A stretch of DNA of 64,000 nucleotides, taken from assembly GCA_030673845.1 (NCBI GenBank), contig JAUTCQ010000001.1:243913-307912 (forward strand), written 5' to 3'. The DNA is from Verrucomicrobiota bacterium JB022 (GTDB taxonomy: Bacteria > Verrucomicrobiota > Verrucomicrobiia > Opitutales > Oceanipulchritudinaceae). The notes beneath the pieces are model-generated. The model was not told the origin of the DNA, made no database searches, and saw nothing but the letters and a program-made list of their open reading frames with translations. Shown piece after piece: positions 1 to 64,000 of the stretch (position 1 is its first letter; the number at the start of each line of letters is the position of its first letter). The translations under genes and the position numbers were made by a program.

Positions 1-465
1 GCTCCAACTCGGGTCGAGCAGGTTGAAGAAGGCGACGCCGGAGCGGTGAGTGGTAGACACAATCGCGCCGAGCTGTCCGTCGACAGTGCCGAGGAAGGTT
101 GCCAGGTGATACTCTCCCCCGATGGTTTCGCCGGTGAGGATGTCCCCCGGCTGCAGCGACTCGACCAATCGCAGGATCCCGAAGGACTCGTCTGGCAGCT
201 CGACTTCGCGGCACTCCGGTCGTGTGTGGAAGAACGAACTCATGCGGCGCACCTGAAGCATGCCGGCAATACCGGATTGGCCGCGCGGAATCGGAAACGG
301 GCCCCATGCACCGGTCGCGCAGTGCAGGGCGTAGACGAGGTTGTGGCAGTCGCAGGCCTTGCCCTTGGCGCTGCCGTTGGTGCGAAAAGGCGTATGCAGC
401 CATGTGCGGGCTTCCGCGATGAGTTGGGCCTGGCGTTCCGGGGTGTCGTAAAAGGTCGGCGTCAT
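1..465 (-). CDS. NlpC/P60-like tail-associated peptidase (3' end outside window)
   Basis: The reading frame begins with ATG at 465 and runs off the left edge, leaving 155 codons. The N-terminal half contains the cysteine motif ACDCHNLVYAL, the usual nucleophile site of phage NlpC/P60 cell-wall peptidases, after an AEARTWLHTPFR segment typical of the phage subfamily. The catalytic His lies further on, probably near GGEYHLATFLG. Such proteins sit at the tail tip and open peptidoglycan during DNA entry. The ATG overlaps the stop of the upstream distal-tail gene by 4 bp, so the two are translationally coupled. Family call from motif and position; the C-terminus is not visible. Confidence 0.75.
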   Translation of the reverse strand, partial: MTPTFYDTPERQAQLIAEARTWLHTPFRTNGSAKGKACDCHNLVYALHCATGAWGPFPIPRGQSGIAGMLQVRRMSSFFHTRPECREVELPDESFGILRLVESLQPGDILTGETIGGEYHLATFLGTVDGQLGAIVSTTHRSGVAFFNLLDPSWS

Positions 466-2483
466 TTCTTCGCTCCAGAATTTTGAGACGGGAGGTCGAC
501 CTTGAGCAGGCTGAGGTTGCCGGTTGCCACCAAGGCGCCTCCCCAGTTCGCGTAGTTGTCAAACGCGAACTGGCAGGTCGTGCGCCGTCCGTCGCAGCCG
601 CGCACGAGCACGAGGGCATCCCCGACTGTGGGGAACGTCTTGGGATCGCGGGCGAGCGTCACGGTGATGATGCCGGAGGAAAGAGCGGTGGACTGCTGGA
701 TGCGGACGATGTCCCCGTTGAGTTCGACGTAGCCGCGGGCAAACCAGTTGATGCTGCCGAAGCTGGCCGGGAGCGGCTGCCCGTTCTCACGAGCGAGGCT
801 GTTGACGGTGAAGGTGAACGGATAGCCCGGCGTGCCGACGTCGGTCAGCAGGGCGGTGAAACGCCAGTTCGCCAGTAATAGGCCGCAAGCCTCTCCGTAG
901 AGAGGCCATTGGCAGGTTCCGGCAAAGCGAGCTCTGGGCACGAAGTTGTCGAGCACCCGCCAGAGCCCGCACTTGGACTTGAGCGTGCTGCCGCTGGCCT
1001 TGGGCTCGCGGACCTCTCCGGTGAAGACGCGACGCGCGTTGCTGGCCGTTTCGCCGGAGACTTCCGCCAGATCGATGGCAAGGCCAACCGTGCCGCGCTC
1101 GCACCTCCAGAGCTGGAATACCGGCGCGATCTGCCGGTCGCAGGTCAGACTCACGGCGTCGTTGAGGTCGAGCGTGTGGGTGATGTCCGCGTGCTCAATC
1201 TGCTCGGCGAGGTAGACGTTGCCGCCATAGCTCAGGTCGCGCTCCCAGCCGGTATAGCGCCAGGTCTGGCCGCCGCTGGTGAAGGTGTAGAGGCTGGCCA
1301 GCTTGGGTTGCACGCCAATGGATGAGCCGACGGGCGGATCGTAGGCGGCGGGCACCTCGATCAAGTCGAGGTCGATCTCGCCCACCTCGTCCGTCTCCCA
1401 CTGCACCCGGATCACCCGTCGGTCGAAGCGGGTCAGGAGCAGCGGGCAGATGCTGGTTTCGTCTTCCCGGAAACTGGCGGCCGCAATGCCAGTGAGGGTG
1501 AGCGAGCTTGCGGCGGTGCCTGTGATCTTGAGCGGGCGAATCTGCTCGCGGTCACACAGCGCGAGGTAGGGCGGCATCCCGGCCAGCGCCAGACCGTCCT
1601 CGACGGACAGGACAGAATCGCCTGGCTGCACATCGGCAGTCAGGCGGGTAGGGGCGAGGTTGCCGCACATCCAGAAGGCGTCAGCGGTGCCCTGCCGGTC
1701 GAGGAAGAAGCGTAGGACGGCGGAGGCCTCGGCGGCTTCGAGGAATGTGCACTGCAGCCCGAGTTCCTGTCGGCTTTGTGCGCCGTGGTAGACGAGTTGA
1801 TAGCGACGCCCATTGCCCAGCGTCTCGCGCTCCAGTTGGATCGTGTGGGACTCCTTGGGGCTGCGGCTCCAGTCGTGCCGGAGTGGGAAGAGCTTTGGCG
1901 TAGAGGCCGCGAGGGCAGGGCCGTCCGCAGCGGCAACGGTCGCGATCTGAAGCGCGTGAGAGGCGTCTGAGTCTTCCTCGAAGTCAACGCCGAACGCCCA
2001 GTCCTCGTCACTGTCGAAACCGCCGCCGGGGTCGTCCAGATAGCCGAGGAGCAGCGGTGCGGTGTAGGTCTGGGCGTCGGCACCGTAGGCAGACGATGGA
2101 GCGAGCCCGGTGTGGATCTCCCAGCGGCTGAACGTCGGCCAGCCGATCTCGTCGACCTGATAGGAGATGTTCAGCCCGCCGTGGATCTTGGCAGCGGCAT
2201 ACTCGGCGCGGGGCTTGGCGGCGGGCCAGAACGGCATCGCGACGCGCTCGGTGGTCATGGCCCGGAGCGCCCGCTTCACGGCAACAGCCTCATCGTGGAT
2301 CAAGTCGGCCGTAAAGGTCAGGCTCGTGCGTAGCGTCTCCCCCGCCGGGTGCCCGGCCTCGAGATTGGAAAGCCCGGCCTCCACTCGACCGGGCAACTCG
2401 TGTTCACTGCGGACCCGCCGCGCCCAGTTTGGGGCGTAGGGCCAGAGTAAGAGGCTTTCGCCTGCGTAGTTGATCTGGATCAT
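462..2483 (-). CDS. Distal tail / tail-hub protein with DUF2163 (BR0599-like) C-terminal half
   Basis: 673 residues. The C-terminal ~330 residues carry the hallmarks of the DUF2163 / BR0599 family of siphovirus and gene-transfer-agent tails: [27 protein letters not shown], and the Cys-containing terminal segment [21 protein letters not shown]. The N-terminal half is a separate tail domain that I do not recognise confidently. In this family the gene lies between the tape measure and the NlpC/P60 peptidase, exactly as here, so it probably helps form the baseplate hub. Both junctions are 4-bp overlaps. Family assignment good; exact structural role inferred. Confidence 0.7.
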
Positions 2484-5400
2484 GAGCGCAAACGGCGGAT
2501 TTCGTCTTGGGCCATGCGGCGGATTTCGACCTCGCCCGGGATAGTTTCTTTGAGGCGCTGGGCTTCGGCGTCGGTCCCGACAACGTAAATCACGCTGCGG
2601 CTGAGGTCGCTGGTGTCGGCTTGGACTTGGGGCGCGTAGGTGTTGCGAGTGGCGGCGCGTTCGACGGCCGCGTAAGGATCGGTGATCGCCGGACGATTCG
2701 TCCAGGCGCTGCCCATCGCCGAGTCGCCAGTTACGTAGCCACCGTCAGCGTAACCAGCCATACGGGAGAGCTGCAGGCCGAGCGGGTAGGACATCTGGTC
2801 GACGCCGCCGGTGCGCATCTGCTCGACTCTGGCCACGCCTCCGGAGCGCGCTACGTCCTCCTGGCTCCAGACAACTTCGCCCTTGTGCACCACGCCGGCG
2901 GTTTCGTATTTGCCGCCGTCGCCAGTATAGCCGCCCGTGTAGAAGGCTCCCATTGCAGCCATGGCGGCGAGCACCAAGGCCAAGCCCACAATCGCAGCTA
3001 CACCGAAGCTGCCGATACTGGCGAAAGTGGCATTAGTCGCCAGCTGGGGCGTCTTCATCGCCTCCTGCTGCATCGTCTCGGCCGTCTCCTTTTTCTTTAA
3101 CATGGAGCCGAGCGCGGAAAGGGCCTTCATAGCCCCCTGCATCATGACGTGCTTCGTCAGCCACGCGGCTGCCATGTCGGCGATCCCCTTCGTGAACGAC
3201 GCAAAGACGCTTTGGCCCACGCTGCGTAGGCCTTCCCACGTGATCTTGCCCGTCTGGAATAACTTATCCAGCCCGTTGGATAGCCCCGAGAACATGCCTT
3301 CGAAAGGAGCTGCCGCGATGGCAGCCCAATCCTCCGAGCGCTGCTCAAGCTCTTCGGAAAGGCGGTCCCATTTGTCTTCCGGTTCGTATTGCGACAACGG
3401 CGAATCTGGGACGTTCCCAAATTCATACGGATCGACGCTCCCGCCAGTGACGGGGTCGACGGCATCGGGGATTCCCGCCCCCGCTGAAAGTTCGTTGAGT
3501 TCTCGGGCCTTGGCGACGGCTTGCTCGATCAGTTGCAGGCGTTGGCGCTCAAGCGCGGTCGCCCGGGCGATCGCATCAGGCGTGCCTTTGGCCAGCAGGT
3601 CGCGCTGTTCTTCGTCCAGCTTCTCGAGTTGCTTTCGGTAGTAGTCCTCGTAAGCCTGCCAGGTATTGTCGATCCGCTGCTTGACTGCGTCCTCGATGTC
3701 CTGTTCTACGCCTTCGCGGCGCTGGCGGTATTCCTCGTCGAGGTTGGCCAGCGCTTGGGCCCGGGCGGCTTCGTCGGTGACGCGGGCGGTGATCGCCTCG
3801 CGTTCGCGCGACTGCTGCTCATCGAGGATCTCAAGATAGCGGTCGTGATACTGTTCCGCCGAAAGGGCACCGCGCTCGAATTGGTTCTCCAGCGCGGATG
3901 CCTGCAGGTTGAGACCCGACAGTTCTTCTTGGCGAAGACCAGACCGACGTTCTTCGGCTTCGCGGTCCAGCTCCGCTTTTAGGCTGGCGATATCTTCCTC
4001 GAGCTTCTTCCGTTCGGCTGCTTCGTCGATCAAAGCCGACCAGTCGGCGATCCCTTGATACAGTTCCGCTTGAGAAGGCGCCTCCTGAAATTGGCGCTCC
4101 AGCTCAGGATCAAAACGGCGGATGCTGTCGCCCATTGACGATGCGGGGGCATCCTGTGCGGCTAGTTGCCTCTCGATGGCTTCCTTCGACTGGACGGTGC
4201 GCAGTCGATCGATCTCCGCCAGCGCTGCGTCGACGTCTACTTCGGGAAGCGCATCGCGCCGGGCCTCCATCGCGGAGAGCTTTCCTTCCTTCGTCTCCGG
4301 ACCTTGGAGATAGGCGCGGTTGGCCTCCAGCTCCTTCAGGCCTCGCTCGCGTTCGCGGTCGGCTTGTCGGCGGAGCTGATTTGCCCGCAGCTCGGCCAGC
4401 GTCACCTTTTCTGCTTCGGCTACCTGCTGACGCAAGAGCCGCGCCTGCTCACGGCTTTCCTTGGTGCCCTCGCGCTCCAGCTTCAGGATCTCTTCGCGCT
4501 TGTCCTTGATGTAGTCCAGCAGCTCGGCCTCGCTCTGCAACTCGCCCATGCGCTCCGCGTGAGTCGCCGATAGCTGCTTGAGACCGTCTTGGATACGCTC
4601 CTGCTCCTGACGGCTCGCCCGCCAGGCGGCGGTCCACTGCCAGATCAGCGTGATGCCGACGGTGAGTGCCGTCACCGCCAGTCCGATGGGATTGGCGGCG
4701 AAGGCCAGGCGGATCGATGTGCCGAGAGCGCCAGCCCCGGCGGCCATCTTGCCCATGAGGCCCGTCGCAGAGCCGACGCTGGTGGAAAAGCGCCCGACCA
4801 TGGCAGGCCAGCCAGCAGCGGGAGGCCCTTGGAAGAATGCGGCCTGTTTGGCTTTGTTGAAACCGAGGGTAGCGGCGGTGGCCTTGATCGTTTCGATCGT
4901 ATACTTGCTGATGCTGAGCGTCATCGCTCCAACTCCCACCGCCGACGCCGCCCAGATCAGGGGTGAAGCATACTCGGCGAGAGTCGCCAGCACCTTCGCC
5001 GCCCCAATGCCGAAGCGGGTCAGGTCGCCCAACAGGATGCCCATTTGGCTCAAGAGCGGCAGTCCGCCTTCCACCTCGTCGATCACGCCTTCGAGCGAGT
5101 CCTTCAGCGCGTCATAGACCGGCGCAAAGGCTTCGGCCTGTTCCATCGCCACGGCGTCTTGCAGAGTCGAGGTTAGTCCGCCGAAGGTGCGGCTCTGCTC
5201 CTGCATGGAACCGCTGGTGTGTTGGAGCGCCTCCCGAATGGCGCTCATGGCCTGCTCTACGCTGCCGCCGCTCGCGGCCAATGCTTCGAGCCTAGCCTTC
5301 GACTCGGTGGAGATGATCCCCATTTCGAGCAAGCGCCCGGTCGCCTCGCCGATGGGCTCTCCGCTCTGCAAGCCGCTGTAGAGCTTGCCCACCCATTCCG

Positions 5401-5857
5401 ACACTTCGGCAAAACCTCGGTTTGCAAAGGCGGCCGAGTCGCCCACGAGGGTCAGGTTGTCGCGAGCCGCGAGGGTCGAACCGCCAAAGGTCTGCAGTAG
5501 GCGGTTGGCCTGGATGATGTCCGGGAGCTGGAATGGCGTGTCGGCCGCGAACGTCACCAGATCGGACATGCGGCGCTGCGCAACCTCGGCCGATCCGGTG
5601 AGAGACTTCAGGCCCACCGTCTGCGTCTCTACCATCGCGTTGAAAGCCACGCCGGCGGCGACGGACTGCCGCGCCATCTGTGGGAGTTGCGTGACCGACT
5701 GGGCGAGTTGCGCCCCCAGCTGCAAGAGGGCTCCGCCCTTGATGAAGGAGGCGATGCCAGCCAGCCGAGCATTCAACTCGTAGAGAACGTTGCTGCCGCG
5801 TTCGAGGTCCTTCCAGTCGCCGCGAGCGTTCAGCTTGATGTTGAATTGCGTGTCCAT
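2480..5857 (-). CDS. Tape measure protein
   Basis: 1125 residues, the longest tail gene. Residues 30-260 contain a typical tape-measure domain ([24 protein letters not shown]...). Hydrophobic segments follow near 280-420, then long charged coiled coil from about 430 to 830. Near 960-1000 lies a hydrophobic segment ([20 protein letters not shown]) next to a glycine-rich [20 protein letters not shown] motif, common near tape-measure C-termini. It sets tail length and is ejected at infection. Its position after the tail assembly chaperones and before the distal-tail gene is the canonical siphovirus order. Confidence 0.9.
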
Positions 5858-5876
5858 TTAGGCTAACCTGATCGTG

Positions 5877-6035
5877 ATGTTGGTGATCTTTTACCTCGTG
5901 CTGCTGCCGGTCTGCTGCTTGATGCAGGTCGTGACGGGGCAGTTGGAGTGGTGGCAGGGCCTTTTATCATGGCCCTTGGGCATCCTCCTGGGTGAGTTCT
6001 GCCGTCAACTGTGGTTGCGGATCTGCAACGCCTAG
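5877..6035 (+). CDS. Possible small membrane protein antisense to the tail operon
   Basis: A 52-codon frame (ATG 5877, TAG 6033-6035) fills most of the 174-bp gap between the chaperone and tape-measure genes, on the opposite strand. The product starts MLVIFYLVLLPVCCL and has a second hydrophobic, Trp/Leu-rich stretch, giving one or two membrane passes. Third codon positions are strongly G/C, as in real genes here. No clear ribosome site is visible, and gaps this size can hold chance frames. It could be a tiny lysis or superinfection protein, or nothing. Confidence 0.3.
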   Translation: MLVIFYLVLLPVCCLMQVVTGQLEWWQGLLSWPLGILLGEFCRQLWLRICNA

Positions 6036-6391
6036 TCCCGCCGACTGGCCTTCTTGAGGTGGCGGCGGAATTCGCGGTAGCTCTGGTGGCCCTTCTTGCC
6101 TCCATGGACTGAGGCCTCGGCCGATCTGAAGGCGTCCATCTCGATCACGATCTGTCGGTAGCGGTCCGCGACAATCTCGCGGTAGAGCAGCTCGATCTTG
6201 TCTATCGGGTAGTCGAGAACCCGGTCTGGATCGTGCCCGGCGCGCACCAGCGTACCGAGCACGGCGGCGATCCCTACGCGCTCGCCTTCGCTTTCGCGAG
6301 CTGCGCGTCCATGGCGCGGGCCATGCCTTCCTCGATGAACTTTTGCGGATCGACGCCCAGCGCTTTCATCCGCTTCTGCTGACGCGTCCAC
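6032..6391 (-). CDS. Second tail assembly chaperone frame (lambda gpT-like), in the -1 frame of the upstream gene
   Basis: The useful part, after the end of the upstream chaperone at 6274, reads DYPIDKIELLYREIVADRY...HLKKASRRD, a small basic helical product. The frame is -1 relative to the upstream chaperone and open across its 3' end, the geometry of lambda G/GT frameshifting. No canonical slippery heptamer is visible; the repeated GCGAAAGCGAAGG stretch just before the upstream stop is the only candidate. Alternatively translation starts independently at GTG 6262 behind AGGGA, giving about 76 residues. The nominal ATG at 6391 lies inside the upstream gene and is unlikely to be used. Confidence 0.6.
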   Translation of the reverse strand: MDASAEADESAGRRSAKVHRGRHGPRHGRAARESEGERVGIAAVLGTLVRAGHDPDRVLDYPIDKIELLYREIVADRYRQIVIEMDAFRSAEASVHGGKKGHQSYREFRRHLKKASRRD

Positions 6392-6687
6392 CAGCGATCG
6401 AACAAAGGGTCGTTGATCTCACCGCCTTCCTCGAGGATGTCCATCAGGCTCTCGTCGGTCAGCTGCTTGAGCCAGGCGCCGGGGCGCGGCTCGCGCGGGT
6501 CGAGGTAGGTCTGCGCCAGCGCATAGTCGTCGCCGCTCGCCTCGAGGAGCTTGTGCATGTGCTGCAGGCCGACCTTGTGGACGGTCACCTCGTGTTCTTG
6601 GCCTTGTCGGTCGATGACGGTGAGCGTCTTGCGCCCCTCGGTCAGAATGGCCATGTCGTGGCCGTCGGTGTTGGTGTTCTCGGTCAT
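6274..6687 (-). CDS. Tail assembly chaperone (lambda gpG-like)
   Basis: 137 residues, acidic to neutral, beginning MTENTNTDGHDMAIL and ending in an Ala/Lys-rich tail. A short protein between the tail tube/fibre genes and the tape measure, followed by an overlapping -1 frame, is the standard signature of the siphovirus chaperone that coats the tape measure before tube polymerisation. No catalytic motif is expected. Assignment rests on position, size and the overlapping frame rather than on sequence motifs. Confidence 0.65.
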   Translation of the reverse strand: MTENTNTDGHDMAILTEGRKTLTVIDRQGQEHEVTVHKVGLQHMHKLLEASGDDYALAQTYLDPREPRPGAWLKQLTDESLMDILEEGGEINDPLFDRWWTRQQKRMKALGVDPQKFIEEGMARAMDAQLAKAKASA

Positions 6688-6700
6688 GGTAGGTTGGATC

Positions 6701-7090
6701 TCAGGATTCGGAGCTGGGAGGGGAAACTATACCGTGCTGGTCCCTCCACAGAGGATCTGAGGTGTCAACGCCGCGGAGGATCTCTTCGACTAGCACGACA
6801 GCGGCAGAGATGGTCGGACGAGCCGCGGGCCGATCCTCCAGATTCGCGCTGACTGTGACGGTGTAGGTCGCATCAGGTTGGCTAAAGGTCAGATCGAGCG
6901 TGAGGCCGGCTCCAGCCCACGTGACAGTTGCGGTGCCCGCAGGCAGTTGCATTGCGAGACTGACGAGGCCATTGAGGTGCTCGCGCAGTTCGTCGTCACT
7001 CAGGTAGGGGCACATGTCAGCAAACCGAAGCTGGGCCCAATCGGGTAAAGCGTCCCATTGCTCCGGGGTAAGTTTGGAATTCGTCTCCAT
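6701..7090 (-). CDS. Hypothetical phage protein downstream of the fibre
   Basis: 129 residues, soluble, with an N-terminal TPEQWDALPDWAQLRFADMCPYL segment and a beta-rich middle (TVTWAGAGLTLDLTFSQPD). No family recognised. It follows the tail fibre by 15 bp, so it could be a fibre chaperone or fibre-associated protein, which often sit directly behind the fibre gene. The ATG at 7090 lies 6 nt after a TATTT stretch with no obvious Shine-Dalgarno sequence. Confidence 0.55.
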   Translation of the reverse strand: METNSKLTPEQWDALPDWAQLRFADMCPYLSDDELREHLNGLVSLAMQLPAGTATVTWAGAGLTLDLTFSQPDATYTVTVSANLEDRPAARPTISAAVVLVEEILRGVDTSDPLWRDQHGIVSPPSSES

Positions 7091-7105
7091 AAATATTGGG
7101 TGGGC

Positions 7106-9763
7106 TTACAGAGCGCGGCCTGCGTCAAGGGACAACGGCTGCATTGAGTCGTCATAGTTTTCGACAATCCGGAGCGTTCCCTGCGTGCCGATGAAGAGAG
7201 CGATCCGGGTTTCCGGGGTGCCCCCATTACGGAGGACCAATGGAGAAAACCTACCAGCGTAGATTTCGGTCTGCTTATTGATTTTCAGGCGGTTCTTGAC
7301 CCGGTCGAAAACCATCCAGAGATCACGATTCAGGTCGTTGGTTGACCACAGTCCAACCCCGAAACCGTAGCCTTGCTGGCCGCCCGGCGCCGCTTCATCC
7401 CACAGCGGTTGCACCCCCCAAGTGATGCTGTGGTGGGTAACGCCGAGGCCATACATGTCTGTAACGCCCTGACTGCCTGTCCAGCCCATGTAGACGGTAG
7501 TAGGACCGCGCAGCACATTCGGCGTAGGCATACCCCCGGACACGGAATTTGACGGCCAAACCCGATAGAGGTTGGAGGTCGTGATGCTGGGGTAATACTG
7601 GATGTTCATCGAGCTGCGACCCTCCGCAGCCAAGCCTCCAGGGCAGTAGATCAAGCTGTGAAATCCGAGCGTGTCCGTCCGCTCCCGGCCATAGATGTTG
7701 CCCTGGAATGAGCGACAGCCATCGCTCATTCCAATAGGCGCCGGGCACACGATCCAGCCATTGGTCCCTGGTGCCGTCGGATCTTCGCTGCCCCAGTTGC
7801 GCAAAGCGGTAACAGGCGAGGCCCCCCAATCGCTGGAGCTGCCATCGTTGATCGATGTAAACACGCTTCCGATGGTGTTGGAGTCGGCACCGGCATTGGT
7901 GAAGTCGCAGTCACCTCGATCAATCCGATACTGGTGCCCAACTACCAGCTCGCCTTGAGTCGCGAACAAACACGTCTGGTCGTAAACGCCCTTCGGGTTG
8001 CTCGGCGCCGAGAAGCCAATCTGCATGTTGTAGGTGCCACCCCAGTTCGACTTATCGAATTCAATCAAGCCGTAACGATACCGCCTGCAACCGCCAGCGG
8101 TGAGAAGGGCGTAACTGTCGCCGTCGACCACGATGCTGGAGCAGTTGCGGGTTCGGAAAATCGGGGGGTTGTAGAGGCCGTCTGCCAGTGTGACCTGCGA
8201 GGTCTCCTGCTTCAGATCATAGAACTTGATGTGGTTGGTGCTTGATGGGCCGTCGATGAAGACACACCCGCCGCACGTCGATTCGATGTGGGTCTTGATG
8301 AACGTCACCTCGTTGGAGGATGTGCGCGTTACATGGCCGCTTGCGTTAACGTGGGCGAACGCCCGCACATTGATCGTAGCGATGTCCGGGTTAGACATGT
8401 GACCAAACCCGGTAATTTTCGTATTGATGAAAACCGAGTCGAACATGCCAACGATTTCGAGGCCAGCGCTATAGCTCTCTCCCGAATCGGAATTTGGCCC
8501 AAACAATCGCAAATCCTTCACGGTTGTGGCAGTAACCCCTTCCATGTGAAGCATCGGCCTTGTCGCCTTCTTATGATCGAAGCCAGGGTAGTTGCGAACG
8601 GAGGAGAGGTGGAGCCCTTGGATCTGAGGCCCATCTGTGAGGTCGTGCGACATTTGCTGCCAGTCGGCAAGGTTGCGACCGAAGCGAAAAGAGACGTTTG
8701 CGGCACGGTCAATGCCGTCAAGGAAGTGACGGCGAGAGGTGTTGACAACGTGAACTCCGTTCTGCTTACACCACACATCCTTCGCGATGGCGTAACGTCC
8801 AGACACGTCAACGGCCTTCCAGCGGTTCAGCACGATGTTGAACGCATCGGCAGCGTCGATCACGTTGCCCTGGCTATCGGTCCGATCCCAGCCCAGACGC
8901 CCGTCGACCCATACCGGTCGGGCGGGCGCGCCGAAGGGCACCTGGCTCTCATTGAGATTTGCCGCTCCTTCGTCTAGTAGTAGCCACTGATAATGGCAGT
9001 CTCGGATCCGGCAGAACAGGCTCAACACGGTATCGCCGACCACCCGTAGCACACCGCCCTTCGGCGCAAGTTCGACGTGCATCGGGATGGATAGGTTGGA
9101 CTTGATATACCAAATCCCCGGGGGGATTTCGATCACCCCGCCCGCGCCTGCCATGGAGTCGATCAAGGATCGGATCAGCGGCGCGTAGTCGAAGCCGAAA
9201 TTACCCGGCGGGCTGATCTGTCGGAAGCTGCGGGCGACCGTGCCGTCCAAGCGTTCGAGAGCCTGTCCGGCGGATCCCGGGCCGTAGGCGACCGTCTCCG
9301 CAGTAACCGGAAGGAGCGTCTGAGATGGGAAGTAGGCAGGTACGTTGACCAGCCGTTCCCACGGCACTACTTGTTCGACGCCTTCTTGCGCCTCGGCTCG
9401 GTAGAGGACGTGGAAGAAATCCGATTGAATGACGTCGAAGCCAGGCTCGACCCATCGGATGCGACCGTAGAGGGTAGGGTAAGCCAGCCCGCCCAAGAGC
9501 CCGCGCCCGGTGTCGAGAGTTGCCCGGTAGGTCGCCTCGCCCTCGTCAACGCTCCAACTGCTGACCGTGCTGCCGGGGATGGGCGTCTCAAGATCGTCCG
9601 GCACGTATAGATCCAGCGCGACGGTGGCACCGTCGGCCAGAAGGGTCGGCTCCGTGCCATTGTAAAAAACGACCTCCAGCAGGCGCGGACCTCCCCGCGA
9701 GATACGCACGGGGAAGTTGAGGAGCTGCCGAGTGGCCAGATTGATCTTGAGGACTACGCTCAT
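7106..9763 (-). CDS. Tail fibre / receptor-binding protein with right-handed beta-helix
   Basis: 885 residues. Residues 1-110 (NFPVRISRGGPRLLEV...VALDLYVPDD) resemble the BppU/DUF2479-type beta-sandwich that attaches fibres to the baseplate. Residues ~195-560 have the short Val/Ile/Asn-rich turns and the GGVIEIPPGIWYIKSNLSI opening of a pectate-lyase-like beta-helix, as in phage tailspike depolymerases. The C-terminal ~250 residues look like receptor-binding beta structure. Its gene sits between tail tube and chaperone genes, not at the end of the tail module, which is unusual. Enzymatic activity cannot be read from the sequence. Confidence 0.75.
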   Translation of the reverse strand: MSVVLKINLATRQLLNFPVRISRGGPRLLEVVFYNGTEPTLLADGATVALDLYVPDDLETPIPGSTVSSWSVDEGEATYRATLDTGRGLLGGLAYPTLYGRIRWVEPGFDVIQSDFFHVLYRAEAQEGVEQVVPWERLVNVPAYFPSQTLLPVTAETVAYGPGSAGQALERLDGTVARSFRQISPPGNFGFDYAPLIRSLIDSMAGAGGVIEIPPGIWYIKSNLSIPMHVELAPKGGVLRVVGDTVLSLFCRIRDCHYQWLLLDEGAANLNESQVPFGAPARPVWVDGRLGWDRTDSQGNVIDAADAFNIVLNRWKAVDVSGRYAIAKDVWCKQNGVHVVNTSRRHFLDGIDRAANVSFRFGRNLADWQQMSHDLTDGPQIQGLHLSSVRNYPGFDHKKATRPMLHMEGVTATTVKDLRLFGPNSDSGESYSAGLEIVGMFDSVFINTKITGFGHMSNPDIATINVRAFAHVNASGHVTRTSSNEVTFIKTHIESTCGGCVFIDGPSSTNHIKFYDLKQETSQVTLADGLYNPPIFRTRNCSSIVVDGDSYALLTAGGCRRYRYGLIEFDKSNWGGTYNMQIGFSAPSNPKGVYDQTCLFATQGELVVGHQYRIDRGDCDFTNAGADSNTIGSVFTSINDGSSSDWGASPVTALRNWGSEDPTAPGTNGWIVCPAPIGMSDGCRSFQGNIYGRERTDTLGFHSLIYCPGGLAAEGRSSMNIQYYPSITTSNLYRVWPSNSVSGGMPTPNVLRGPTTVYMGWTGSQGVTDMYGLGVTHHSITWGVQPLWDEAAPGGQQGYGFGVGLWSTNDLNRDLWMVFDRVKNRLKINKQTEIYAGRFSPLVLRNGGTPETRIALFIGTQGTLRIVENYDDSMQPLSLDAGRAL

Positions 9764-9784
9764 CGTCTCGGGCAGGCAGCAGCG

Positions 9785-10651
9785 CTAGACGCGCTTGAGC
9801 ATGTAGCCGTCGGTGAGGACGGTGATCTCGACTTGCGGCTCGGCGTCGGCTTCGCCGTCGGCGGTAAAGCCGCTGGTGACCGTGAAGCGGGCGAGGAAGT
9901 CCTTGTGCGCCATGACCCAGTTCGACTCGTCGTCCTGGTCATACCAGAAGATGCGGCACATGCGCTCGATGAAGCCCTTGCGGTTGGGCTTGAGCTTGCG
10001 CATGTAGTTGCGACTCGTGGAGGTGATCGTCTCGCTGGTGATGGTCGGCGTGATCACGTCGTCGTCGATCGGCTTGAGCCAGACGATCTGGCCCAGGAGC
10101 GGGTCGAGGCGGTAGTCGATACCTTCGGCCAGCGTGGTCGAGTCGCCAGCCGCGCCATAGGCGGAGTTCACGCCGGCGAGCACAATGGCTGTGATGGCTT
10201 GCACGGGCTTGCCGCTGGCGTCGAGGACGTCGGTGCAGTCGCCCGCCTTGACGGCTTCGCCGGTCGAGGTGGCGTCGAAGTCCCACGCGGTGCCCGCCAC
10301 GGCGCTCAGGCCGGTCTGGGCGTTGTCCGCACCCGCCGAGCCGAAGTCATAGTCCGCGTCCGTGAAGAAGACCATGTTCACGATCTTCTGGCTCAGCTCG
10401 TTCGAGGTGACGTTGTATTTCGGCTCGATCTTGGTGGTGTGGGCGCCGACCGGACGCTTGATGCCACGCACCGGGACCATCTTGGTCTTGGTCTCCGAGT
10501 TCGGCGCGTATTCGAGCGAGGCGCTGCTACCGAGCAGTCCGTAGCGGCTGTTGGTCTCGGGAGTCTTGCCGTTGCCGACGTAGACCTCGGCCGTCATGGC
10601 CACTACGTCGCGCGGGTTGATCTGGGCGATGACAAAGTCTTCGGCGCTCAC
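9785..10651 (-). CDS. Major tail tube protein
   Basis: 288 residues, starting MSAEDFVIAQINPRDVV, with an alternating beta pattern and no signal or membrane segment. The size and position (after the head-completion/tail-terminator genes, before the chaperones) match the siphovirus tail tube gene. A central Ala/Gly/Asp-rich part, VNSAYGAAGDSTTLAEGIDYRLDPLLGQIVWL, looks like an inserted surface domain. Start overlaps the previous gene's stop by 4 bp. The call is by synteny and composition. Confidence 0.65.
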   Translation of the reverse strand: MSAEDFVIAQINPRDVVAMTAEVYVGNGKTPETNSRYGLLGSSASLEYAPNSETKTKMVPVRGIKRPVGAHTTKIEPKYNVTSNELSQKIVNMVFFTDADYDFGSAGADNAQTGLSAVAGTAWDFDATSTGEAVKAGDCTDVLDASGKPVQAITAIVLAGVNSAYGAAGDSTTLAEGIDYRLDPLLGQIVWLKPIDDDVITPTITSETITSTSRNYMRKLKPNRKGFIERMCRIFWYDQDDESNWVMAHKDFLARFTVTSGFTADGEADAEPQVEITVLTDGYMLKRV

Positions 10652-10935
10652 TTGGATTCCTTGGTTTCAGTGGAGGTGGAGGGAGAAAGGGCTTTGGGAG
10701 CCGTGGGCGCAGTGGTGGCGGCCGGAGTGGGTGCGGGCTTGGCAACGCCGAGCACATCTTCGACGAGGGCCAGTTCGGCCTCGGGAATCTTGTTGTCCTG
10801 CATCGTCTTCAGGACGTAGGGCAGCCGGTCGGGATCGGCCTGGCGCAGGAAGCCGACGAGCTGCAGTCGGCGTTCGGTCGGCACCTTGGTGTGCTTCGCG
10901 GCGACGGCGTCGGGATTGTCGATCAATCGGATCAT
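10648..10935 (-). CDS. Small hypothetical tail-region protein
   Basis: 95 residues: a helical N-terminal part (VPTERRLQLVGFLRQADPDRLPYVLKTMQDN) followed by a low-complexity Ala/Pro/Thr/Ser/Lys tail. No family recognised. It is coupled to the tail tube gene by a 4-bp overlap, so it probably acts in tail assembly, but the sequence shows no function. Confidence 0.55.
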   Translation of the reverse strand: MIRLIDNPDAVAAKHTKVPTERRLQLVGFLRQADPDRLPYVLKTMQDNKIPEAELALVEDVLGVAKPAPTPAATTAPTAPKALSPSTSTETKESK

Positions 10936-10960
10936 GTGGCGGATGGGTAGATGTTGGTGA

Positions 10961-11389
10961 TTAGCGAGTTGTGCAGGTCGCGTTCACGAAGTAGACGGTC
11001 AGGCCATCATCGAGCGGTCCCGCTTCGTAGGCGGGCTTGCCGAGGTTGAACTTGGGTTTGGCTCCACGCGGGCCGCTCCATTCCGGGCGGTAGATCGCCG
11101 TCAGAACCTGCTGGACCAAAGCGAGGCAGGTGAGGCCGCTGGTGTTCGTCTCCGGGTTCTCGAGCACCGAGATCAGGATCTGGTTGTCCATCACCAACTC
11201 GGCGCGGGAGGGCTCCTTCGGATCGCCCAGCGCGAGGGTGACCACGATCACGATGCCAGGATTCTTGAGCGCCTCGGCCAGCCGCCGGTTGTGCTCGGCG
11301 TCCGCGCTGGAGAGGATCGGGCACGACTCCGGCACATCGCTGGCACGCAGCAACGCAATCAGGTTCGGGATCACCTCGGGGAGCTCCAT
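10961..11389 (-). CDS. Probable tail terminator / tail completion protein
   Basis: 142 residues, alpha/beta, with N-terminal MELPEVIPNLIALLRASDVPESCPIL and a beta-rich C-terminus ending YFVNATCTTR. The fold pattern (N-terminal helices, then a sheet including VIVVTLALGDP) and the place just before the tail tube fit the lambda gpU-like/Gp37-like tail terminators. Its start is the first of the eleven preceded by the TTGACA-N13 motif (hexamer 11403-11408), which also contains the stop of the upstream gene. Function inferred from position. Confidence 0.5.
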   Translation of the reverse strand: MELPEVIPNLIALLRASDVPESCPILSSADAEHNRRLAEALKNPGIVIVVTLALGDPKEPSRAELVMDNQILISVLENPETNTSGLTCLALVQQVLTAIYRPEWSGPRGAKPKFNLGKPAYEAGPLDDGLTVYFVNATCTTR

Positions 11390-11404
11390 GCTCCGCCGCC
11401 GGTG

Positions 11405-12073
11405 TCAACCGCGCCGCATGGTCTGCCGGAAGGCCTGCTCTTGCTTGCGACGGATGTAGACCTGCATGTCGGCCACCTCACCGGCCAGAACCTGATCTAC
11501 GATGCCGCGCTGCTGATTCTGCTTCACCACACCCTCGAGGTAGCTGGTGATGATGACGCGGGGATCTGCGAGTCCGGCGCTCGTGTTCACATCGGCCTTG
11601 CCGATGGTCCGGCTGCGGCCGCCCTGGAACTTCTTCCCCGTAGCCTTGAAGTCGCCACTCTGGCCGTCCTTGGCGCGCTTCCACTCCCGAAAAAGGAAGC
11701 CGACCGAGAGGAACTTGATCGACGCCTGGCGCAGCGCGATTTCCTCTTCGAGTTCGAGGCGGGTGGGGGATGGCCGCCGCTTCTGGAACTGCTCGCGGAT
11801 CTTCTTGTTACGGATCTTGACGAACCGCTTCTTGGTTCCCGCTCCCCGGCGGCGTCGGCGCTTCACGCGATAGCCGCGGGCTTTGAGGTCTGTTTCCAAC
11901 TCGTCCTTCGTAGGCGCCAGATCCCGGAAGCGCTTGTAGATTTCCCAACGGATGCGGGTCGCACGGGCGTCGAGCAGCGGGCCAATATCGCGCTTATTCC
12001 AGGCGATGTATTCAGTCAGCACCAGTTGGAACTGGTGTGCCGCTTTGCTGTCGAGCTGCAGGTTCAGGCTCAT
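11405..12073 (-). CDS. Head-tail joining / neck protein, HK97 gp10-like by position
   Basis: 222 residues, strongly basic in the middle (YRVKRRRRRGAGTKKRFVKIRNKKIREQFQKRR). Basic neck proteins of the gp10/lambda Z class lie between connector and tail terminator genes, as here. N-terminal residues 1-60 are helical (IAWNKRDIGPLLDARATRIRWEIYKRF), similar to the long helix of that class. The stop codon TGA is embedded in the TTGACA motif upstream of the next gene. The assignment is structural analogy, not a clear family match. Confidence 0.45.
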   Translation of the reverse strand: MSLNLQLDSKAAHQFQLVLTEYIAWNKRDIGPLLDARATRIRWEIYKRFRDLAPTKDELETDLKARGYRVKRRRRRGAGTKKRFVKIRNKKIREQFQKRRPSPTRLELEEEIALRQASIKFLSVGFLFREWKRAKDGQSGDFKATGKKFQGGRSRTIGKADVNTSAGLADPRVIITSYLEGVVKQNQQRGIVDQVLAGEVADMQVYIRRKQEQAFRQTMRRG

Positions 12074-12321
12074 AGCTTGCCGATGAACTTCAGGAGCGCG
12101 ACCACGGCCACCGCTACACTCGGAATCATGGCCGCCGTCCAGGCGACCTTTTGCAGTGCGCCCACCTGATTCGCCAGGTCTTTGAGATCGGAGCGCATGG
12201 CGCGAATCTCTGACCGCACGCCGTTCGTCCCGTCGACGCCGATCAGCAGGTGATCGAGCTTCACGACCCGCCGTTCAAGCGCGTCCACCTGGGCCTCGAG
12301 TTTTGCAAGACGCTCGTCCAT
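12070..12321 (-). CDS. Coiled-coil protein with C-terminal membrane anchor (XhlA-like)
   Basis: 83 residues. Heptad-patterned N-terminus (MDERLAKLEAQVDALERRVVKLDHLL) and second coiled coil, then one hydrophobic C-terminal segment (WTAAMIPSVAVAVVALLKFIG). This matches the layout of XhlA-type holin-associated proteins and of small phage membrane-bound coiled coils. It is unusual to find it between head-tail joining genes rather than in a lysis cassette. It is coupled by a 4-bp overlap downstream and a 1-bp gap upstream. A lysis role is only a suggestion. Confidence 0.5.
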   Translation of the reverse strand: MDERLAKLEAQVDALERRVVKLDHLLIGVDGTNGVRSEIRAMRSDLKDLANQVGALQKVAWTAAMIPSVAVAVVALLKFIGKL

Positions 12322-12322
12322 C

Positions 12323-12640
12323 TCAGGAGTAGGTGACGGAGCACGTGAAGATGACGGTCAGCTTGGCGGGCTTGCGGTCCGCGCTGATGAGGCGGTAGCT
12401 CGCGCCGCTGGCGTCTTCGAAGTAGGCACCCTCGCGCGGCAGCCCGCCGGGGAATGACGAGAGCCACGTCTTTACCGTCACCGCGTCGTCGTCACCTGGG
12501 GTCAGGTCGTAGGGTTCGGCGTCTCGGTCGATGTCGCCCAGCAGTGCCTGAAACGGGCTGCCCTTGTGGGTCAGCTCGATACCGGAAATGGTCAGCAGCT
12601 CGGCGAACCCTTCAGCCTCGTCAATTTGTCGTTGATTCAC
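12323..12640 (-). CDS. Head-tail connector, lambda FII-like
   Basis: 105 residues starting at GTG 12640. The pattern FQALLGDIDRDAEPYDL ... AYFEDASGASYRLISADRKPAKLTVIFTC is like the small beta-barrel connectors of the lambda FII class, which have a tail-tube-like fold and sit directly downstream of the capsid gene. The TTGACA-N13 motif (12654-12659) precedes the GTG, and a strong terminator-like hairpin lies further upstream, separating this gene from the capsid gene. There is no Shine-Dalgarno sequence. Confidence 0.5.
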   Translation of the reverse strand: MNQRQIDEAEGFAELLTISGIELTHKGSPFQALLGDIDRDAEPYDLTPGDDDAVTVKTWLSSFPGGLPREGAYFEDASGASYRLISADRKPAKLTVIFTCSVTYS

Positions 12641-12670
12641 GCGAGGCTCACGGTGTCAACGGTCGGACGC

Positions 12671-12702
12671 AAAAGGGCCGCCTGCCTTGCGGCAAGCGGC
12701 CC
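12671..12702 (-). terminator. Intrinsic-terminator-like hairpin after the capsid gene
   Basis: On the minus strand GGGCCGC (from 12702) pairs perfectly with GCGGCCC, with further inner pairing TGCC/GGCA around a GCAA loop, followed immediately by TTTT (12674-12671). It lies 37 bp past the capsid stop. A leaky terminator here would keep capsid mRNA abundant relative to connector and tail mRNA, a known strategy in phage late operons. Confidence 0.75.
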
Positions 12703-12738
12703 GAACTGTGAACGAGTATCCAGCCAAAAAAAGGTGCT

Positions 12739-13647
12739 TTACGCGGCCGGCTTGGTGATGCGCTTGATGCCGTCGGTGAGCGCCTTCTTGTAGCCAAAGA
12801 GGCACTCGAAGGCGACGAACTCCTTGCCGGCGTCGTTGTCGTAGAAGCGACGGTAGCCGAAGGTGATGCCGGTTTCCGGGTCCGTGACCGGCGCCGCCTC
12901 GAGGTAGGACTCCGGACGCAGCGGGGCGAGGTAGCGCATGGCCACGGCCAGTCCGGACGGGTGGGCCGCGAAGCCGACGAGGTCTTCGTCGTTTTCGGGC
13001 AGCACGACCGTATCGTGGACATTGAAGCCGTAGATGCGCGGAACGAGGGCCTCCATCAAGGCGGGCTGAGCCATTTGCGCGAGGTAGCTCTGGCTCACCG
13101 TCTTATCGGCCAGCAGCGCCGTATAGTAAGCGTCGTCGAGAATCAGCGCACGCTCCGTCGTCGGCATCTTGGCGGCCGCACAGCCGCGCCGGATCTGGAG
13201 CACGGTGCTTGCGTCGAAGTCCGCCTCAGCAACGGGGTCGATCACCGGCGCACCGTAGTTGGCCAACGTGATGACAGAGAAGATTTCCTGAAGCACATCG
13301 TGAGCGAGTTGGTGAGCTTCCGCCCGAGCCTGGCGTTCGAGGGCAACGAAGCTCGACTCGGCGAACTCGCGGTCGGTCAGGTGGAAGCTGCGCACAAAGT
13401 GCTTGTCGCAGACAACTTCGAGACCAGTCGTGGTGCGGTCGGCGTTTGCGCTGTAGCTGCCGCCAAAGGTCGAACTGTTCGGGAGGCTCGCGCCGACAAT
13501 CGGCACCGTGACGGTCTTGCCGCGCTGCAGAAACTCGGGAGAAAAGTCGGTGGAGAAGACCATCAGCGAAAGCAGCTTCGCGCGGTAGGCCTCGAGGAAC
13601 GCCTGGGCGATCCGAATATCTTGAATGTTGGTCAGCGTGTTGGCCAT
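12739..13647 (-). CDS. Major capsid protein
   Basis: 302 residues. The gene is placed after protease and scaffold and before the connector. Content is typical of an HK97-fold shell protein: N-terminal helix (IRIAQAFLEAYRAKLLSL), an extended loop region with KTVTVPIVGASLPNSS, a spine-helix region rich in Ala/Glu (FVALERQARAEAHQLAHDVLQEI), and a C-terminal P-loop-like beta part (VDP..GITFGYRRFYDNDAGKEFVAFECLFGYKKAL). Unlike most neighbours its start has no TTGAC motif; upstream reads TTTCCCACTGCCACC before ATG. High codon bias fits strong expression. Confidence 0.8.
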   Translation of the reverse strand: MANTLTNIQDIRIAQAFLEAYRAKLLSLMVFSTDFSPEFLQRGKTVTVPIVGASLPNSSTFGGSYSANADRTTTGLEVVCDKHFVRSFHLTDREFAESSFVALERQARAEAHQLAHDVLQEIFSVITLANYGAPVIDPVAEADFDASTVLQIRRGCAAAKMPTTERALILDDAYYTALLADKTVSQSYLAQMAQPALMEALVPRIYGFNVHDTVVLPENDEDLVGFAAHPSGLAVAMRYLAPLRPESYLEAAPVTDPETGITFGYRRFYDNDAGKEFVAFECLFGYKKALTDGIKRITKPAA

Positions 13648-13699
13648 GGTGGCAGTGGGAAATGATTACGTGGTGGGTGAAGTGTCAGCGGGCAGGCGG

Positions 13700-14110
13700 C
13701 TATCGGCTCAGCTTGTCCTTGTATTGGCGGTAGAGGCGAGTTTGCTCGCCGGGGGACTTGGCCGCCTTGATCCTCGCGGCGTAGTCCTCGCTGGTCTGGT
13801 CGCCCTTCGACGTCACCGGGGCGGGCGTCACGCCGACGCTGGCGCAGATGTTCGCAGCTTCGGCCTCAGCCGTCTTCGCATTGGCCTCGAGGTCCTTGAC
13901 CTTGTTGGCGAGGTTCTGGCCCTCTTGGCGGCTTTCCTTGAGCTGCTTTTGCAACTCGGTCACCTGCGTTTGCTCCTCGTCTCGCGAGGTCTCAGCGGCC
14001 TGCAGGCGCTTTTGCAGATCGGCGTTTTCGGTCTGGAGGGTCGTCAGCTGGCCCTCGAGTTTGGTGGCCCGTTCTTCGGCCGCGGCAAGGCGTTCTTCAA
14101 GTGTCGGCAT
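13700..14110 (-). CDS. Capsid scaffolding-like coiled-coil protein
   Basis: 136 residues, almost wholly coiled coil (MPTLEERLAAAEERATKLEGQLTTLQTENADLQKRL...), with a short basic C-terminus (TRLYRQYKDKLSR). Acidic coiled coil plus basic C-terminal capsid-binding end, located between prohead protease and major capsid, is the usual design of siphovirus scaffolds. The protease upstream presumably removes it during maturation. The start is preceded by TTGACA at exactly 13 nt (14124-14129), and the hexamer contains the protease gene's stop. Confidence 0.7.
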   Translation of the reverse strand: MPTLEERLAAAEERATKLEGQLTTLQTENADLQKRLQAAETSRDEEQTQVTELQKQLKESRQEGQNLANKVKDLEANAKTAEAEAANICASVGVTPAPVTSKGDQTSEDYAARIKAAKSPGEQTRLYRQYKDKLSR

Positions 14111-14125
14111 GCCCGGCTCGGCGTG

Positions 14126-14920
14126 TCAACCGGCGGCCGCTTGGGCGATCCGTGCGAGCATCGCGGCGCGGTTGGGCACGGTGGCCGTCACGAGCCCGCG
14201 CTGGGCGGCCTCGCCTCCGTAAAAGCTCTGGCCCTCCATCGACCCCGGGTCCACAAACCGGCGCTTACGCGTCACTGCGTCCTTGAACATCACGTGCACC
14301 TGGTCGACGCGGGCTTGAATGAGCGCCCGCTGTTCGTCGGTCAGATCGGTACCCGGGTAGCCCATCGCCTTGTAGGTGCCAGCCTTGACCATCTCGGTGA
14401 AGAGCCCGTTTAGCTCCATCCACTTCGTCACGTTGAGCCAAGCGGTGAAGACGCCGATGCTGCCGACGTCCGCGCTTGGCGTGCAGAAAATCGAATCGGC
14501 CCGGCTACCGATCCAGTAGGCGGCAGAGCAGGCCATACCTTGCGTGTAGGCAAAGGTCGGCTTCGGGAACTCGGCCACCAACTCACCCAGCTCGGGCACG
14601 CCCGACAGCGTCCCGCCAGGCGAGTCGATTTCGAGCAGCAGCGCCTTGACCTTGTTGTCCTGCGCGAAGTCCTCGACTGCCGCCGCCGCGTCCAGCACAT
14701 CACACGCGCCCCACATCTTTTCGATGGGCATCAAGCCTTGGCCGATGGGCCCACAGATCGGGACGATCCCGATGCCGTCTTCTACTCGCGGCTTCGGCGG
14801 CTCGCCGTAGATCTCCGCCATCGCCTCCTGATACCACCCGCACCGCTCCACAAAGGAGGTCAGCAGGCGCGGCTCGATCAACAAAGGCTCGTGGCGGAGT
14901 AGGGCAGTGGCAAAACGCAT
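14126..14920 (-). CDS. S49-family prohead protease (lambda gpC-like)
   Basis: 264 residues with the SppA/S49 fold: IEIDSPGGTLSG-type strand-turn (residues ~97-108 LLLEIDSPGGTLSG), the nucleophile segment GMACSAAYWIGSRAD (Ser near 130), ADVGSIGVF, and the general-base segment VKAGTYKAMG (Lys in the 180s). It cleaves scaffold and capsid N-termini during head maturation. The coiled-coil scaffold follows directly, as in lambda C/Nu3. The start ATG 14920 is 13 nt after TTGACA (14934-14939), and that hexamer holds the stop of the inserted gene upstream. Confidence 0.85.
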   Translation of the reverse strand: MRFATALLRHEPLLIEPRLLTSFVERCGWYQEAMAEIYGEPPKPRVEDGIGIVPICGPIGQGLMPIEKMWGACDVLDAAAAVEDFAQDNKVKALLLEIDSPGGTLSGVPELGELVAEFPKPTFAYTQGMACSAAYWIGSRADSIFCTPSADVGSIGVFTAWLNVTKWMELNGLFTEMVKAGTYKAMGYPGTDLTDEQRALIQARVDQVHVMFKDAVTRKRRFVDPGSMEGQSFYGGEAAQRGLVTATVPNRAAMLARIAQAAAG

Positions 14921-14935
14921 GCCACGACGGGCTTG

Positions 14936-15577
14936 TCAACGGGGGACTGAAAGACGTTTTAACTCACCTGCAAAAGTTCGAAGTGCACGTCTATACTTGT
15001 AGATGTCGTCGAAACTTACACGTATTCGCCTAGAGCAGTCGATGGAACTTGTGTCTACTTCTCCAAGTTCTAAAATGCCTATAGACTTTTCACACCAGTA
15101 TCCGTTCGAATGTAGTAGTGTGTTTCTGATTGCGATAAGCTCGAACATGCCCTTAATGCACCAAGTATGCTGCGTAACACCCTTTAAGCGCTTTTGGTAG
15201 TATTGAACATAAGCTGTAGTTGAGCTAAGTGTATCAGTATGTTCCCCCTCGATGTCTTTATATATGGATTGGCAAATGGCATCCGCTGTCGCAGCCAATC
15301 CTATCATTAGAGCTTCAGCTCCATCTTCAGCGATCAGGTTAAACATTGTTTTGCCGTCTTCACTGCTGAGACGAATGTCGCCATTGCTGTATTTTTGACT
15401 TCTAAGAGAACTATCGAAGCCAAGGTCGCTTTTGGACCAGCGCTCAGAGTCTAGCAAGATGCTGTCGATTAGATCTTGGTCCGACCAGTCAATACTCTTT
15501 GCATGGGAGATGGCTACAATAAAGCCTGCTACGAATTGACTCCATCGTTTTGACAGGCTTATTGATTCGTCGTTCAT
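14936..15577 (-). CDS. HEPN-like protein inserted between portal and protease (cargo)
   Basis: 213 residues, much lower GC than the flanking head genes. Near residue 155 it has FELIAIRNTLLHSNGYW, which fits the HEPN signature R-N-x3-H (Rx4-6H with polar first x) of RNase domains in toxin-antitoxin, Abi and CRISPR-associated proteins. The rest is helical, as HEPN requires. No virion role is expected. The nearby portal and protease genes are lambda-like partners normally adjacent, so this is an insertion. Possible role: abortive-infection RNase. No antitoxin partner is visible. Family call moderate, activity inferred. Confidence 0.5.
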   Translation of the reverse strand: MNDESISLSKRWSQFVAGFIVAISHAKSIDWSDQDLIDSILLDSERWSKSDLGFDSSLRSQKYSNGDIRLSSEDGKTMFNLIAEDGAEALMIGLAATADAICQSIYKDIEGEHTDTLSSTTAYVQYYQKRLKGVTQHTWCIKGMFELIAIRNTLLHSNGYWCEKSIGILELGEVDTSSIDCSRRIRVSFDDIYKYRRALRTFAGELKRLSVPR

Positions 15578-15610
15578 AATTGAGCTTCTATTCGATCTAG
15601 ATCTAGAGAG

Positions 15611-17104
15611 TCAACCTATTGAATTGTCGTTCTGTTCTGCCACCACCTGCGTCCCGCTCGGCTTCCACAGCATGGACACGGGCACCCCATACCGTTCCGC
15701 TGCTTCCACGATTGCAGCCGCATCGGCTGCGCGGCGCTCAAGTTCTTCCCGGAAGTCCATGCCCAACTCGGCGTAGTGGTCGCTGAGCGTCTTCAGGCCG
15801 GTCTCCACATCGGCGCGGTTCTGCTGGGCTTCGCGGCCGGCATCTACGGTTACCCGGCGCGGCGTCACCCAGCTGACGAGGTTCCAGCCCTTTTTCGGCG
15901 CAAGTAAGCCGCGGTCGATGGCGTTGCCAATCACGTAGCCCCAGACGGGCACGAGGAAGCGCTTGATCAGGATCATCTGCCGATAGGAAAAGCGCCGGTC
16001 GGCTTTCGCCACCACCAGGCGGGTGGCTGCGCCGCCCACCTTGGAAGGGTCGGACACAAACTCATAGGGCAGCATCCCCGCCGAAGAGTCCCGCAGGAGC
16101 GCATCGTAGAAGCCCATGAAGGTCGGGCTCGGGCGCTTCGATTCAAAGGCTTCGAACTTCTCGCCCGGGCGCAGGGAGATCGTCTTCCCGCCAATGATCC
16201 GCTGGAGCGAAGCCGGGTCTGTGGGATCGTCGTCGGCCGCTCCACTCAGGCGAGAAGCCAAGTCGTCTCCACTCAAGCCCTCGGCGTCCCGCGTGATGAC
16301 ATTGGCCGCATCCGAATTGGCCTTCACCGCGTGCTTCTCGAGGGCCAGCAGCTCGATGGAGTCCTGCACGTTCAGGATCGAATGCTGGAGAGTCGGAGCA
16401 CTGCGAAGCGCGCTGGCGTTCTCCGGCTCGTAGATGTGCATCATCGCGTTCGCGGGCACATTGCGGGTCGATTCGTCGTCGAGCCGCAGACGGTAGGCAA
16501 TGGGCGCGCCATAGGCATCCACGATAACGCCGTCCTGGCTCTCAAACGGGAGGGAAGGATCGCCGATGCGGTGGGCTTCGATCAGTTGCAGGCGCGGCCA
16601 GTCGTTCCGGTCGCGCACCTTCATCACAAAGTATTCGCCGTCGACATCGAGCCCACGGCAGACGAGGTGCTGGCACTCCTCGAACGAAAACCGCCGCGTG
16701 ATCTCGGCCCGCGCCGCCCACTGCTTGAAGATTGCTTCGGCCTGGCGGTTCCACGCATCATCGTCCGTCTGCGCCTGCGGCTTCATCCCGTCGCCGGTCG
16801 AATAGATCGCCATGTCGCCCACGATCTCGCGCGAGAAGCCCGAGTTCTTTTACAGGTAGCGCGACTTGCGCACCAACTCGCTGCGCGTGCCCGAGGTCAA
16901 CTCCTTCTTCGCGTCCGTCGGCGCGGCCCCAGGGATGCGCGCCCGCCGGTGAGAGTAGTTAGCCGACTCGTAGGCCGAAGAGGCCTGCATCGCAGGCGCG
17001 GCGTCAGCCCACGAAAACGAGGTGTTCGGCAGTTGGTGCGTGCTGGTAGCGAAGCCCTCGGGCTGGGCTTTCGGTTGGCTTTGGCGGCGTCGGAAAAGCT
17101 TCAC
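15611..17104 (-). pseudogene. Lambda-type portal protein gene interrupted by in-frame TAA
   Basis: Two open stretches in the same frame, 17104-16853 and 16849-15611, encode one continuous lambda gpB-like portal separated only by TAA at 16852-16850. Reading through gives RSELVRKSRYL-stop-KNSGFSREIVGDMAIYS, the normal portal N-terminal helix region; TAC (Tyr) is the likely ancestral codon. The downstream part contains typical portal segments (NDWPRLQLIEAHRIGDP, AGMLPYEFVSDPSKVGGAATR). I place the start at GTG 17104, because it overlaps the upstream stop as GTGA and lies exactly 13 nt after TTGACA. Restart at ATG 16822 would lack ~95 residues. Readthrough, sequencing error or true decay are all possible; decay is favoured. 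Confidence 0.8.
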
Positions 17105-17355
17105 AGCGGCAGGCACCTGTCAACGAAGGTGCCCATCACTCTGCGCGGCGGTGCGTAATTCTCCGGGTCGAGCTTCTGCAACGCCCGCTGGCACGCCGCG
17201 ATGATCTCGTGGATCTCCGAGATCCGCCGCTTCGTCACGCTCGAGCCGTTGTCGGCGTAGGCCTGCTGGGTGCGCTTCAGCTCCGCCTTCTGCGCCTGAA
17301 GGATTTCCTCGACCTCTGACGTGGTAAAGCCTATGGAGTAATCAACTGCCGCCAT
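17101..17355 (-). CDS. gpW-like head-tail joining protein
   Basis: 84 residues of two-helix type: VEEILQAQKAELKRTQQAYADNGSSVTKRRISEIHEIIAACQRALQKLD. Lambda gpW-family proteins (~68 residues) have this helix-beta-hairpin-helix arrangement and are encoded between terminase and portal, as here. The protein seals the filled head and provides the tail docking site. The ATG at 17355 is 13 nt after TTGACA (17369-17374). The stop overlaps the portal GTG start by 4 bp. Directly upstream the strand switches to three inserted plus-strand genes. Confidence 0.65.
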   Translation of the reverse strand: MAAVDYSIGFTTSEVEEILQAQKAELKRTQQAYADNGSSVTKRRISEIHEIIAACQRALQKLDPENYAPPRRVMGTFVDRCLPL

Positions 17356-17381
17356 GCAGGCGGGAGGATGTCAAAGGACCA

Positions 17382-17630
17382 ATGAATCCTATCGTCAAAA
17401 AAATGCAGCAGGCTGTGAATCATGCGTCCCCTGGGCGTAGAACTGCCACAATTCATACGGAGTTTTTCATTTACTCCCATGAGCTAGCTGAAATGGAGCC
17501 TTCGGAGAGAAAAGAGGCTGTAGAGGTGGTAACGGGCAATCAAAATTACAATGCTGAACTCAATAAGCTTATCCGGCTTAGGATGATGCTGCAAGAGCGC
17601 GGTTACCAAATCACTCCACCGCCTCGCTAA
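17382..17630 (+). CDS. Small hypothetical cargo protein
   Basis: 82 residues, MNPIVKKMQQAVNHASPGRR..., soluble and helical in the second half (NAELNKLIRLRMMLQERGYQ). No family recognised. It reads opposite to the phage late operon and is AT-richer than its neighbours, which marks it as part of an inserted segment between gpW and TerL. A hairpin 40 bp downstream (17670-17698) could end its transcript. Could be a regulator or one half of a small module; nothing in the sequence decides. Confidence 0.5.
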   Translation: MNPIVKKMQQAVNHASPGRRTATIHTEFFIYSHELAEMEPSERKEAVEVVTGNQNYNAELNKLIRLRMMLQERGYQITPPPR

Positions 17631-17669
17631 GGCGTTAGAAACGGGAGCTGAAGTCACTCTTGCTGACTT

Positions 17670-17698
17670 AGCGGAGAGGAGTCCTCGGAGGCTCCGCT
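17670..17698 (+). terminator. Hairpin downstream of small cargo gene
   Basis: AGCGGAG (17670-17676) and CTCCGCT (17692-17698) form a 7-bp stem with an inner partly paired 15-nt loop. No T-run follows, so as an intrinsic terminator it would be weak; it may instead stabilise RNA. Confidence 0.35.
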
Positions 17699-17779
17699 CG
17701 AGCGGTATACACTCAAGGGTTTAATCCACTAGGAACAATCCTCAAAGGTCATCCCCTAAGCTTTTAGATTCCCTACCGT

Positions 17780-18292
17780 ATGCAATACGAACTTCTCGTT
17801 CCTGCGTTTTCAGCTCTCATGGGTGCTGTTGTTGGTGGCTTGGTTACTTATTTCACGACGAAGGCTATGGAGCGCTGGAAGCAGAATGAAGAACGAAAAG
17901 TAGTTTTTGCAGCGATGGTAGCGGAAATCGAGATGATAACAGTTCACTTGGACCGCAGGCACTACGCAGAGGACATGGAACGAATAATTGAGGATTACCG
18001 CAAGGGGCGCCGAAGTCAGTTGGACTACCATGTAATGATTCCGGAAGATTACTGCCCAGTCTACAAATCCCATTTGTCTAGGATTGGCCTTCTTCCCTAT
18101 CCCCTTATTGGGGATATAGTCAGGTTCTATCAAATTTTACAGTCTATCGTCGAAGATGTTCGACCAGGCGGCCCAGTAGCGGAGGGTTGTAGCGAAGGTA
18201 CAATGGTTGAATGTGTTGCTATTACTCGAGAAGCCACGCGCTTAGGCAGGGATGTGGTCAAGAAAGCTAAACCGCTTCTTGCTCGGTTGTGA
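17780..18292 (+). CDS. Membrane-anchored hypothetical cargo protein
   Basis: 170 residues. Residues 5-30 form one transmembrane helix (LLVPAFSALMGAVVGGLVTYFTT), followed by a cytoplasmic basic/charged stretch (KAMERWKQNEERKVVFAAMVAEIEMI) and a mostly helical soluble domain. Proteins of this layout (N-terminal TM, then a DUF4760-like helical body) are frequent in defence and accessory islands, but I cannot name a family. It is in the same plus-strand insert as the genes at 17382 and 18590. Its role may be membrane-based superinfection exclusion; this is inference. Confidence 0.55.
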   Translation: MQYELLVPAFSALMGAVVGGLVTYFTTKAMERWKQNEERKVVFAAMVAEIEMITVHLDRRHYAEDMERIIEDYRKGRRSQLDYHVMIPEDYCPVYKSHLSRIGLLPYPLIGDIVRFYQILQSIVEDVRPGGPVAEGCSEGTMVECVAITREATRLGRDVVKKAKPLLARL

Positions 18293-18589
18293 TCACCTAC
18301 GATATTTCAAACAGCGCTCTCAGAGTGCGGTTCGGATTGTGCGGATTCGGAGCAAGCCGTTATATGTCGACAAGTTCAGTGCGCATGCAGGATTCGGATC
18401 TCCTAGTGCCAGTGAGGGTTTCCAGGAGGGGCACCTCAGCGAAATCGAGGGCCAAGTATGAACGTGCTTTGATCCGCGTTTTAGAGGTTAGGTCATAGTT
18501 TCTAAAAAAACTGTAGTGTCTGCTGGTGTTTTTTTTGCTAGATTCGCATGTGATGTTAATGAATCGCTGGTTTTGTCGATTTACACGAT
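18293..18589. other. AT-rich spacer inside the plus-strand cargo insert
   Basis: About 300 bp without a convincing gene. A 69-codon plus frame (18289-18498) exists but its composition is unlike a protein. It contains a run of eight T's near 18530 after a short A-run (TAAAAAAACTG), which could end the upstream transcript or form part of the promoter of the 18590 gene. No clear -35/-10 pair was identified. Confidence 0.4.
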
Positions 18590-18976
18590 ATGTTGTCTCT
18601 GCCCTTATTGATACAAAGAGCTACTAAAGAGTATATCGACCATCGAGAGCAATATGATGGTTTGGCTATGCAGGAGCTAACGAATCTCCTTGATCAACTC
18701 GCTAAAAAGGTGTTTGGAACTACAGGATTCCGCTGGACGTCGTACAACAAATTCCAGTTCGAGAAGCTGGCATGTGAATATGAATCTTTTCAAGGCGTAG
18801 CTGCATTCTCTATGGATCAAGAGGATGAGGAACATTCTGACTGCTACAAGACCTTGCATATTGGGAATACCGAAGGTGAATTTCCCAAGCAGATCTGGAC
18901 TAGTCACACGAAGCAAAGGGCAGGTTTTATCCAAGTTCTGAAATCGATGGGATATGGGATGGATGGCCTCGAATAG
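18590..18976 (+). CDS. Hypothetical cargo protein
   Basis: 128 residues, MLSLPLLIQRATKEYIDHREQYDG..., soluble, with Cys and aromatic residues scattered (FRWTSYNKFQFEKLACEYESF) and an acidic middle (MDQEDEEHSDCYK). No family recognised. It ends 53 bp before the TerL stop, convergent with it. AT-rich like the rest of this insert. It is the third gene of a plus-strand segment bounded by two copies of TTGACATC (minus strand; near 19027 and 17367). Confidence 0.5.
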   Translation: MLSLPLLIQRATKEYIDHREQYDGLAMQELTNLLDQLAKKVFGTTGFRWTSYNKFQFEKLACEYESFQGVAAFSMDQEDEEHSDCYKTLHIGNTEGEFPKQIWTSHTKQRAGFIQVLKSMGYGMDGLE

Positions 18977-19028
18977 AAGGAGCTCCATCCCTGTTATCGT
19001 AGCTCAGAAGTCACATGGCCGCTTGATG

Positions 19029-20816
19029 TCAATCTGAGGCGTCAGTTGCCTCGCTGCTGATGAGCTTCAACATGACAGCGGCGACCACCTGCATACTTTC
19101 CGCGTCCCAATAGTGATTCGGACGCTTGCCGATTTGGACCCACTGCCATTTGCCTTTGACATGCTGGCGGTGCTCGCTCTCGAGTTGCTTGAGGTAGTCT
19201 TCGGGAGCGTCCGCGGGGACTTGCCACATGGGTTCACCATCGGGGCCGGCTTCGCGGCGGAGGCGGGCGAGGATGTCCTTGATTGAGAGGTTGGACCAGT
19301 AGTGCATCACGCAGACCCGACCGGAGACGTCCGTTCGTCGGGCAGGGGAGTAGAAGCGCTGCATGCGTCGCTTGCCGTCTCGGTGCCCGAACGAAGCGTG
19401 GGCGCCGTCGCCCATGAGGGCGGTCCAGCCACGGGCGGCGCAACGGCGGTAGACCTCATAGCTGTTGTAGCCAGCGTCGACGAACACGAGGCCCGCGTGG
19501 ATCTCGAAGCGCTCCTGGGCCTGCTCAATGTCTTCCCAGGTGAGTGCACGCTGGCACCAGAGTAGCCGGGATTGCCCCTCGGCCGACCAGCTCCGCACGA
19601 CGAGCCAGAAGTGGTCCATCTGCACGTCGACGGTCAGGAAGCGCAGGCGCACCCGGCATGACTCGGCCGGGAAGGGTGCGGCCAGTAGCTGCGCCTTTGC
19701 ATCGAGCCCCGCTTCCTCTTCCCAATCTTCGCCGAGACGGTAGCCGCTGGCCGCGATCTCGACCTTGAAGTCCTCCGCGTAATCGTTCCAGGGCAGGGCG
19801 AGGCGCTTCTGGTAAAACACCTGCAAGCGGCTGATATCGCCTTTCCTTTCCGCCATCTTGGCCCGCAGGTATTCCTCAGCCAACGCGCCCCACGACATGG
19901 CGCAGAGGCCGTTCCAGTGGAAGCCGACCGTCTCCTTCGCCGCGTTCGGATTCTGAGGGACGAACTTGCCCGTCGCGTTCAGCCGGCGGCGGCTCTCCGG
20001 CGTGTCCTCGATTGCGTGGTTGCAGTGCGCGCAGTGCATGGCGGTCGCCTGCCTGATGCGCGAAAAGTCGTAGCGGCCGCTGGCGTCCTTGCAGTCCTTC
20101 GGCCACTCGATCTGCTCCCACTTGAAGGGCTGACGCTCCCCGCAGGCCGGGCAGGCGAAGGTCCACTCGCGCATGTCCGTCGTCTCGAACTTACTGTGCG
20201 TGTCGTCATCCGCCGTCCCGCCCTGGCTGGTGAACACGCACTTCCCCAGCCATCCGAAGGCCGTCACCCGCGCCTCAGCCTCGGCCATGTGTCCCGCAGG
20301 CCAGCGCCAGGTTTCGTCTCCAATCAACCAGCGAATGGAGCGGCGCTGGAGGTTGGTCTTGTTCTCAGCCCCGCGCACCCAGAGGCTCATCCCGTTGGCA
20401 AAGTGGACGGTACTCTTGCGCTTCTTGTGGGGATTGAGCGGGAAGAGGCGGGTCACCGGCTCGCACTCCTCGAACAGGACGTGCAAGCGGGATTCGGCCT
20501 GGTCCTTCGCATCCTCGTCCGTCTGGTCGAGCCAGAGACAAGGCCCCGGCAGATTCGCCACGATGTAGCAGAGCGTCAGCTCGGGGATCGTCGTCTTCGA
20601 ACTCTGCACGCTCGCCACAATCGAGACCAGCCGCACCCGCGGGTCGACGATCGTTTCCATCACCTCGCGCATCCAAGGGGCGTTCTCAGTTCGGAACCGC
20701 CCCGGAATCGGGGAATAGGGAATTGAGCGCACATGCTCTTCGCACCATTCCCACGGCGTCCTGCGGTCAGGCGGCCGCCAGGCCTCGCGCCAGATTTGCT
20801 GCAGCGTGTTCGTCAC
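19029..20816 (-). CDS. terL: Terminase large subunit (lambda gpA family)
   Basis: 595 residues. ATPase part: Walker A-like VASVQSSKTT (residues ~69-78) and Walker B IRWLIGDETWRW (~160), typical of the gpA/phage_GPA family; a Cys-containing zinc-like knuckle CPACGE...CAHCNH at ~225-265; nuclease part with LTVDVQMDHFWLVV (~390) and FVDAGYNSYEVYR (~440) supplying acidic residues. It translocates DNA into the prohead and cuts concatemers. Start GTG 20816 is exactly 13 nt after TTGACG (20830-20835) and has no Shine-Dalgarno. In lambda the gene abuts the small subunit; here a 3-kb TIR gene intervenes. Confidence 0.95.
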   Translation of the reverse strand: MTNTLQQIWREAWRPPDRRTPWEWCEEHVRSIPYSPIPGRFRTENAPWMREVMETIVDPRVRLVSIVASVQSSKTTIPELTLCYIVANLPGPCLWLDQTDEDAKDQAESRLHVLFEECEPVTRLFPLNPHKKRKSTVHFANGMSLWVRGAENKTNLQRRSIRWLIGDETWRWPAGHMAEAEARVTAFGWLGKCVFTSQGGTADDDTHSKFETTDMREWTFACPACGERQPFKWEQIEWPKDCKDASGRYDFSRIRQATAMHCAHCNHAIEDTPESRRRLNATGKFVPQNPNAAKETVGFHWNGLCAMSWGALAEEYLRAKMAERKGDISRLQVFYQKRLALPWNDYAEDFKVEIAASGYRLGEDWEEEAGLDAKAQLLAAPFPAESCRVRLRFLTVDVQMDHFWLVVRSWSAEGQSRLLWCQRALTWEDIEQAQERFEIHAGLVFVDAGYNSYEVYRRCAARGWTALMGDGAHASFGHRDGKRRMQRFYSPARRTDVSGRVCVMHYWSNLSIKDILARLRREAGPDGEPMWQVPADAPEDYLKQLESEHRQHVKGKWQWVQIGKRPNHYWDAESMQVVAAVMLKLISSEATDASD

Positions 20817-20835
20817 GCCGGGGCGGGGGCGTCAA

Positions 20836-23800
20836 CTACTTGGTGCGCAGCTTCTCGATCTCGGCGATCTCGGTCGCGATGGCGTCTTTGGTGAAGTTAT
20901 CGAAGTCTCGGAGCTGATTGGAGTCACTGATGGTGCTAAGGATTTCGCTCGTTTCAATCGCAAAGTGGCGCATAAGATCCCACTTGGCCTTGTCCGACGG
21001 GGAAAGGTATTCGTGACCACATTCTTTGATAGCCTCCTGAAGCTTTTTATATTTTTCGCCCCAGAATTTGCCGCGCTTCATACGGCCAATGGGCTTTTGT
21101 ATATCTCGGGCCGATTTAATGAAATAGACTCGGGCTTTGGTTCGGAAGTCTTCGTGGTCGGTTAGAACATGCTGCCATGCACCGTAGAGTTCATACATAC
21201 AGTTTTCAGACTTTAGGTATCGATCACTGAGGAAGATATAGACGCGGTCCGCACGAGAAATTCGATTCATGAATTCACTCAAGCTATGGTGGACTAAGGC
21301 ATGGGTTTTATCACGGATGACCTTGATCCCGGCCTCTAACATTTGTTCGCAGAAGGAGTCGACTCTACCCTGGCTGTCGCTCTTATCGTCGTCGTTGTCC
21401 CACCAGGCGTAAGAAACAGCGATTTCGAGTGCACAATTGGGGATTTTGCGCCTGTCATCCATTTTGGGCTGATAGCTGGGGTCTTTTTCGGGCAAGGCGA
21501 CGTTTCGCTGGGGGCGGTCTTCAGGCTCGATGGTGGCGGTGCATTTACAGGCGCAGTGGTTGCCAACATTATTGATCCACTTGTGGATAAGGGCGTTGAG
21601 CTTTCGTGGATCCCTGCCTTGAGTGCGCAGGTGGATCTCGCCCTTTGTGCCTCCGGTGAAGCGGGCCTCAACGAGTGCAGAGGAGCCGGAATGTGCTTCG
21701 TGGAATACAAAGGCTCCGTTTTTCCAGTAGTGGCCATAGGCCCCCGCTTCGGATCCGATCTTGAAGATCAGACTGCGGATGAGCCCGTGGTGAAGGAAAT
21801 CGTATCGATAGATGCGTTCAACCGTTTCTGCTTCTTCATCCCAGCGCCCATGCATAGAGACCTTGAGCGCATCTTGATCGGCGGGCAGCAGTTCTGGGGC
21901 TACGTAGGTGTTACCGAGCTCTTCGTCTCTCTCCAAAATAAAGGCGATGCCGCAGGAGAGCATCATGCTGAGGAACATCTCTTGGTCGGCACGCGAATAG
22001 CCTTGAGCATCCCATAGCCAGGCGGCGAGGTCGTCGAGGGTAAAGCGGCCTTGTTGACTGCGGATGCGGTCGGCCAGGCTCTGGTTGCGATGCCCTTTGG
22101 GTTTGCGGTCGAAAACGGCGTAGATCGCATTGAGTGCCCAGCTTTGATCGAGGATGATCTGGCTTTCAAAATGGTCGCCGTCGTGGAAGAGCCGTCCGGT
22201 GTCGTGGAGGAAGTGCAGCAGGCTTTCAGGGGAAGACACATCGCCATTGCCTAGGTCGCATAGGGCCTTGAACGCCGACCAGCTCAAGGTGCGGTGCAAG
22301 CGATCGGCTTCAGGACGCTGGCGATCCTCTTCTTGCCAGGTGGTAAGTTGGCGGTGCACCCGCATGCGCCCTGCACCGATGTGGCTGATTCCCTCGTTCT
22401 GTCTCAATGCGCCTACAGCGTCTAAAATCGCTTGGCGTAGGCTGTCGGCGCCGTAGCCAGTTCTGGCGCTAAAATGAACCGTGCGCGGTCGCATGCCGCG
22501 AAACTGCTTCAGGATCTCATTGTCGGGGACAATGGCTTCCGAAGATACCTTATCGCACTGCGTTTGCACCACGACGACCGGGCTATGGGCGCCTCCAAGG
22601 TGGTAGACATATTCCAGCCAGTAAGGGAGGCGCTGGTTCTGTTGGTCTCGGTATCGGTCGGTGTTTTCGAGTGCGGGAGTCCAGGCGACGATGAAGACCG
22701 CCCGAGTGCGCATAAAGAGCGCGTGGGTGCCGTGATAGAGGTCTTGCCCACCGAAGTCCCAGTAGTTGCAGGCGATGTCACTCTCTTGCTCCACTCCAAT
22801 GGGGGCTGGGAATGCCATGCGGCTAAGGTGTATGCCATGCGTGCTAGGCTCTGCCTCGTCATAGGCCTTCCCTTGGAGGTGCCGGCAAAGTTGGGTTTTG
22901 CCAACGTATCCATTGCCGATGATGATCACTTTGATGTCCGTAAACGTTGCTGGTTCTGCTTTCTTCAGGTCACGCAAATGGTTCCGTAGCTGTTCTAGAT
23001 CCCTCACCACCTCGGCAGGGACGCCTTTGACGGTAGTCCCTGAGAAATCCCACAGCTCGAGAGAAGCCTTGAGGACCAGTGCTTCGGGAAGCTGATTAAG
23101 TGATAAGTTTTGGCATTCGAGGTCATAGAGGTTCTGAAGTCCCGCCAGTGGGTGAAGGTCGCTAACTCGCGTATCCGAACAGTTGAGCCTTATCAGGCTC
23201 TGGAGCCCGGCCAAGGGGCCTAGATCATGGATCGCGTTAGCTGCGCAATCGAGCTCTTGGAGGGCCTGGAGCCCAGACAGGGGAGCAAGATTATGGACTG
23301 CGCAACCATAGCAACATAGGAGGCGGAGGCTCTGGACCCGAGCCAATGGCGAAAGATCGCTCACCTTTGTAAGGGAGCAGTCGAGTATTTGCAGGTTTCG
23401 AAGTTCCGCCAAAGGGGTAAGGTCGTTTACGTCGGTAAAGCTGCAAATCAGGACTTTGAGGCTCTGGAGCTTTTCGAAGGGACTGAGGTCGCTGACCCTC
23501 GTGTGAGAACAATGGACCTCCTGAAGGTTCTTTAGCCCCTTTAAAGGTCTAAGGTCAGTCACTGCGGTGTTCTCACACTCGAGCCATTTGAGGCTCTGCA
23601 GCTCAGCCAATGGCGAGAGATCAATGATACTGGTGTCGCTGCATTTTAGCTCCTTTAGCTTAGTTAATTTGGAAAGCGGGGACAAGGCACCCGATCCATT
23701 GAGTGGGTTGCCGTGAGGGGAAAAAGTACCTCCCAGTAAAAGCGACTCCAAATCTTCCAACTCGGCCAGTTCGCTGGGTAAGAGGGTCAGACCCAGGTCA

Positions 23801-23880
23801 CATAGATCGAGTTGTCCGCTTCGTTCCTGCTTTTCCTGTGCAATCCGTCTAAGAGCTTCACTGTATCCGTCTTCATGCAT
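20836..23880 (-). CDS. LRR-Roc-COR-TIR protein (prophage-borne NLR-like defence candidate)
   Basis: 1014 residues. Residues ~20-290: about ten leucine-rich repeats of the LSPLAxLxSLxxLxC type. Residues ~310-480: Roc GTPase with P-loop GNGYVGKTQL, switch-II DFGGQDLYHGTHALF and TQCDK base-recognition motif. Residues ~500-760: COR-like region (LSWSAFKALCDLGNGDV, GRLFHDGDHFESQIILDQSWALN). Residues ~835-960: TIR domain starting LEIAVSYAWWDND with the catalytic-position Glu in CMYELYGAW, the site required for NAD+ cleavage in active TIRs. LRRs likely sense, Roc-COR switches, TIR depletes NAD+ or makes a signal. The gene lies between terminase subunits on the late-gene strand; lower GC than TerL. 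Direct phage-defence function is inference. Confidence 0.9.
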   Translation of the reverse strand: MHEDGYSEALRRIAQEKQERSGQLDLCDLGLTLLPSELAELEDLESLLLGGTFSPHGNPLNGSGALSPLSKLTKLKELKCSDTSIIDLSPLAELQSLKWLECENTAVTDLRPLKGLKNLQEVHCSHTRVSDLSPFEKLQSLKVLICSFTDVNDLTPLAELRNLQILDCSLTKVSDLSPLARVQSLRLLCCYGCAVHNLAPLSGLQALQELDCAANAIHDLGPLAGLQSLIRLNCSDTRVSDLHPLAGLQNLYDLECQNLSLNQLPEALVLKASLELWDFSGTTVKGVPAEVVRDLEQLRNHLRDLKKAEPATFTDIKVIIIGNGYVGKTQLCRHLQGKAYDEAEPSTHGIHLSRMAFPAPIGVEQESDIACNYWDFGGQDLYHGTHALFMRTRAVFIVAWTPALENTDRYRDQQNQRLPYWLEYVYHLGGAHSPVVVVQTQCDKVSSEAIVPDNEILKQFRGMRPRTVHFSARTGYGADSLRQAILDAVGALRQNEGISHIGAGRMRVHRQLTTWQEEDRQRPEADRLHRTLSWSAFKALCDLGNGDVSSPESLLHFLHDTGRLFHDGDHFESQIILDQSWALNAIYAVFDRKPKGHRNQSLADRIRSQQGRFTLDDLAAWLWDAQGYSRADQEMFLSMMLSCGIAFILERDEELGNTYVAPELLPADQDALKVSMHGRWDEEAETVERIYRYDFLHHGLIRSLIFKIGSEAGAYGHYWKNGAFVFHEAHSGSSALVEARFTGGTKGEIHLRTQGRDPRKLNALIHKWINNVGNHCACKCTATIEPEDRPQRNVALPEKDPSYQPKMDDRRKIPNCALEIAVSYAWWDNDDDKSDSQGRVDSFCEQMLEAGIKVIRDKTHALVHHSLSEFMNRISRADRVYIFLSDRYLKSENCMYELYGAWQHVLTDHEDFRTKARVYFIKSARDIQKPIGRMKRGKFWGEKYKKLQEAIKECGHEYLSPSDKAKWDLMRHFAIETSEILSTISDSNQLRDFDNFTKDAIATEIAEIEKLRTK

Positions 23881-23935
23881 TGCGGCATATTCACTAGATC
23901 TTCATCATCATGTCGTCCAGTCGGAACGCTTTACT

Positions 23936-24529
23936 TCACGCTTCGTTCAGCGTCTCACACACCTCATCAATCGCCCTCGCGCACTCCTGCCGGATCGCTA
24001 CGGCGTCCATGCCTGAGAGCACCGGCGGCAGTTCGCTCTCGAATTTCTGGCGTAAGAGGGCGATGGCTTTGTTGACCTCTGTGGTCCAGATTTGGCGGAC
24101 CTCGTCGATGGCGACATACTGACCCCGCCGCACGGAGAGGCGGAACTCCCGCTCTTCGACGTCGATTTCCATCCGCCGGCGCTTCAGGGCGTCGACATCC
24201 GAGGCTGCCTCCTTTCCCTTGAGGCCCTTTGTTCGGACGAACTCACGCCATGCGGCGACATCGTGCTGGCCGTTGGTGGCGGTTTTGGGTGCGCCTTTCA
24301 GCTTGCGCCAGTTGGTGATGGTCCGCCGGTTCACGCCGAGGGCTTCCGCCAGTTCCGCAATGGATCCAGCGCGGGCCGTCGATTGGTTCGACCCGACAAG
24401 TCTGGCTTCCACCAGGGCTCGCTCGGTTGCCGTCAGCGTCTTGCCCGAAGCGACCTTGCGCACGAGGTTCTCGTAATCCTTCTGCAGGATTTTCTTGGCT
24501 GCCTCTTCATGTAAGCCCTCTTGCCCCAT
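23936..24529 (-). CDS. terS: Terminase small subunit (Nu1-like)
   Basis: 197 residues. Residues ~55-85 form a helix-turn-helix (SIAELAEALGVNRRTITNWRKLKGAP) like the winged HTH of lambda Nu1; the C-terminal half is helical (RGQYVAIDEVRQIWTTEVNKAIALLRQKFESELPPVLSG), as in Nu1-type oligomerisation domains. It recognises cos/pac DNA and loads TerL. The start ATG 24529 is 14 nt after TTGACG (24544-24549), one of two 14-nt cases. TerL would normally follow directly, but the TIR gene begins 55 bp downstream. Confidence 0.8.
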   Translation of the reverse strand: MGQEGLHEEAAKKILQKDYENLVRKVASGKTLTATERALVEARLVGSNQSTARAGSIAELAEALGVNRRTITNWRKLKGAPKTATNGQHDVAAWREFVRTKGLKGKEAASDVDALKRRRMEIDVEEREFRLSVRRGQYVAIDEVRQIWTTEVNKAIALLRQKFESELPPVLSGMDAVAIRQECARAIDEVCETLNEA

Positions 24530-24545
24530 CAGAGCCGATAGGGCG

Positions 24546-25118
24546 TCAACGGATCAGCCCTTTGATCCAAGTCCAAACTCTTTGGATCAGCGGGTTAAGA
24601 TTCAATGTCATTCCCGAGAATGTGGGCTTTAGGTCTACAATTCTTTCGGGTTCTTCGCTTTGTCGAGAAAGAAGCGAGAAGAATCTGCATGTTGTGTAAT
24701 GTTGAGGCGTTATCTTGTACCATTGAAGACGCCAATCGTCACTTCCTTCCTCAATTTGCAGGGCTGCGATCGCTTCGTCTTGTTCTTCAGCTGATGGGTA
24801 GGAATACAGATATGTAGCAAAAATCCCGAATTGATCGAAGACCACTTCAGGGCAAGCATTTGATAACATTTTTCGCTCTCCTCCAGAGACTGAAGTCTCG
24901 TCCTCAGCCCGTTCATCCCAGAGATTTGAGCGTTTCCATTGGTCTGTATATTTTTTAGAGACGCGGTTATCGAGAGGGACGCTACCCATTTCTTGAAGTA
25001 ATTGGGCGGTGATGAAATAGCGGGGGCATTTTGAATAAGAGCCGAAGGGGCACCGGCAACAAACTTTGGCCTTCTGGCTCTCCTTGGAATACCACTCCAT
25101 ATTTGGCTGAATAGGCAT
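24546..25118 (-). CDS. Cys-rich hypothetical cargo protein upstream of TerS
   Basis: 190 residues, AT-rich, with an N-terminal cysteine cluster KVCCRCPFGSYSKCPRYF (residues ~17-34) that could bind zinc or an Fe-S cluster, and a C-terminal Trp/Leu tail. No family recognised. Its last four codons plus stop repeat those of the preceding methyltransferase gene (both end LIR), giving a 13-bp direct repeat TCAACGGATCAGC at 24546 and 25173 on the plus strand. That flank indicates insertion. It lacks its own TTGAC-N13 start signal. Confidence 0.55.
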   Translation of the reverse strand: MPIQPNMEWYSKESQKAKVCCRCPFGSYSKCPRYFITAQLLQEMGSVPLDNRVSKKYTDQWKRSNLWDERAEDETSVSGGERKMLSNACPEVVFDQFGIFATYLYSYPSAEEQDEAIAALQIEEGSDDWRLQWYKITPQHYTTCRFFSLLSRQSEEPERIVDLKPTFSGMTLNLNPLIQRVWTWIKGLIR

Positions 25119-25185
25119 ACGACGCTAGCTGCAAGAGTATATACCAGTGAAGGATGAATCAAGCCAAGTGGTTCAACGGATCAGC
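24546..25185. repeat. 13-bp direct repeats flanking the Cys-rich cargo gene
   Basis: TCAACGGATCAGC at 24546-24558 and again at 25173-25185. Each copy contains the last codons and stop of the gene to its right (reading minus: ...CTG ATC CGT TGA). The DNA between is AT-richer than either side. This is the footprint expected if a cassette entered at the gene boundary by recombination between identical short ends. Confidence 0.65.
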
Positions 25186-25877
25186 AGCCAGCCGCAGAAC
25201 TGCACGTCCTTGAAGACGACCTCGATTTGGGAGAAACCGGCGGCGCGGAAGTCGGCCTCGTTCTCCTGCATCGTCTGGGGAAACATGCAGCCACGCAGGG
25301 CTTGCGCCTTGTTCAGCACCTGAGCCGGTGTCAGGCCGTTGGCGAGCTTCATGTCCCAGTAGAGCTGCTGGATGATGTCTTGCGTGGTGGAGCAACTGCC
25401 CATCACCTTCTCGACGATCATCATGGCCCCGCCGAGCTCGAGACGGTCGCCGATCCGGGCCAGCAACTCCCGCCGAGGCCCCGGGCGCAGGAATTGCAGC
25501 GTGTAGAGCGCCACGCCATAGCTGAAATGGGGCAGGGCCGTCAGGCGCTCGAGATCCTGAAACGTGACGCCGATGCCCTTTTGCGCCGCCTGGGCGATCA
25601 TCGCCATGCTGTTGTCGTAGCCGACCAGGCGAATGTCCTTGGAGTGGCGTTCGCGGATGCGGCGCATGGTCTCGCCGGTCGAGGCGCCGAAGTCGATGAC
25701 CGTGCAGCCGGGGTAGGTGAACCAGTCGGAGAAGCTCGCGGCCAGCTCCTGCACGCGATCGTAGTCCGGCACGCTTTTGCGCACGTGCTCATCGAAGTGG
25801 GGTGCGACATGCTCGTCGAACACCCAATTGCTGGAGTGAGTCTGGATGCACTCGTCCGCGTCGATTTGTGGCGCCAT
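25173..25877 (-). CDS. Class I SAM-dependent methyltransferase, CmoA-like
   Basis: 234 residues. SAM-binding motif I is VIDFGASTGETMRRI (residues ~60-74), followed by RLVGYDNSMAMI and YTLQFLRPGPRRELLARIGDRLELGG (motif III/post I region). The N-terminal FDEHVAPHFDEHVRKSVPDYDRVQEL closely resembles the opening of CmoA carboxy-SAM synthases, and the C-terminus FCGWLLIR has the same strand ending. Target unknown: tRNA, a small molecule, or DNA bases in concert with the adjacent ParB-type proteins. The start is 13 nt after TTGACA (25891-25896). Confidence 0.7.
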   Translation of the reverse strand: MAPQIDADECIQTHSSNWVFDEHVAPHFDEHVRKSVPDYDRVQELAASFSDWFTYPGCTVIDFGASTGETMRRIRERHSKDIRLVGYDNSMAMIAQAAQKGIGVTFQDLERLTALPHFSYGVALYTLQFLRPGPRRELLARIGDRLELGGAMMIVEKVMGSCSTTQDIIQQLYWDMKLANGLTPAQVLNKAQALRGCMFPQTMQENEADFRAAGFSQIEVVFKDVQFCGWLLIR

Positions 25878-25922
25878 GCCAATGCGCTTCTGTCAATCAA
25901 TGCGTGAACAGGTGAACACCTT

Positions 25923-26345
25923 TTAGGCGGGAAGCCGGAAGCGCTCAGGGTCCGTCACGGGTTCGGACGCGATGCCGAACTTCTCATACATGCTCCGCGT
26001 GCGCGGGTTGCTCTCAAGGCCGTAGAAGCCCGTGCGCCCATAGCGCGGGAAGATGTGGGTCTCCAGCAGGTGCTGCTTGATCTGCGGCGGCCGATTGCGG
26101 ATTTCGGCAAAGAAGGCGGCCTCAGGTTGCCAGCCGGTCTGCTCCTGGATCCGGGTAAGGGTGGGCTCGCGATAGCTATCCGGTCGAGCCGTGATGAGGA
26201 TCACCTGGTGCGGTCGCAGCAGCTCGACCAGCCATTGCCGGTATTCCTCCTGTTCGATCTGGCGGATGAAGGGTCGGATGGGCGCAGAGCCGCGCTCCGG
26301 CGAATTGCCGACGAGGGTGTAGTTGAGGTCGAGCAGGTAGATCAC
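25923..26345 (-). CDS. HAD-like hydrolase / phosphatase
   Basis: 140 residues. Motif I is LLDLNYTLVG (DxNxT, with the second Asp replaced by Asn), motif II is LITARPDSY, and the later FYGLESNPRTRSMYEKFGI carries the motif III/IV acidic region. These fit small HAD-fold phosphatases such as nucleotidases and polynucleotide 3'-phosphatases. The Asn in place of the second Asp may reduce phosphohydrolase activity or change the reaction. GTG start overlaps the previous stop (GTGA), so it is co-translated with the ParB-methyltransferase fusion. Substrate unknown. Confidence 0.65.
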   Translation of the reverse strand: MIYLLDLNYTLVGNSPERGSAPIRPFIRQIEQEEYRQWLVELLRPHQVILITARPDSYREPTLTRIQEQTGWQPEAAFFAEIRNRPPQIKQHLLETHIFPRYGRTGFYGLESNPRTRSMYEKFGIASEPVTDPERFRLPA

Positions 26346-27853
26346 AGGTCGATCCCGAGACGTTGGCTGAAGGCGGCTTTCGCTTCGGCGACCATCCCCA
26401 GGCGGGTGCCGTCGGGGTAGGGCAGGTCGAACTCGAATTCCAGAGCGGCGCGCAGACGGTCGGCATCGACGCGCCGGGCGTGGGCGCAGGCAGCGGTGAC
26501 ATTATGGGTCATTTCCCGGATAGTAACCGACCGGAAGTAGCGAGTCCAGAGCCGATGAAACTCGGCTTCCGTGTGGTATCTCTGGACCTTCGGCTTCTCC
26601 TGAAAGTCGCCCAGCCGGATGCCCGATTCGTAGTCCAGGCGAAAGGCGATATTGGCCGCGTTGTTCTCGTTGAGGAAGGCCTTGCCGTTCACTTGACGCC
26701 AGCCGGTTTCGGTCGTGCTCGAGGCGCAGGCGTAGAGCTTCGTCTGCGGGTGGCAGAGCGCCGCCAGAATGACGGCGATGTGCTCCCGGTCGGTCTCGAA
26801 GGGCACGGAGTTGAGCACGCTGGCGAGGAAGATCGAAGACCAGTCCTTGCCGCTGGCTACTGTTGCCAGGAACTCGCGCACGATCCCGACGCTCTTGTCC
26901 TTGTCGATGGTGGCGCCGGTAATGTGATAGGGCTCGAAGGGCGTAACGTCGAAACCGGCGCGGCGCAGCATCTTCGTTTCCGTCAGGTGCCCGGCCCCAA
27001 AGTCGAGGATCCGCGTGCCGTGCTCTTTGGCCCACAAGGCCCGCTGCTCCGGATTGGAAATGTCGAAGGTCTTGCAGGACTTGCGGCCATGGACGGCAAA
27101 GGTGAAGCCGTGCCCCAGCTCGTCGCGCACCCGGCGCGCCCGGCGAAAGGAGTTGTGGCGCAGGAGATCGGCGTAGCGGGTATGCACGTCGAAGTCCATC
27201 GAGAGCAGGTTCATCATCGCCTGGGCGAACGCGGCTTCGTCGTCGCTCACGTAGACCACGGGCGCGGTCTCGCGCTTTTGCTCAGCCAGCATCTCGAGCC
27301 GCCCAATGCCGTTGATGACCGTGCCGTCTTGGCGGCAGACGATCGGCATCAGGATGCCCTGCCGGTACAGGGTGTTGGCCAGATTGCGGGCGTAGCGCAG
27401 CCAGCGTCCGGCGTTCACCTGGCAAAGCTCCTTCACGCTGACCTGTTGAGGGTTCAGGCACCGGTGGAAGTCGAGCGTATCGACTGCCTTGTCGGGGATG
27501 GCATCGGCCAGCCGCGGGAGGTCGATGGCTTCAAGCTCGCGGGTGGCACGGCTTGGCGTGCTGTTCCAGTCGAAGTCGTTCGTCGCCCGGTTGAAGACGA
27601 TGTTCAGGGCCTTGCGCTGCTCGAGCGGCAGCTCCTTGGTGCGGAAGACAGGCAGCCGTTGCGCGCCCATCCGCGTCGCGACCAGATGCCGCTGGTGGCC
27701 CGAGAGGATTTCACCGTTGCGGTCGGCAAAGATAGGAGCGATGAAGCCCAGCTTGCGCAGCGACAGCTCGATGATGTCGAGCCGCGCCGGGTCGGCCGAC
27801 CGTGGGTTGTAGGTGGAGGGGCTGACGGCCCCGATGGGTTCGAGCTGAATCAC
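26342..27853 (-). CDS. ParB-ParB-methyltransferase fusion protein
   Basis: 503 residues. Residues 1-75: ParB N-terminal domain (NPRSADPARLDIIELSLRKLG...GEILSGHQRHLVA). Residues ~130-215: a second ParB-like domain (ILMPIVCRQDGTVINGIGRLEML). Residues ~280-430: Rossmann methyltransferase-like domain with RILDFGAGHLTETKMLRRAGF and SSIFLASVLNSVPFE. ParB domains of this fold bind or hydrolyse CTP/NTPs or act as sulfiredoxin-like nucleotidyl enzymes. GTG start overlaps the preceding ParB gene; the stop overlaps the HAD gene. The combination suggests a DNA or nucleotide modification step near packaging, but no function is shown. Confidence 0.7.
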   Translation of the reverse strand: MIQLEPIGAVSPSTYNPRSADPARLDIIELSLRKLGFIAPIFADRNGEILSGHQRHLVATRMGAQRLPVFRTKELPLEQRKALNIVFNRATNDFDWNSTPSRATRELEAIDLPRLADAIPDKAVDTLDFHRCLNPQQVSVKELCQVNAGRWLRYARNLANTLYRQGILMPIVCRQDGTVINGIGRLEMLAEQKRETAPVVYVSDDEAAFAQAMMNLLSMDFDVHTRYADLLRHNSFRRARRVRDELGHGFTFAVHGRKSCKTFDISNPEQRALWAKEHGTRILDFGAGHLTETKMLRRAGFDVTPFEPYHITGATIDKDKSVGIVREFLATVASGKDWSSIFLASVLNSVPFETDREHIAVILAALCHPQTKLYACASSTTETGWRQVNGKAFLNENNAANIAFRLDYESGIRLGDFQEKPKVQRYHTEAEFHRLWTRYFRSVTIREMTHNVTAACAHARRVDADRLRAALEFEFDLPYPDGTRLGMVAEAKAAFSQRLGIDL

Positions 27854-28512
27854 AGGGCGAGGCGTTGGCGGAGTTCCTTCAGGACGGACTCCTTGTCGAA
27901 GCCCACCTTCTGTTTCAGTTCGTCGAGCCAGATGAGGTAAGCCTCCTGGGGGATCTTGAAGCGATACTGGCCCAGCGAGAAGCCGACCTCACTCCGTTCC
28001 TCCTCGGAGTCCTCCGCTTCGTCTTCATCGGTTTCCTCTTCAGGCCCCGGCGAGGCGCCTAGCAGGCTCTCCAGGTCGGAAGCTTCGAAGCCGGTCAGCA
28101 GCGTGTCGAAGTCCACTACCTGCAAGTCTTCGATGACCGACTCCAGCGAGTTGAGGTCGAGCGAAGCCAGTTCAGCCAGTCGATTGTCGGCCACCAACAC
28201 CGCCGTCTCGTCACTCTCGCTGGCGAAGTCCTGAAAGTCTACCGGGACCAGCTTCACGCCAAGCACCTTCGCGGCTTCCAATCGGCCATGCCCCGCCACA
28301 ATCATCCCGCTGCGGTTCGACACCGTGATTGGGTGCCGCCACCCAAAGTAGCGCACGTTCTTGGCCAGCAGCTCGATCTGCCGGGCCGGGTGGGTGTTCG
28401 GATTGCGCGGATTCGGTGCGAGGTCTTCAATCGGCACCAGCCGGTCAAAGCTGCACCAGACCTCAACCCCATCCGCCAGTGACTTTGCTTTGGGCGTCGC
28501 TGCTTGCGTCAT
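27850..28512 (-). CDS. ParB N-terminal domain protein
   Basis: 220 residues from ATG 28512 (a longer frame to 28614 would overlap the upstream gene). Residues ~18-110 are a ParB domain: LAPNPRNPNTHPARQIELLAKNVRYFGW and MIVAGHGRLEAAKVLG, then DNRLAELASLD. A very acidic linker (PEEETDEDEAEDSEEERSE) joins a C-terminal FKIPQEAYLIWLDELKQ segment seen in phage ParB-like proteins associated with DNA methylases. The start lies 14 nt after TTGACA (28527-28532). Probably works with the fusion protein downstream. Confidence 0.75.
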   Translation of the reverse strand: MTQAATPKAKSLADGVEVWCSFDRLVPIEDLAPNPRNPNTHPARQIELLAKNVRYFGWRHPITVSNRSGMIVAGHGRLEAAKVLGVKLVPVDFQDFASESDETAVLVADNRLAELASLDLNSLESVIEDLQVVDFDTLLTGFEASDLESLLGASPGPEEETDEDEAEDSEEERSEVGFSLGQYRFKIPQEAYLIWLDELKQKVGFDKESVLKELRQRLAL

Positions 28513-28546
28513 GCAAGCGGATGAGCTGTCAAAGGGAGGAAGGTCT

Positions 28547-29410
28547 TTAGGCACTGAACGATAGTGACAACTGCTCGGCCGCTTGAGTCTGAATCTGGCG
28601 CTCACGGCTGGCACTTCTCAGTTCCTTCAACGGCCGCACGAACCAAGGGGCGAAGCAGTAGCCATTCACGCGGCAGGCCTTCAGGACGGTGAGGTTCACG
28701 TCCTGGGCATATAAGAGGTAGGAGTGATTGCTGGCGTGCAGGATCATCCGGCCGGTGCCGACACAAGGGTCCATGACCGACTTCAGGCGGTGGTCGACGC
28801 CTTCGGCGAAGGTCGCCGTGGTCATCAGCTCCACGACATCGTGCGGGGTGGGGAAGAAGCCGGAGCCACGCCCATGCCGGTTTTCAGCGAGTAGGTCTCC
28901 GAAGAGGTCCGCAGGCCAGGCGATCATCGCCTCGAGGCAGAACACTTGATAGAGGCGGCTGAACGCGCCTTCTTGCGGCTCCTCCGGTAGCTCGCGCTGC
29001 GTCGGGTCGCCGAACCCATAGAGGAGCCAGTCAAGGTAGTAGTCGAAGATCCGCCAGCTGTCCCAGCCTTGCCAGCTAGTGCCCGCGCAGATGCAGTCCA
29101 GCGCCTTCTCGTGCATCCGCCGGGCAGGTTCGGCGTCATGCGCATTGAACTCGATCCGCGGGATGGGATCGCTCCCGACCTGGCCTCGTTCGAGGATCTG
29201 CAGCCAGTGTTCCCAGCGGCCCCAGCAGGCGCTTTCGATTTGCACGAGTAGCGGGAGCATCCAGCCCCAGGGCTTTTCGACGCGGAGGTTCCGCTGTGGC
29301 TTGCGGGGCCAGTTCTTCGCTTGGCTGATCTCCCGCCGTAGGATCGCTCTAAACTGCGCGTGGACGTCTACGCTATCTGGTCGTTCTCGCTGATTATGAG
29401 TCGCTTCCAT
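28547..29410 (-). CDS. N6-adenine methyltransferase-like protein without an NPPY motif
   Basis: 287 residues from ATG 29410 (a TTG at 29437 in frame is the alternative). The C-terminal half has the HsdM-type SAM pocket: GSGFFPTPHDVVELMTTATFAEG and VMDPCVGTGRMILHASN, then YAQDVNLTVLKACRVNGYCFAPW. The catalytic (N/D)PP(Y/F) motif that should follow is absent, and the protein ends about 35 residues later. It may bind SAM or DNA without methylating adenine, or depend on a partner. The N-terminal 130 residues are Trp-rich and unrecognised. Confidence 0.65.
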   Translation of the reverse strand: MEATHNQRERPDSVDVHAQFRAILRREISQAKNWPRKPQRNLRVEKPWGWMLPLLVQIESACWGRWEHWLQILERGQVGSDPIPRIEFNAHDAEPARRMHEKALDCICAGTSWQGWDSWRIFDYYLDWLLYGFGDPTQRELPEEPQEGAFSRLYQVFCLEAMIAWPADLFGDLLAENRHGRGSGFFPTPHDVVELMTTATFAEGVDHRLKSVMDPCVGTGRMILHASNHSYLLYAQDVNLTVLKACRVNGYCFAPWFVRPLKELRSASRERQIQTQAAEQLSLSFSA

Positions 29411-29437
29411 TGTATCCAGACTCTGGCAGGGCGACAA

Positions 29438-29699
29438 CTCACGTCTATGTCTTTCGGAGGAAATCGGCGGTTCCCATTTCAGGCTCTTTCGCTGGGAAAA
29501 TCACCGGCTGCTTTCCCAATACCCCGGAAGCGTAATTCCCTGCGTTCATGCGGCCTTACCAGCGACGGATCTCAAAATTTTGTGGGAAATGCAAAATTCC
29601 CCCGCTCGTTCAAACTGACGGCCCTGCCGATGGACCCCGCAGGGCGTATAAGTGGCCTAAAAGATTCCTTACGCCCCCCCGGGGGCCGAGCGGTCCGAG
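29438..29699. promoter_or_regulatory. Gene-free gap with several short inverted repeats
   Basis: About 260 bp separate two minus-strand genes. It holds GGGAAA/TTTCCC (29494-29499 and 29512-29517), GGGAA/TTCCC around 29583-29600, and CCCTGC/GCAGGG (29622-29627 and 29639-29644). A C7-G5 stretch lies near 29673-29685. The recurring GGGAAA half-sites look like protein binding sites or RNA hairpins and make this the best candidate for a late-operon control region, but no -35/-10 pair was convincing. Confidence 0.35.
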
Positions 29700-30401
29700 C
29701 TACTCGTCGGCCTCTTCGGCCTCGAGCTCTTTGAGCTTGGCCCGGAGCTCGGCAGCGATGTCGATCACGGGCTGAAGGTCGAGCATGAGGTCGGTGAGCT
29801 GGTAGTCTTCGGCGCGGTCGAGCCAGCCGGCGCGCTTCATCTTGCCCCACCAGACGACGATCCGGTTTACGTGCGGGTGGACGTTGTCTTTGCCGCGTTC
29901 TGCCGGTGGCGTCATCATCTCCTCTTTCTTCACGACACGGCCGACGATGATGGACTTGGCCAGGCGGCGGGATGAGATCGGCTCGCCCTTCTTGGCAGCG
30001 TCTTCCGCCTTCTTGAGCCACTTCTTCTGGTCTTCGGTCGTCTTGAGCGGCGCTACCTTGCGGTGATGCTCCCAGCTCAAATTGTAGGTGCGCACCGACA
30101 ATTGCACCTTCCGGGACACGTTCGCGTAGTTACGAAGCGTGGTGTAGTCGAGGCCGGTGATACGCATTGCCTCGGTGTAGGTATCGCCCCACTGGCCTTT
30201 GCCCTCGCCATAGGCCAGCCAGTCGCCGATTAGCCATTGAACGGATCGGCCGACTTCGCCCAGCTTGGAGCCGAGCGCTTCCCACTCGTGCTGTTCGAGA
30301 TCGCGGTTGAACGCGATACCAGTCGGCGTGATCTGGTAGGCGTCGGTTTGAATGGAGAGGTCAGGCACTGCGCTGGTGGGATTGGTGGGCTCGTTCGGCA
30401 T
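29700..30401 (-). CDS. LmbU-like DNA-binding protein
   Basis: 233 residues. Residues ~40-125 (HEWEALGSKLGEVGRSVQWLIGDWLAYGEGKGQWGDTYTEAMRITGLDYTTLRNYANVSRKVQ...NLSWEHHRKVAPL) match the pattern of the LmbU / phage regulator family: a Trp-rich helical start followed by an HTH and the conserved LSWEHH. The C-terminal part is charged (KRAGWLDRAEDYQL, then a Glu-rich helix). Likely a transcription regulator of downstream genes. Its start sits 13 nt after TTGACA (30415-30420), the most upstream case of that motif, inside the 3' end of the preceding gene. Confidence 0.65.
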   Translation of the reverse strand: MPNEPTNPTSAVPDLSIQTDAYQITPTGIAFNRDLEQHEWEALGSKLGEVGRSVQWLIGDWLAYGEGKGQWGDTYTEAMRITGLDYTTLRNYANVSRKVQLSVRTYNLSWEHHRKVAPLKTTEDQKKWLKKAEDAAKKGEPISSRRLAKSIIVGRVVKKEEMMTPPAERGKDNVHPHVNRIVVWWGKMKRAGWLDRAEDYQLTDLMLDLQPVIDIAAELRAKLKELEAEEADE

Positions 30402-30900
30402 ACGCGTCGCGGACTGTCAACGCCCGCATGGCTCGCGATGGCGGAAGCCCCAGTGCGTCGGTCAGTTGCGTGCAGCGCTTGGAGACGGCAGCGCGGGTGA
30501 CGCCGTGGCGTTCGGCGATTTCGACCTGAGTCGAGCCGTCGTAAGCGATGTTGGTGACAAGGGCCAGGCAGTCGATGGTCAGCGCGGCCTTGTCGCAGGA
30601 GACGATTTCACCGACCAGCCGACGGTAGGCCGCGATGAGCACTTCTGCGTCGAGCTGGAAGTTCACGACAGGGGCGGGCTCCTCCGGTTCGGGGTCGCGA
30701 CTGGTGGCACGTTCGAGGCTCCCGGTCACGTCGGGCTTGGCGGTTCGGTAGTCGGGCAGGGCGGGGCCAAGTCCAACGGCCTCGAGTTGCTTGCGTTTGC
30801 GTGCGGGTAGGCGCTTCCAGCTTTCGAGGTATTGACGGTCGCGGATACGTTGGCGGTCTTCGTAGCTCAGGTTCTCTTTGGGCAGGTAGTGGCGGCTCAT
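30361..30900 (-). CDS. HTH regulator (sigma-like C-terminal helix-turn-helix)
   Basis: 179 residues. Residues ~125-155 are a clear HTH (STQVEIAERHGVTRAAVSKRCTQL). N-terminal part is basic and includes LSYEDRQRIRDRQYLESWKRLPARKRKQLEAVGL. It overlaps the next gene by 41 bp. Lying immediately upstream (transcriptionally downstream) of the iteron-like array and primase gene, it may bind those repeats or switch on late genes. Which one cannot be decided from sequence. Confidence 0.6.
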   Translation of the reverse strand: MSRHYLPKENLSYEDRQRIRDRQYLESWKRLPARKRKQLEAVGLGPALPDYRTAKPDVTGSLERATSRDPEPEEPAPVVNFQLDAEVLIAAYRRLVGEIVSCDKAALTIDCLALVTNIAYDGSTQVEIAERHGVTRAAVSKRCTQLTDALGLPPSRAMRALTVRDAYAERAHQSHQRSA

Positions 30901-30938
30901 GATTTTTGCTCTGTGACAGAAGTTCCTATGGCAGCGTC

Positions 30939-31265
30939 ACTGACATAATATGCCCCCCTATATATAGGGGGGCTAATGTCAGTAGCTGCCTGCTGACATG
31001 TCAGTAGGTGTGTCAGTGACAATGTCAGTAAATCCATAACCCTTTGGATTTCAGTTCATCTACCTTTCTGTAGATGGTTCGCTTGCTGACACCTATGTCA
31101 GTAGAAATAACGGAAATTATGTTAGTGACTGTGTCAGTAGACATGTCAGTAGCCTTGTGATGTTTTATAAGTTCAAGAATATCAACGGCTGAAGGCGCTT
31201 TGCCCTTGGTAGTTTTGGCTAAGCTTATTTCATCTACTGACATTGAGCGGTGACATTTGTCAGTG
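30939..31265. repeat. Iteron-like array of TGTCAGT(A/G)
   Basis: Ten copies of TGTCAGT(A/G) in about 330 bp: plus orientation at 30977, 30999, 31011, 31023, 31096, 31132, 31144 and 31258; reverse orientation at 30939 and 31235. Several neighbours are spaced 12 bp (30999, 31011, 31023; 31132, 31144). The array spans both the gap after the primase gene and the last ~240 bp of its coding region, where it encodes repeated Thr-Asp codons. Clustered short repeats in a replication gene are the signature of a phage origin (compare lambda O iterons). Confidence 0.7.
30953..30972. promoter_or_regulatory. Perfect 20-bp palindrome within the iteron-like array
   Basis: CCCCCCTATATATAGGGGGG is a perfect palindrome: a TATATATA core clamped by six C/G pairs on each side. 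It lies between the first and second repeat copies in the only non-coding part of the array. It could be an easily extruded or melted element of a replication origin, or an operator. Confidence 0.6.
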
Positions 31266-32989
31266 ACACTCCAGCGGTAAACAGGTCCCTCTCCTTTCTT
31301 GATAGGGGATCGGCGTTGCTTCTCCGACCAGACTTGAGTAACGCCCTTATCGGCTTCCAGACGAAGGTTCGATTCGGCCTTGCGCTCGAGCTGAGAACCT
31401 AAGTGTCCGCGCGTTTTGGATTCGCTGCCGGGGTTCAAGTGAATGACGTTCACGATCCCGCAGTCGTAGGTGTTGGCCAAGGCCATCAGGTGGCGCACCA
31501 GGGCGAACGATTCGCGGGTGTCGTTGGGGTCGTGGACCAGGTCGGCCGTGCCGTCGATGAAGACGCTATGGACGCCGCCGAAGGTCTCCAGCGCGTCCTG
31601 TAGCAGCGCCTCAAGGGCGTTCATGATCTCTTCCGGCATCATACCTGTCAGGCAGTAGGAAAGGAACCACGGGGGCACTTCCTCGGTCTCCGCCCGGCGC
31701 TGGGCGCGGGTAATGAGCTGCCAATGGTCGTAGGCACTCTGCTCGGTATCGAGGTGAATGATGGCCTTGCCGTAGGGGTTTGGGACGTAGACGCCCAGGC
31801 TGTCGATCGCGGCCGGGTCCGGAGCCATCGCGCTGGCGAAGTGCGCCTCGAGGAAGGCTGACTTTCCCGACTTGGCTTGCCCGGAGATCACGCCCAGGTT
31901 GCCGTTGGTCAGCACTTGAACGCCCGCAACGTAGCAGAGGATTGTCGGCTCGGGCGGCTTCTCCAGCGGGCGGAAGCGGAGGGCCTCGATGCGCTTCAAG
32001 ATGTCGGTTCCTGCTTGGCCCTGTGTCGCGCCCGGTGGCGCAGCCAAGGCTTGCTGTAGACTCTCCCGCGGGGAAGTTGCCATCGGCGGTTCTGCGGGCT
32101 TGGAGCCGAAGCCCAGGCGCTTCAACTCGGCGGCCGCCCGGCGGTAGTCGCCCCCACACTCGAGGATAGCGAAGACGTGCCACGGCCGGTAAGAGTGCTC
32201 GGCCTCAAATTGCGTGCTCGTGGTGAAAACCCAGAAGCGTCCGGGGATCTGGTTCCACGAGGCACTGACGCCGTGGGTCTTGCCGGGCCGGGTCCAGTGG
32301 ATTCGGCCGCATTGCTCCCAGCCGTGCTTGCGTAGAAGCGCCGGTAGCTCGGTGTCGGCTTGGGCGTCGTAGGCATCGCCGGGCGAAAGGTCGTCCCCGC
32401 TGCCCATGGATGGCCGGTGCTCGCGCGGACTCTGGCGCTCGTCCAGACTGCGGGCGACCTCCAGCAGGCTTTCGCGTTCGGCGTCGCTGATGGTCGGGAT
32501 CTCGTCCCAGTCGCCCTGGATCAGCGAGTAGCCTTTCGAGGGCGCGATCAGAAAGTAGCCACCGTCACCACGTGTTTCGATCATGGCGGCGCCGTCGGGC
32601 TTGCGGGCCAGCTTCACGTTGCGGATCGGCTCGCCCTTGGTGCGAAAGACGAAGTGCCAGCCGCCGGATGGCGTGCGCTGGATCACCAGGCGCTCGATGA
32701 TCGGATTGCAGCCAGCGGCCTCGAGGCCTTCGATATAGCGCTCCCAGATTGACGGGTCGTGCTTGACGTCGATGTCGATGCATTGGATCGCTCCGGCGAC
32801 AATCGCGATGCCGGAGCCGTTGGCGAAGAATTGAGAAAGGTCGGACTCGGTCGGCAGCTGGTCGCGAAACTCCTTCCACGAGAGCAGGCACGGCCGCTTC
32901 TCGAGGTCCACCGGGATGCACGCGACGCCCTGAGCGCGCAAGGCCCGGGCAGTCGCAAGCGAGGAAGTGTAGTCAGCGTTCAAGATCAA
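31025..32989 (-). CDS. Primase-polymerase / RepA-like helicase replication protein
   Basis: 654 residues (initiation by TTG at 32989 is assumed). Residues ~10-200: PrimPol-type domain with AIVAGAIQCIDIDVK acidic pair and GGWHFVFR His motif, as in bifunctional primase-polymerases of plasmids and phages. Residues ~350-560: RecA-fold ATPase with Walker A GQAKSGKSAF and Walker B VHSVFIDGTADLV. The C-terminal ~60 residues carry an HTH (TDIGVSKRTIYRKVDELKSKG). It likely opens and primes at the repeat array embedded in its own 3' end. Confidence 0.85.
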   Translation of the reverse strand: MILNADYTSSLATARALRAQGVACIPVDLEKRPCLLSWKEFRDQLPTESDLSQFFANGSGIAIVAGAIQCIDIDVKHDPSIWERYIEGLEAAGCNPIIERLVIQRTPSGGWHFVFRTKGEPIRNVKLARKPDGAAMIETRGDGGYFLIAPSKGYSLIQGDWDEIPTISDAERESLLEVARSLDERQSPREHRPSMGSGDDLSPGDAYDAQADTELPALLRKHGWEQCGRIHWTRPGKTHGVSASWNQIPGRFWVFTTSTQFEAEHSYRPWHVFAILECGGDYRRAAAELKRLGFGSKPAEPPMATSPRESLQQALAAPPGATQGQAGTDILKRIEALRFRPLEKPPEPTILCYVAGVQVLTNGNLGVISGQAKSGKSAFLEAHFASAMAPDPAAIDSLGVYVPNPYGKAIIHLDTEQSAYDHWQLITRAQRRAETEEVPPWFLSYCLTGMMPEEIMNALEALLQDALETFGGVHSVFIDGTADLVHDPNDTRESFALVRHLMALANTYDCGIVNVIHLNPGSESKTRGHLGSQLERKAESNLRLEADKGVTQVWSEKQRRSPIKKGEGPVYRWSVTDKCHRSMSVDEISLAKTTKGKAPSAVDILELIKHHKATDMSTDTVTNIISVISTDIGVSKRTIYRKVDELKSKGLWIY

Positions 32990-33015
32990 GGAAAAGGCTC
33001 AGTAGGAAATGGCGG

Positions 33016-33759
33016 TCAAAGGGGGCGAGTGTGGCTTAGGATATTCCATGCGAGTCGAGCCACTGCTGGAACTTGGCCGTTTCCAATGGCTCTAAGGCGG
33101 TCCATCCCTCTGGCCACAGCATCAGCATCTCGTTTGAGAGCGGAGTAATCATCTTGTGAAAGCATCGCGCTGACTGCTCTTGTAAGTTTCCGTCGGCGTG
33201 ATTCTTCCGAATAAGGCTGGATAGCCGTTGGAACGTCCAAGCTCTCCAGCACTGCGCTGTCGGCCGAAGAAGCGACGATCCATATTCGCTGGCCTTCTTG
33301 TATCGCACCGACGGCACCACCTCCCAGCACTCCCCACTGCGCATGGTACCCCAGCGCGGCCAAGTCGCCGAGCACGACTCCAAGCCCCCGAACAGTGAGC
33401 ATTGGCGAGTTTTCCACGAAGACGTAGTATGGTCCCACCTCGCGAATGATTCGTTCCATCTGCTTCCAGAGGCCACTACGATCGCCTTGGATGCCTTTCC
33501 CTTTTGGATTTGCGGAGCTGATGTCTTGGCAGGGAAAGCCGCCAGAAACGACATCAACACGACCGCGCCATGGGCGTCCGTCAAAGGTGCATACATCGTC
33601 CCAGATCGGGAAGGGCCGGAGGCTGCCATCGTTCTGCCGGGCGACCAACACATCCCTGCAGTACGGGTCGATTTCGACAGCGCAGACGCACCGCCATCCG
33701 AGCAGATGTCCTCCGAGTATTCCGCCACCAGCGCCTGCGAAAAGAGCCAGCTCATTCAC
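33016..33759 (-). CDS. C5-cytosine DNA methyltransferase
   Basis: 247 residues from GTG 33759, chosen because AAAGGAGG lies 5 nt upstream and the start overlaps the helicase stop as GTGA; the longer frame only shadows the helicase. Motif I LALFAGAGGGILGG, motif IV GGFPCQDIS (catalytic Cys), motif VI VFVENSP, motif VIII GQRIWIVA, motif X RAIGNGQVPAVA. The target-recognition region between VIII and X is short. It probably protects phage DNA from host or competing restriction. No cognate endonuclease is nearby. Confidence 0.9.
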   Translation of the reverse strand: MNELALFAGAGGGILGGHLLGWRCVCAVEIDPYCRDVLVARQNDGSLRPFPIWDDVCTFDGRPWRGRVDVVSGGFPCQDISSANPKGKGIQGDRSGLWKQMERIIREVGPYYVFVENSPMLTVRGLGVVLGDLAALGYHAQWGVLGGGAVGAIQEGQRIWIVASSADSAVLESLDVPTAIQPYSEESRRRKLTRAVSAMLSQDDYSALKRDADAVARGMDRLRAIGNGQVPAVARLAWNILSHTRPL

Positions 33760-35267
33760 GCCGTCCTCCTTTTGCCGAAGCGCTGGTCGAGGAATTCGGT
33801 GGCGTCGCCGAAGGTGGCGGACCAAGGCTCGGGGTGCTTGAACTGGATGAGCCATTTGACCTGCTTCGGTGTGGCCAGGCCCATCTCGCGACGCTTGATC
33901 AGGAGGTCGATCAGCTTCGAGGCGTGGCCTTTGCACTTGATCGACTCCAGATCGAGGCCGTTGCGCTCGAGGATTTCGGCCTGTTTGTCCGTCACGGGAT
34001 AGCCTTCCCACATCGCCTCCGGCTCGTATTCGGCCAGGGCCGTTTCGCCGAGGGAGAGGGCCAGCTCGACCGCATCGATCGTTCGGCTCTTGCGCTTGGC
34101 GTTGGCCTGCATCGCCTCAAGCATACCCTTGCGGCGGTCGGCTTCGGCGCGTTCGCGGATCTCTAGCAGCTCGCCTTCGTCAGTATCGAGGATCTGCTGG
34201 ATGCTCTCGGCTTCTTCCTGATTGGCAGCCACGAGGCGGGCAGGGCGGATCAAGTCCATGCGCTCGGCCTGGTAAAGCGGATCGAGCAGCAGGCAGTTGA
34301 CCTTGCCCGGGTGGATGCGCGTGCCGCGCCCCACCATCTGCGAGTAAAGGCTGAGGCTTTTCGTCGGCCGGAGCACGAAGACGCAGTCGACACTCGGCTC
34401 GTCCCACCCTGTAGTCAGGAGCTGCGAGTTACAGATCACCTGCCAGTCGCCGCGCAAGGCCGAGCGGTCGGTCCCGTCGACGTGGACGGCATGCAGGCCG
34501 ACCTGGCGGCAAGCCTCGGCAAACGCCTTGCTCGTCTCGATCAACGGCAGAAAGGCCACCGTACGGCGGTCGGCCGCATGGCGGTGCAGGATCTGCGCGC
34601 AACGCTCGAGGTGCGGAGTGATCGCGGCGCCGAGGTCGCTGTCCTTGTAGTCGCCGGCGAGGGAACGGACGCCCGACAGATCTACGTCGACCGGCACCGT
34701 CTTGATTGTGATAGGCGAAAGGAAGCCTTCCTTGATCAGCCGGACCAGCCCGATCTCGACCGGGATTGCTTCGTAGAATGAGCTGAGTTGCTGCTTGTCC
34801 GACCGAAAGGGCGTGGCCGTGATCCCGATAACCTGGGCCCGGCGAAAGTGCCCGAGCACCTGCTGGGCTTGCGCACCGAGGGTGTTACGGTGGGCTTCGT
34901 CGACGATGATCGTGGCGAAGTAGTCCCGCGGCCACTTGTCCAGCCGCCGGGCTACGCTCTGCGTCGTGCCGACGACCAGACGGTCGCCCGGGCGGGCATG
35001 GTGCTCCGCCATTTCGACGGCCGGAAACTGGCCCAGCACCTTGCAGAACTTTTGCCCGGTCTGCATCACCAGCTCCTGAGCGTCGGCGAGGAAGAGCACC
35101 GGCCCGCAGGACGCGAGCGTCTCGGCCAGCTTGGCAGCCATGACCGTCTTGCCCGCGCCCGTAGCGGCAACCGAGAGCACCCGCTGATACTCAAGCAGGG
35201 CCTCGGCCGTCTTCTGTACGAACTCGACCTGGTAGGGGCGCAGCGTGACTGATGGATTTTTGTTCAT
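33756..35267 (-). CDS. DEAD/DEAH-box (superfamily 2) helicase
   Basis: 503 residues. Motifs: Q-like LRPYQ (residue ~9), Walker A ATGAGKT, Walker B DEAH (IIVDEAHRN), motif III ITATP, and motif VI QMVGRGTRIHPGK. The helicase core is followed by a ~130-residue C-terminal region with AEADRRKGMLEAMQANAKRK and a short domain (TPKQVKWLIQFKHPEPWSATFG) that recurs in phage helicases. It probably assists replication or recombination; it overlaps RusA upstream and the methyltransferase downstream by 4 bp each. Confidence 0.9.
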   Translation of the reverse strand: MNKNPSVTLRPYQVEFVQKTAEALLEYQRVLSVAATGAGKTVMAAKLAETLASCGPVLFLADAQELVMQTGQKFCKVLGQFPAVEMAEHHARPGDRLVVGTTQSVARRLDKWPRDYFATIIVDEAHRNTLGAQAQQVLGHFRRAQVIGITATPFRSDKQQLSSFYEAIPVEIGLVRLIKEGFLSPITIKTVPVDVDLSGVRSLAGDYKDSDLGAAITPHLERCAQILHRHAADRRTVAFLPLIETSKAFAEACRQVGLHAVHVDGTDRSALRGDWQVICNSQLLTTGWDEPSVDCVFVLRPTKSLSLYSQMVGRGTRIHPGKVNCLLLDPLYQAERMDLIRPARLVAANQEEAESIQQILDTDEGELLEIRERAEADRRKGMLEAMQANAKRKSRTIDAVELALSLGETALAEYEPEAMWEGYPVTDKQAEILERNGLDLESIKCKGHASKLIDLLIKRREMGLATPKQVKWLIQFKHPEPWSATFGDATEFLDQRFGKRRTA

Positions 35268-35725
35268 CCGCCATTTTCAAGGGGAAGCGGTTCGACCACG
35301 ATGGTGGCACCCGGCAGCTCTCCGGGATTGGCGTAGCGCTTGGAGATGCTGCCGTCGCAGACCTGGGCGTCGTCGTGCCAGAGGCCCGCGTCGCTCAGGG
35401 CATCGAGCGTGGCCTTCTCGATGTTGTCCCGATCAGGTTTGCCGGTGTGCCAGTAGGACTCGCGGCCCTTCTTGCTGAGGCCCGACTTGTTGTAGTGGAC
35501 CTTCGGACGCGCGAAGCGGTAGACCGCCGTCAACCGCACGGGCCCAAGGATCGGAATCGCGGGCAGGTGCGGGCGGACGGCAACCTTCACCGCCGTCTTC
35601 CAATCGTTCGCCGTCGGCGGGGTGACCGCCCGGGCCTGCGTGCCTCGAGCCGTGCGCACGGCGAAGTATTTCTGCCGCGGCTGGCCCTTCGGTTCGCCCA
35701 AGACTTCGAAGGTGATCCGGCTCAT
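35264..35725 (-). CDS. rusA: RusA-type Holliday junction resolvase
   Basis: 153 residues with the RusA signature KPDRDNIEKATLDALSDAGLWHDDAQV, supplying the conserved Asp cluster that holds Mg2+, after an N-terminal beta sheet containing RFARPKVHYNK. It resolves branched replication/recombination intermediates before packaging. 4-bp overlaps on both sides place it in the early operon with the helicase and the SSB-like protein. Confidence 0.9.
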   Translation of the reverse strand: MSRITFEVLGEPKGQPRQKYFAVRTARGTQARAVTPPTANDWKTAVKVAVRPHLPAIPILGPVRLTAVYRFARPKVHYNKSGLSKKGRESYWHTGKPDRDNIEKATLDALSDAGLWHDDAQVCDGSISKRYANPGELPGATIVVEPLPLENGG

Positions 35726-35925
35726 GCGGCCTCCGTGGATACGGGTTGCCAGTCACCGAAGGCGTTCATGCGCTCGACTTCGCCCTCGATGCCCTTGGCG
35801 GCGCGCCAGGCGTCCAGGTCGGCACGAGACTCGAAGGCCATGCTACGTTCGATGGGCGGGAAGGATTCGAAGCGCTCGGTCCAGCGCAGGCGCCAAGGCT
35901 TAGAAGGGTGGGTTTTCGTCTTCAT
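35722..35925 (-). CDS. Small hypothetical protein
   Basis: 67 residues: MKTKTHPSKPWRLRWTERFESFPPIERSMAFESRADLDAWRAAKG... A short beta-helix pattern with Trp/Arg-rich start. No family recognised. It overlaps the SSB-like gene (26 bp) and RusA gene (4 bp), so it is co-transcribed with recombination genes. Confidence 0.5.
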   Translation of the reverse strand: MKTKTHPSKPWRLRWTERFESFPPIERSMAFESRADLDAWRAAKGIEGEVERMNAFGDWQPVSTEAA

Positions 35926-36394
35926 CTGCGGTGGAAGCGGCGGCAGGTTGCGGTTGCGGCGTCTTGCCCGGGAAATACGGCTTACCCTGGGCGGCGAAGG
36001 CCTTCTTCGTGAGCTGCTGAAGCAGGCTACCCTCGGCGGGCTCCGGCGGCGTGTAGGGCGGGTTGATGAACTTCACCCGCAGGCGCTGGCGGCCCTGATA
36101 CGCCTCGAATTCGCAGACGATGTTCGCGGACTTGTCCTTGAGCTGGTCGTTCAACGTCACAAAGTTGCCGTCGAAGCCGAGCTTCTGGAGCGTCTCGAGG
36201 GTGCGCGTGAACGGCGTGTCTTCCGGATTGCCGTCGATGGGCGTGTCCGTGAGGAACATCCAGCCGTTGATCTCGGCGCCGTCGCCGCGCTTGAAGCGCA
36301 TCTCGATTTGCGGCGTGCCTTTGTTGGATTTGGTCACGACCGACGACAGGATCTTGACGTCGAAGCGACCGGCGGAATCGAAAGTGGGATTCAT
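35900..36394 (-). CDS. SSB-like protein with acidic C-terminal tip
   Basis: 164 residues: a beta-rich first half (GRFDVKILSSVVTKSNKGTPQIEMRFKRGDG...) and a C-terminus ADEDENPPF, the acidic, Pro-Phe-ending tip that in SSBs and SSB-like phage proteins recruits partner proteins. Phages that carry Sak4-type recombinases commonly encode such an SSB partner next to them. The fold itself is not provable from sequence. Confidence 0.6.
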   Translation of the reverse strand: MNPTFDSAGRFDVKILSSVVTKSNKGTPQIEMRFKRGDGAEINGWMFLTDTPIDGNPEDTPFTRTLETLQKLGFDGNFVTLNDQLKDKSANIVCEFEAYQGRQRLRVKFINPPYTPPEPAEGSLLQQLTKKAFAAQGKPYFPGKTPQPQPAAASTADEDENPPF

Positions 36395-36397
36395 AGA

Positions 36398-37096
36398 CTA
36401 GCGAATAGATGATTTGGCCTCCTCCCAGGCGCGGATGCCGGGGATCGAAGGCAGTTTCTTGCTGACCTTGAGCAGGCTGCGGATCGCCTCGTTGTTGGGC
36501 TCGATCTTGCAGAGCTCCGGGCGGGCCTGGAAAAGAGCGTCGATGTCTTCGACCTCGAACTTGCGCTGGATCAGCAGGGCCGTACCGGCGGGCTTGTAGT
36601 CGAGCGTGGTGTTTTGCTGGCGAAGCGCGGAGACTTGGTCGGCGGCGTTGTTAAGAGCCTGTTCAGCTTCCTCGTCGGTGAAGGCTTCGGCCGCTTCCCG
36701 TTGGGCGGCTTCGCGGATCTTCCGCTCTTCCTCGAGGGCGGCGCGACGGGCCTTTTCGGCCTTCTCTCGCTCGGCTGCCTGATACGCCCCCAGCAACCGC
36801 TCGAGGCGCTGGACCTGGGCGTTCAGATCCTTGCTGAACTCTTTGGACGTGTCGTCGATCTTGCGGCCCAGGTCGAGGATCGGCTGCTTCACTTGCTTCC
36901 GGGCAGCTTCGACCTCCTTCGCCAGGTTCTTGCACTGACGGACGGCATCGGTGGCGACTTCGGCGTCCCAGGAGTCGACGACGGTAGTGATTTCGGCGGC
37001 AGCCTTCAGGGCGGCACCGCGTGCTTCATGCAGGGCTGGGGCGACAGCCAGCTCGGTGCCGGAAACGTCGTGCGAAAGGTGAAGCAGCTCAGACAT
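36398..37096 (-). CDS. Coiled-coil protein of the recombination module
   Basis: 232 residues. Residues ~50-165 are coiled coil rich in Lys/Glu/Ala (KEVEAARKQVKQPILDLGRKIDDTSKEF..., EREKAEKARRAALEEERKIREAAQREAAEAF), and the C-terminal ~60 residues form a small globular end (LCKIEPNNEAIRSLLKVSKKLPSIPGIRAWEE) recurrent in phage proteins beside annealing recombinases. Probably structural or accessory in recombination; function not known. Confidence 0.55.
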   Translation of the reverse strand: MSELLHLSHDVSGTELAVAPALHEARGAALKAAAEITTVVDSWDAEVATDAVRQCKNLAKEVEAARKQVKQPILDLGRKIDDTSKEFSKDLNAQVQRLERLLGAYQAAEREKAEKARRAALEEERKIREAAQREAAEAFTDEEAEQALNNAADQVSALRQQNTTLDYKPAGTALLIQRKFEVEDIDALFQARPELCKIEPNNEAIRSLLKVSKKLPSIPGIRAWEEAKSSIR

Positions 37097-37370
37097 GCTC
37101 GACCTCCATTTCGCGGCTGAAGTCGATCGTCGCCTGGCCCGGCGGATCCACGCGGTCTTCGCGCTCGTCCTCCGTCTTGCTGGCGAAGGCGATCTTCGTC
37201 TTCAGGTTGTGGCCCGCATTGGTGCGGGTGATCTTGATCGAGGCCGAGACGGTGATGTCCGAGCGGTTCATGTCTTCCATGGCTCGCACGATCTCCTCCC
37301 AGCGCACGTAAAGCAGGTCGGTTAACGCGGCGCCGGCCTTCTCACTGACGAGTTCAGAGGCTTCTTTCAT
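37089..37370 (-). CDS. Small hypothetical early protein
   Basis: 93 residues from ATG 37370, which overlaps the stop of the ATPase gene as TAATG; a longer upstream frame is a shadow. Helical N-terminus (MKEASELVSEKAGAALTDLLYVRWEEIVRAME), then beta strand VSASIKITRT. No family recognised. Overlaps the next gene by 8 bp. Confidence 0.6.
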   Translation of the reverse strand: MKEASELVSEKAGAALTDLLYVRWEEIVRAMEDMNRSDITVSASIKITRTNAGHNLKTKIAFASKTEDEREDRVDPPGQATIDFSREMEVEHV

Positions 37371-38437
37371 TAAAACGTCACCTCCTCCGGCACGGGAATG
37401 CCGCACGCGGTGCAGAACTGGGGCAGGCGATCCTTGATCTGGCGGATCCGGCTCGGGGTCAGGTCGCGGTAAGTCTGCCCTTCCTTCAGCCAATCCTTCT
37501 TGATCAGGAAGGCATGCACGGCGTCTTCATGGCCCTCGATGGCGGCGGCGATGTCGCTCGGGAAGTCGAAGGGCACGTCGTCCGCTTCCTGGGCGGCCGG
37601 TTGCGGCTTGGGCGCCGGAGCGGCCTGCGGCTTGGTGGGTTCCTTCTTCTCGTAGACCGTGGCAGGTTTACCCGACGGCTCGTGTTTCGGGGCTGGCGCC
37701 GTCTTCGGCTGCTGCTCTTCGGTGTTCGGGAACAGGTGGGCCAACGACTCCCACGCGAGCGGCATTTGCTCGGGCAGGCTGTGGCGGTTCTTGGCGTCCC
37801 AACTGGCGGCGTGCTCGCTGTAGATCACACGTTCCTTGCCGCCCTTGGCCTTCGCCTTGTTCGTGCCCTTGTCCTGCTGGACGGAGGTGTAGTAGTTGAT
37901 GAAGAGCAGCATGTCGCACCACTCCTTCGTCAACGGCTCGACGTTCTTGGAGAGCTTCAGCTTCCAGCGGTCGTAGGCGCCGGACTGGTCGGGCTGCTCG
38001 AACTTCTTGATCTCGCTGTGCGCAACTAGAACGACGTTCAGGCCCTCGTCGCGAAGGAGGTCGAGGTTCAGGAGGAACTTGCGCCACTCTTCGGCAACGA
38101 TCACGTAGCCCTTGCCGTAGCCGAAGTCTTCGATGCCGTCTTTGTTCGCCTTCTTGCAGACGTGCTCGGTCAGCAGGCGCTCGGCCCAGTCGACCGTGTC
38201 GACGATCACCGACTGGAACTGCGGCATGCCGCGGATTTGCCAGATGCCGGCCATCAGGTCGTCCCAAGTCTTCGGGCGGAAGCGGGGCACGTCGATGTGC
38301 CGGGTGGAGCCTTCGGTGTCGATGAACACCGGGCGGGGGAATTGGCTGGCGAGCGTCGTCTTGCCGCAGCCTTCGGGGCCGTAGATTACGACCCGTTCGG
38401 GTTCTTTAAGAACGCCGGTTTCGAGGGTAATGCTCAT
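37370..38437 (-). CDS. Sak4-like RecA-fold recombination ATPase
   Basis: 355 residues. Walker A GPEGCGKTTLASQF (residues ~20-33) with PVFIDTEGS immediately after, Walker B SVIVDTVDW (~75-83), sensor-like VVLVAHSE. These fit the AAA_24/Sak4 group of phage single-strand annealing/RAD51-like ATPases. Residues ~245-290 are a Pro/Ala/Lys-rich linker, then a small C-terminal domain. It likely pairs with the SSB-like protein for recombination and DNA repair in replication. Confidence 0.75.
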   Translation of the reverse strand: MSITLETGVLKEPERVVIYGPEGCGKTTLASQFPRPVFIDTEGSTRHIDVPRFRPKTWDDLMAGIWQIRGMPQFQSVIVDTVDWAERLLTEHVCKKANKDGIEDFGYGKGYVIVAEEWRKFLLNLDLLRDEGLNVVLVAHSEIKKFEQPDQSGAYDRWKLKLSKNVEPLTKEWCDMLLFINYYTSVQQDKGTNKAKAKGGKERVIYSEHAASWDAKNRHSLPEQMPLAWESLAHLFPNTEEQQPKTAPAPKHEPSGKPATVYEKKEPTKPQAAPAPKPQPAAQEADDVPFDFPSDIAAAIEGHEDAVHAFLIKKDWLKEGQTYRDLTPSRIRQIKDRLPQFCTACGIPVPEEVTF

Positions 38438-38466
38438 GATAGTGGATTCGCGGGGTGGAAAATGAA

Positions 38467-38499
38467 GCCCCGGCCGGCTCTCTTGCTTCCGGCCGGGGC
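38467..38499 (-). terminator. Strong hairpin before the recombination genes
   Basis: GCCCCGGCCGG (38467-38477) and CCGGCCGGGGC (38489-38499) pair perfectly over 11 bp around an 11-nt loop. On the minus strand TTCATTTTCC follows, a weak T-run. It probably attenuates transcription between the small early genes and the recombination module. A second, 7-bp hairpin (CTCAGGG/CCCTGAG) lies at 38594-38612. Confidence 0.5.
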
Positions 38500-38629
38500 A
38501 TGGTCGCTGTATTCCTGTCTGTCTGCTGATCTGCTCTCTAGTTCTCTGTCTCGCTCAACTGTGGCTATGAACCAAAAGTGACCGCCGGGGCTGCCTCAGG
38601 GCGCGACCCTGAGCATCAGGCCCGACGGT

Positions 38630-38791
38630 TTAGGTGCGCTCTCCTAAAGCTTGAGGGGCGGGCGCTTCCGGTGTGGTGTCGCGCGCCAGGCCATCCGCTG
38701 GAGTGAGCTGCAGGCGGCGCCAGTCGGTGGACGGCTCGACGTCGTGCAGCTCGGGGCAAAGGGGCGGGAAGGAATCGATCAGCGAGTGCAT
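38630..38791 (-). CDS. Possible small early protein
   Basis: A 53-codon frame with ATG at 38791 and TAA at 38632-38630 fills most of the gap between neighbouring genes: MHSLIDSFPPLCPELHDVEP... It has no Shine-Dalgarno and no family. Size and place are typical of phage early genes, but it could be chance. Confidence 0.35.
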   Translation of the reverse strand: MHSLIDSFPPLCPELHDVEPSTDWRRLQLTPADGLARDTTPEAPAPQALGERT

Positions 38792-38812
38792 GGCAGGTAA
38801 GGGCAGGGGAGA

Positions 38813-39145
38813 TCAGGAGGCGCGGGCCTTGCGGCCTGGGCGTTTGCGGTCACTCTCCGCTTTCTGCGCCTGGTAGACCTTGTAGGCGCGGTCGAGGTGG
38901 TTCCGGTTCAGGTTGGGAATGTCCTTGATCATCGGGAGGATGCGGAGGCGGTAGGTGGAGACCGGCATGTGGAGGTAGTCCGCCTGTTGCTGGCGGGTCT
39001 CGAGCTTCACGTTGCCCCGTGGCGTCAACAGGCCCCGCTTGACGAGGAAGTCGATCGTATCCTCGCGGGTCTGCCGGGCCGTCTCGGCCGCCACCCTTTC
39101 GATCAGGGCCTCAAGGGCGGCGGGTGTTTCAATGCCGTCGATCAT
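38813..39145 (-). CDS. Small DNA-binding-like protein
   Basis: 110 residues. The middle (TRQQQADYLHMPVSTYRLRILPMI) resembles a helix-turn-helix, flanked by TPRGNVKLE and a basic C-terminus (KAESDRKRPGRKARAS). Likely an early regulator or DNA-binding accessory; no specific family. Confidence 0.5.
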   Translation of the reverse strand: MIDGIETPAALEALIERVAAETARQTREDTIDFLVKRGLLTPRGNVKLETRQQQADYLHMPVSTYRLRILPMIKDIPNLNRNHLDRAYKVYQAQKAESDRKRPGRKARAS

Positions 39146-39152
39146 GGCGAGA

Positions 39153-39527
39153 TCAGGCGGCGGGCTGCGGTTGGGGCTCGTCGGCCTTCGGGCGCAGGTG
39201 CTCCGGGTAGATCAACTGAAGGTTGCCGAGCAGGCTGCGGAACTCCTCGACCGACATGCGCTGTTCGAACGCCCAGTGATCGAACTTCCACTCGTGCACC
39301 AGCAGCGGCTCGCGGTCCCCATCGAAGCGCCCGGCCCAAAGCGCCATGTAGGCGGGGTCGAGGTCGGGGCCGTCGCCGTAGGTGTAGATCGTGGCGTCGC
39401 CGTCGAAAGGCAGGATCGGCCCATCGGGAGCCATGTGGAGCAAGTGGGCCTTGGCGTAGCCGGGGATCTTGTCCCATTGCTCGATGGTGAAGCGGCCGGT
39501 GGCGTTGATTTCAGTGGGTGCATACAT
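39153..39527 (-). CDS. Hypothetical early protein
   Basis: 124 residues with a distinct Trp/Tyr/Asp-rich core (DATIYTYGDGPDLDPAYMALWAGRFDGD, HEWKFDHWAFEQRMSVEEFRSLL) and a Pro/Gln tail. Well-formed globular composition, no family recognised. Lies 7 bp before the DNA-binding-like gene, in the early minus-strand operon. Confidence 0.55.
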   Translation of the reverse strand: MYAPTEINATGRFTIEQWDKIPGYAKAHLLHMAPDGPILPFDGDATIYTYGDGPDLDPAYMALWAGRFDGDREPLLVHEWKFDHWAFEQRMSVEEFRSLLGNLQLIYPEHLRPKADEPQPQPAA

Positions 39528-39549
39528 GACAGGAAGGTGTGGAAAGGAT

Positions 39550-39714
39550 TCAGTTGGAAAGGGCCGCGCGGCGGAGGCGCAGGGCCCGGTGGATGTGTCG
39601 GATGGCAGCGATGCGGCGGCCGATGCCCAGGTAGTAGGCGGCCTCGGCGCGAAGCTCTTGGATGCGATCCAGCGTTTCCGGATCGAGAGAAGGCTGCTTG
39701 CGGCGGCGTTTCAT
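39550..39714 (-). CDS. Small basic early protein
   Basis: 54 residues, MKRRRKQPSLDPETLDRIQELRAEAA..., ending LRLRRAALSN. Very basic and helical. ATG 39714 and TGA 39552-39550 fit neatly between neighbours. No Shine-Dalgarno. Possibly nucleic-acid binding. Too short for family recognition. Confidence 0.5.
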   Translation of the reverse strand: MKRRRKQPSLDPETLDRIQELRAEAAYYLGIGRRIAAIRHIHRALRLRRAALSN

Positions 39715-39722
39715 CGGTAGGG

Positions 39723-39983
39723 TTACGCGGCAGTGGTTTGATGTTCGGCGGCGAGTGCGCCCTGAAAGGCCATGGCCGCCAGGTAGCTCGCCTTTTCGGG
39801 CGGGATGCCCCGGAGGATGGCGCCGTCGATCAGCAGCATGATCCGGTGGACGTAGGCGTCCGACTCGGTGAGCTTGCGCAGATCGTCCAGCCTCGCCCGG
39901 AGCGAATCGTCTGGAAGCTTCGCGGTTTTCGCTTGCGCGGCGGCCCGTGAAGCCGTTCTCTTGGTTGTAGTTGTTTTAGCCAT
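39723..39983 (-). CDS. Small hypothetical early protein
   Basis: 86 residues: Thr/Ala/Lys-rich start (MAKTTTTKRTASRAAAQAKTA), then a helical core with ESDAYVHRIMLLIDGAILRGIPPEKASYLAAMAFQGALAAEHQ. No family recognised. Follows the 318-residue frame by 8 bp, in the same operon. Confidence 0.5.
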   Translation of the reverse strand: MAKTTTTKRTASRAAAQAKTAKLPDDSLRARLDDLRKLTESDAYVHRIMLLIDGAILRGIPPEKASYLAAMAFQGALAAEHQTTAA

Positions 39984-39991
39984 TTTGGTTA

Positions 39992-40849
39992 TTACTTGGC
40001 CGGTTCCGTTGCCGCGGAATCGGCCTTTTTTGTGGGTTGAGTCTTGGCTTGGGATTCTCGAATCCGCTGCCGTTCTTCCTTGATCGCGTCGAAGAAGGCT
40101 TTCCGGTGGCTTCTGCGACGCTCCAGGTCTTCCGCCACCTTTTTGGCGGTCTCCTGCTCTTCCGGTGTAAGCGAGTAGGGGGCTTTAAGCGTGGGCTTGC
40201 CACCGCTTAAGCCCGTTGTATCACTCAGCGAATGGACGTCTTTGACTGGTTCTCCCTGGCTGGCGCTGGCTTGGGTTCCCTCGCGACAGGCATCGGAGTC
40301 CTGAATGCCTGGCTTCACTTCCGCGATCGCTTCACGCGACTGCAAATCGTTGCCCGTCCATTCACGATGACACCATCCGGTTATCTCATTGGGCCGGAGG
40401 GGAAGCACGGATGGGCCATCAAGATCATTAACCTCAGTGCCTTTGAGGTGTATATCGACGACGCCTTCGTCATCCAGGGCCCAAATCATATGCGCTTTTT
40501 TGAGCTTCTGAAGAGATTCCCGAAGCCTCTTAAAGCTCGGGCATCCGCTAATATCTACGTTTCCCGGCTTGAATGTGAGAACTGGAGTCCTGCCCCGCTC
40601 ATCATTGAAACCGGCCATGGTAAGCAGGTAGAAAGCGGCTCGATCAGGTGGAATAAGTTCAAGACGCCATCGTCCGAGGAAGAGAAAAAACGCATTTTTG
40701 AGCTTCTCCGGCAGCGTCGACTTGATGTGTAGCCCGTGGAGGGCGTCACACGCCCTTTCCATGCTCGAGCGCTTCAGACTCACATTGAATAGGTAGCCTG
40801 GCATCGGCTTAGAAAGGTGGCCAAACCTATGTAGCTCGTAGGTATTCAT
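39992..40849 (-). CDS. Early protein, partly antisense to a plus-strand gene
   Basis: 285 residues from ATG 40849, chosen because it lies 4 nt after the previous stop (TAGAGCCATG). The last ~80 residues (LTPEEQETAKKVAEDLERRRSHRKAFFDAIKEERQRIRES...) are outside the overlap and clearly protein-like. Middle residues form plausible helical content (FKRLRESLQKLKKAHMIWALDDEGVVDIHLKG). The plus-strand frame 40232-40732 lies exactly codon-on-codon against it, so one of the two may be a shadow over that stretch. No family recognised. Confidence 0.5.
   Translation of the reverse strand: MNTYELHRFGHLSKPMPGYLFNVSLKRSSMERACDALHGLHIKSTLPEKLKNAFFLFLGRWRLELIPPDRAAFYLLTMAGFNDERGRTPVLTFKPGNVDISGCPSFKRLRESLQKLKKAHMIWALDDEGVVDIHLKGTEVNDLDGPSVLPLRPNEITGWCHREWTGNDLQSREAIAEVKPGIQDSDACREGTQASASQGEPVKDVHSLSDTTGLSGGKPTLKAPYSLTPEEQETAKKVAEDLERRRSHRKAFFDAIKEERQRIRESQAKTQPTKKADSAATEPAK
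40232..40732 (+). CDS. Membrane-anchored beta-domain protein antisense to an early gene
   Basis: 166 residues. N-terminal hydrophobic segment (FDWFSLAGAGLGSLATGIGVLNAWLHF), then a beta-sandwich-like domain (YLIGPEGKHGWAIKIINLSAFEVYIDDAFVIQGP), a pattern common in small membrane-linked accessory proteins. G/C at third positions exceeds that at first positions in this frame, favouring it as coding. No promoter or ribosome site was clear. May be a genuine antisense gene inserted into the early operon or a shadow of it. Confidence 0.5.
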   Translation: MDVFDWFSLAGAGLGSLATGIGVLNAWLHFRDRFTRLQIVARPFTMTPSGYLIGPEGKHGWAIKIINLSAFEVYIDDAFVIQGPNHMRFFELLKRFPKPLKARASANIYVSRLECENWSPAPLIIETGHGKQVESGSIRWNKFKTPSSEEEKKRIFELLRQRRLDV

Positions 40850-40853
40850 GGCT

Positions 40854-41267
40854 CTATTCTTTCTCTGCCTCACGTTGTGAAAATGTACCGGGATTTGATT
40901 GCTCGGGCTCCCGGCAGGCGCATATGTTGGAGTTCTGATGACCAACAAAGCTAAAAAGGAACTCCACGAAGTGACCCGTCGTGCCTACGCTGCGGAGGCA
41001 GACATGAAGGCCTGCATCGCCGCCAAAGGAGATGCGCTGAGCCAGAAGATGGGGTATGGTGACCTTGATGGCCTTAACGCCATCCACCGTTACCTCATCG
41101 ACAAGTATCACTGGCTCCCCCGAGATGTCAGAGCCCTGACCGTCGACGAGCTTCAAATGCTCATTGAGGGCGTCGACTTGGGGTAGAAGCGCGGCTGCCC
41201 GTGCAAACTCAAGCTCAGCCTTAGCCCGCGCATGTTCGTACTTTTTGCGTGGATCGTGCTGCTCCAT
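40854..41267 (-). CDS. Early protein, partly antisense to a second plus-strand gene
   Basis: 137 residues from ATG 41267; AGGAGGAG of the previous gene's end provides a good ribosome site and the junction is TAGAGCCATG. N-terminal 30 residues (MEQHDPRKKYEHARAKAELEFARAAALLP) are outside the overlap and look real. The remainder is codon-aligned against the plus frame at 40938-41186. Residues near the C-terminus (GHQNSNICACREPEQSNPG) look less natural. No family recognised. Confidence 0.45.
   Translation of the reverse strand: MEQHDPRKKYEHARAKAELEFARAAALLPQVDALNEHLKLVDGQGSDISGEPVILVDEVTVDGVKAIKVTIPHLLAQRISFGGDAGLHVCLRSVGTTGHFVEFLFSFVGHQNSNICACREPEQSNPGTFSQREAEKE
40938..41186 (+). CDS. Small phage-type protein antisense to an early gene
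   Basis: 82 residues from ATG 40938, with GGAG 5 nt upstream. Sequence MTNKAKKELHEVTRRAYAAE... ends with NAIHRYLIDKYHWLPRDVRALTVDELQMLIEG, a pattern (HxWLPxxVRxLTxxEL) seen in small phage proteins. Composition is that of a real soluble helical protein. It is embedded in antisense within 40854-41267. Confidence 0.5.
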   Translation: MTNKAKKELHEVTRRAYAAEADMKACIAAKGDALSQKMGYGDLDGLNAIHRYLIDKYHWLPRDVRALTVDELQMLIEGVDLG

Positions 41268-41271
41268 GGCT

Positions 41272-41460
41272 CTACTCCTCCTCGTCCGCCTTGGCGGCGG
41301 GCTGGGGTTCCAGGTCGGCGGGCGAGAGGGCCGCAAGGTGCGTGTCGAGGAGCTTGGCTGCTTCGGCCAGTTCCGGGTCTTCCTCCTTCGAGAGGCGGAA
41401 GATGGTCTGGTTCATCTGCCGGTTGCGGCGGATCAGTTCTTTGAAAGTGGCGGCGTTCAT
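41272..41460 (-). CDS. First gene of the early operon
   Basis: 62 residues from ATG 41460 (ATG 41490 would lie within the presumed promoter). MNAATFKELIRRNRQMNQTIFRLSKEEDPELAEAAKLLDTHL... ends in an acidic DEEE. Acidic helical protein, function unknown. It is the first gene transcribed leftward from the region facing the repressor, the place of lambda N or Cro, but resembles neither. Confidence 0.5.
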   Translation of the reverse strand: MNAATFKELIRRNRQMNQTIFRLSKEEDPELAEAAKLLDTHLAALSPADLEPQPAAKADEEE

Positions 41461-41484
41461 TGCTTGTATCTCGTTTTGGGAGAA

Positions 41485-41521
41485 CTCCAAAATATTGGAG
41501 AAACAACAAAGATTTGGTCAA
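41485..41521. promoter_or_regulatory. Operator/promoter between early operon and repressor
   Basis: CTCCAA-AATA-TTGGAG (41485-41500) is a perfect inverted repeat, 6-bp arms with 4-bp spacer. On the minus strand a -35-like TTGACC lies at 41521-41516 and the repeat sits where the -10 would be (TTGG/AATATT), so repressor binding would block the leftward early promoter. The plus side has a possible TTGACT at 41530 towards the repressor. Inferred as the CI-like operator. Confidence 0.55.
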
Positions 41522-41565
41522 ATACAAAATTGACTTAAGACCGCATTTTTGGCTTTTTCCCAATT

Positions 41566-42291
41566 ATGCCCTCGGAAGCCACGCACCTGAGTGATAAACT
41601 CGCCTCTCTTTTGGCGGCCTATGGTCAGAACCAGTCTGATTTGGCACGCCTGACAGGCCGACACGCTTCGGTCATCACAGCCACTATGCGAGGACAGCGG
41701 AGTCGTCCGGACTTCCTTGAGGCGCTGTTCAGCGCCTTCCCTCGCAATGAAGAAGACCGCACCGCCTTGATCGAAGCGCACCTCAAGGACGAGTGTGTCC
41801 GCGCGGCCGTGGACTACAGCAGCTTGCTCGCGCGCTTCTCGGACAACGACCCGCGCCTGGCTCGCTTCCTGGCTAAGGGCCCCGAGCACGTAAACACACT
41901 GCTCAACCTCTCCGAAGAAACCGAAAAGGACTCCGGCCTCGAGGACATGCTGACCTACCTGGCCAGCCTCATCGAAAAGACCCGCAACCCCGCCGAAGCC
42001 GATTGGAATATCGACGACGAAGAGAAGGCAGCCATCAGCGCCATCGCCCACTTGCCGCACCTCTCCGCTCGGATCGCCCACAACCAGCTCGAGTCCGCCG
42101 CCAGCGAACTCCTGAAGCACCTCAAGCACCGCCTGGCCCACGCCGACGCCCAGACCATCAGCCGCACCGCCCGCGCCATCTGGAACGACAACGACTTCGT
42201 CAAGATCGTCGAGCTTGCCCTCCAGCACGATCCGGCCAAATCCGAAACCACCGCCAACAAAAAAGCCAAGCGCAACGGCTTGGCAGGGTAG
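41566..42291 (+). CDS. CI-like repressor with N-terminal HTH
   Basis: 241 residues. Residues ~5-55 are a helix-turn-helix (KLASLLAAYGQNQSDLARLTGRHASVITATMRGQ). The remainder is helical, Ala/Leu/Asp/Glu-rich, with no recognisable LexA-type Ser/Lys protease site, so this repressor may not be cleaved by RecA-type induction. It lies divergent to the early operon across a palindromic operator. The ATPase-HNH pair follows 4 bp after its stop, so the defence genes would be expressed in the lysogen with it. Confidence 0.7.
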   Translation: MPSEATHLSDKLASLLAAYGQNQSDLARLTGRHASVITATMRGQRSRPDFLEALFSAFPRNEEDRTALIEAHLKDECVRAAVDYSSLLARFSDNDPRLARFLAKGPEHVNTLLNLSEETEKDSGLEDMLTYLASLIEKTRNPAEADWNIDDEEKAAISAIAHLPHLSARIAHNQLESAASELLKHLKHRLAHADAQTISRTARAIWNDNDFVKIVELALQHDPAKSETTANKKAKRNGLAG

Positions 42292-42295
42292 AACA

Positions 42296-43768
42296 ATGAA
42301 ATTCCTAAAAGTAGCGCGCAAGGAGCCTTATCCAACTCCTAAGGAGGGGGAGATTTTGTTTTTCTTATTAGTAGACAATTGGAATGATTTCTCGAACGTA
42401 GTTACGTTTCATTTGTTCTACGCCCACGATTTTGTAGAAACAAATATAGGAGAACTGAAAATACTCCAGAAAACAACAGAAGGTGTGAAAAGTCACACTG
42501 ACATCCCGAGCGAGTTTGAGAGCTTGGACGATGATTACATATCTCTAGGCCAATCTGACGACTATTACACCAGGCTTTTTGACCTCGGAAAAGAAGTAGC
42601 TGAACAGGTGCTTCTTTCGTTGAAGGATATCTCATGGATCCCATCTTTGGCCGGTCCGTTTGAGCCTTCTAGGCAATTTCAAAAGGCCCTGATGAGGTTT
42701 CCGCAGAGCTTTAGGTGCCGTCGTCTCGGGGCGAAGTTAGCGCGCGGCGAGACTCCAAGCGAGAGCTATTCATTTCTCTACGAATGCGACTTAAACGCAG
42801 GGGAGCCTCCGGTAGTTGTAGATCTGAATTTCGACGCCAATGATCCAGTGCCGAATCGAATATGTGCTTTAATTGGCAGAAACGCTGTTGGAAAAACTCG
42901 CTTGCTCAATAGAATGGCTGAAGACCTCGCTATACTGGATGACTCTAGTGAAGAGGCGTATGCTGCACGGGAGGCTCGTTTCTTATCTGGGAGACCTTTA
43001 TTTGCACGAGTGCTTGCTGTATCTTACAGTGCTTTCGATAATTTTAAGCGCCCTGATCAAGACGGTCGGAGCAGCTATGTATATTGTGGGATAAGGGATG
43101 ATGAGGGCCTTATATCGAGAGAAGCTCTTCTTGAGAGCTATAGGTGCAACAGGGAGAGAATTAAGAATCAGGAGCGCGTTACAGAATGGGTTGGCTATAT
43201 CCTACAGATCATGGACGGCCACAGCGCATCTCTTCAGCGAAAACTGGAGAATGAAGCATGGAAGGGTGAGCGGTTTGATGAGCTTGAACGGTTAAGCTCA
43301 GGCCAAGCGATTTTGTGGCATTTTATTACCTCAATGGTCGCATGGATTCAGCGCGATTCACTCGTATTGTTTGATGAACCCGAAACTCACTTGCATCCGA
43401 ATGCGGTCGCCGGTTTGTTCTCGGTGATGTCTTCATTGCTTGAGGATTTCCAGTCTTATGCAATACTGGGTACTCATTCACCAGTGGTAATTCAAGAGGT
43501 GCCTGCAAGAAGAGTAATCGTGCTGAAACGAGAAGATGGATATACTTTCTCCGAAAGATTAGGGATCGAAAGTTTCGGAGAGAGTATTAGTGAGCTTACG
43601 CGTCACGTCTTTGATACAGGCGGGGTGGATATGCATTATAAAGATGTCCTTCAGAAGCTTGCGCGAAATCGAAGCTTCGATGAGGTTATGCAAATGTTTG
43701 ACGGTAATCTCAGTATGAATGCTCAGGCATATCTTCTCTCTGCATGCACAAAGAGAGGTGGTAAATGA
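42296..43768 (+). CDS. SMC/ABC-type ATPase of a Septu-like (PtuA-like) pair
   Basis: 490 residues from ATG 42296. Residues ~190-210 contain Walker A IGRNAVGKTRLL; signature ERLSSGQAILWHF near 345; Walker B LVLFDEPETHLHP near 375; and H-loop-like ILGTHSPVVIQE near 410. This is the AAA_15/AAA_21 type used in Septu PtuA, OLD-like and retron ATPases. Low GC relative to the repressor. ATGA overlap with the HNH gene implies coupled translation. The ATPase probably senses or gates the nuclease. Subfamily from gene pairing, not from sequence match. Confidence 0.75.
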   Translation: MKFLKVARKEPYPTPKEGEILFFLLVDNWNDFSNVVTFHLFYAHDFVETNIGELKILQKTTEGVKSHTDIPSEFESLDDDYISLGQSDDYYTRLFDLGKEVAEQVLLSLKDISWIPSLAGPFEPSRQFQKALMRFPQSFRCRRLGAKLARGETPSESYSFLYECDLNAGEPPVVVDLNFDANDPVPNRICALIGRNAVGKTRLLNRMAEDLAILDDSSEEAYAAREARFLSGRPLFARVLAVSYSAFDNFKRPDQDGRSSYVYCGIRDDEGLISREALLESYRCNRERIKNQERVTEWVGYILQIMDGHSASLQRKLENEAWKGERFDELERLSSGQAILWHFITSMVAWIQRDSLVLFDEPETHLHPNAVAGLFSVMSSLLEDFQSYAILGTHSPVVIQEVPARRVIVLKREDGYTFSERLGIESFGESISELTRHVFDTGGVDMHYKDVLQKLARNRSFDEVMQMFDGNLSMNAQAYLLSACTKRGGK

Positions 43769-44652
43769 AAAAGATAAAACTGCCTGATTCATCAGTCACG
43801 CCTATTCAGCAATACTTAAAGATAAGGAACACAAAGCGTAATCCGACGAAGTCAGTTTTGTGCGGTTCTCATGCTTATATAGCAGAGCGATATGCACACT
43901 TAGATGAGGCCGTTGTTGCAAGCAAAAAGGTCGACTTGGTTGAAGAGGATCCATCAGGCTGGACCATTAAAGATGCTCTTTGTTCGTGCTACGAAAGCGA
44001 AACAAAGGCGCTTCGCAACTTGCTCAATGAAATCAAGAAATTACGGCAGGATGGGTCTGGGAAATACTGCCCTATGTGCGGGGCAGCTACGCCCAAAACT
44101 TTCGACCATTATTTTCCACGCGCTACGTTTCCTGAATATGCTGTACATGTTTGGAATCTGATTTACACCTGCGGTACCTGTAATTCCAAAAAAGGCGACA
44201 TTTACAAGTCAAATTCCGTAATAGGCGAAAGAGCCTTTATTCACTTTTATGTAGATGATATACCCGATGTGCCGTTCATCAGAGCAGATATTATCGAGAC
44301 CGAAGATAGCCCGTTTTTTGGTGTCGAGTTTCGACTAGTTCAGCTGCCGGAGATTGATGAATATATTTGGAGGTTAATTCTTCAACACTTTTCAAATCTT
44401 GATTTGCTGGGCTTATATGCCGAAGTGGTTAACGATGAGATATCGACATCCATTGAGATTGTCTATAACGCAGTTGCCTCTGGTGCGAATGCAAGACAGT
44501 TTTTGGAGATGCAAACAAAAACCGAAAGAAGAAGGTTTGGTGTGTCGCATTGGAGGGCCGCACTTCTTGAATCAATGACTAATCATCCTCATTTGGAAAA
44601 GTGGATACAAGCCTTCGCAGATCAAAAGAAACCAACCGGTTCACAATGTTAA
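43765..44652 (+). CDS. HNH nuclease of a Septu-like (PtuB-like) pair
   Basis: 295 residues. Residues ~90-145 form an HNH domain: CPMCGA...TFDHYFP...VWNLIYTCGTCNSKKGD, giving two CxxC zinc knuckles, the DH dyad and a terminal N-x-K. Such domains cut DNA or RNA. In Septu systems an ATPase (PtuA) and an HNH protein (PtuB) suffice for phage defence. Here the PtuB-like protein is larger than usual. It ends convergently with the RexB-like gene. Confidence 0.75.
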   Translation: MKKIKLPDSSVTPIQQYLKIRNTKRNPTKSVLCGSHAYIAERYAHLDEAVVASKKVDLVEEDPSGWTIKDALCSCYESETKALRNLLNEIKKLRQDGSGKYCPMCGAATPKTFDHYFPRATFPEYAVHVWNLIYTCGTCNSKKGDIYKSNSVIGERAFIHFYVDDIPDVPFIRADIIETEDSPFFGVEFRLVQLPEIDEYIWRLILQHFSNLDLLGLYAEVVNDEISTSIEIVYNAVASGANARQFLEMQTKTERRRFGVSHWRAALLESMTNHPHLEKWIQAFADQKKPTGSQC

Positions 44653-44683
44653 AGCATCCGAGTTTAGAGGCCTCGGCATTTCT

Positions 44684-45193
44684 TCACTCCTGAACTCCAT
44701 CCAAATTGTGTTTTCTTATTGCTTCCCGATGACTTAATTCATCCAGATCGTTCTTAAGGCGCGCCAAGCTTCGGGTGTTTAAGAACAGAAGAAGCACGTA
44801 GTAAAGGGAAACGAAGAGAAGCGAAACCGCAACGCTATAGACGGTTGTATAGCTATCCGTATTGCGTTGGATTGCAGGCAGAAATACTGAGAGGGTGATG
44901 GACAATAACGCCGCGCAGAGCGCAAACGCCCAAAAGTCGATAATTTCAAGGTGCTTTTTTGCTAGCTTAGATGCGGTGTCAATAGCCGCACGGGTTACGT
45001 GATCCTTGAGTGCAGTTCTGCTCTGTCCAAGAAAACTCACGCTCCAGCCCAGGAGCCCCCCAGCTATCGCTGTAATATTTCCGAGGGTCTTAATAAGGTC
45101 GGAAGCTACCTCTTGAGGTAATACGCCGCTAGTGAAGTATCCTAAGGCTAAGCCGAGGATGCCTGCGGTAAGAGCGTATAGAAGAGGTTTCAT
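44684..45193 (-). CDS. Four-TM protein, RexB-like
   Basis: 169 residues with four hydrophobic helices: residues ~5-27 (LLYALTAGILGLALGYFTSGVL), ~38-58 (ITAIAGGLLGWSVSFLG), ~85-107 (FWAFALCAALLSITLSVFL), ~118-142 (VYSVAVSLLFVSLYYVLLLFL). Lambda RexB is a small (144 aa) four-TM ion channel. Same operon order: soluble partner upstream, membrane protein 6 bp downstream. Location next to attR in the lysogeny region mirrors lambda rex by being close to the repressor. Sequence similarity to RexB is not demonstrable by eye. Confidence 0.55.
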   Translation of the reverse strand: MKPLLYALTAGILGLALGYFTSGVLPQEVASDLIKTLGNITAIAGGLLGWSVSFLGQSRTALKDHVTRAAIDTASKLAKKHLEIIDFWAFALCAALLSITLSVFLPAIQRNTDSYTTVYSVAVSLLFVSLYYVLLLFLNTRSLARLKNDLDELSHREAIRKHNLDGVQE

Positions 45194-45199
45194 CTAAAG

Positions 45200-46258
45200 C
45201 TAAATGTCGTGGTTATTGCAGAGATCGAAATACCATTTCTTCATTCTTTCGAATAGTCTATGTGTGTCAATCCTGCGATTTAGATAATGCGCAGTAAAAG
45301 TGTGCTCCAGGTGTATCTCTTTTCGATCATACTTTCGATCTTTGGCTTTGATAACAAAGCCTACATCTTCATCGAGATTGTCTAAGGTGTTGGCAAGGCG
45401 ATCAATGTCATTCCAGAAGGTTTCCTTTTTCTGCTTGGGCCATTTTAATTTTACGGTAGCATGTAGGGGTTTTTGGTCGTTGAAGTTGTAACTAGTATCT
45501 TGGCCAGTCGCTTTGGAGATTGCATCAAGAATGAACGCACTAAAGCCCTTAGGTCTTGTTTTGACCGGAAGCTCTTTGCTGTGCTTTGGATCGAACTCGT
45601 AGGTCAAGGGCGCTGTGATTGTAATTTCACTGACCCCTTTGATTTTTCCTCGAATATTGAGGGATATGCCTCGTTCTAATGAAATGGGGTAGCCTAGGAA
45701 TTCATCCGGAAATTTGTTCTCAAAAAATCTATTTAGATAGTTGCACAGATCTCCCTGCTTAGCCTGCTGGTCTTGGCAGATTATGAGGTGATTGTCTTTA
45801 CATAGGAAAAACAACTGGCCTTCCAGTAGAGATCCCTTTTTGCCATCACTTGATTCAGGAAGAAGTTGTTCAATCATGAGGTGCTCCGCTTCAGGATTCT
45901 CGATGATCAACTCTCCAAGCTTATCTTGGTCAAACGTGATGAAATCTCCCCAGAAGAATCCATCTTCATTCTTGTAGGTTCCAAGAATCTGATAGTATGG
46001 AACATCTGCATCAGGTCTTATTTTTCTATCCACCGCCCGGGTTCCTTGAAAGGCTTCCCTGAGAAGCTGTTGAAGGTTCTTACCACCGTGTCTGTGAATA
46101 TGTGCCCGCCAATATAATAACTTACGTTGCTGGTACTTCTTTCCGCGCGCCATGTTATCCGGTTTTAGAGAGTTAATCGCCCAGTAGTATAGGTTGCGAA
46201 TCTGCGCTAATGGCGGATAGACACGTTTGGTGAAACTGTAAAGCGAGAAAAACTTCAT
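45200..46258 (-). CDS. Soluble sensor-type protein, RexA-like
   Basis: 352 residues from ATG 46258 (longer frame overlaps the upstream gene). Mixed alpha/beta protein, with DNHLIICQDQQAKQGDLCNYLNRFF..., a middle part ending ITITAPLTYEFD, and KPLHATVKLKWPKQKKETFWNDIDRLANTL, then HTFTAHYLNRRIDTHRLFERMKKWYF. The order of segments (solid beta part, basic KVAK-type helix, HYL-type C-terminal helices) is reminiscent of lambda RexA, which activates RexB on superinfection. Pairing with a four-TM gene supports it. A RexA relationship is inference. Confidence 0.5.
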   Translation of the reverse strand: MKFFSLYSFTKRVYPPLAQIRNLYYWAINSLKPDNMARGKKYQQRKLLYWRAHIHRHGGKNLQQLLREAFQGTRAVDRKIRPDADVPYYQILGTYKNEDGFFWGDFITFDQDKLGELIIENPEAEHLMIEQLLPESSDGKKGSLLEGQLFFLCKDNHLIICQDQQAKQGDLCNYLNRFFENKFPDEFLGYPISLERGISLNIRGKIKGVSEITITAPLTYEFDPKHSKELPVKTRPKGFSAFILDAISKATGQDTSYNFNDQKPLHATVKLKWPKQKKETFWNDIDRLANTLDNLDEDVGFVIKAKDRKYDRKEIHLEHTFTAHYLNRRIDTHRLFERMKKWYFDLCNNHDI

Positions 46259-46259
46259 T

Positions 46260-46472
46260 TTAGGGGTTTTCCCACGGCGTGTGGGAGCATCTCGGCTGGC
46301 TCTCCAGCTCAGCCTCAAGCTCCTCAATGTAGATCAAGGCATCTTCGAGGTCATCGACGACAGCAAGTGCCGCCAAATCGGCCTCTCCTCGGTTTCGAGC
46401 GGAGCGGATCGCGTGCCGCCACTGGGCGCAGCGGCCAGCCCCGGGGAAGACGAGTAGGTTGTGTTCACTCAC
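46260..46472 (-). CDS. Small hypothetical protein
   Basis: 70 residues from GTG 46472, overlapping the previous gene by 8 bp. MSEHNLLVFPGAGRCAQWRHAIRSARNRGEADLAALAVVDDLEDALIYIEELEAELE: a short, helical, acidic C-terminal half. No family. Its stop lies 1 bp before the RexA-like start, so all four genes are one minus-strand operon. Confidence 0.5.
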   Translation of the reverse strand: MSEHNLLVFPGAGRCAQWRHAIRSARNRGEADLAALAVVDDLEDALIYIEELEAELESQPRCSHTPWENP

Positions 46473-46662
46473 CTCGACCTCCTTTCCAGCGGGAGCTGAG
46501 ACGGCCGAGGAAGGCCTGGTGGCTCAGCCCTTCGGCTTGGGCGGCTTGGCGGATCTTCGCCATGGCGTCGCGGCCGAGTAGCTCATAGAGGCGGGGATGT
46601 GCTTTGCTGGTGGAACAGCCATAAGAGGGTCTGGATAAAGATGCAGGTTCGCAGGTGAACAT
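46465..46662 (-). CDS. Small hypothetical protein, first gene of the right-end operon
   Basis: 65 residues, MFTCEPASLSRPSYGCSTSKAHPRLYELLGRDAMAKIRQAAQAEGLSHQAFLGRL... The C-terminal half may be a small HTH-like helical segment. No family. The inverted repeat GGTGTAA/TTACACC starts 3 bp upstream of its ATG, so its transcript may be autoregulated or repressed. Confidence 0.45.
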   Translation of the reverse strand: MFTCEPASLSRPSYGCSTSKAHPRLYELLGRDAMAKIRQAAQAEGLSHQAFLGRLSSRWKGGRGE

Positions 46663-46665
46663 GGT

Positions 46666-46688
46666 GGTGTAAGCAGGAAGGTTACACC
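46666..46688. promoter_or_regulatory. Inverted repeat before the right-end operon
   Basis: GGTGTAA (46666-46672) and TTACACC (46682-46688) are perfect 7-bp arms with a 9-bp spacer, immediately upstream of the ATG at 46662 on the minus strand. This is the size of a phage operator or an mRNA hairpin near the start codon. No -10/-35 pair stands out. Confidence 0.45.
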
Positions 46689-47059
46689 GTCCAACCGGAT
46701 CGATATCGGAGACCCGTAAAGACGGGCTGCGCCTCGATCAACGGCGCCGCGGCCAGCATTGGAAGACCTACCGCTGGTTGCGGTCCCACTCCAATCTGCA
46801 AGGCGGCTCAGTCACCCTCGCCGCACCGTGTTGCCCATCACCCGCCCGGACGGTTTCGGCGAGGAGGGGAGCAACACCACTGAGACCGACTAGTAAACAC
46901 CTGTTTATGTATTGCAAGCCTTTTGGGGTGTTCGCTTGTTCACATGCCGCGCAGGCTCAAACACACCGATGAGCGGCTGAAATCTTCTCTGAAACCTCGA
47001 TTTTGGGTCCATTTGGTTCCATTTGCGCTCTGAATCCGCTTAAATACAGGGGTATAATT
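46689..47059. other. Gene-free right end of the prophage
   Basis: About 370 bp between the last phage gene and attR with no gene recognised. A 5-bp hairpin CCCGT/ACGGG lies at 46714-46727. Some plus-strand stretch (GLRLDQRRRGQHWKTYRWLRS) looks like a degenerate coding remnant but I cannot assign it. The attP-side arm sites of the integrase would be expected here. Confidence 0.35.
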
Positions 47060-47108
47060 TTGATTTGTAATCAGTGGGTCGTCGGTTCGAGTCCGACAGC
47101 TGGCTCCA
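47060..47108 (+). other. attR: 3' part of tRNA-Thr(TGT)
   Basis: The sequence holds the anticodon loop TTTGTAA (anticodon TGT), TCAGT arm, variable loop GGGTC, T-arm GTCGG-TTCGAGT-CCGAC, acceptor strand AGCTGGC, discriminator T and CCA ending at 47108. The 5' half (acceptor GCCAGCT, D-arm) is missing; upstream is phage DNA. Integration into tRNA 3' ends leaves such a truncated copy at one border. The intact tRNA should be beyond the left edge. Confidence 0.85.
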
Positions 47109-47349
47109 TTTTCCCCTTGATAGTAGGAAGTTTGAAAGGCTTTCGGTAGCTCTGCCGTCAATATCGCTTGGATTTACGTAGCTTTCGTATATTCAAGGAT
47201 TTACATGTTTTCTGCTGGCAAGAAGCATTGCTGTGGTCGTGCCATTTTCCGTTATGACAGCAGGCAGCGCTGCGCACGGTGGTAAAGGTTTGTGCTTAGG
47301 AAAAGATTAGGCTTGTGTCTCCCTTAACGGCGTTCTGTGTTGGAGTTAA

Positions 47350-49500
47350 ATGAAACTATTCTCTCCTGTCTTTGGCTGGGCCGTCGTTGGATGTGTGCTC
47401 GTGGCTACTAGCTTAGGGGCGCAAACCAAGGCCGAACTTGCTGCGGCTTTGGGTGACGCCTCTCTCGATGTTTCCTGGAATAGTTCCTCATCGATGAAGT
47501 GGGAAATCACTTCCGACGGTGAACGTGATTCGGTCGTCAAGAGTCATACGGGTAGTGCCAACTACGGCTCTCTCGACCTCAACGTGGGCCTTGCGGGAAC
47601 GGGCTATTACCGGGTCTCTGTCGATGTGAAGAAAGTTGGGTCCAACCATGAGACCAGTATTCTTGTCGGTGACAAGGATTCGGCGGCGGCGCTCAGGTCC
47701 TTTGGCTATGCGTCATATGATTGGCAGACGCTGGAGTATATTCTGCCTGCTGGCCGGTCTTTGATCATTCGCTACTACGACAATACCAGCTCGGTTTCGA
47801 GTAGCTACATGCTGGTGGACAACCTGAAGGTTGAGGCGTTGACATCGGTGCCCTTTGCCGAGGCGTTCCCTGGTGCCACCAACTTAAAGGCGGTCGGTGA
47901 TGGCGAGTGGGGCGCTTACAAGATTGACGACAGTTACTACATTAGTGCGTTTCAGGCCCCCGCCACTTCGGCTGAGACTTTGAGCAGCTTCGAGTTCGAG
48001 TTGACCGGCCCGGCGGTCCACCGAACGGAAGTTGCCTATACGAAAATAAATTCCTACAGCGACTATCAGAGGCTTGATCTCCAGATCGAGAAGAACGGCG
48101 AGTGGCAGGATGTCGCCATGCTGACCCAAAGTGGCACTCGCCCGGTGTCTTTCCAAGTCGAAGCAGGCACCCACAAGTTTCGCTGGCAGTTGAAGTCTCG
48201 ATATAGTGGGATGCACTTTCTTTCGCTTGTCTCTCCGGAGGTAAAGCCAGCGTCGAGCCTCGAAACCTACTACCCCGACCTTGACTTCGTTCATCAAGTC
48301 ACCTCCTTCATTCCGTTGGAAGGAGTTACGTTGAGCGGCAAGCAGGTGCTCGAATCTCAATTGACGAATAATTCAGCAGAGAATCCGCCCAGCTCGATCC
48401 GTAACTCGCTTCAGCTCAAGGCGGAAGGGCCGGGAGTGCTCACCTTTTGGGTTCAAGCGGATACCACCAGCTCTTCCTTGCAGCTTTTGGCCAGCGAGGC
48501 TGATAACCCCTCCGTTTTACAGAAGACCCTGGCAGCCAACGAGTCTTGGCAACTCGTCGAGTTCCCGGTCGCGGCGGGGATGCAAACTATTACGCTCACC
48601 CACTTTTACAGCAATTACTACGGCTATACTACGGTGCCTCGCCTGCGTATCGCCGATCTGAAGTTCGTCAGCCAGGCGACGACGACGGTGGTAGATGCGC
48701 TGGACAGTATGCCGGTGGAGAACATCAAGCGCGTGCGTGGTTGGGTAGGGGAGTTGGATAGTGCGGCCGTCGGTGGCGACGCCTTGGTCCAATACACCAG
48801 CCAATCCAATCACAACAACTTCCTGGAGGTTGAGGTAACAGGGCCCGGAACTCTGAGTTTCCGTGCCTTTGGCAGTGGCACGCGGTGTGTGGTGTCCTTC
48901 CTCGAAAAAAGCATCCCGCAAGATTATGAACTTCAGGTCATTTCAATCGAGTTTGACGGCTCCTGGAAGCTGCCAGAGGTGGAGATACCTTCGGGCGCTT
49001 ACCTGGTTGGAATCCGTGCGGAGCCGGTCAATAGCGGACAGGCTGGCTATTTGAAGATCGACGACTTGAAGTTTACGCCTACGACCATCTCGATCGATAC
49101 AGCAACTGCCGTCGATAACAACACACTCCTATGGGTGGATTATCCAGACAATCCCTGGATGGTGACCGCTTCCCGAACGGCTCAAGGTGGCTATGCCTTG
49201 CGATCGGGCGTCCAGCCCCGCTTTAGTGCTTCCAGCAACATCGCCACCGTGGTCAAAGGGCCGGGCGTGTTGCGTTTCCGCTATCTCGCAGACGGCCGAA
49301 GCTCTGCCCTTACGGTTTACACGAAGCCGGTAGATCGCGATTTCGACTGGAAGTCGCTTGGCTATAAGTCCGCTAGCCGCCAGACGTCCTGGCAAACGAT
49401 GGCGGTTGACGTGCCTGAGGGGATGCAATGGATCCTCTTCAATGTGCTGCGTCGTGACAACAGCGTAAGCGTCACTCCAAGCACCGTGGTGTCTGGCTAG
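47350..49500 (+). CDS. Secreted multi-domain beta-sandwich surface protein, probably truncated
   Basis: 716 residues. Signal peptide MKLFSPVFGWAVVGCVLVATSLGAQ; ribosome site GGAG 4 nt before ATG. The rest consists of about four jelly-roll-like repeats with conserved edges (GPGVLTFWVQAD, GPGTLSFRAFGSG, GPGVLRFRYLADG; each followed by SWQ-type and MQWILFNV-type strands), resembling carbohydrate/cell-surface adhesion modules. The stop TAG is one base before the IS66 left end, so the gene may have lost its C-terminal anchor by IS insertion. First host gene right of attR. Confidence 0.6.
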   Translation: MKLFSPVFGWAVVGCVLVATSLGAQTKAELAAALGDASLDVSWNSSSSMKWEITSDGERDSVVKSHTGSANYGSLDLNVGLAGTGYYRVSVDVKKVGSNHETSILVGDKDSAAALRSFGYASYDWQTLEYILPAGRSLIIRYYDNTSSVSSSYMLVDNLKVEALTSVPFAEAFPGATNLKAVGDGEWGAYKIDDSYYISAFQAPATSAETLSSFEFELTGPAVHRTEVAYTKINSYSDYQRLDLQIEKNGEWQDVAMLTQSGTRPVSFQVEAGTHKFRWQLKSRYSGMHFLSLVSPEVKPASSLETYYPDLDFVHQVTSFIPLEGVTLSGKQVLESQLTNNSAENPPSSIRNSLQLKAEGPGVLTFWVQADTTSSSLQLLASEADNPSVLQKTLAANESWQLVEFPVAAGMQTITLTHFYSNYYGYTTVPRLRIADLKFVSQATTTVVDALDSMPVENIKRVRGWVGELDSAAVGGDALVQYTSQSNHNNFLEVEVTGPGTLSFRAFGSGTRCVVSFLEKSIPQDYELQVISIEFDGSWKLPEVEIPSGAYLVGIRAEPVNSGQAGYLKIDDLKFTPTTISIDTATAVDNNTLLWVDYPDNPWMVTASRTAQGGYALRSGVQPRFSASSNIATVVKGPGVLRFRYLADGRSSALTVYTKPVDRDFDWKSLGYKSASRQTSWQTMAVDVPEGMQWILFNVLRRDNSVSVTPSTVVSG

Positions 49501-49543
49501 CGTGATGTATCATAGATGTCATAGGTTTGGAGGTATGACATCT

Positions 49544-49936
49544 ATGAGTGAGGCCGAGTTGGAGATCCTGAAGCAGGACGGGTTGGGTCGCGTGCGGGTG
49601 CCGCGTGAGCGCCGGGAGGCGCTGCTGGATGTGTTCGAGGGCAGCGGACTGAGCGGGCAGGCGTTTGCGCAGCGGGTCGGGGTCAAATATCCGACGTTTG
49701 CGGGCTGGTTGCAGCGGCGCAAGCGGGAGCGACCGAACTCTGACGGGGTGGACCGTTCGGAGCCGCGGACGACGATCTCACTGGTGGAGGCGGTGGTGAG
49801 CGATGCACCCGGTGAGGTGCCGGGCTCGGTGTCGATCGAGACGAGCGGTGGGCTGCGGCTGACGATTCACCGTCGAGCGGACATCGCCCTGGCGGTAGAA
49901 CTGCTCACGGCGCTTGGAGCGGGGTCTAAATGCTAA
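49544..49936 (+). CDS. tnpA: IS66 TnpA (accessory HTH protein)
   Basis: 130 residues from ATG 49544 (ATG 49535 also possible; GGAGG at 49529-49533 is better spaced for 49544). HTH segment LLDVFEGSGLSGQAFAQRVGVKYPTFAGWLQRRK is typical of IS66 TnpA. C-terminal SIETSGGLRLTIHRRADIALAVELL resembles the end of this family. Overlaps tnpB by 7 bp. Confidence 0.8.
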   Translation: MSEAELEILKQDGLGRVRVPRERREALLDVFEGSGLSGQAFAQRVGVKYPTFAGWLQRRKRERPNSDGVDRSEPRTTISLVEAVVSDAPGEVPGSVSIETSGGLRLTIHRRADIALAVELLTALGAGSKC

Positions 49937-50286
49937 GCTTTAGCGGCAGCTTGCGCGTTTTTGTAGCCCTGGAGCCCTGCGACATGCGCAAGGGCTTCAA
50001 TGGTCTGGAAGCGCTGGTGGCGGATCGGCTCAAGGAGTCGGTGCGCGGTGGAGCGCTGTTCCTCTTCACCAACCGACGGCGCACGCGGCTGAAGGCGCTT
50101 TACTTTGACGGCAGCGGGCTGTGGGTGTTGTGCAAGCGCCTGGAAGAAGGGTGCTTCAGCTGGCCGGACGCGACTGATCCCGAGGCGGTGAAGCTACGGC
50201 TGCGCCCCGAAGCCTTTGCGCTGCTCTGTGACGGCGTGGAGATGAAAGGTGCGAGGTTCCTGCCTTGGTATGAGCGTGAAAAATGA
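49930..50286 (+). CDS. tnpB: IS66 TnpB (Orf2)
   Basis: 118 residues with the family's conserved motifs: VALEPCDMRKGFNGLEALV, GALFLFTNRRRTRLKALYFDGSGLWVLCKRLEEG, and C-terminal LCDGVEMKGARFLPWYE. Function in IS66 transposition is accessory. Intact here. Confidence 0.9.
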   Translation: MLSFSGSLRVFVALEPCDMRKGFNGLEALVADRLKESVRGGALFLFTNRRRTRLKALYFDGSGLWVLCKRLEEGCFSWPDATDPEAVKLRLRPEAFALLCDGVEMKGARFLPWYEREK

Positions 50287-50326
50287 GGGATAAAGCTCGC
50301 CAGCTTACCGGCTGTGACTCATCATA

Positions 50327-51856
50327 ATGCGCATGACCGAACGCGAATCCGAGCTGGAGGACCTGCTGAGGGCAGCTTGTTTGCAGCTCGAAGCAGCGCG
50401 TTTGGAGAACCGGCTGTTGCGGGAAAAGATCGACGCGCTGGTGCGCCAGATCTACGGGCCCAAGAGCGAACGGCTCGACCGGGCGCAGTTGACGCTGCTG
50501 GAGGACTGGGCGGCAAAAAAAGCTGACGCTCCCCTCGTCGTTGAGGCCGCGCCGAAGGGAGCCCACCGTTCATCGTCCCAGCCTCGTCGGCCCGGCCCGC
50601 GTGTGCCGGAGCACCTGCCGATGGAAGAAGTGATCCTGGATCCGCAGGAAGTTACGGCGGATCCGTCGGCGTGGCGCCTGATGGGCCAGGAGGTCAGCGA
50701 ACAGCTCGACTATCGGCCCGCGCGCTTCCTGTGCCGGCGCTTGATCCGCCGCAAATACGCCCGGCGCGACCAGCCTTATGCCGCGCCGACGATCGCGCCG
50801 CTGCCCCCTTCGTTGCAAGAGCGCTGCCTGGCGACGCCGGAGCTGATGGCGCAAGTGGTGATCAGCAAATATGTCGATCACTGCCCGCTCTACCGTCAGG
50901 AGCAGATCTATCGCCAGCGCCATCAGGTGGAGCTGCCGCGCCAGACGCTCTGCCGCTGGGTCAGTCTGGCCGCCGACTAGCTGCGTCCAGTCTATGAGGA
51001 GATGCAGCGCCAGCAGGCGCAAGCAACTTACCTTCAGGTAGATGAGACACCCATCCGCTACCTTGAGCCGGGAGCCGGACGTGCACCGCAAGGCTACTTT
51101 TGGGTCACCCACGTGCCCGGCAGCGACGTGATTTACCACTGGCACGCAAGCCGCGCGGCGGCTTGCCTCCAGCAGGTCGTGCCGCCTGCCTTCAGGGGCA
51201 CCCTCCAGTGCGACGGTTACTCAGGCTACGTCAGTCACCAAAAGGAGCGTGCCCACGCACTGCAACTCGCTGGCTGCTGGGCACATGCGCGGCGCAAGTT
51301 TTACGAGGCCCGCTCGCGCGCTCCGCTCGTGGTCGACTGGCTCCTGCGCCAGATCGGTCAGCTCTACAGTCTCGAATCACGCTTGCGCTCCGCTCGGGCC
51401 AGCCCAAAACTGCGCGCAGCGGCCCGGGCCCGCGAAGCCGCTCCGGTCGTCGAGCGCATCCGCAAGGCCTTGATCATACTCAAGCCCCGCTACCTGCCGC
51501 AGTCCAGCCTCGGCAAGGCCATCGCCTACACCTTCGGCCTCTGGCCCCAGCTCGGCCGTTACCTGCAACACGGCCACCTCGAGATCGACAACAACCTGGT
51601 GGAGAACGCCATCCGTCCCACAGCCATCGGCAAGAAAAACTGGCTCTTCATCGGCTCCGAAGGCTCCGGCCAGACCAGCGCAATCCTCTTCACTCTCGTC
51701 GAGTCCGCCAAACGCCAAGGCCTCGAGCCCTACACCTACCTCTGCCACCTCCTGCGCTCCCTTCCCGCCGCCACCAACTGGCAAATCCACCGCTTCACCC
51801 CGGCGGCATACGCCAAAGCTCAAGCCAAGGCGAAGGCCCAAAACATCGCCGCTTGA
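50327..51856 (+). pseudogene. tnpC: IS66 TnpC transposase broken by TAG
   Basis: Two same-frame segments, 50327-50977 and 50981-51856, are separated by TAG at 50978-50980 (AAD-stop-LRPVYEEMQ, where family members usually have Trp, so TGG to TAG). DDE residues are present downstream: YLQVDETPIRY, QCDGYSGY, and NNLVENAIRPTAIGKKNWLF. The N-terminal leucine-zipper/zinc region (LRAACLQLEAARLENRLLREKIDALVRQIYG) is intact. Confidence 0.85.
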
Positions 51857-51954
51857 AGCGCAAGAAGTCATCGCGGTCATAAACGTCATACCGATGAAAG
51901 CTATCACAACTATGACAGCTTACACGTCCAGCCTGTAGTGACGGCGCTTGGCGT

Positions 51955-52516
51955 GACGCTTACGTCAAAGCGCACTGTCCCAATGCTGAAGTCGTTTACG
52001 ACCTCTTCCACGTCGTCGCCAAATACGGCCGCGAGGTCATCGACCGCGTGCGCGTCGATCAGGCCAACGCCTTGCGCGAGGACAAGTCAGCGCGCCAGGT
52101 CGTCAAACGCAGCCGCTGGCTGTTGCTCAAAAACCGCGCCAACCTCAGCGACGAGCAGGCCACTCGCCTCGATGCCCTCATGAGCCTCAACGCCCCCTTG
52201 GCCCAAGTCTACATCCTCAAAGATCAGCTCAAGGAACTCTGGGCGGTGCCCCTCACCCTGGAGCGCCTACCGGCTCTGGCGAGCCTGGTGGCGCATGGCC
52301 CAAGAGAGCGGCTTACAGCCGCTGATCGCCTTCGCCCGCAAGCTCAAACCCTACCTCAGGGGGATCCTCGCCTCCGCTCGGTTCCCCCTCAATACCAGCG
52401 TCCTCGAAGGCATCAACAACAAGATCAAGGTCATCAAACGCATGGCATACGGATACCGAGACACCGAATACTTCTTCCTCAAAATCAAATATGCCTTCCC
52501 CGGAATACGACGATGA
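51955..52516 (+). pseudogene. ISL3-family transposase 3' fragment, frameshifted
   Basis: Starting DAYVKAHCPNAEVVYDLFHVVAKYGREVIDRVRVDQANAL the reading resembles the central part of ISL3 transposases (DxFHV, RV). The 5' part is missing, cut by the IS66 right end. Near 52290 the frame shifts and continues GLQPLIAFARKLKPYLRGILASARFPLNTSVLEGINNKIKVIKRMAYG, the conserved C-terminus with the catalytic Glu. Broken at both ends; no function. Confidence 0.75.
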
Positions 52517-52556
52517 ACCAAAAATTTTGGACACCACTAACTAACCTAATAGCACG

Positions 52557-53045
52557 CTAGCGATTGGATTTCAGCGAATCGAGAAAGCTCTTAAAATTCA
52601 AAAACTTTTTTGTTGGAATGTTATTTAGATTTCCTTTGTTTAGACTAATAATTTCGCTAGTTGCCACATTGAGGACGTAAGGACAGTCGTCTGCATCGGA
52701 TCCGATGCAGACAAACTCTTTTGGCCATTTTGGTAAACCCTCGAAACCTGAACGATAAAGTGAAGTTTCTTCAATTATTTCTTCAGGTTCGGCATACAAA
52801 GAATATACATCTACTCCTCTAGGCCTGCTATTCATTAAGAAATGAGTGTAATCAATTGGGAGGGTTAGGCCTAATTTCTCTTGTAATAATTCTATGTCCT
52901 TAGCCGATAAGGGTACAGCAAAGTCGTCTATAAAACTTTCCTTGGTCCCTCCTTCGTCCATTCGAAAAAAAATCCAGTATAAAATAGGGCCTCCTACAAA
53001 CACAAGGGCCCCGATGACTAGTGCAGCTGCAAGAACGGGATGCAT
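52557..53045 (-). CDS. SUKH/SMI1-KNR4-type immunity protein with N-terminal membrane helix
   Basis: 162 residues. Residues 1-30 are one membrane helix (VLAAALVIGALVFVGGPILYWIFF). The rest fits the SUKH fold: LSAKDIELLQEKLGLTLPIDYTHFLMNSRP, WPKEFVCIGSDADDCPYVLNVATSEIISL, ending SFLDSLKSN. Such proteins protect against nuclease toxins encoded next door; here it follows the RHS gene by two positions on the same strand. AT-rich, as toxin/immunity tips usually are. Membrane anchoring is unusual for SUKH. Confidence 0.65.
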   Translation of the reverse strand: MHPVLAAALVIGALVFVGGPILYWIFFRMDEGGTKESFIDDFAVPLSAKDIELLQEKLGLTLPIDYTHFLMNSRPRGVDVYSLYAEPEEIIEETSLYRSGFEGLPKWPKEFVCIGSDADDCPYVLNVATSEIISLNKGNLNNIPTKKFLNFKSFLDSLKSNR

Positions 53046-53055
53046 AATCTAATAA

Positions 53056-53493
53056 TTACCGCTGTATTAAGTCTGGACGCAAAACTTTTGTCAGCGTGGG
53101 AACAACTCCATCATGAATATCCTCCAGTCGCAATCTGCGTAATGTCATTGCACGATGCTCATCGCGTTCAAACTTTCGAGCTGCTTCAATTGCATCGTTC
53201 AAATCAATACTAGCTGGTACTAATCTGAAACAAACCTTCGATGCACCTTTGCCCAAGAGAAAGGCAAAAGGCCCTGCCTTCTTTTCCCATAGTATTCTAG
53301 ATTGAAATACGTTATCATTATAATCGATAACAAAGAAACCATCATAATATCCTAATCGTGGTGATTCACGGATAAAGCTTCCGTCACGGTTGCAAGCAGT
53401 CATTGGCGACGACAAAAAATCTTCCTTGGTTGCTATTCGACAAGAATCTGATGTCATTACAAGCACTGGGAATGTGGGTGTATTTATTGGCAT
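53056..53493 (-). CDS. Hypothetical protein next to RHS toxin tip, possible immunity protein
   Basis: 145 residues, AT-rich. MPINTPTFPVLVMTSDSCRIATKEDFLSS... with DGFFVIDYNDNVFQSRILW and a helical C-terminus (EAARKFERDEHRAMTLRRLRLEDIHDGV). No family recognised. Located 9 bp after the RHS stop, the usual position for a cognate immunity gene. Confidence 0.5.
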   Translation of the reverse strand: MPINTPTFPVLVMTSDSCRIATKEDFLSSPMTACNRDGSFIRESPRLGYYDGFFVIDYNDNVFQSRILWEKKAGPFAFLLGKGASKVCFRLVPASIDLNDAIEAARKFERDEHRAMTLRRLRLEDIHDGVVPTLTKVLRPDLIQR

Positions 53494-53502
53494 GTTCAGT
53501 AG

Positions 53503-56500
53503 CTAATTGTAAAACAGACCCGTTGAATATGACCCAACGCCGAGAACTCCAATTTTGGCCCATCCCGGAGTACCGTTCCATGCTCGAATCAATGAACGGT
53601 TTGCCCAGATAAGTTCTCCACCACCATGTAACGCATCATGGAACGCCGTGTCTTGTGGCATTCGCATCAAATTCCATGGCTGATTCTTTATTCGATCTGG
53701 AACTAATCGTCCGATCCCCTGATTTCGATTGAATAACCAATGGTGAATCTCTTGCTTCGGAAAGTCACGGAGACCATTCCTCCCAATTCTGGCTGAGACA
53801 TTATCCCAACTTGACGATAATCCAGACCTGAAGGTACGTTTTACTGCTTGACGTGCGGCTATTTTGAAACCACCGACTACCAAGCCTTTCGTGATCGCCC
53901 CTACACCTGTTAAATCTGTTATGGCGAGGGCTGTGTGGAGGATGCCTTGTCCCCAATTGCCAGCGGCAAAACTATCGTATGCATCAAGCGCAGAGCCTAG
54001 AACAGGAACGAATCCGGCTACATCACGCGCAAAATCTTTAGCTGTATAAGAACTACTGCCACTTCCTAAGGCAAATGAGTAACCAGCAGTCATAGCCTGT
54101 ATACTATTTTGTGAGCCGAAACCCGTGGGATCAATGTTCATAATCGGGTTACCATTTGCGTAGGCATACCAGTTCCATCCATCTTGGGCTGGATCGGAAT
54201 TCACAAACCGACAGATTAGGGAGTTGAAGTAGCGAGCTCTCATGTGGATGAGCCCGTTGTCGTCCGTGTGGATGGCAAAGAAACCGCCGTAGCGAAATGG
54301 GGTCTGGTGCGAGCCGCTTTGATAGATGAGGTGGCCGTAGGGGGCGTAGCGGTATTCTGCGACAACGGTTTGGCTTTGATTCGTCAGCGCGACCGTGTTG
54401 CCGGTTTGGTCGTAGTGATAATAGATCGCGTTGCCGCTGGCATCGACTTCGTAACTTAGTCCGATACCATAGACATAACGAGTGGTGACGCCGTTGCGCG
54501 TGATTTGGATCGGGCGCGAGAGGCCGCGATTGGCGTCAATCACGAAGCTGGCGTTTGTGGTTCCGCTGATGCCAATACGGTTCCCTTCGGCATCGTATTG
54601 ATAATTGATCCCTCCCGCGCTGGTCAGTTGGTTGCGCGCATTATAATTGTAGCTTGCCATTTGGCCGCTGGGGAGTGGCCCCCAGCTCATGTTGCCGTCG
54701 AGGTCATGCTGAGCCGCCTCCATTCCATGGCCGGGCGGGGTGCCGCCCAATCCGGGAATCTCGAAGGTGGCAATTTGGTTGTCAGCGTTGAAGGTCAGAG
54801 CGACAGGCGGCGGGGCGTCAAATTGCGCCGGGTCTATCGAGGGCGAAACGGCCAGCTGGTAGATTTCGTCGCTATCGTAATAACTGACATCGTAGCTCGC
54901 AATTATGGTATCGTCGCTGTGTAGCTCTTGGATCAGTTCCGGGCGCCCGACGTCGTCATAAGTGATGACGCGCTTGGTGCCATTCGGACGTTCGATCCTC
55001 GCAAGTCTGCCGTCGTTGCTCCAATAGAAAGTCGATGTTCGCGGTGAATTCCCCAAACGTTCGATGACGTTCTTTAAGCGCCCGGTTTGCCAGTAGGTGT
55101 ATTCGACATTGCCAGTGGTTTCGTTGCCGCCCGGGTAGATCAGCAGGCGTAGCCGCCCGCTGTCGTAATAGCGATACCCAATGGCCTGCCCATTTTCGTC
55201 GGTATAGCTCAGTACCCGCCCAAGTCGGTCGTAGGTGCGCGTGATCGTGTCGCTACCCTCGGTGACGGTCAGCGGGTCACCGTTGGCGTTATAGGTGTAG
55301 CTGATCGTGCCGACGTCGTCGGTGACGGAAGTCAGCCGCCCGGAGGTCGGGTGGTAGTTGAAAGAAGTGACCTCGCCGGAGGGCTCGGTGACGGTAAGCG
55401 GCGCGCCCCGGTGGGTGTAGGTGGTGGTGAGGGCGCGCTCGGCGGCGACGTCGAGCGGTGTAGCGACGCTGGTCTGCCGCCCAAGCCCGTCATATTGGAG
55501 AGCAAAGACCTTGTCGCTTCGATTGGTGAAGTAGCGGAGGTTACCGCGTCGGTCGTATTCGCTGGTGGTGGTCAACCCGTCTGGCGCGGTGAAGACGGTG
55601 CGTGGGAAGCCGGTGGTCTGGTCGCCTTCGGCGATGTCAGTGACGTCATAGGCAAAGCCGGTGCTGCGTGGTATGCCTGCGCCGGGGTCGGTCTGACTGA
55701 GCAGGCGTCCGTCGCCGTCATATGTGAAGGCGGTGTCGCGGTCACCGGTCGCTTCCGGTCGGTCGGTTGCTTGCAACTCGCCGTCGGGGAAGTAGTTGAG
55801 CGAGGTGACGCGCCCAAGGGCATCAGTCACCGCGGTATTGAAGTCGCGCCCGTCGTAGGCGTAGGTGGCGATGGCGTCGTCGGCGAGGGTGGCGGTTTCG
55901 TTGGCCAAAAACTCGCCAAGGGGCTTGTCGGTGGGGGTGTAGGTGAAGCGCTCGACGACGCGCTGGCCGCTATTGTCGGTCGGGTGGGTGATGCTGGCGA
56001 GGCGGCCCTGGTTGTCATAGCTGCGGTCTTCGGCGGCCTCGTCCGCGCCGCCATCGTCATATTCCGTGCGGATGACCTGGCGGCGGGCGTTGTAGGTGAA
56101 GGTGGTGCGGATACTGCGCGGGTCGATGACGGAAAGGAGGTCACCACGCGCGTTGTAGTTGTAATCGGTGACGAAGTTACCCGGCTCGGTGACCGTGTTG
56201 GGCTGCCCCCACTGATCGTAAGTGTAGGTGGTGACGAGGCCGTCGTCATCCGACACGGTGTTTACGCGCCCGATGCCAGTGCCGCTGGCGTAGTACGTAA
56301 AGGTGGTGGTGCCTTCGGAATCGACGACGGTCTGCGGGCGGTTCTTGCCCGCATTTGGTCCGTTGATGAAATAGGTGTAGGTCGTGACATTTCCGTCCGG
56401 GTCCGTAACCGTCTGGATGCGGTGCAGGGCATCGTAAGTATAAACGGTGCTGCCCCCTCCGCGCGGGTGGTCGCTGCGCAGCAGATTGTGGTCGCCGTCG

Positions 56501-59500
56501 TAGTGGTTGACGGTGACTTCGCCGCTGGGCGAAACCTGCCGCACGACGTGATCCTGGCCGTCGTATTCCCAGAAGGAGGCATCGCGCATGGCGTCGATCT
56601 GGCCCGCCGAGCGCCCGCGCTCGTCGTATTGGTATTCGGTGACGTTGCCCGCGGGATCAATTTCCAGGCTGGACACGCCGGTGTAGTTGAGCGTCCAGGT
56701 TTTATTGGTATCGCCATGGAGGTATTGCTGCGCGACGCGTTCGAGGTCGTCGTAAACGTTCTGGGTAATGATCTGGCCGTCGTGGTTGCGCATCCGCACC
56801 ATCAGATGCTGAATAGCCGTGATGCCGGAAGGATCGACAGGGCCTGGCAGACTGGAGCCGCTAATGGAGTCCGAGCCGTTTCCATTGACCGCATAGGCGA
56901 AATACGTGTAGCGCGTTTCGGGATCAGTGAAGCGGTCGAGGTTCCCGTTGGCATCATAGCGGTAGTAGATGTTGCGCCCGGCGGAATCCTGCACGCGGTT
57001 GATGCGGTCGTTGCCGTCGTAATGGAAAGTGAAGCGGCGACCGAAGGCATCTTGCACGTAGTTGAGGCGGTCGTCGGCATGGTACTCGAACTGCATTGCC
57101 ACGCCATCGACGTCGACGATCCGGTCAACGCGCTGGCCGTTGTCGCCGCTGGTCTGGGTCGGCTCGAAGAAGATGGTGTTACCAAGGCGTTGCCGGAGAA
57201 CGTAGTTACCATTGCCATCGGCTGAAAGTGACATGGTCGAACCTGTCGGTGGCGTAAAAGTGCCATTGGGTTGGCGAATGAACTGAAAGGTGTCGTGCCC
57301 GATGGTGATGGAGACGGCGTTGGTTTCGAGCTGGTCGGTCGTGTCGTTGAACTCGGCGAGTTCATCGGTGAACCAGCCGACGGTCAGCACCGCTGCGCCC
57401 CATTCGGTGGGGGTTGCGCCCTCGCGGTAAAGATCGGAGGCGATCAGCGCGGAGGTCAGGAAAGTCGCGGCCTGTTGCGGCGTGCCCAGCCCGAGGGCTT
57501 CCTCGGTGGCGGTGCGGGCGTAGGCTCGGATGTGCAGGTTATGCGTCCAGCCATAGCCTAGGTGCTGGGTATCGCGTCCGGCGGTCAGGCTGCGGTAGCT
57601 GCGTGTCAGCGTGAGCCCGCGTGGAGCACCCGCATTGCCGGTGGACAGGTCGGTATTGGCGTAGGTGAAAGAGCCCGTGGCCATGTCCACCGGGTCACTA
57701 CCGTAGAAGTCTGGCGTCGAGTAGCTCGGTGGGCTGAAGTTTTGCAGGCCCGGGGACGACGGACTAGTGTAGTTGTAAGTCGGGTTGCTGAAGCTGCTGT
57801 TGACGATGGTCGGCGAAGAAACGTAACCGGGACTAGTTGAAAAGCCCCCGCTGTAACCCCCGCTGATGATCATACCCGCTCTGGAGGGGCTGCGGATGAT
57901 CCAGCCGGAGCCGTTCCAGATGCCGCCCTGGCTGACGTTGTAATTACGCGGCAGAAAGAGCGTCGCGCCATTGGCGATGGCGTCGTCGAGGTCAGTCAGG
58001 TTCGGGTAGTTTTGCAGGTTGCCCCGCACCTTGTGAGTGCCAACATTCCAATTGGTCGAATCCGCCAGGTAGAGGCGCTGATTGCTGTTGGAGACGCTGT
58101 CACGGTTGGCTTGGCGGAGGATGTTGACCGTTGAAACCGCCGAGTAGCCGGGCTGCATTTGTTCGATAATACCGTGCTCTAGGGCGCTGGCAAAGAGAGC
58201 GCCGAGATGGAAGACATTATCGAATTGCCCACCGTCGGTTACTCCATCTCTCGGCTGGTGCGCAGCAAGCTGAAGCCCTACGTCAATGTAGAATCCCTGC
58301 TCCTGCCCAACTCGGCCAAAACGGTATTGAGGGCGCAAGGCCACATCGTTCTGGCTAGCGAGCAAGCGATCCACCAAATTGGTCTGGTAGAGCCAAGTGA
58401 GTCCCATTACATTGAGTAGTTCACTGCGGACCTGATGGGAGTCATCGTCCAGACCGCTTTCGAGTAGATCTTGCAGGCATTCGTTTCGGCGCTGCAACAG
58501 GCGTCCCGAGGGCGAAAAGCCGTAGATGATGGTATAGACGAAGTTGTCCGCCCGCTGGTAATCTTTCGTTTCACTCAAATTGGAAGCAGGACCGGGCACA
58601 TTTGCCGAGATGGTGAGATTGAAGGACGTATTGACCGCTCCGGTGGGCTGACGCCCTGTCTCTGCCGGAGGAATCACATCATCAACTCGTAGCTGCGCTT
58701 GAGTGCCGCTGAAAGTCAGGGACAACTTCCGGCCCCTTAGCTCGGCCATGTCGAAGGTGTAATCCAACGATCCAGAGCGAATACGCAGGGTCGCGCGGTA
58801 GTTGGAAGGGATTTCCGTCCAGGTTAGGTTCGTGCCAAAATAGTCCTCGGGGAGAACGAAGGCCTCGCTCAAGTCATCAATAGTGACTTCGACGATCCGG
58901 CGTCCACTGACGATTTCATTTAGGGAAAGGTTTGGGTAATTCTGCTCCAGCAGGTCCAGCAATGCGCCCGCGCGGGACGCAAGATGCGCCTCAATACCCG
59001 AATCGCTAAGGTTGCGGACATATCTAGGACCCGCGTTGCCGCCTACGGCTGAGAGCAACGCGCTGCGGGTGTAGCCGCTCGCTGAAAGCAGGTCCTGCAG
59101 GCCCGGGATCGTATCATGGATTTTATAAGACGGATCGAGATTGAACGTACCTTGATCGATGGTCAGGCGGAGCCATAGGTGGTCGAAGACAAAGGTTGCA
59201 CGCTGCGGCAAATACGGAGACCACAGTGATACCGTGTTGCTTCCCATCGCAATACCGCTGGAGGCAATGAAGGCGCTACCAAATGCAGCTTGCTTAGCCA
59301 CTAAGTTCGAAGTCGTAGCCAGGGCTTCGGGGGGCACGCCCGGAGCTCCTGCGTAGAACTCTTCGACAGGTACGCCGTAAACTTCCTCAAAGGTTCGGCC
59401 CGGGAAAGGCTCGTCGGCCATGCCGAGCCAGTCAGAGACGTCATCGTAATTGAGCTTCATACCACGCAAGCGGAACTCGAAATTAGCCATTCCAGCGGCG

Positions 59501-59952
59501 GAGAGCAGGTCGGCCAGCAGCGCACACTGGTCAAAGTCGTTGCCGGAGCCCTCGAGGAGTGTCAGCAGTGATCCTTTGCGAAGGCCGTGGTAGGACTGAT
59601 AGTTGATGTTGTTCCGCACCCAATTGAATACCTCAATGGCGCGGCGCGCATCGGTAGACTGACCGGGAATTGGATTGGCATCGGCCGCCGCGACGAGCGA
59701 ATCCGCCAATTCAACGATCTCTGGCGGGAGGTCAACGGAGGACATTGCCGACGCACTGAAGGCCATCGGACTGCTATCGAGGGTCATCAGCGAAGGCTCC
59801 GCTGGCGTCACCTCAGCGGGTGTGCCTTCACCGATAACTTCGACGGGAAAAGCGTTCAGTGGGGTGTTTTGCCAGAGTGGATTGCCTCCGTTCTGGGCAT
59901 TTACAGATACAGTGATAACCCAAAATAGAAGTGCAACTATGAGGTGTTTCAT
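53503..59952 (-). CDS. Giant RHS/YD-repeat protein with transglutaminase-like N-terminus and nuclease-like tip
   Basis: 2149 residues. Signal peptide MKHLIVALLFWVITVSVNA. Residues ~75-290: transglutaminase-like domain with Cys in GNDFDQCALLADLL, His in VFDHLWLRL and Asp in FNLDPSYKIHD. Residues ~770-1900: many YD repeats (YDALHRIQTVTDPDGN, YDQWGQPNTVTEPGN, and so on) that wrap into a shell. RHS core end: YRYAPYGHLIYQ...RARYFNSLICRFVNSDP...YAYANGNPIMNIDPTG. The last ~190 residues are a variable tip with QEIHHWLFNRN...NQPWNLMRMP...FHDALHG, similar to HNH-type toxin tips. The tip DNA (53503-54180) is AT-richer than the core. Confidence 0.85.
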   Translation of the reverse strand: MKHLIVALLFWVITVSVNAQNGGNPLWQNTPLNAFPVEVIGEGTPAEVTPAEPSLMTLDSSPMAFSASAMSSVDLPPEIVELADSLVAAADANPIPGQSTDARRAIEVFNWVRNNINYQSYHGLRKGSLLTLLEGSGNDFDQCALLADLLSAAGMANFEFRLRGMKLNYDDVSDWLGMADEPFPGRTFEEVYGVPVEEFYAGAPGVPPEALATTSNLVAKQAAFGSAFIASSGIAMGSNTVSLWSPYLPQRATFVFDHLWLRLTIDQGTFNLDPSYKIHDTIPGLQDLLSASGYTRSALLSAVGGNAGPRYVRNLSDSGIEAHLASRAGALLDLLEQNYPNLSLNEIVSGRRIVEVTIDDLSEAFVLPEDYFGTNLTWTEIPSNYRATLRIRSGSLDYTFDMAELRGRKLSLTFSGTQAQLRVDDVIPPAETGRQPTGAVNTSFNLTISANVPGPASNLSETKDYQRADNFVYTIIYGFSPSGRLLQRRNECLQDLLESGLDDDSHQVRSELLNVMGLTWLYQTNLVDRLLASQNDVALRPQYRFGRVGQEQGFYIDVGLQLAAHQPRDGVTDGGQFDNVFHLGALFASALEHGIIEQMQPGYSAVSTVNILRQANRDSVSNSNQRLYLADSTNWNVGTHKVRGNLQNYPNLTDLDDAIANGATLFLPRNYNVSQGGIWNGSGWIIRSPSRAGMIISGGYSGGFSTSPGYVSSPTIVNSSFSNPTYNYTSPSSPGLQNFSPPSYSTPDFYGSDPVDMATGSFTYANTDLSTGNAGAPRGLTLTRSYRSLTAGRDTQHLGYGWTHNLHIRAYARTATEEALGLGTPQQAATFLTSALIASDLYREGATPTEWGAAVLTVGWFTDELAEFNDTTDQLETNAVSITIGHDTFQFIRQPNGTFTPPTGSTMSLSADGNGNYVLRQRLGNTIFFEPTQTSGDNGQRVDRIVDVDGVAMQFEYHADDRLNYVQDAFGRRFTFHYDGNDRINRVQDSAGRNIYYRYDANGNLDRFTDPETRYTYFAYAVNGNGSDSISGSSLPGPVDPSGITAIQHLMVRMRNHDGQIITQNVYDDLERVAQQYLHGDTNKTWTLNYTGVSSLEIDPAGNVTEYQYDERGRSAGQIDAMRDASFWEYDGQDHVVRQVSPSGEVTVNHYDGDHNLLRSDHPRGGGSTVYTYDALHRIQTVTDPDGNVTTYTYFINGPNAGKNRPQTVVDSEGTTTFTYYASGTGIGRVNTVSDDDGLVTTYTYDQWGQPNTVTEPGNFVTDYNYNARGDLLSVIDPRSIRTTFTYNARRQVIRTEYDDGGADEAAEDRSYDNQGRLASITHPTDNSGQRVVERFTYTPTDKPLGEFLANETATLADDAIATYAYDGRDFNTAVTDALGRVTSLNYFPDGELQATDRPEATGDRDTAFTYDGDGRLLSQTDPGAGIPRSTGFAYDVTDIAEGDQTTGFPRTVFTAPDGLTTTSEYDRRGNLRYFTNRSDKVFALQYDGLGRQTSVATPLDVAAERALTTTYTHRGAPLTVTEPSGEVTSFNYHPTSGRLTSVTDDVGTISYTYNANGDPLTVTEGSDTITRTYDRLGRVLSYTDENGQAIGYRYYDSGRLRLLIYPGGNETTGNVEYTYWQTGRLKNVIERLGNSPRTSTFYWSNDGRLARIERPNGTKRVITYDDVGRPELIQELHSDDTIIASYDVSYYDSDEIYQLAVSPSIDPAQFDAPPPVALTFNADNQIATFEIPGLGGTPPGHGMEAAQHDLDGNMSWGPLPSGQMASYNYNARNQLTSAGGINYQYDAEGNRIGISGTTNASFVIDANRGLSRPIQITRNGVTTRYVYGIGLSYEVDASGNAIYYHYDQTGNTVALTNQSQTVVAEYRYAPYGHLIYQSGSHQTPFRYGGFFAIHTDDNGLIHMRARYFNSLICRFVNSDPAQDGWNWYAYANGNPIMNIDPTGFGSQNSIQAMTAGYSFALGSGSSSYTAKDFARDVAGFVPVLGSALDAYDSFAAGNWGQGILHTALAITDLTGVGAITKGLVVGGFKIAARQAVKRTFRSGLSSSWDNVSARIGRNGLRDFPKQEIHHWLFNRNQGIGRLVPDRIKNQPWNLMRMPQDTAFHDALHGGGELIWANRSLIRAWNGTPGWAKIGVLGVGSYSTGLFYN

Positions 59953-60011
59953 CAGAAAAGGCGGAAAAAGTTTTGTGTTTGCGAGTATGCTGAAACATCC
60001 ATTCCGATTGG

Positions 60012-60869
60012 TTATTCTTCGATATAATCCACATATGACGACTGAAGACTTCCTTCATCGTCGTAACTGTATTCAACATTATAGCCGTTGCCGTACGCAA
60101 TACCCAAGAGTCTTCCGCTTTGATCATATGTATATGTCATCTGGCTCAAGTCGGGATACGTGATAGGTATACTCAACGGATCAATGGGGTCTGTGCCTTG
60201 CTCTAGTTCTAGCTGATTTGTGGCATTATCACCGTCATAGTCACCATTAGGGTCCAGTGTCTGAGCAAAAGTTATGCGCCAGTCAAGAATCCCGTCAGCG
60301 GGGTTTTCATCAACAGAAACCCACTGACTAATGCTCCACGAGAACAGGTGCTTTACTTGTCCGAGATTAGCAATGCTTGTGTTATCTGGAGTGCTATCAT
60401 TCAACCAAGGATAGCGTGGAGAATGATCATTAGCACCTTCACTCAAGCTAAGGTTGTCAGGCCATCCAGCCTCACCTGGACCGAATCCAATATCCGCAAA
60501 TCGGTCGAAGAAAACGTGAGATGAGTTCTTTAATTGCCCTAAGTTCGCCGGTGATCTGTTCGCACCCGATTCCAGAACGAAACCATCAACGAAGTTATCA
60601 ATGGCTGGGCCTGCTCCTCCAATCAGAGCAAGTTGCTCATCCAGTTCATCGCGTGCAATGGTCGCCATGTGCTTAAGCTGCCCTAGAAGCAAGGGCGAAG
60701 AGTTTCCATGATCACCTGCCAAGGTTCGGTCTACATCGACTACGCTTTTGGATGGATCAGCATCGTACCACCACTCCGGATATGCAGGCGGCCATCCGGC
60801 GGGGACTGCCGAAAGCACACCCGGAACGAGCGTAAGCAACAGTGTGAGTTGGTAGGGTGGCGACTTCAT
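60012..60869 (-). CDS. Secreted LGQLK-motif protein with Ca-binding and YD-like C-terminus
   Basis: 285 residues. Signal peptide MKSPPYQLTLLLTLVPGVLSA. Three repeats of the LGQLKHMA / NLGQLKNSS / NLGQVKHLF motif, which recurs in secreted proteins of Opitutae-like Verrucomicrobiota. A calcium-binding DxDxDxxxNxxELxxGTDP segment (residues ~215-235) resembles thrombospondin-3/dockerin loops, and the last ~45 residues (MTYTYDQSGRLLGIAYGNGYNVEYSYDDEGSL) are a YD repeat like those of the RHS protein just downstream. Possibly a partner that docks to the RHS shell. Confidence 0.65.
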   Translation of the reverse strand: MKSPPYQLTLLLTLVPGVLSAVPAGWPPAYPEWWYDADPSKSVVDVDRTLAGDHGNSSPLLLGQLKHMATIARDELDEQLALIGGAGPAIDNFVDGFVLESGANRSPANLGQLKNSSHVFFDRFADIGFGPGEAGWPDNLSLSEGANDHSPRYPWLNDSTPDNTSIANLGQVKHLFSWSISQWVSVDENPADGILDWRITFAQTLDPNGDYDGDNATNQLELEQGTDPIDPLSIPITYPDLSQMTYTYDQSGRLLGIAYGNGYNVEYSYDDEGSLQSSYVDYIEE

Positions 60870-61228
60870 GACAGCAGTAGACGGTATGTGTGAGACAACA
60901 AGTATCGCTCATTGTCCAGAGACGTTTCCCATGTAAATATCAACTTGGAAGGTGCCTCGGCGAAATTATAGCCTATATCGGCAAAAGAAGGGGTAGAGCC
61001 GTTGCATGCCTCACCCCAGGATGCATTGTCCGTGTCAAGCATGAAGCGCATGTAACACGAAGCACGTAAGCCGAAGTTCTTCAACTGACCTTGGTTCACC
61101 ACGCCGTAATCGTTTGGCTCATGTTCTGGAAGAATCAATCCCATCTCTTGCCACCAGCTAGGATAGTCTGCAGCTACGACTGAGGAGCAGCCTAAGAATA
61201 ATAACACGAATTGTGAGATGCATTTCAT
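60866..61228 (-). CDS. Short secreted LGQLK-motif protein
   Basis: 120 residues from ATG 61228 (ATG 61240 also in frame). Signal peptide MKCISQFVLLFLGCSSVVAA, then DYPSWWQEMGL..., VVNQGQLKNFGLRA, and a C-terminal beta-like part. One copy of the motif repeated in its neighbour. The stop overlaps the next ATG by 4 bp, so the two are co-translated. Function unknown. Confidence 0.6.
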   Translation of the reverse strand: MKCISQFVLLFLGCSSVVAADYPSWWQEMGLILPEHEPNDYGVVNQGQLKNFGLRASCYMRFMLDTDNASWGEACNGSTPSFADIGYNFAEAPSKLIFTWETSLDNERYLLSHTYRLLLS

Positions 61229-61248
61229 CGTATTATCCATGGCTCGGC

Positions 61249-63246
61249 TTATTGAAAGTTACCCATCGACACATCGCCCTGCACATGCCTGATCAACACC
61301 CTGTTCGCTTCCAATTCGAGTTGTGATTCTCCATTTCCAATATCTCTAAGAGAAAAGCCAGACAATGTTGCCGGGCTCTGAGCTGCAGACACACCATCAC
61401 TAAAAACCCTAAACGCGCCATATGAGTTATCAACCGACCATTTGCGGGATTGCGAAATTACAACCTTACTGGGGTCGCCCTCATCAAAGACAGGAGGTCC
61501 CTCAAGAATGATCCTCCCATTCTCCTGCGATACTACAACCCCGTTAAAGACTCCCGTGGAAGAGGTCACCGCTCCGCTAACATTGAGATTGCCGACAACA
61601 TTATTGGGATTCAACACCCGCCATTCGGCATTTCCATCACCGTCTACTGCGGTCAAAACGCGATCGGCAGCCGGGTTACCGCCTGAAATAGCAATGGTAC
61701 CATCAATCTTTGCATCACCATCCACATGCAGCCTGGCCTCAGGTGTAGCCGTCCCAATCCCGAGGTCGCTCATGAAAAATGACTCGTGTCGGTTTACGCG
61801 AAAAACCTCCACCTGATGATTGGTCTGTGAAGTTAGAAATTTCCAAGTTGAGGTAGATTCCAGAAGCATCTCCTGATCAACTTGCGACAGCTTAACTCCT
61901 TCGCCCTTGAAGGTAAGCTGAGCATTATTCCCCCAAAGGTTAAGATTCTTGTAAACTGCGACATCATCATCAAAGATTGCGTTATCTGTCACACGCAACG
62001 CAGTGCCCGGTTGGTCGATTCCTGTAGGAGTAAAAGTGATGCCAGTAGAACCACCGATCGTAACGCTTCCATCTTTTCGAACGATAAAAGCATCCTTACG
62101 TTGCGATGCATTATCACCAGTTCCCGCACCAATCACAAAAACAGGCTGCTTATCCTCCGCGGTAGTTGTGTCAACTCCCGAACCAGCAAAATTAAAGACT
62201 CCAAGAGCGACCGATGCCGAGGGAGCCTTTCCCGATATCAGCTCTACGCCATTACCTGCTACAAAAGACATATCAGGCCCGGCTTCGGTCCTTGATCCAA
62301 AAGCAGCCGCATAGGCCCCACGGGCCACCGCAGCCGAACCAACAGCAATGCCCCCATTGTTATTGGTATGACTATCTGCTCCGCCTTCAATCCCTTTGGC
62401 TGCCCACAGATCTCCATCATCTTGAATCAGGCTATTATTAAGCATCCCGACCGGCGTAAACCGGGGAGCCTGATTATCCTTAAATCCGACCGTAGCTTTC
62501 ATCAATAGAGTTGAGATCACAGGCGAACTCCACTGATTGACGTTGAGGTCGTAGATTTCTTGAGTGGCTTCCATGCCGTTACCCGCACCAATGCCAGGAA
62601 TCCCGATCAAGACGTAGCTGTAGGTAGATTCATCACCGTAAGTGGATCCTATTGGATTACCCATTTCGGCAGGCACTACCCTTCGGGTCATTTCGAGAGC
62701 TTCTCGACTAGCCCCCAACGAAAGCATCTTTTGCTCTAACTCACTAGCGTTCCCAGAAGTAAAATCGAAGCACTCGGCCCAGGAAAGCACGATATGAATA
62801 TACTGCTCATCAAAGTAGCTGTCTATGGCCGCCAGTAATTGAGCCTCGTCGTTGTGAACTTCTATCGCTTGACCGTTAATCGGCACCACATTACCAGTAG
62901 ACCGGTCAATAACCATGTGCATCATGGCCTTTGGAAAATCGCGGAAATTACGACTACTTCCCGAACCATGGTATTTCCTATCCTCACTAGCATCATATAT
63001 GGTGTAAAGACGCCCATTGTATGACACGATTGTCTGGCTATAGTTCTGCCAGCCAGCATACCTAAAACCACCGACAGCTATAAGTGGTCGTGTTTCTATA
63101 TTCTCCAGCGACGAGATGCCGTTTAGCTTAATCTTGTTGCCAAGGATCTGTGTATCCTCCCCAGCGACGCCCACCGTAGCGGAATGAACTAGTGATAGAG
63201 AAAACAGGCCATAAAGGCTAGAGCAGAGCAGCAGTTTGGTTTTCAT
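61249..63246 (-). CDS. Secreted fibre-like protein with ILEI/PANDER-like domain
   Basis: 665 residues from ATG 63246, with signal peptide MKTKLLLCSSLYGLFSLSLVHS. Residues ~30-170: VSYNGRLYTIYDASED... and MMHMVIDRSTGNVVPINGQAIEVHNDEAQLLAAIDSYFDEQYIHIVLSWAECFD resembling the ILEI/FAM3 domain. Residues ~300-360: YadA-head-like repeats (GGIAVGSAAVARGAYAAAFGS). Residues ~480-520: phage tail fibre-like FFMSDLGIGTATPEARLHVDG. The C-terminal part is repetitive beta structure. Probably an extracellular trimeric fibre. Confidence 0.55.
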   Translation of the reverse strand: MKTKLLLCSSLYGLFSLSLVHSATVGVAGEDTQILGNKIKLNGISSLENIETRPLIAVGGFRYAGWQNYSQTIVSYNGRLYTIYDASEDRKYHGSGSSRNFRDFPKAMMHMVIDRSTGNVVPINGQAIEVHNDEAQLLAAIDSYFDEQYIHIVLSWAECFDFTSGNASELEQKMLSLGASREALEMTRRVVPAEMGNPIGSTYGDESTYSYVLIGIPGIGAGNGMEATQEIYDLNVNQWSSPVISTLLMKATVGFKDNQAPRFTPVGMLNNSLIQDDGDLWAAKGIEGGADSHTNNNGGIAVGSAAVARGAYAAAFGSRTEAGPDMSFVAGNGVELISGKAPSASVALGVFNFAGSGVDTTTAEDKQPVFVIGAGTGDNASQRKDAFIVRKDGSVTIGGSTGITFTPTGIDQPGTALRVTDNAIFDDDVAVYKNLNLWGNNAQLTFKGEGVKLSQVDQEMLLESTSTWKFLTSQTNHQVEVFRVNRHESFFMSDLGIGTATPEARLHVDGDAKIDGTIAISGGNPAADRVLTAVDGDGNAEWRVLNPNNVVGNLNVSGAVTSSTGVFNGVVVSQENGRIILEGPPVFDEGDPSKVVISQSRKWSVDNSYGAFRVFSDGVSAAQSPATLSGFSLRDIGNGESQLELEANRVLIRHVQGDVSMGNFQ

Positions 63247-63265
63247 GGATTCTTCGTCTGGTTTA

Positions 63266-63742
63266 TTATTTGGCTTCAAGACGCAGCAGCTTCTTCGAGG
63301 CTTTCGTAAAGGCTCGTTCCTGCTCTTCTAGCTCTTGCGCTCGTGCACTTTGCTCAATGAGCTGAGAGTTTTCGCGCGCCGCCGCGCGCGAAAGCAGCTT
63401 GCCAAGCGAAGCTACCTTCTCCTCCTGTGCCTCTAGCTCCACATATTGCTCGAAGTTTTCACGCATAAAAGCCGCCTGCATCGCCGCCGCCTCCTCGTAG
63501 GTGGCGTAGGGCACAGTGGCCAAATAAGACTTTAACAACGCATCGAGCTCTGACCGATCCTCCGCCAGCTGAGCTTTCTGAGCTGTAAACTCCGCCTCCA
63601 GACGCTGACGGTAAGTCAGCGAAGTGGTTGTGACGCTCGCCACCGAGACTTGCGAGGCAGATTGATCTTTAGCCAGCAATGGAGAGCTGAACAGCAAAAG
63701 TAATAGCCCAACGTAGCTACGAAGAGAGGATATAAGCTTCAT
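63266..63742 (-). CDS. Periplasmic coiled-coil protein
   Basis: 158 residues. Signal peptide MKLISSLRSYVGLLLLLFSSPLLA; mature part almost all helix/coiled coil (RQRLEAEFTAQKAQLAEDRSELDALLKSYL..., EEKVASLGKLLSRAAARENSQLIEQSARAQELEEQERAF). First gene of a five-gene minus-strand cassette ending in the RHS protein. May act as a periplasmic chaperone or linker; function not known. Confidence 0.6.
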   Translation of the reverse strand: MKLISSLRSYVGLLLLLFSSPLLAKDQSASQVSVASVTTTSLTYRQRLEAEFTAQKAQLAEDRSELDALLKSYLATVPYATYEEAAAMQAAFMRENFEQYVELEAQEEKVASLGKLLSRAAARENSQLIEQSARAQELEEQERAFTKASKKLLRLEAK

Positions 63743-63918
63743 GCAGACAATAAAGCCTAGGCCTCACAATAGATCGCAAGCTATTTTTTCAGACAAAACA
63801 GCAAGTCCTTTGCCACAAAGGTGATACCGCCAGTTAACGCATTTTACTACGTTTGCACGCCTAGCACCCTGCTGAAAAAGCGCTTTGACCAGACGTTGAG
63901 GCAGTAACAAGTAACGTG

Positions 63919-63940
63919 CGATGCAGCTGCCGCAGCATCG
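63919..63940. repeat. Inverted repeat upstream of the secreted-protein cassette
   Basis: CGATGC and GCATCG form 6-bp arms (63919-63924 and 63935-63940) around AGCTGCCGCA. It lies in the 258-bp gap left of the window end, where nothing else was recognised. Could be a terminator for a gene to the right. Confidence 0.3.
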
Positions 63941-64000
63941 CCGGCCCGATTTTCGGGCAATTTGTTGTGATTTGGGTAGCGCGGGGCGAGGGCGGCGGCG

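Follow-up and report, generated by a model that had tools for sequence, protein, structure and literature searches.

This locus raises the question of why a gene that combines leucine-rich repeats (LRR), a Roc GTPase, a COR region and a TIR domain in one protein (Roco-TIR) lies inside a bacterial prophage, between the genes for the small and large terminase subunits (TerS and TerL), and what it does there. An earlier note, made from the letters of this DNA, had proposed inter-phage exclusion. We analysed the whole stretch of 64,000 nucleotides (the window; position 1 is its first letter) and compared the gene, its product and its location with relatives in bacteria, plasmids and phages. New in the analysis are the exact bounds of the prophage, a survey of the TerS-TerL interval and independent phage-borne copies of the four-domain protein.

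The gene, its product and its prophage

The gene, the parts of its product and the structural phage genes around it are:

20836..23880, minus strand: LRR-Roc-COR-TIR (Roco-TIR) gene, 1014 aa (ORF call, Pfam, homologue alignment)
23115..23820, minus strand: LRR part, about residues 21-255, regular 22-residue repeats (Pfam, PDB sequence match; bounds approximate)
22552..22932, minus strand: Roc GTPase, residues 317-443, P-loop GNGYVGKTQ (Pfam E 6.8e-21)
21550..22296, minus strand: COR-A and COR-B, residues 529-777 (Pfam)
20839..21453, minus strand: TIR domain and C-terminal helices, residues 810-1014, conserved Glu897 (Pfam, alignments, predicted structure)
23936..24529, minus strand: terminase small subunit-like gene, TerS (phrog_57 'terminase small subunit', E 1.3e-10)
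19029..20816, minus strand: terminase large subunit, TerL, gpA type, GTG start (Pfam GpA_ATPase 7.3e-38, GpA_nuclease 2.4e-23)
15611..16822, minus strand: portal protein, lambda family (Pfam)

The reading frame of Roco-TIR runs from an ATG to a TAG without internal stops. Eight LRR motif hits, spaced 22 residues apart, were counted by script, and the matches to LRR_4 (E 9.7e-25), Roc, COR-A (residues 529-665, E 3.2e-18), COR-B (residues 685-777, E 9.6e-9) and TIR_2 (residues 820-903, E 1.1e-7) are all above the curated Pfam cut-offs. The protein has a Roc domain with P-loop and DxxG motif that is followed by COR, as in Roco proteins; no Pfam family of STAND NTPases (NB-ARC or NACHT) matched it at E 0.01, Roc and COR being found instead. 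Its sole PADLOC match is bSEFIR (E 6.5e-6).

The residues expected to matter for nucleotide binding and catalysis are strongly conserved. In an alignment of 63 of the 120 listed homologues (query included), G322, N323, G327, K328 and T329 of the P-loop, which starts at residue 322, are invariant, G324 is kept in 62 rows, and the DxxG positions (DFGGQ) are kept in all 63. S823, D857 and S885 of the TIR domain are invariant in the same rows, and E897, within CMYELYGAW, is kept in 62 of them, the odd row having a gap at that column. It is a Glu in 40/40 rows of a separate TIR alignment (39 of 72 usable TIR regions and the window protein), and the profile of that alignment aligns it with the Glu of Roq1 CLEEL, L6 CLMEL and RUN1 CLDEL. 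We take these glutamates to be the catalytic residues, in keeping with PDB 7s2z, whose title names an E100A mutant of RUN1 with NAD bound; judged by the numbering offset, the aligned RUN1 Glu is presumably E100, the residue mutated there. By alignment, Glu897 is thus predicted to occupy the conserved catalytic Glu position of TIR NADases. The earlier note had described P-loop and TIR Glu as intact, and both are. It had also proposed structure prediction: in the model, LRR-Roc-COR matches PDB 6hlu and the TIR part has a TIR fold that resembles enzymes with several types of product, while a linker at residues 788-815 has a pLDDT below 50.

The prophage is bounded by a perfect 52-bp repeat, one copy of which lies in the window and the other on the same contig at about -4707, outside the window, where it covers the 3' end of a tRNA-Thr gene (attL) and is adjoined by an integrase (about -4550 to -3324; Phage_integrase E 7.1e-9). 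Two features near the right end are:

47061..47112, plus strand: attR, 52-bp copy of the tRNA-Thr 3' end (repeat search)
42215..44652, plus strand: Septu-like pair (PDC-M01A/PtuA and PDC-M01B/PtuB), near attR in the same prophage (PADLOC 9e-133, 1e-56)

The prophage spans 51,820 bp, both repeats included, and encodes tail, capsid (phrog_283), S49 protease, portal, terminase, primase-polymerase, RusA and helicase proteins. The Roco-TIR gene lies inside it and is missing from relatives at the same place. That all four domains occur in one intact prophage gene, as first proposed, is borne out by the Pfam matches, the 1014-aa open frame and the att repeat. Window positions 50327-51856 and 53503-59952, beyond the prophage, contain fragments of IS66 transposase and the gene for a 2149-aa protein with RHS repeats.

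TerS stops 55 nt before the start of Roco-TIR, which in turn stops 19 nt before the GTG of TerL, and all three share their strand with the portal and capsid genes; the placement between TerS and TerL and the late-strand orientation that had been read from the sequence were thus correct. The TerS-like gene had no Pfam family above its cut-off, so that it is a weaker call than TerL. A consensus scan of 20600-25200, which covers one promoter type, found four promoter-like sites, all on the other strand and none on the gene's own (minus) strand; Rfam gave no match over window positions 14000-26000.

Occupants of the TerS-TerL interval in related phages

Terminase relatives were taken from IMG/VR (79 loci) and from genomes, after 15 loci that were shorter copies of re-fetched places or the window itself had been left out. 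The 125 loci included 11 without a TerL start and 21 without a recognisable TerS, and the 93 with both genes were merged by TerL similarity and interval length into 38 distinct cases. TerS and TerL had been called normally adjacent; this stands for 25 of the 38, with intervals of at most 120 bp, and not for the 13 that carry cargo in intervals longer than 250 bp. The interval of the window is the longest of the 38 and the only one of them with a Roco gene. The GC content of the insert is lower than that of the adjacent TerL in 12 of the 13 (script count), a few of the differences being small. The inserts are:

Window: Roco-TIR
L115: DUF4747 protein and hydrophobic 207-aa protein
L009 (viral contig, 6116-7898): SoFic-like Fic protein, plus an opposite-strand gene with a weak likeness to PD-T4-9_A
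L219: three opposite-strand genes without Pfam match
L018: 23S_rRNA_IVP protein
L016 and L022: 234-aa genes, HNH-like by eye; no Pfam match in L016 (the one scanned)
L214 and L224: short DUF559-like genes, weak Pfam matches under the cut-off
L223: short DUF559-like gene, no Pfam match
L073, L098 and L117: no recognised identity

A likeness to exclusion proteins is seen in three of the 13 distinct inserts (Roco-TIR, the DUF4747 pair and the Fic pair), and none of the other slot inserts scanned had a PADLOC match. A PDB sequence search with the 196-aa protein of L009 returned nothing usable.

L115 is a second terminase locus of the same genome (contig C21), with a TerL that is split over frames. 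Between its TerS and TerL (13809-15310) it encodes the DUF4747 protein (E 4e-58), for which a PDB sequence search gave nothing usable, and, following it, the protein with three to four hydrophobic segments. Only one of 273 genomes of the order, the source genome, contains DUF4747. The pair is late-oriented and has a promoter-like site just upstream (13745-13772), one of 8 such sites that the consensus scan found at the locus, compared with a shuffle mean of 1.7. For CarolAnn (a Gordonia phage), Sbash (a mycobacteriophage) and Butters, defence pairs have been described in which one protein matches DUF4747 weakly and the other spans the membrane four times; they are likened there to lambda RexAB (PMC6426606, PMC6426596, PMC7542560); the L115 pair is, by its sequence, putatively RexAB-like. 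With Roco-TIR in one locus and the DUF4747 pair in the other, one genome thus holds two different rare exclusion-type cargoes in the same slot.

The slot also has a precedent in Tab of Pseudomonas phage JBD26, which is described as an anti-phage, prophage-borne gene between the small and large terminase genes, like Roco-TIR (PMC10884400). In the same account, the 83-residue Tab blocks tail assembly and is encoded on the opposite strand under a promoter of its own, and anti-Tab is produced along with the late genes; Roco-TIR, in contrast, is a 1014-aa multidomain protein on the late strand. Tab lends credibility to a defence role at this location, and it also points to features that are missing here, namely the opposite-strand promoter and the inhibitor. 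Taken together, the other slot occupants and the Tab precedent appear to support the reading as an exclusion gene.

Relatives of Roco-TIR in bacteria, plasmids and phages

The fusion itself is known. A protein search scored 7992 candidates, 1956 of them at E 1e-10 or better, and a TIR family stands alongside Roc in 109 of the 120 matches listed (counted by eye, query included), the highest identity among these being 44%. A novel domain fusion was thus ruled out, the four-domain order being common in bacterial genomes, and the novelty that the earlier note implied does not hold (at least 109 of the 120 listed with TIR). These bacterial proteins, annotated as 'internalin A' or 'COR domain-containing protein', have the same LRR-Roc-COR-TIR order, and no function was reported for them in the literature found. 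A review places the prokaryotic Roco proteins known to 2019 in an LRR-Roc-COR group, and TIR is absent from the part of its account drawn on here (PMC6337361).

A genome scan confirmed 322 Roco relatives, of which the best 80 loci, from many phyla, were kept; the TIR region was recovered in 72 of these 80. No clear enrichment of defence genes was found beside them: the PADLOC families listed (25 of 70) each matched one or two of the 123 neighbouring ORFs, and tblastn with 19 phage and defence proteins gave a single hit near the 80 loci, an integrase near L133. Local acquisition of a host-lineage gene was ruled out, as there was no match at E 1e-60 in 176 other related genomes (1 of 177 carries the gene); within its own genome, the remaining matches to Roco-TIR are LRR stretches only. 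Plasmid records matched in 36 cases, one of which, from Niveispirillum cyanobacteriorum, covers 98% of the protein at 34% identity.

Among phages such genes are rare. In INPHARED, 20 records matched, each over no more than 26% of the protein and confined to residues 60-351, a stretch that takes in LRRs and reaches no further than the beginning of Roc; IMG/VR gave no match when searched directly with the Roco-TIR protein. Scanned with the 63-row homologue alignment (a scan of limited reach), IMG/VR gave 15 pattern matches, of which three Roco loci were confirmed. Two of these, L124 and L125, are near-identical prophages with Roco proteins that are 93% identical and contain LRR, Roc, COR and TIR; in L124 the gene lies between the CI repressor and a tyrosine integrase. 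The L124 protein recovered only these two again from IMG/VR (scan of limited reach) and had no match in INPHARED. The earlier note had named the lack of such a gene in other phages as evidence against its idea; LRR-Roc-COR-TIR is present in L124/L125, in a CI repressor-integrase interval. Its phage context between TerS and TerL is unusual. Judged by titles and the starts of abstracts, we found no phage-borne Roco and no anti-phage role of a bacterial Roco-TIR in the open-licence literature, and a survey of viral NAD+ systems describes TIR domains as infrequent in viruses, where they might limit superinfection (PMC9503650).

The third locus, on viral contig L126 (8875-11718), encodes a Roco protein with matches to Roc and COR and none to TIR; its C-terminus weakly matches an NPHP3 domain, and the adjacent gene is S24 repressor-like. 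A scan of IMG/VR with the TIR alignment, likewise of limited reach, gave one locus, L207:623-3924, a phage-like contig on which two neighbouring non-Roco genes with similar C-terminal TIR-like parts lie next to a serine recombinase-like gene.

To our knowledge, the Roco protein of Chlorobium tepidum is not phage-borne. It has the same LRR-Roc-COR order as Roco-TIR, is alike in sequence (E 1.8e-86) and predicted fold (PDB 6hlu, 8r4b), and matches over LRR-Roc-COR only. STAND/NLR receptors (TIR-NLR, Avs) have a STAND NTPase where Roco-TIR has Roc-COR. The TIR-STAND-TPR protein ('TIR-NLR') of the P4 hotspot, reported to defend, resembles Roco-TIR as a single gene of a phage-related element that combines TIR, a nucleotide switch and repeats, and differs in having STAND NTPase and TPR in place of Roc-COR GTPase and LRR, with the TIR at the opposite end (PMC9122126). 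SpbK of ICEBs1 is described as a TIR NADase that is activated by a phage portal protein; it resides on an ICE, a mobile element, and is without Roc-COR or LRR in the account drawn on (PMC12847820). The RexAB-type pairs of lambda, CarolAnn and Sbash act in prophage exclusion, as proposed here, through another protein family and effector, and the CarolAnn pair is co-expressed with the repressor (PMC6426606, PMC6426596).

A putative receptor for rival phages and its alternatives

We consider it probable, though by no means certain, that the gene is accessory cargo of the prophage and encodes a superinfection-exclusion receptor whose TIR would destroy NAD+ on sensing a rival phage. From the prophage bounds, the position, the intact frame, the domain order, the P-loop and the TIR Glu, all observed, we infer the later steps. 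The LRR arc would bind a component of the incoming phage, and binding would shift the nucleotide state and dimerisation of Roc-COR, as Roco biology suggests (monomer-dimer cycling of Roc-COR; PMC6337361). Dimerisation could then gather the TIR domains across the flexible linker, and the clustered TIRs may cleave NAD+ via Glu897, by analogy with TIR enzymes; the loss of NAD+ would halt the infected cell before the rival finishes its cycle and so spare neighbouring lysogens. For the inter-phage exclusion idea as it was first put, the slot cargo in relatives and the Tab precedent speak in favour; against it stand the small share of slot inserts that resemble exclusion proteins (three of 13), the lack of a clear defence neighbourhood in chromosomal relatives, the lone PADLOC match to bSEFIR and the lack of a recognisable inhibitor gene.

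The late orientation and the lack of a promoter-like site on the gene's own strand make expression in the lysogen the weakest step of the exclusion model. The same lack, set against the site before the L115 DUF4747 gene, makes a role in the lytic phase alone a serious rival, if an unlikely one: made with the late operon, whose strand and close spacing (55 and 19 nt) it shares, the protein would shield the cell, by then committed, from co-infecting and secondary phages, or would aid the phage's own late programme by altering NAD+ or a cyclic ADP-ribose signal. A suicide NADase made late would, however, endanger the phage's own burst, the L115 pair is equally late-oriented and yet has its promoter-like site, and promoters of other types fall outside the consensus scan. 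Still less probable, in our view, is a recently arrived passenger that is useless to the phage and kept by chance. The absence of a close relative (at most 44% identity among the matches listed), the presence in one of 177 related genomes and the nuclease-like and unknown genes that hold the slot elsewhere would fit it; against it, 1014 codons have stayed open, 62-63 of 63 homologues agree with the protein at the positions for nucleotide binding and TIR catalysis, and exclusion-type genes occupy the slot elsewhere. A Thoeris-like role, in which the TIR would produce a nucleotide signal that acts on another protein, is very improbable: the predicted TIR fold is near enzymes of several product types, as such a role would allow, but a ThsA-type (SIR2-SLOG) effector stands beside the TIR gene in Thoeris, whereas TerS and TerL flank Roco-TIR, and neither SIR2 nor SLOG nor any other effector gated by a messenger turned up among the window genes scanned (a subset of the ORFs).

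A bolder form of the exclusion reading is possible and is put forward tentatively: the phage may have acquired an immune receptor of the Roco family (LRRK2-like), which would act as an LRR-GTPase-TIR suicide sensor in its packaging operon; the TerS-TerL junction of the lineage may be a swappable weapons slot (Roco-TIR, RexAB-like, Fic and other cargo); and the bacterial Roco-TIR family as a whole may form an as yet undescribed class of anti-phage receptors that are switched by GTP. If true, bacterial Roco proteins, which are related to the Parkinson's kinase LRRK2, would gain a natural task in inter-phage immunity, and a small single-gene system would be at hand for the coupling of Roc-COR switching to an effector. 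The defence site between TerS and TerL, of which Tab is the known case, would extend to a second, unrelated phage lineage with varied cargo, and the slot would be a place to look for undescribed exclusion genes.

Low-GC cargo is found in the window prophage at three further junctions, before TerS, after TerL and after the portal gene:

24546..25118, minus strand: 190 aa, between a methyltransferase-like gene and TerS, directly upstream of TerS; no family match
17382..18976, plus strand (opposite strand): three genes (82, 170 and 128 aa) that separate TerL from the head gene at 17101; the first (82 aa) encodes a match to HTH_73
14936..15577, minus strand: 213 aa, between portal and S49 protease; no family match

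No inhibitor gene resembling anti-Tab was recognisable; the 190-aa gene is a possible candidate for a partner or inhibitor of Roco-TIR. The 170-aa and 128-aa genes had no Pfam match, and a PDB sequence search with the 213-aa protein gave nothing usable; by eye, this protein contains RNTLLH, a HEPN-like motif.
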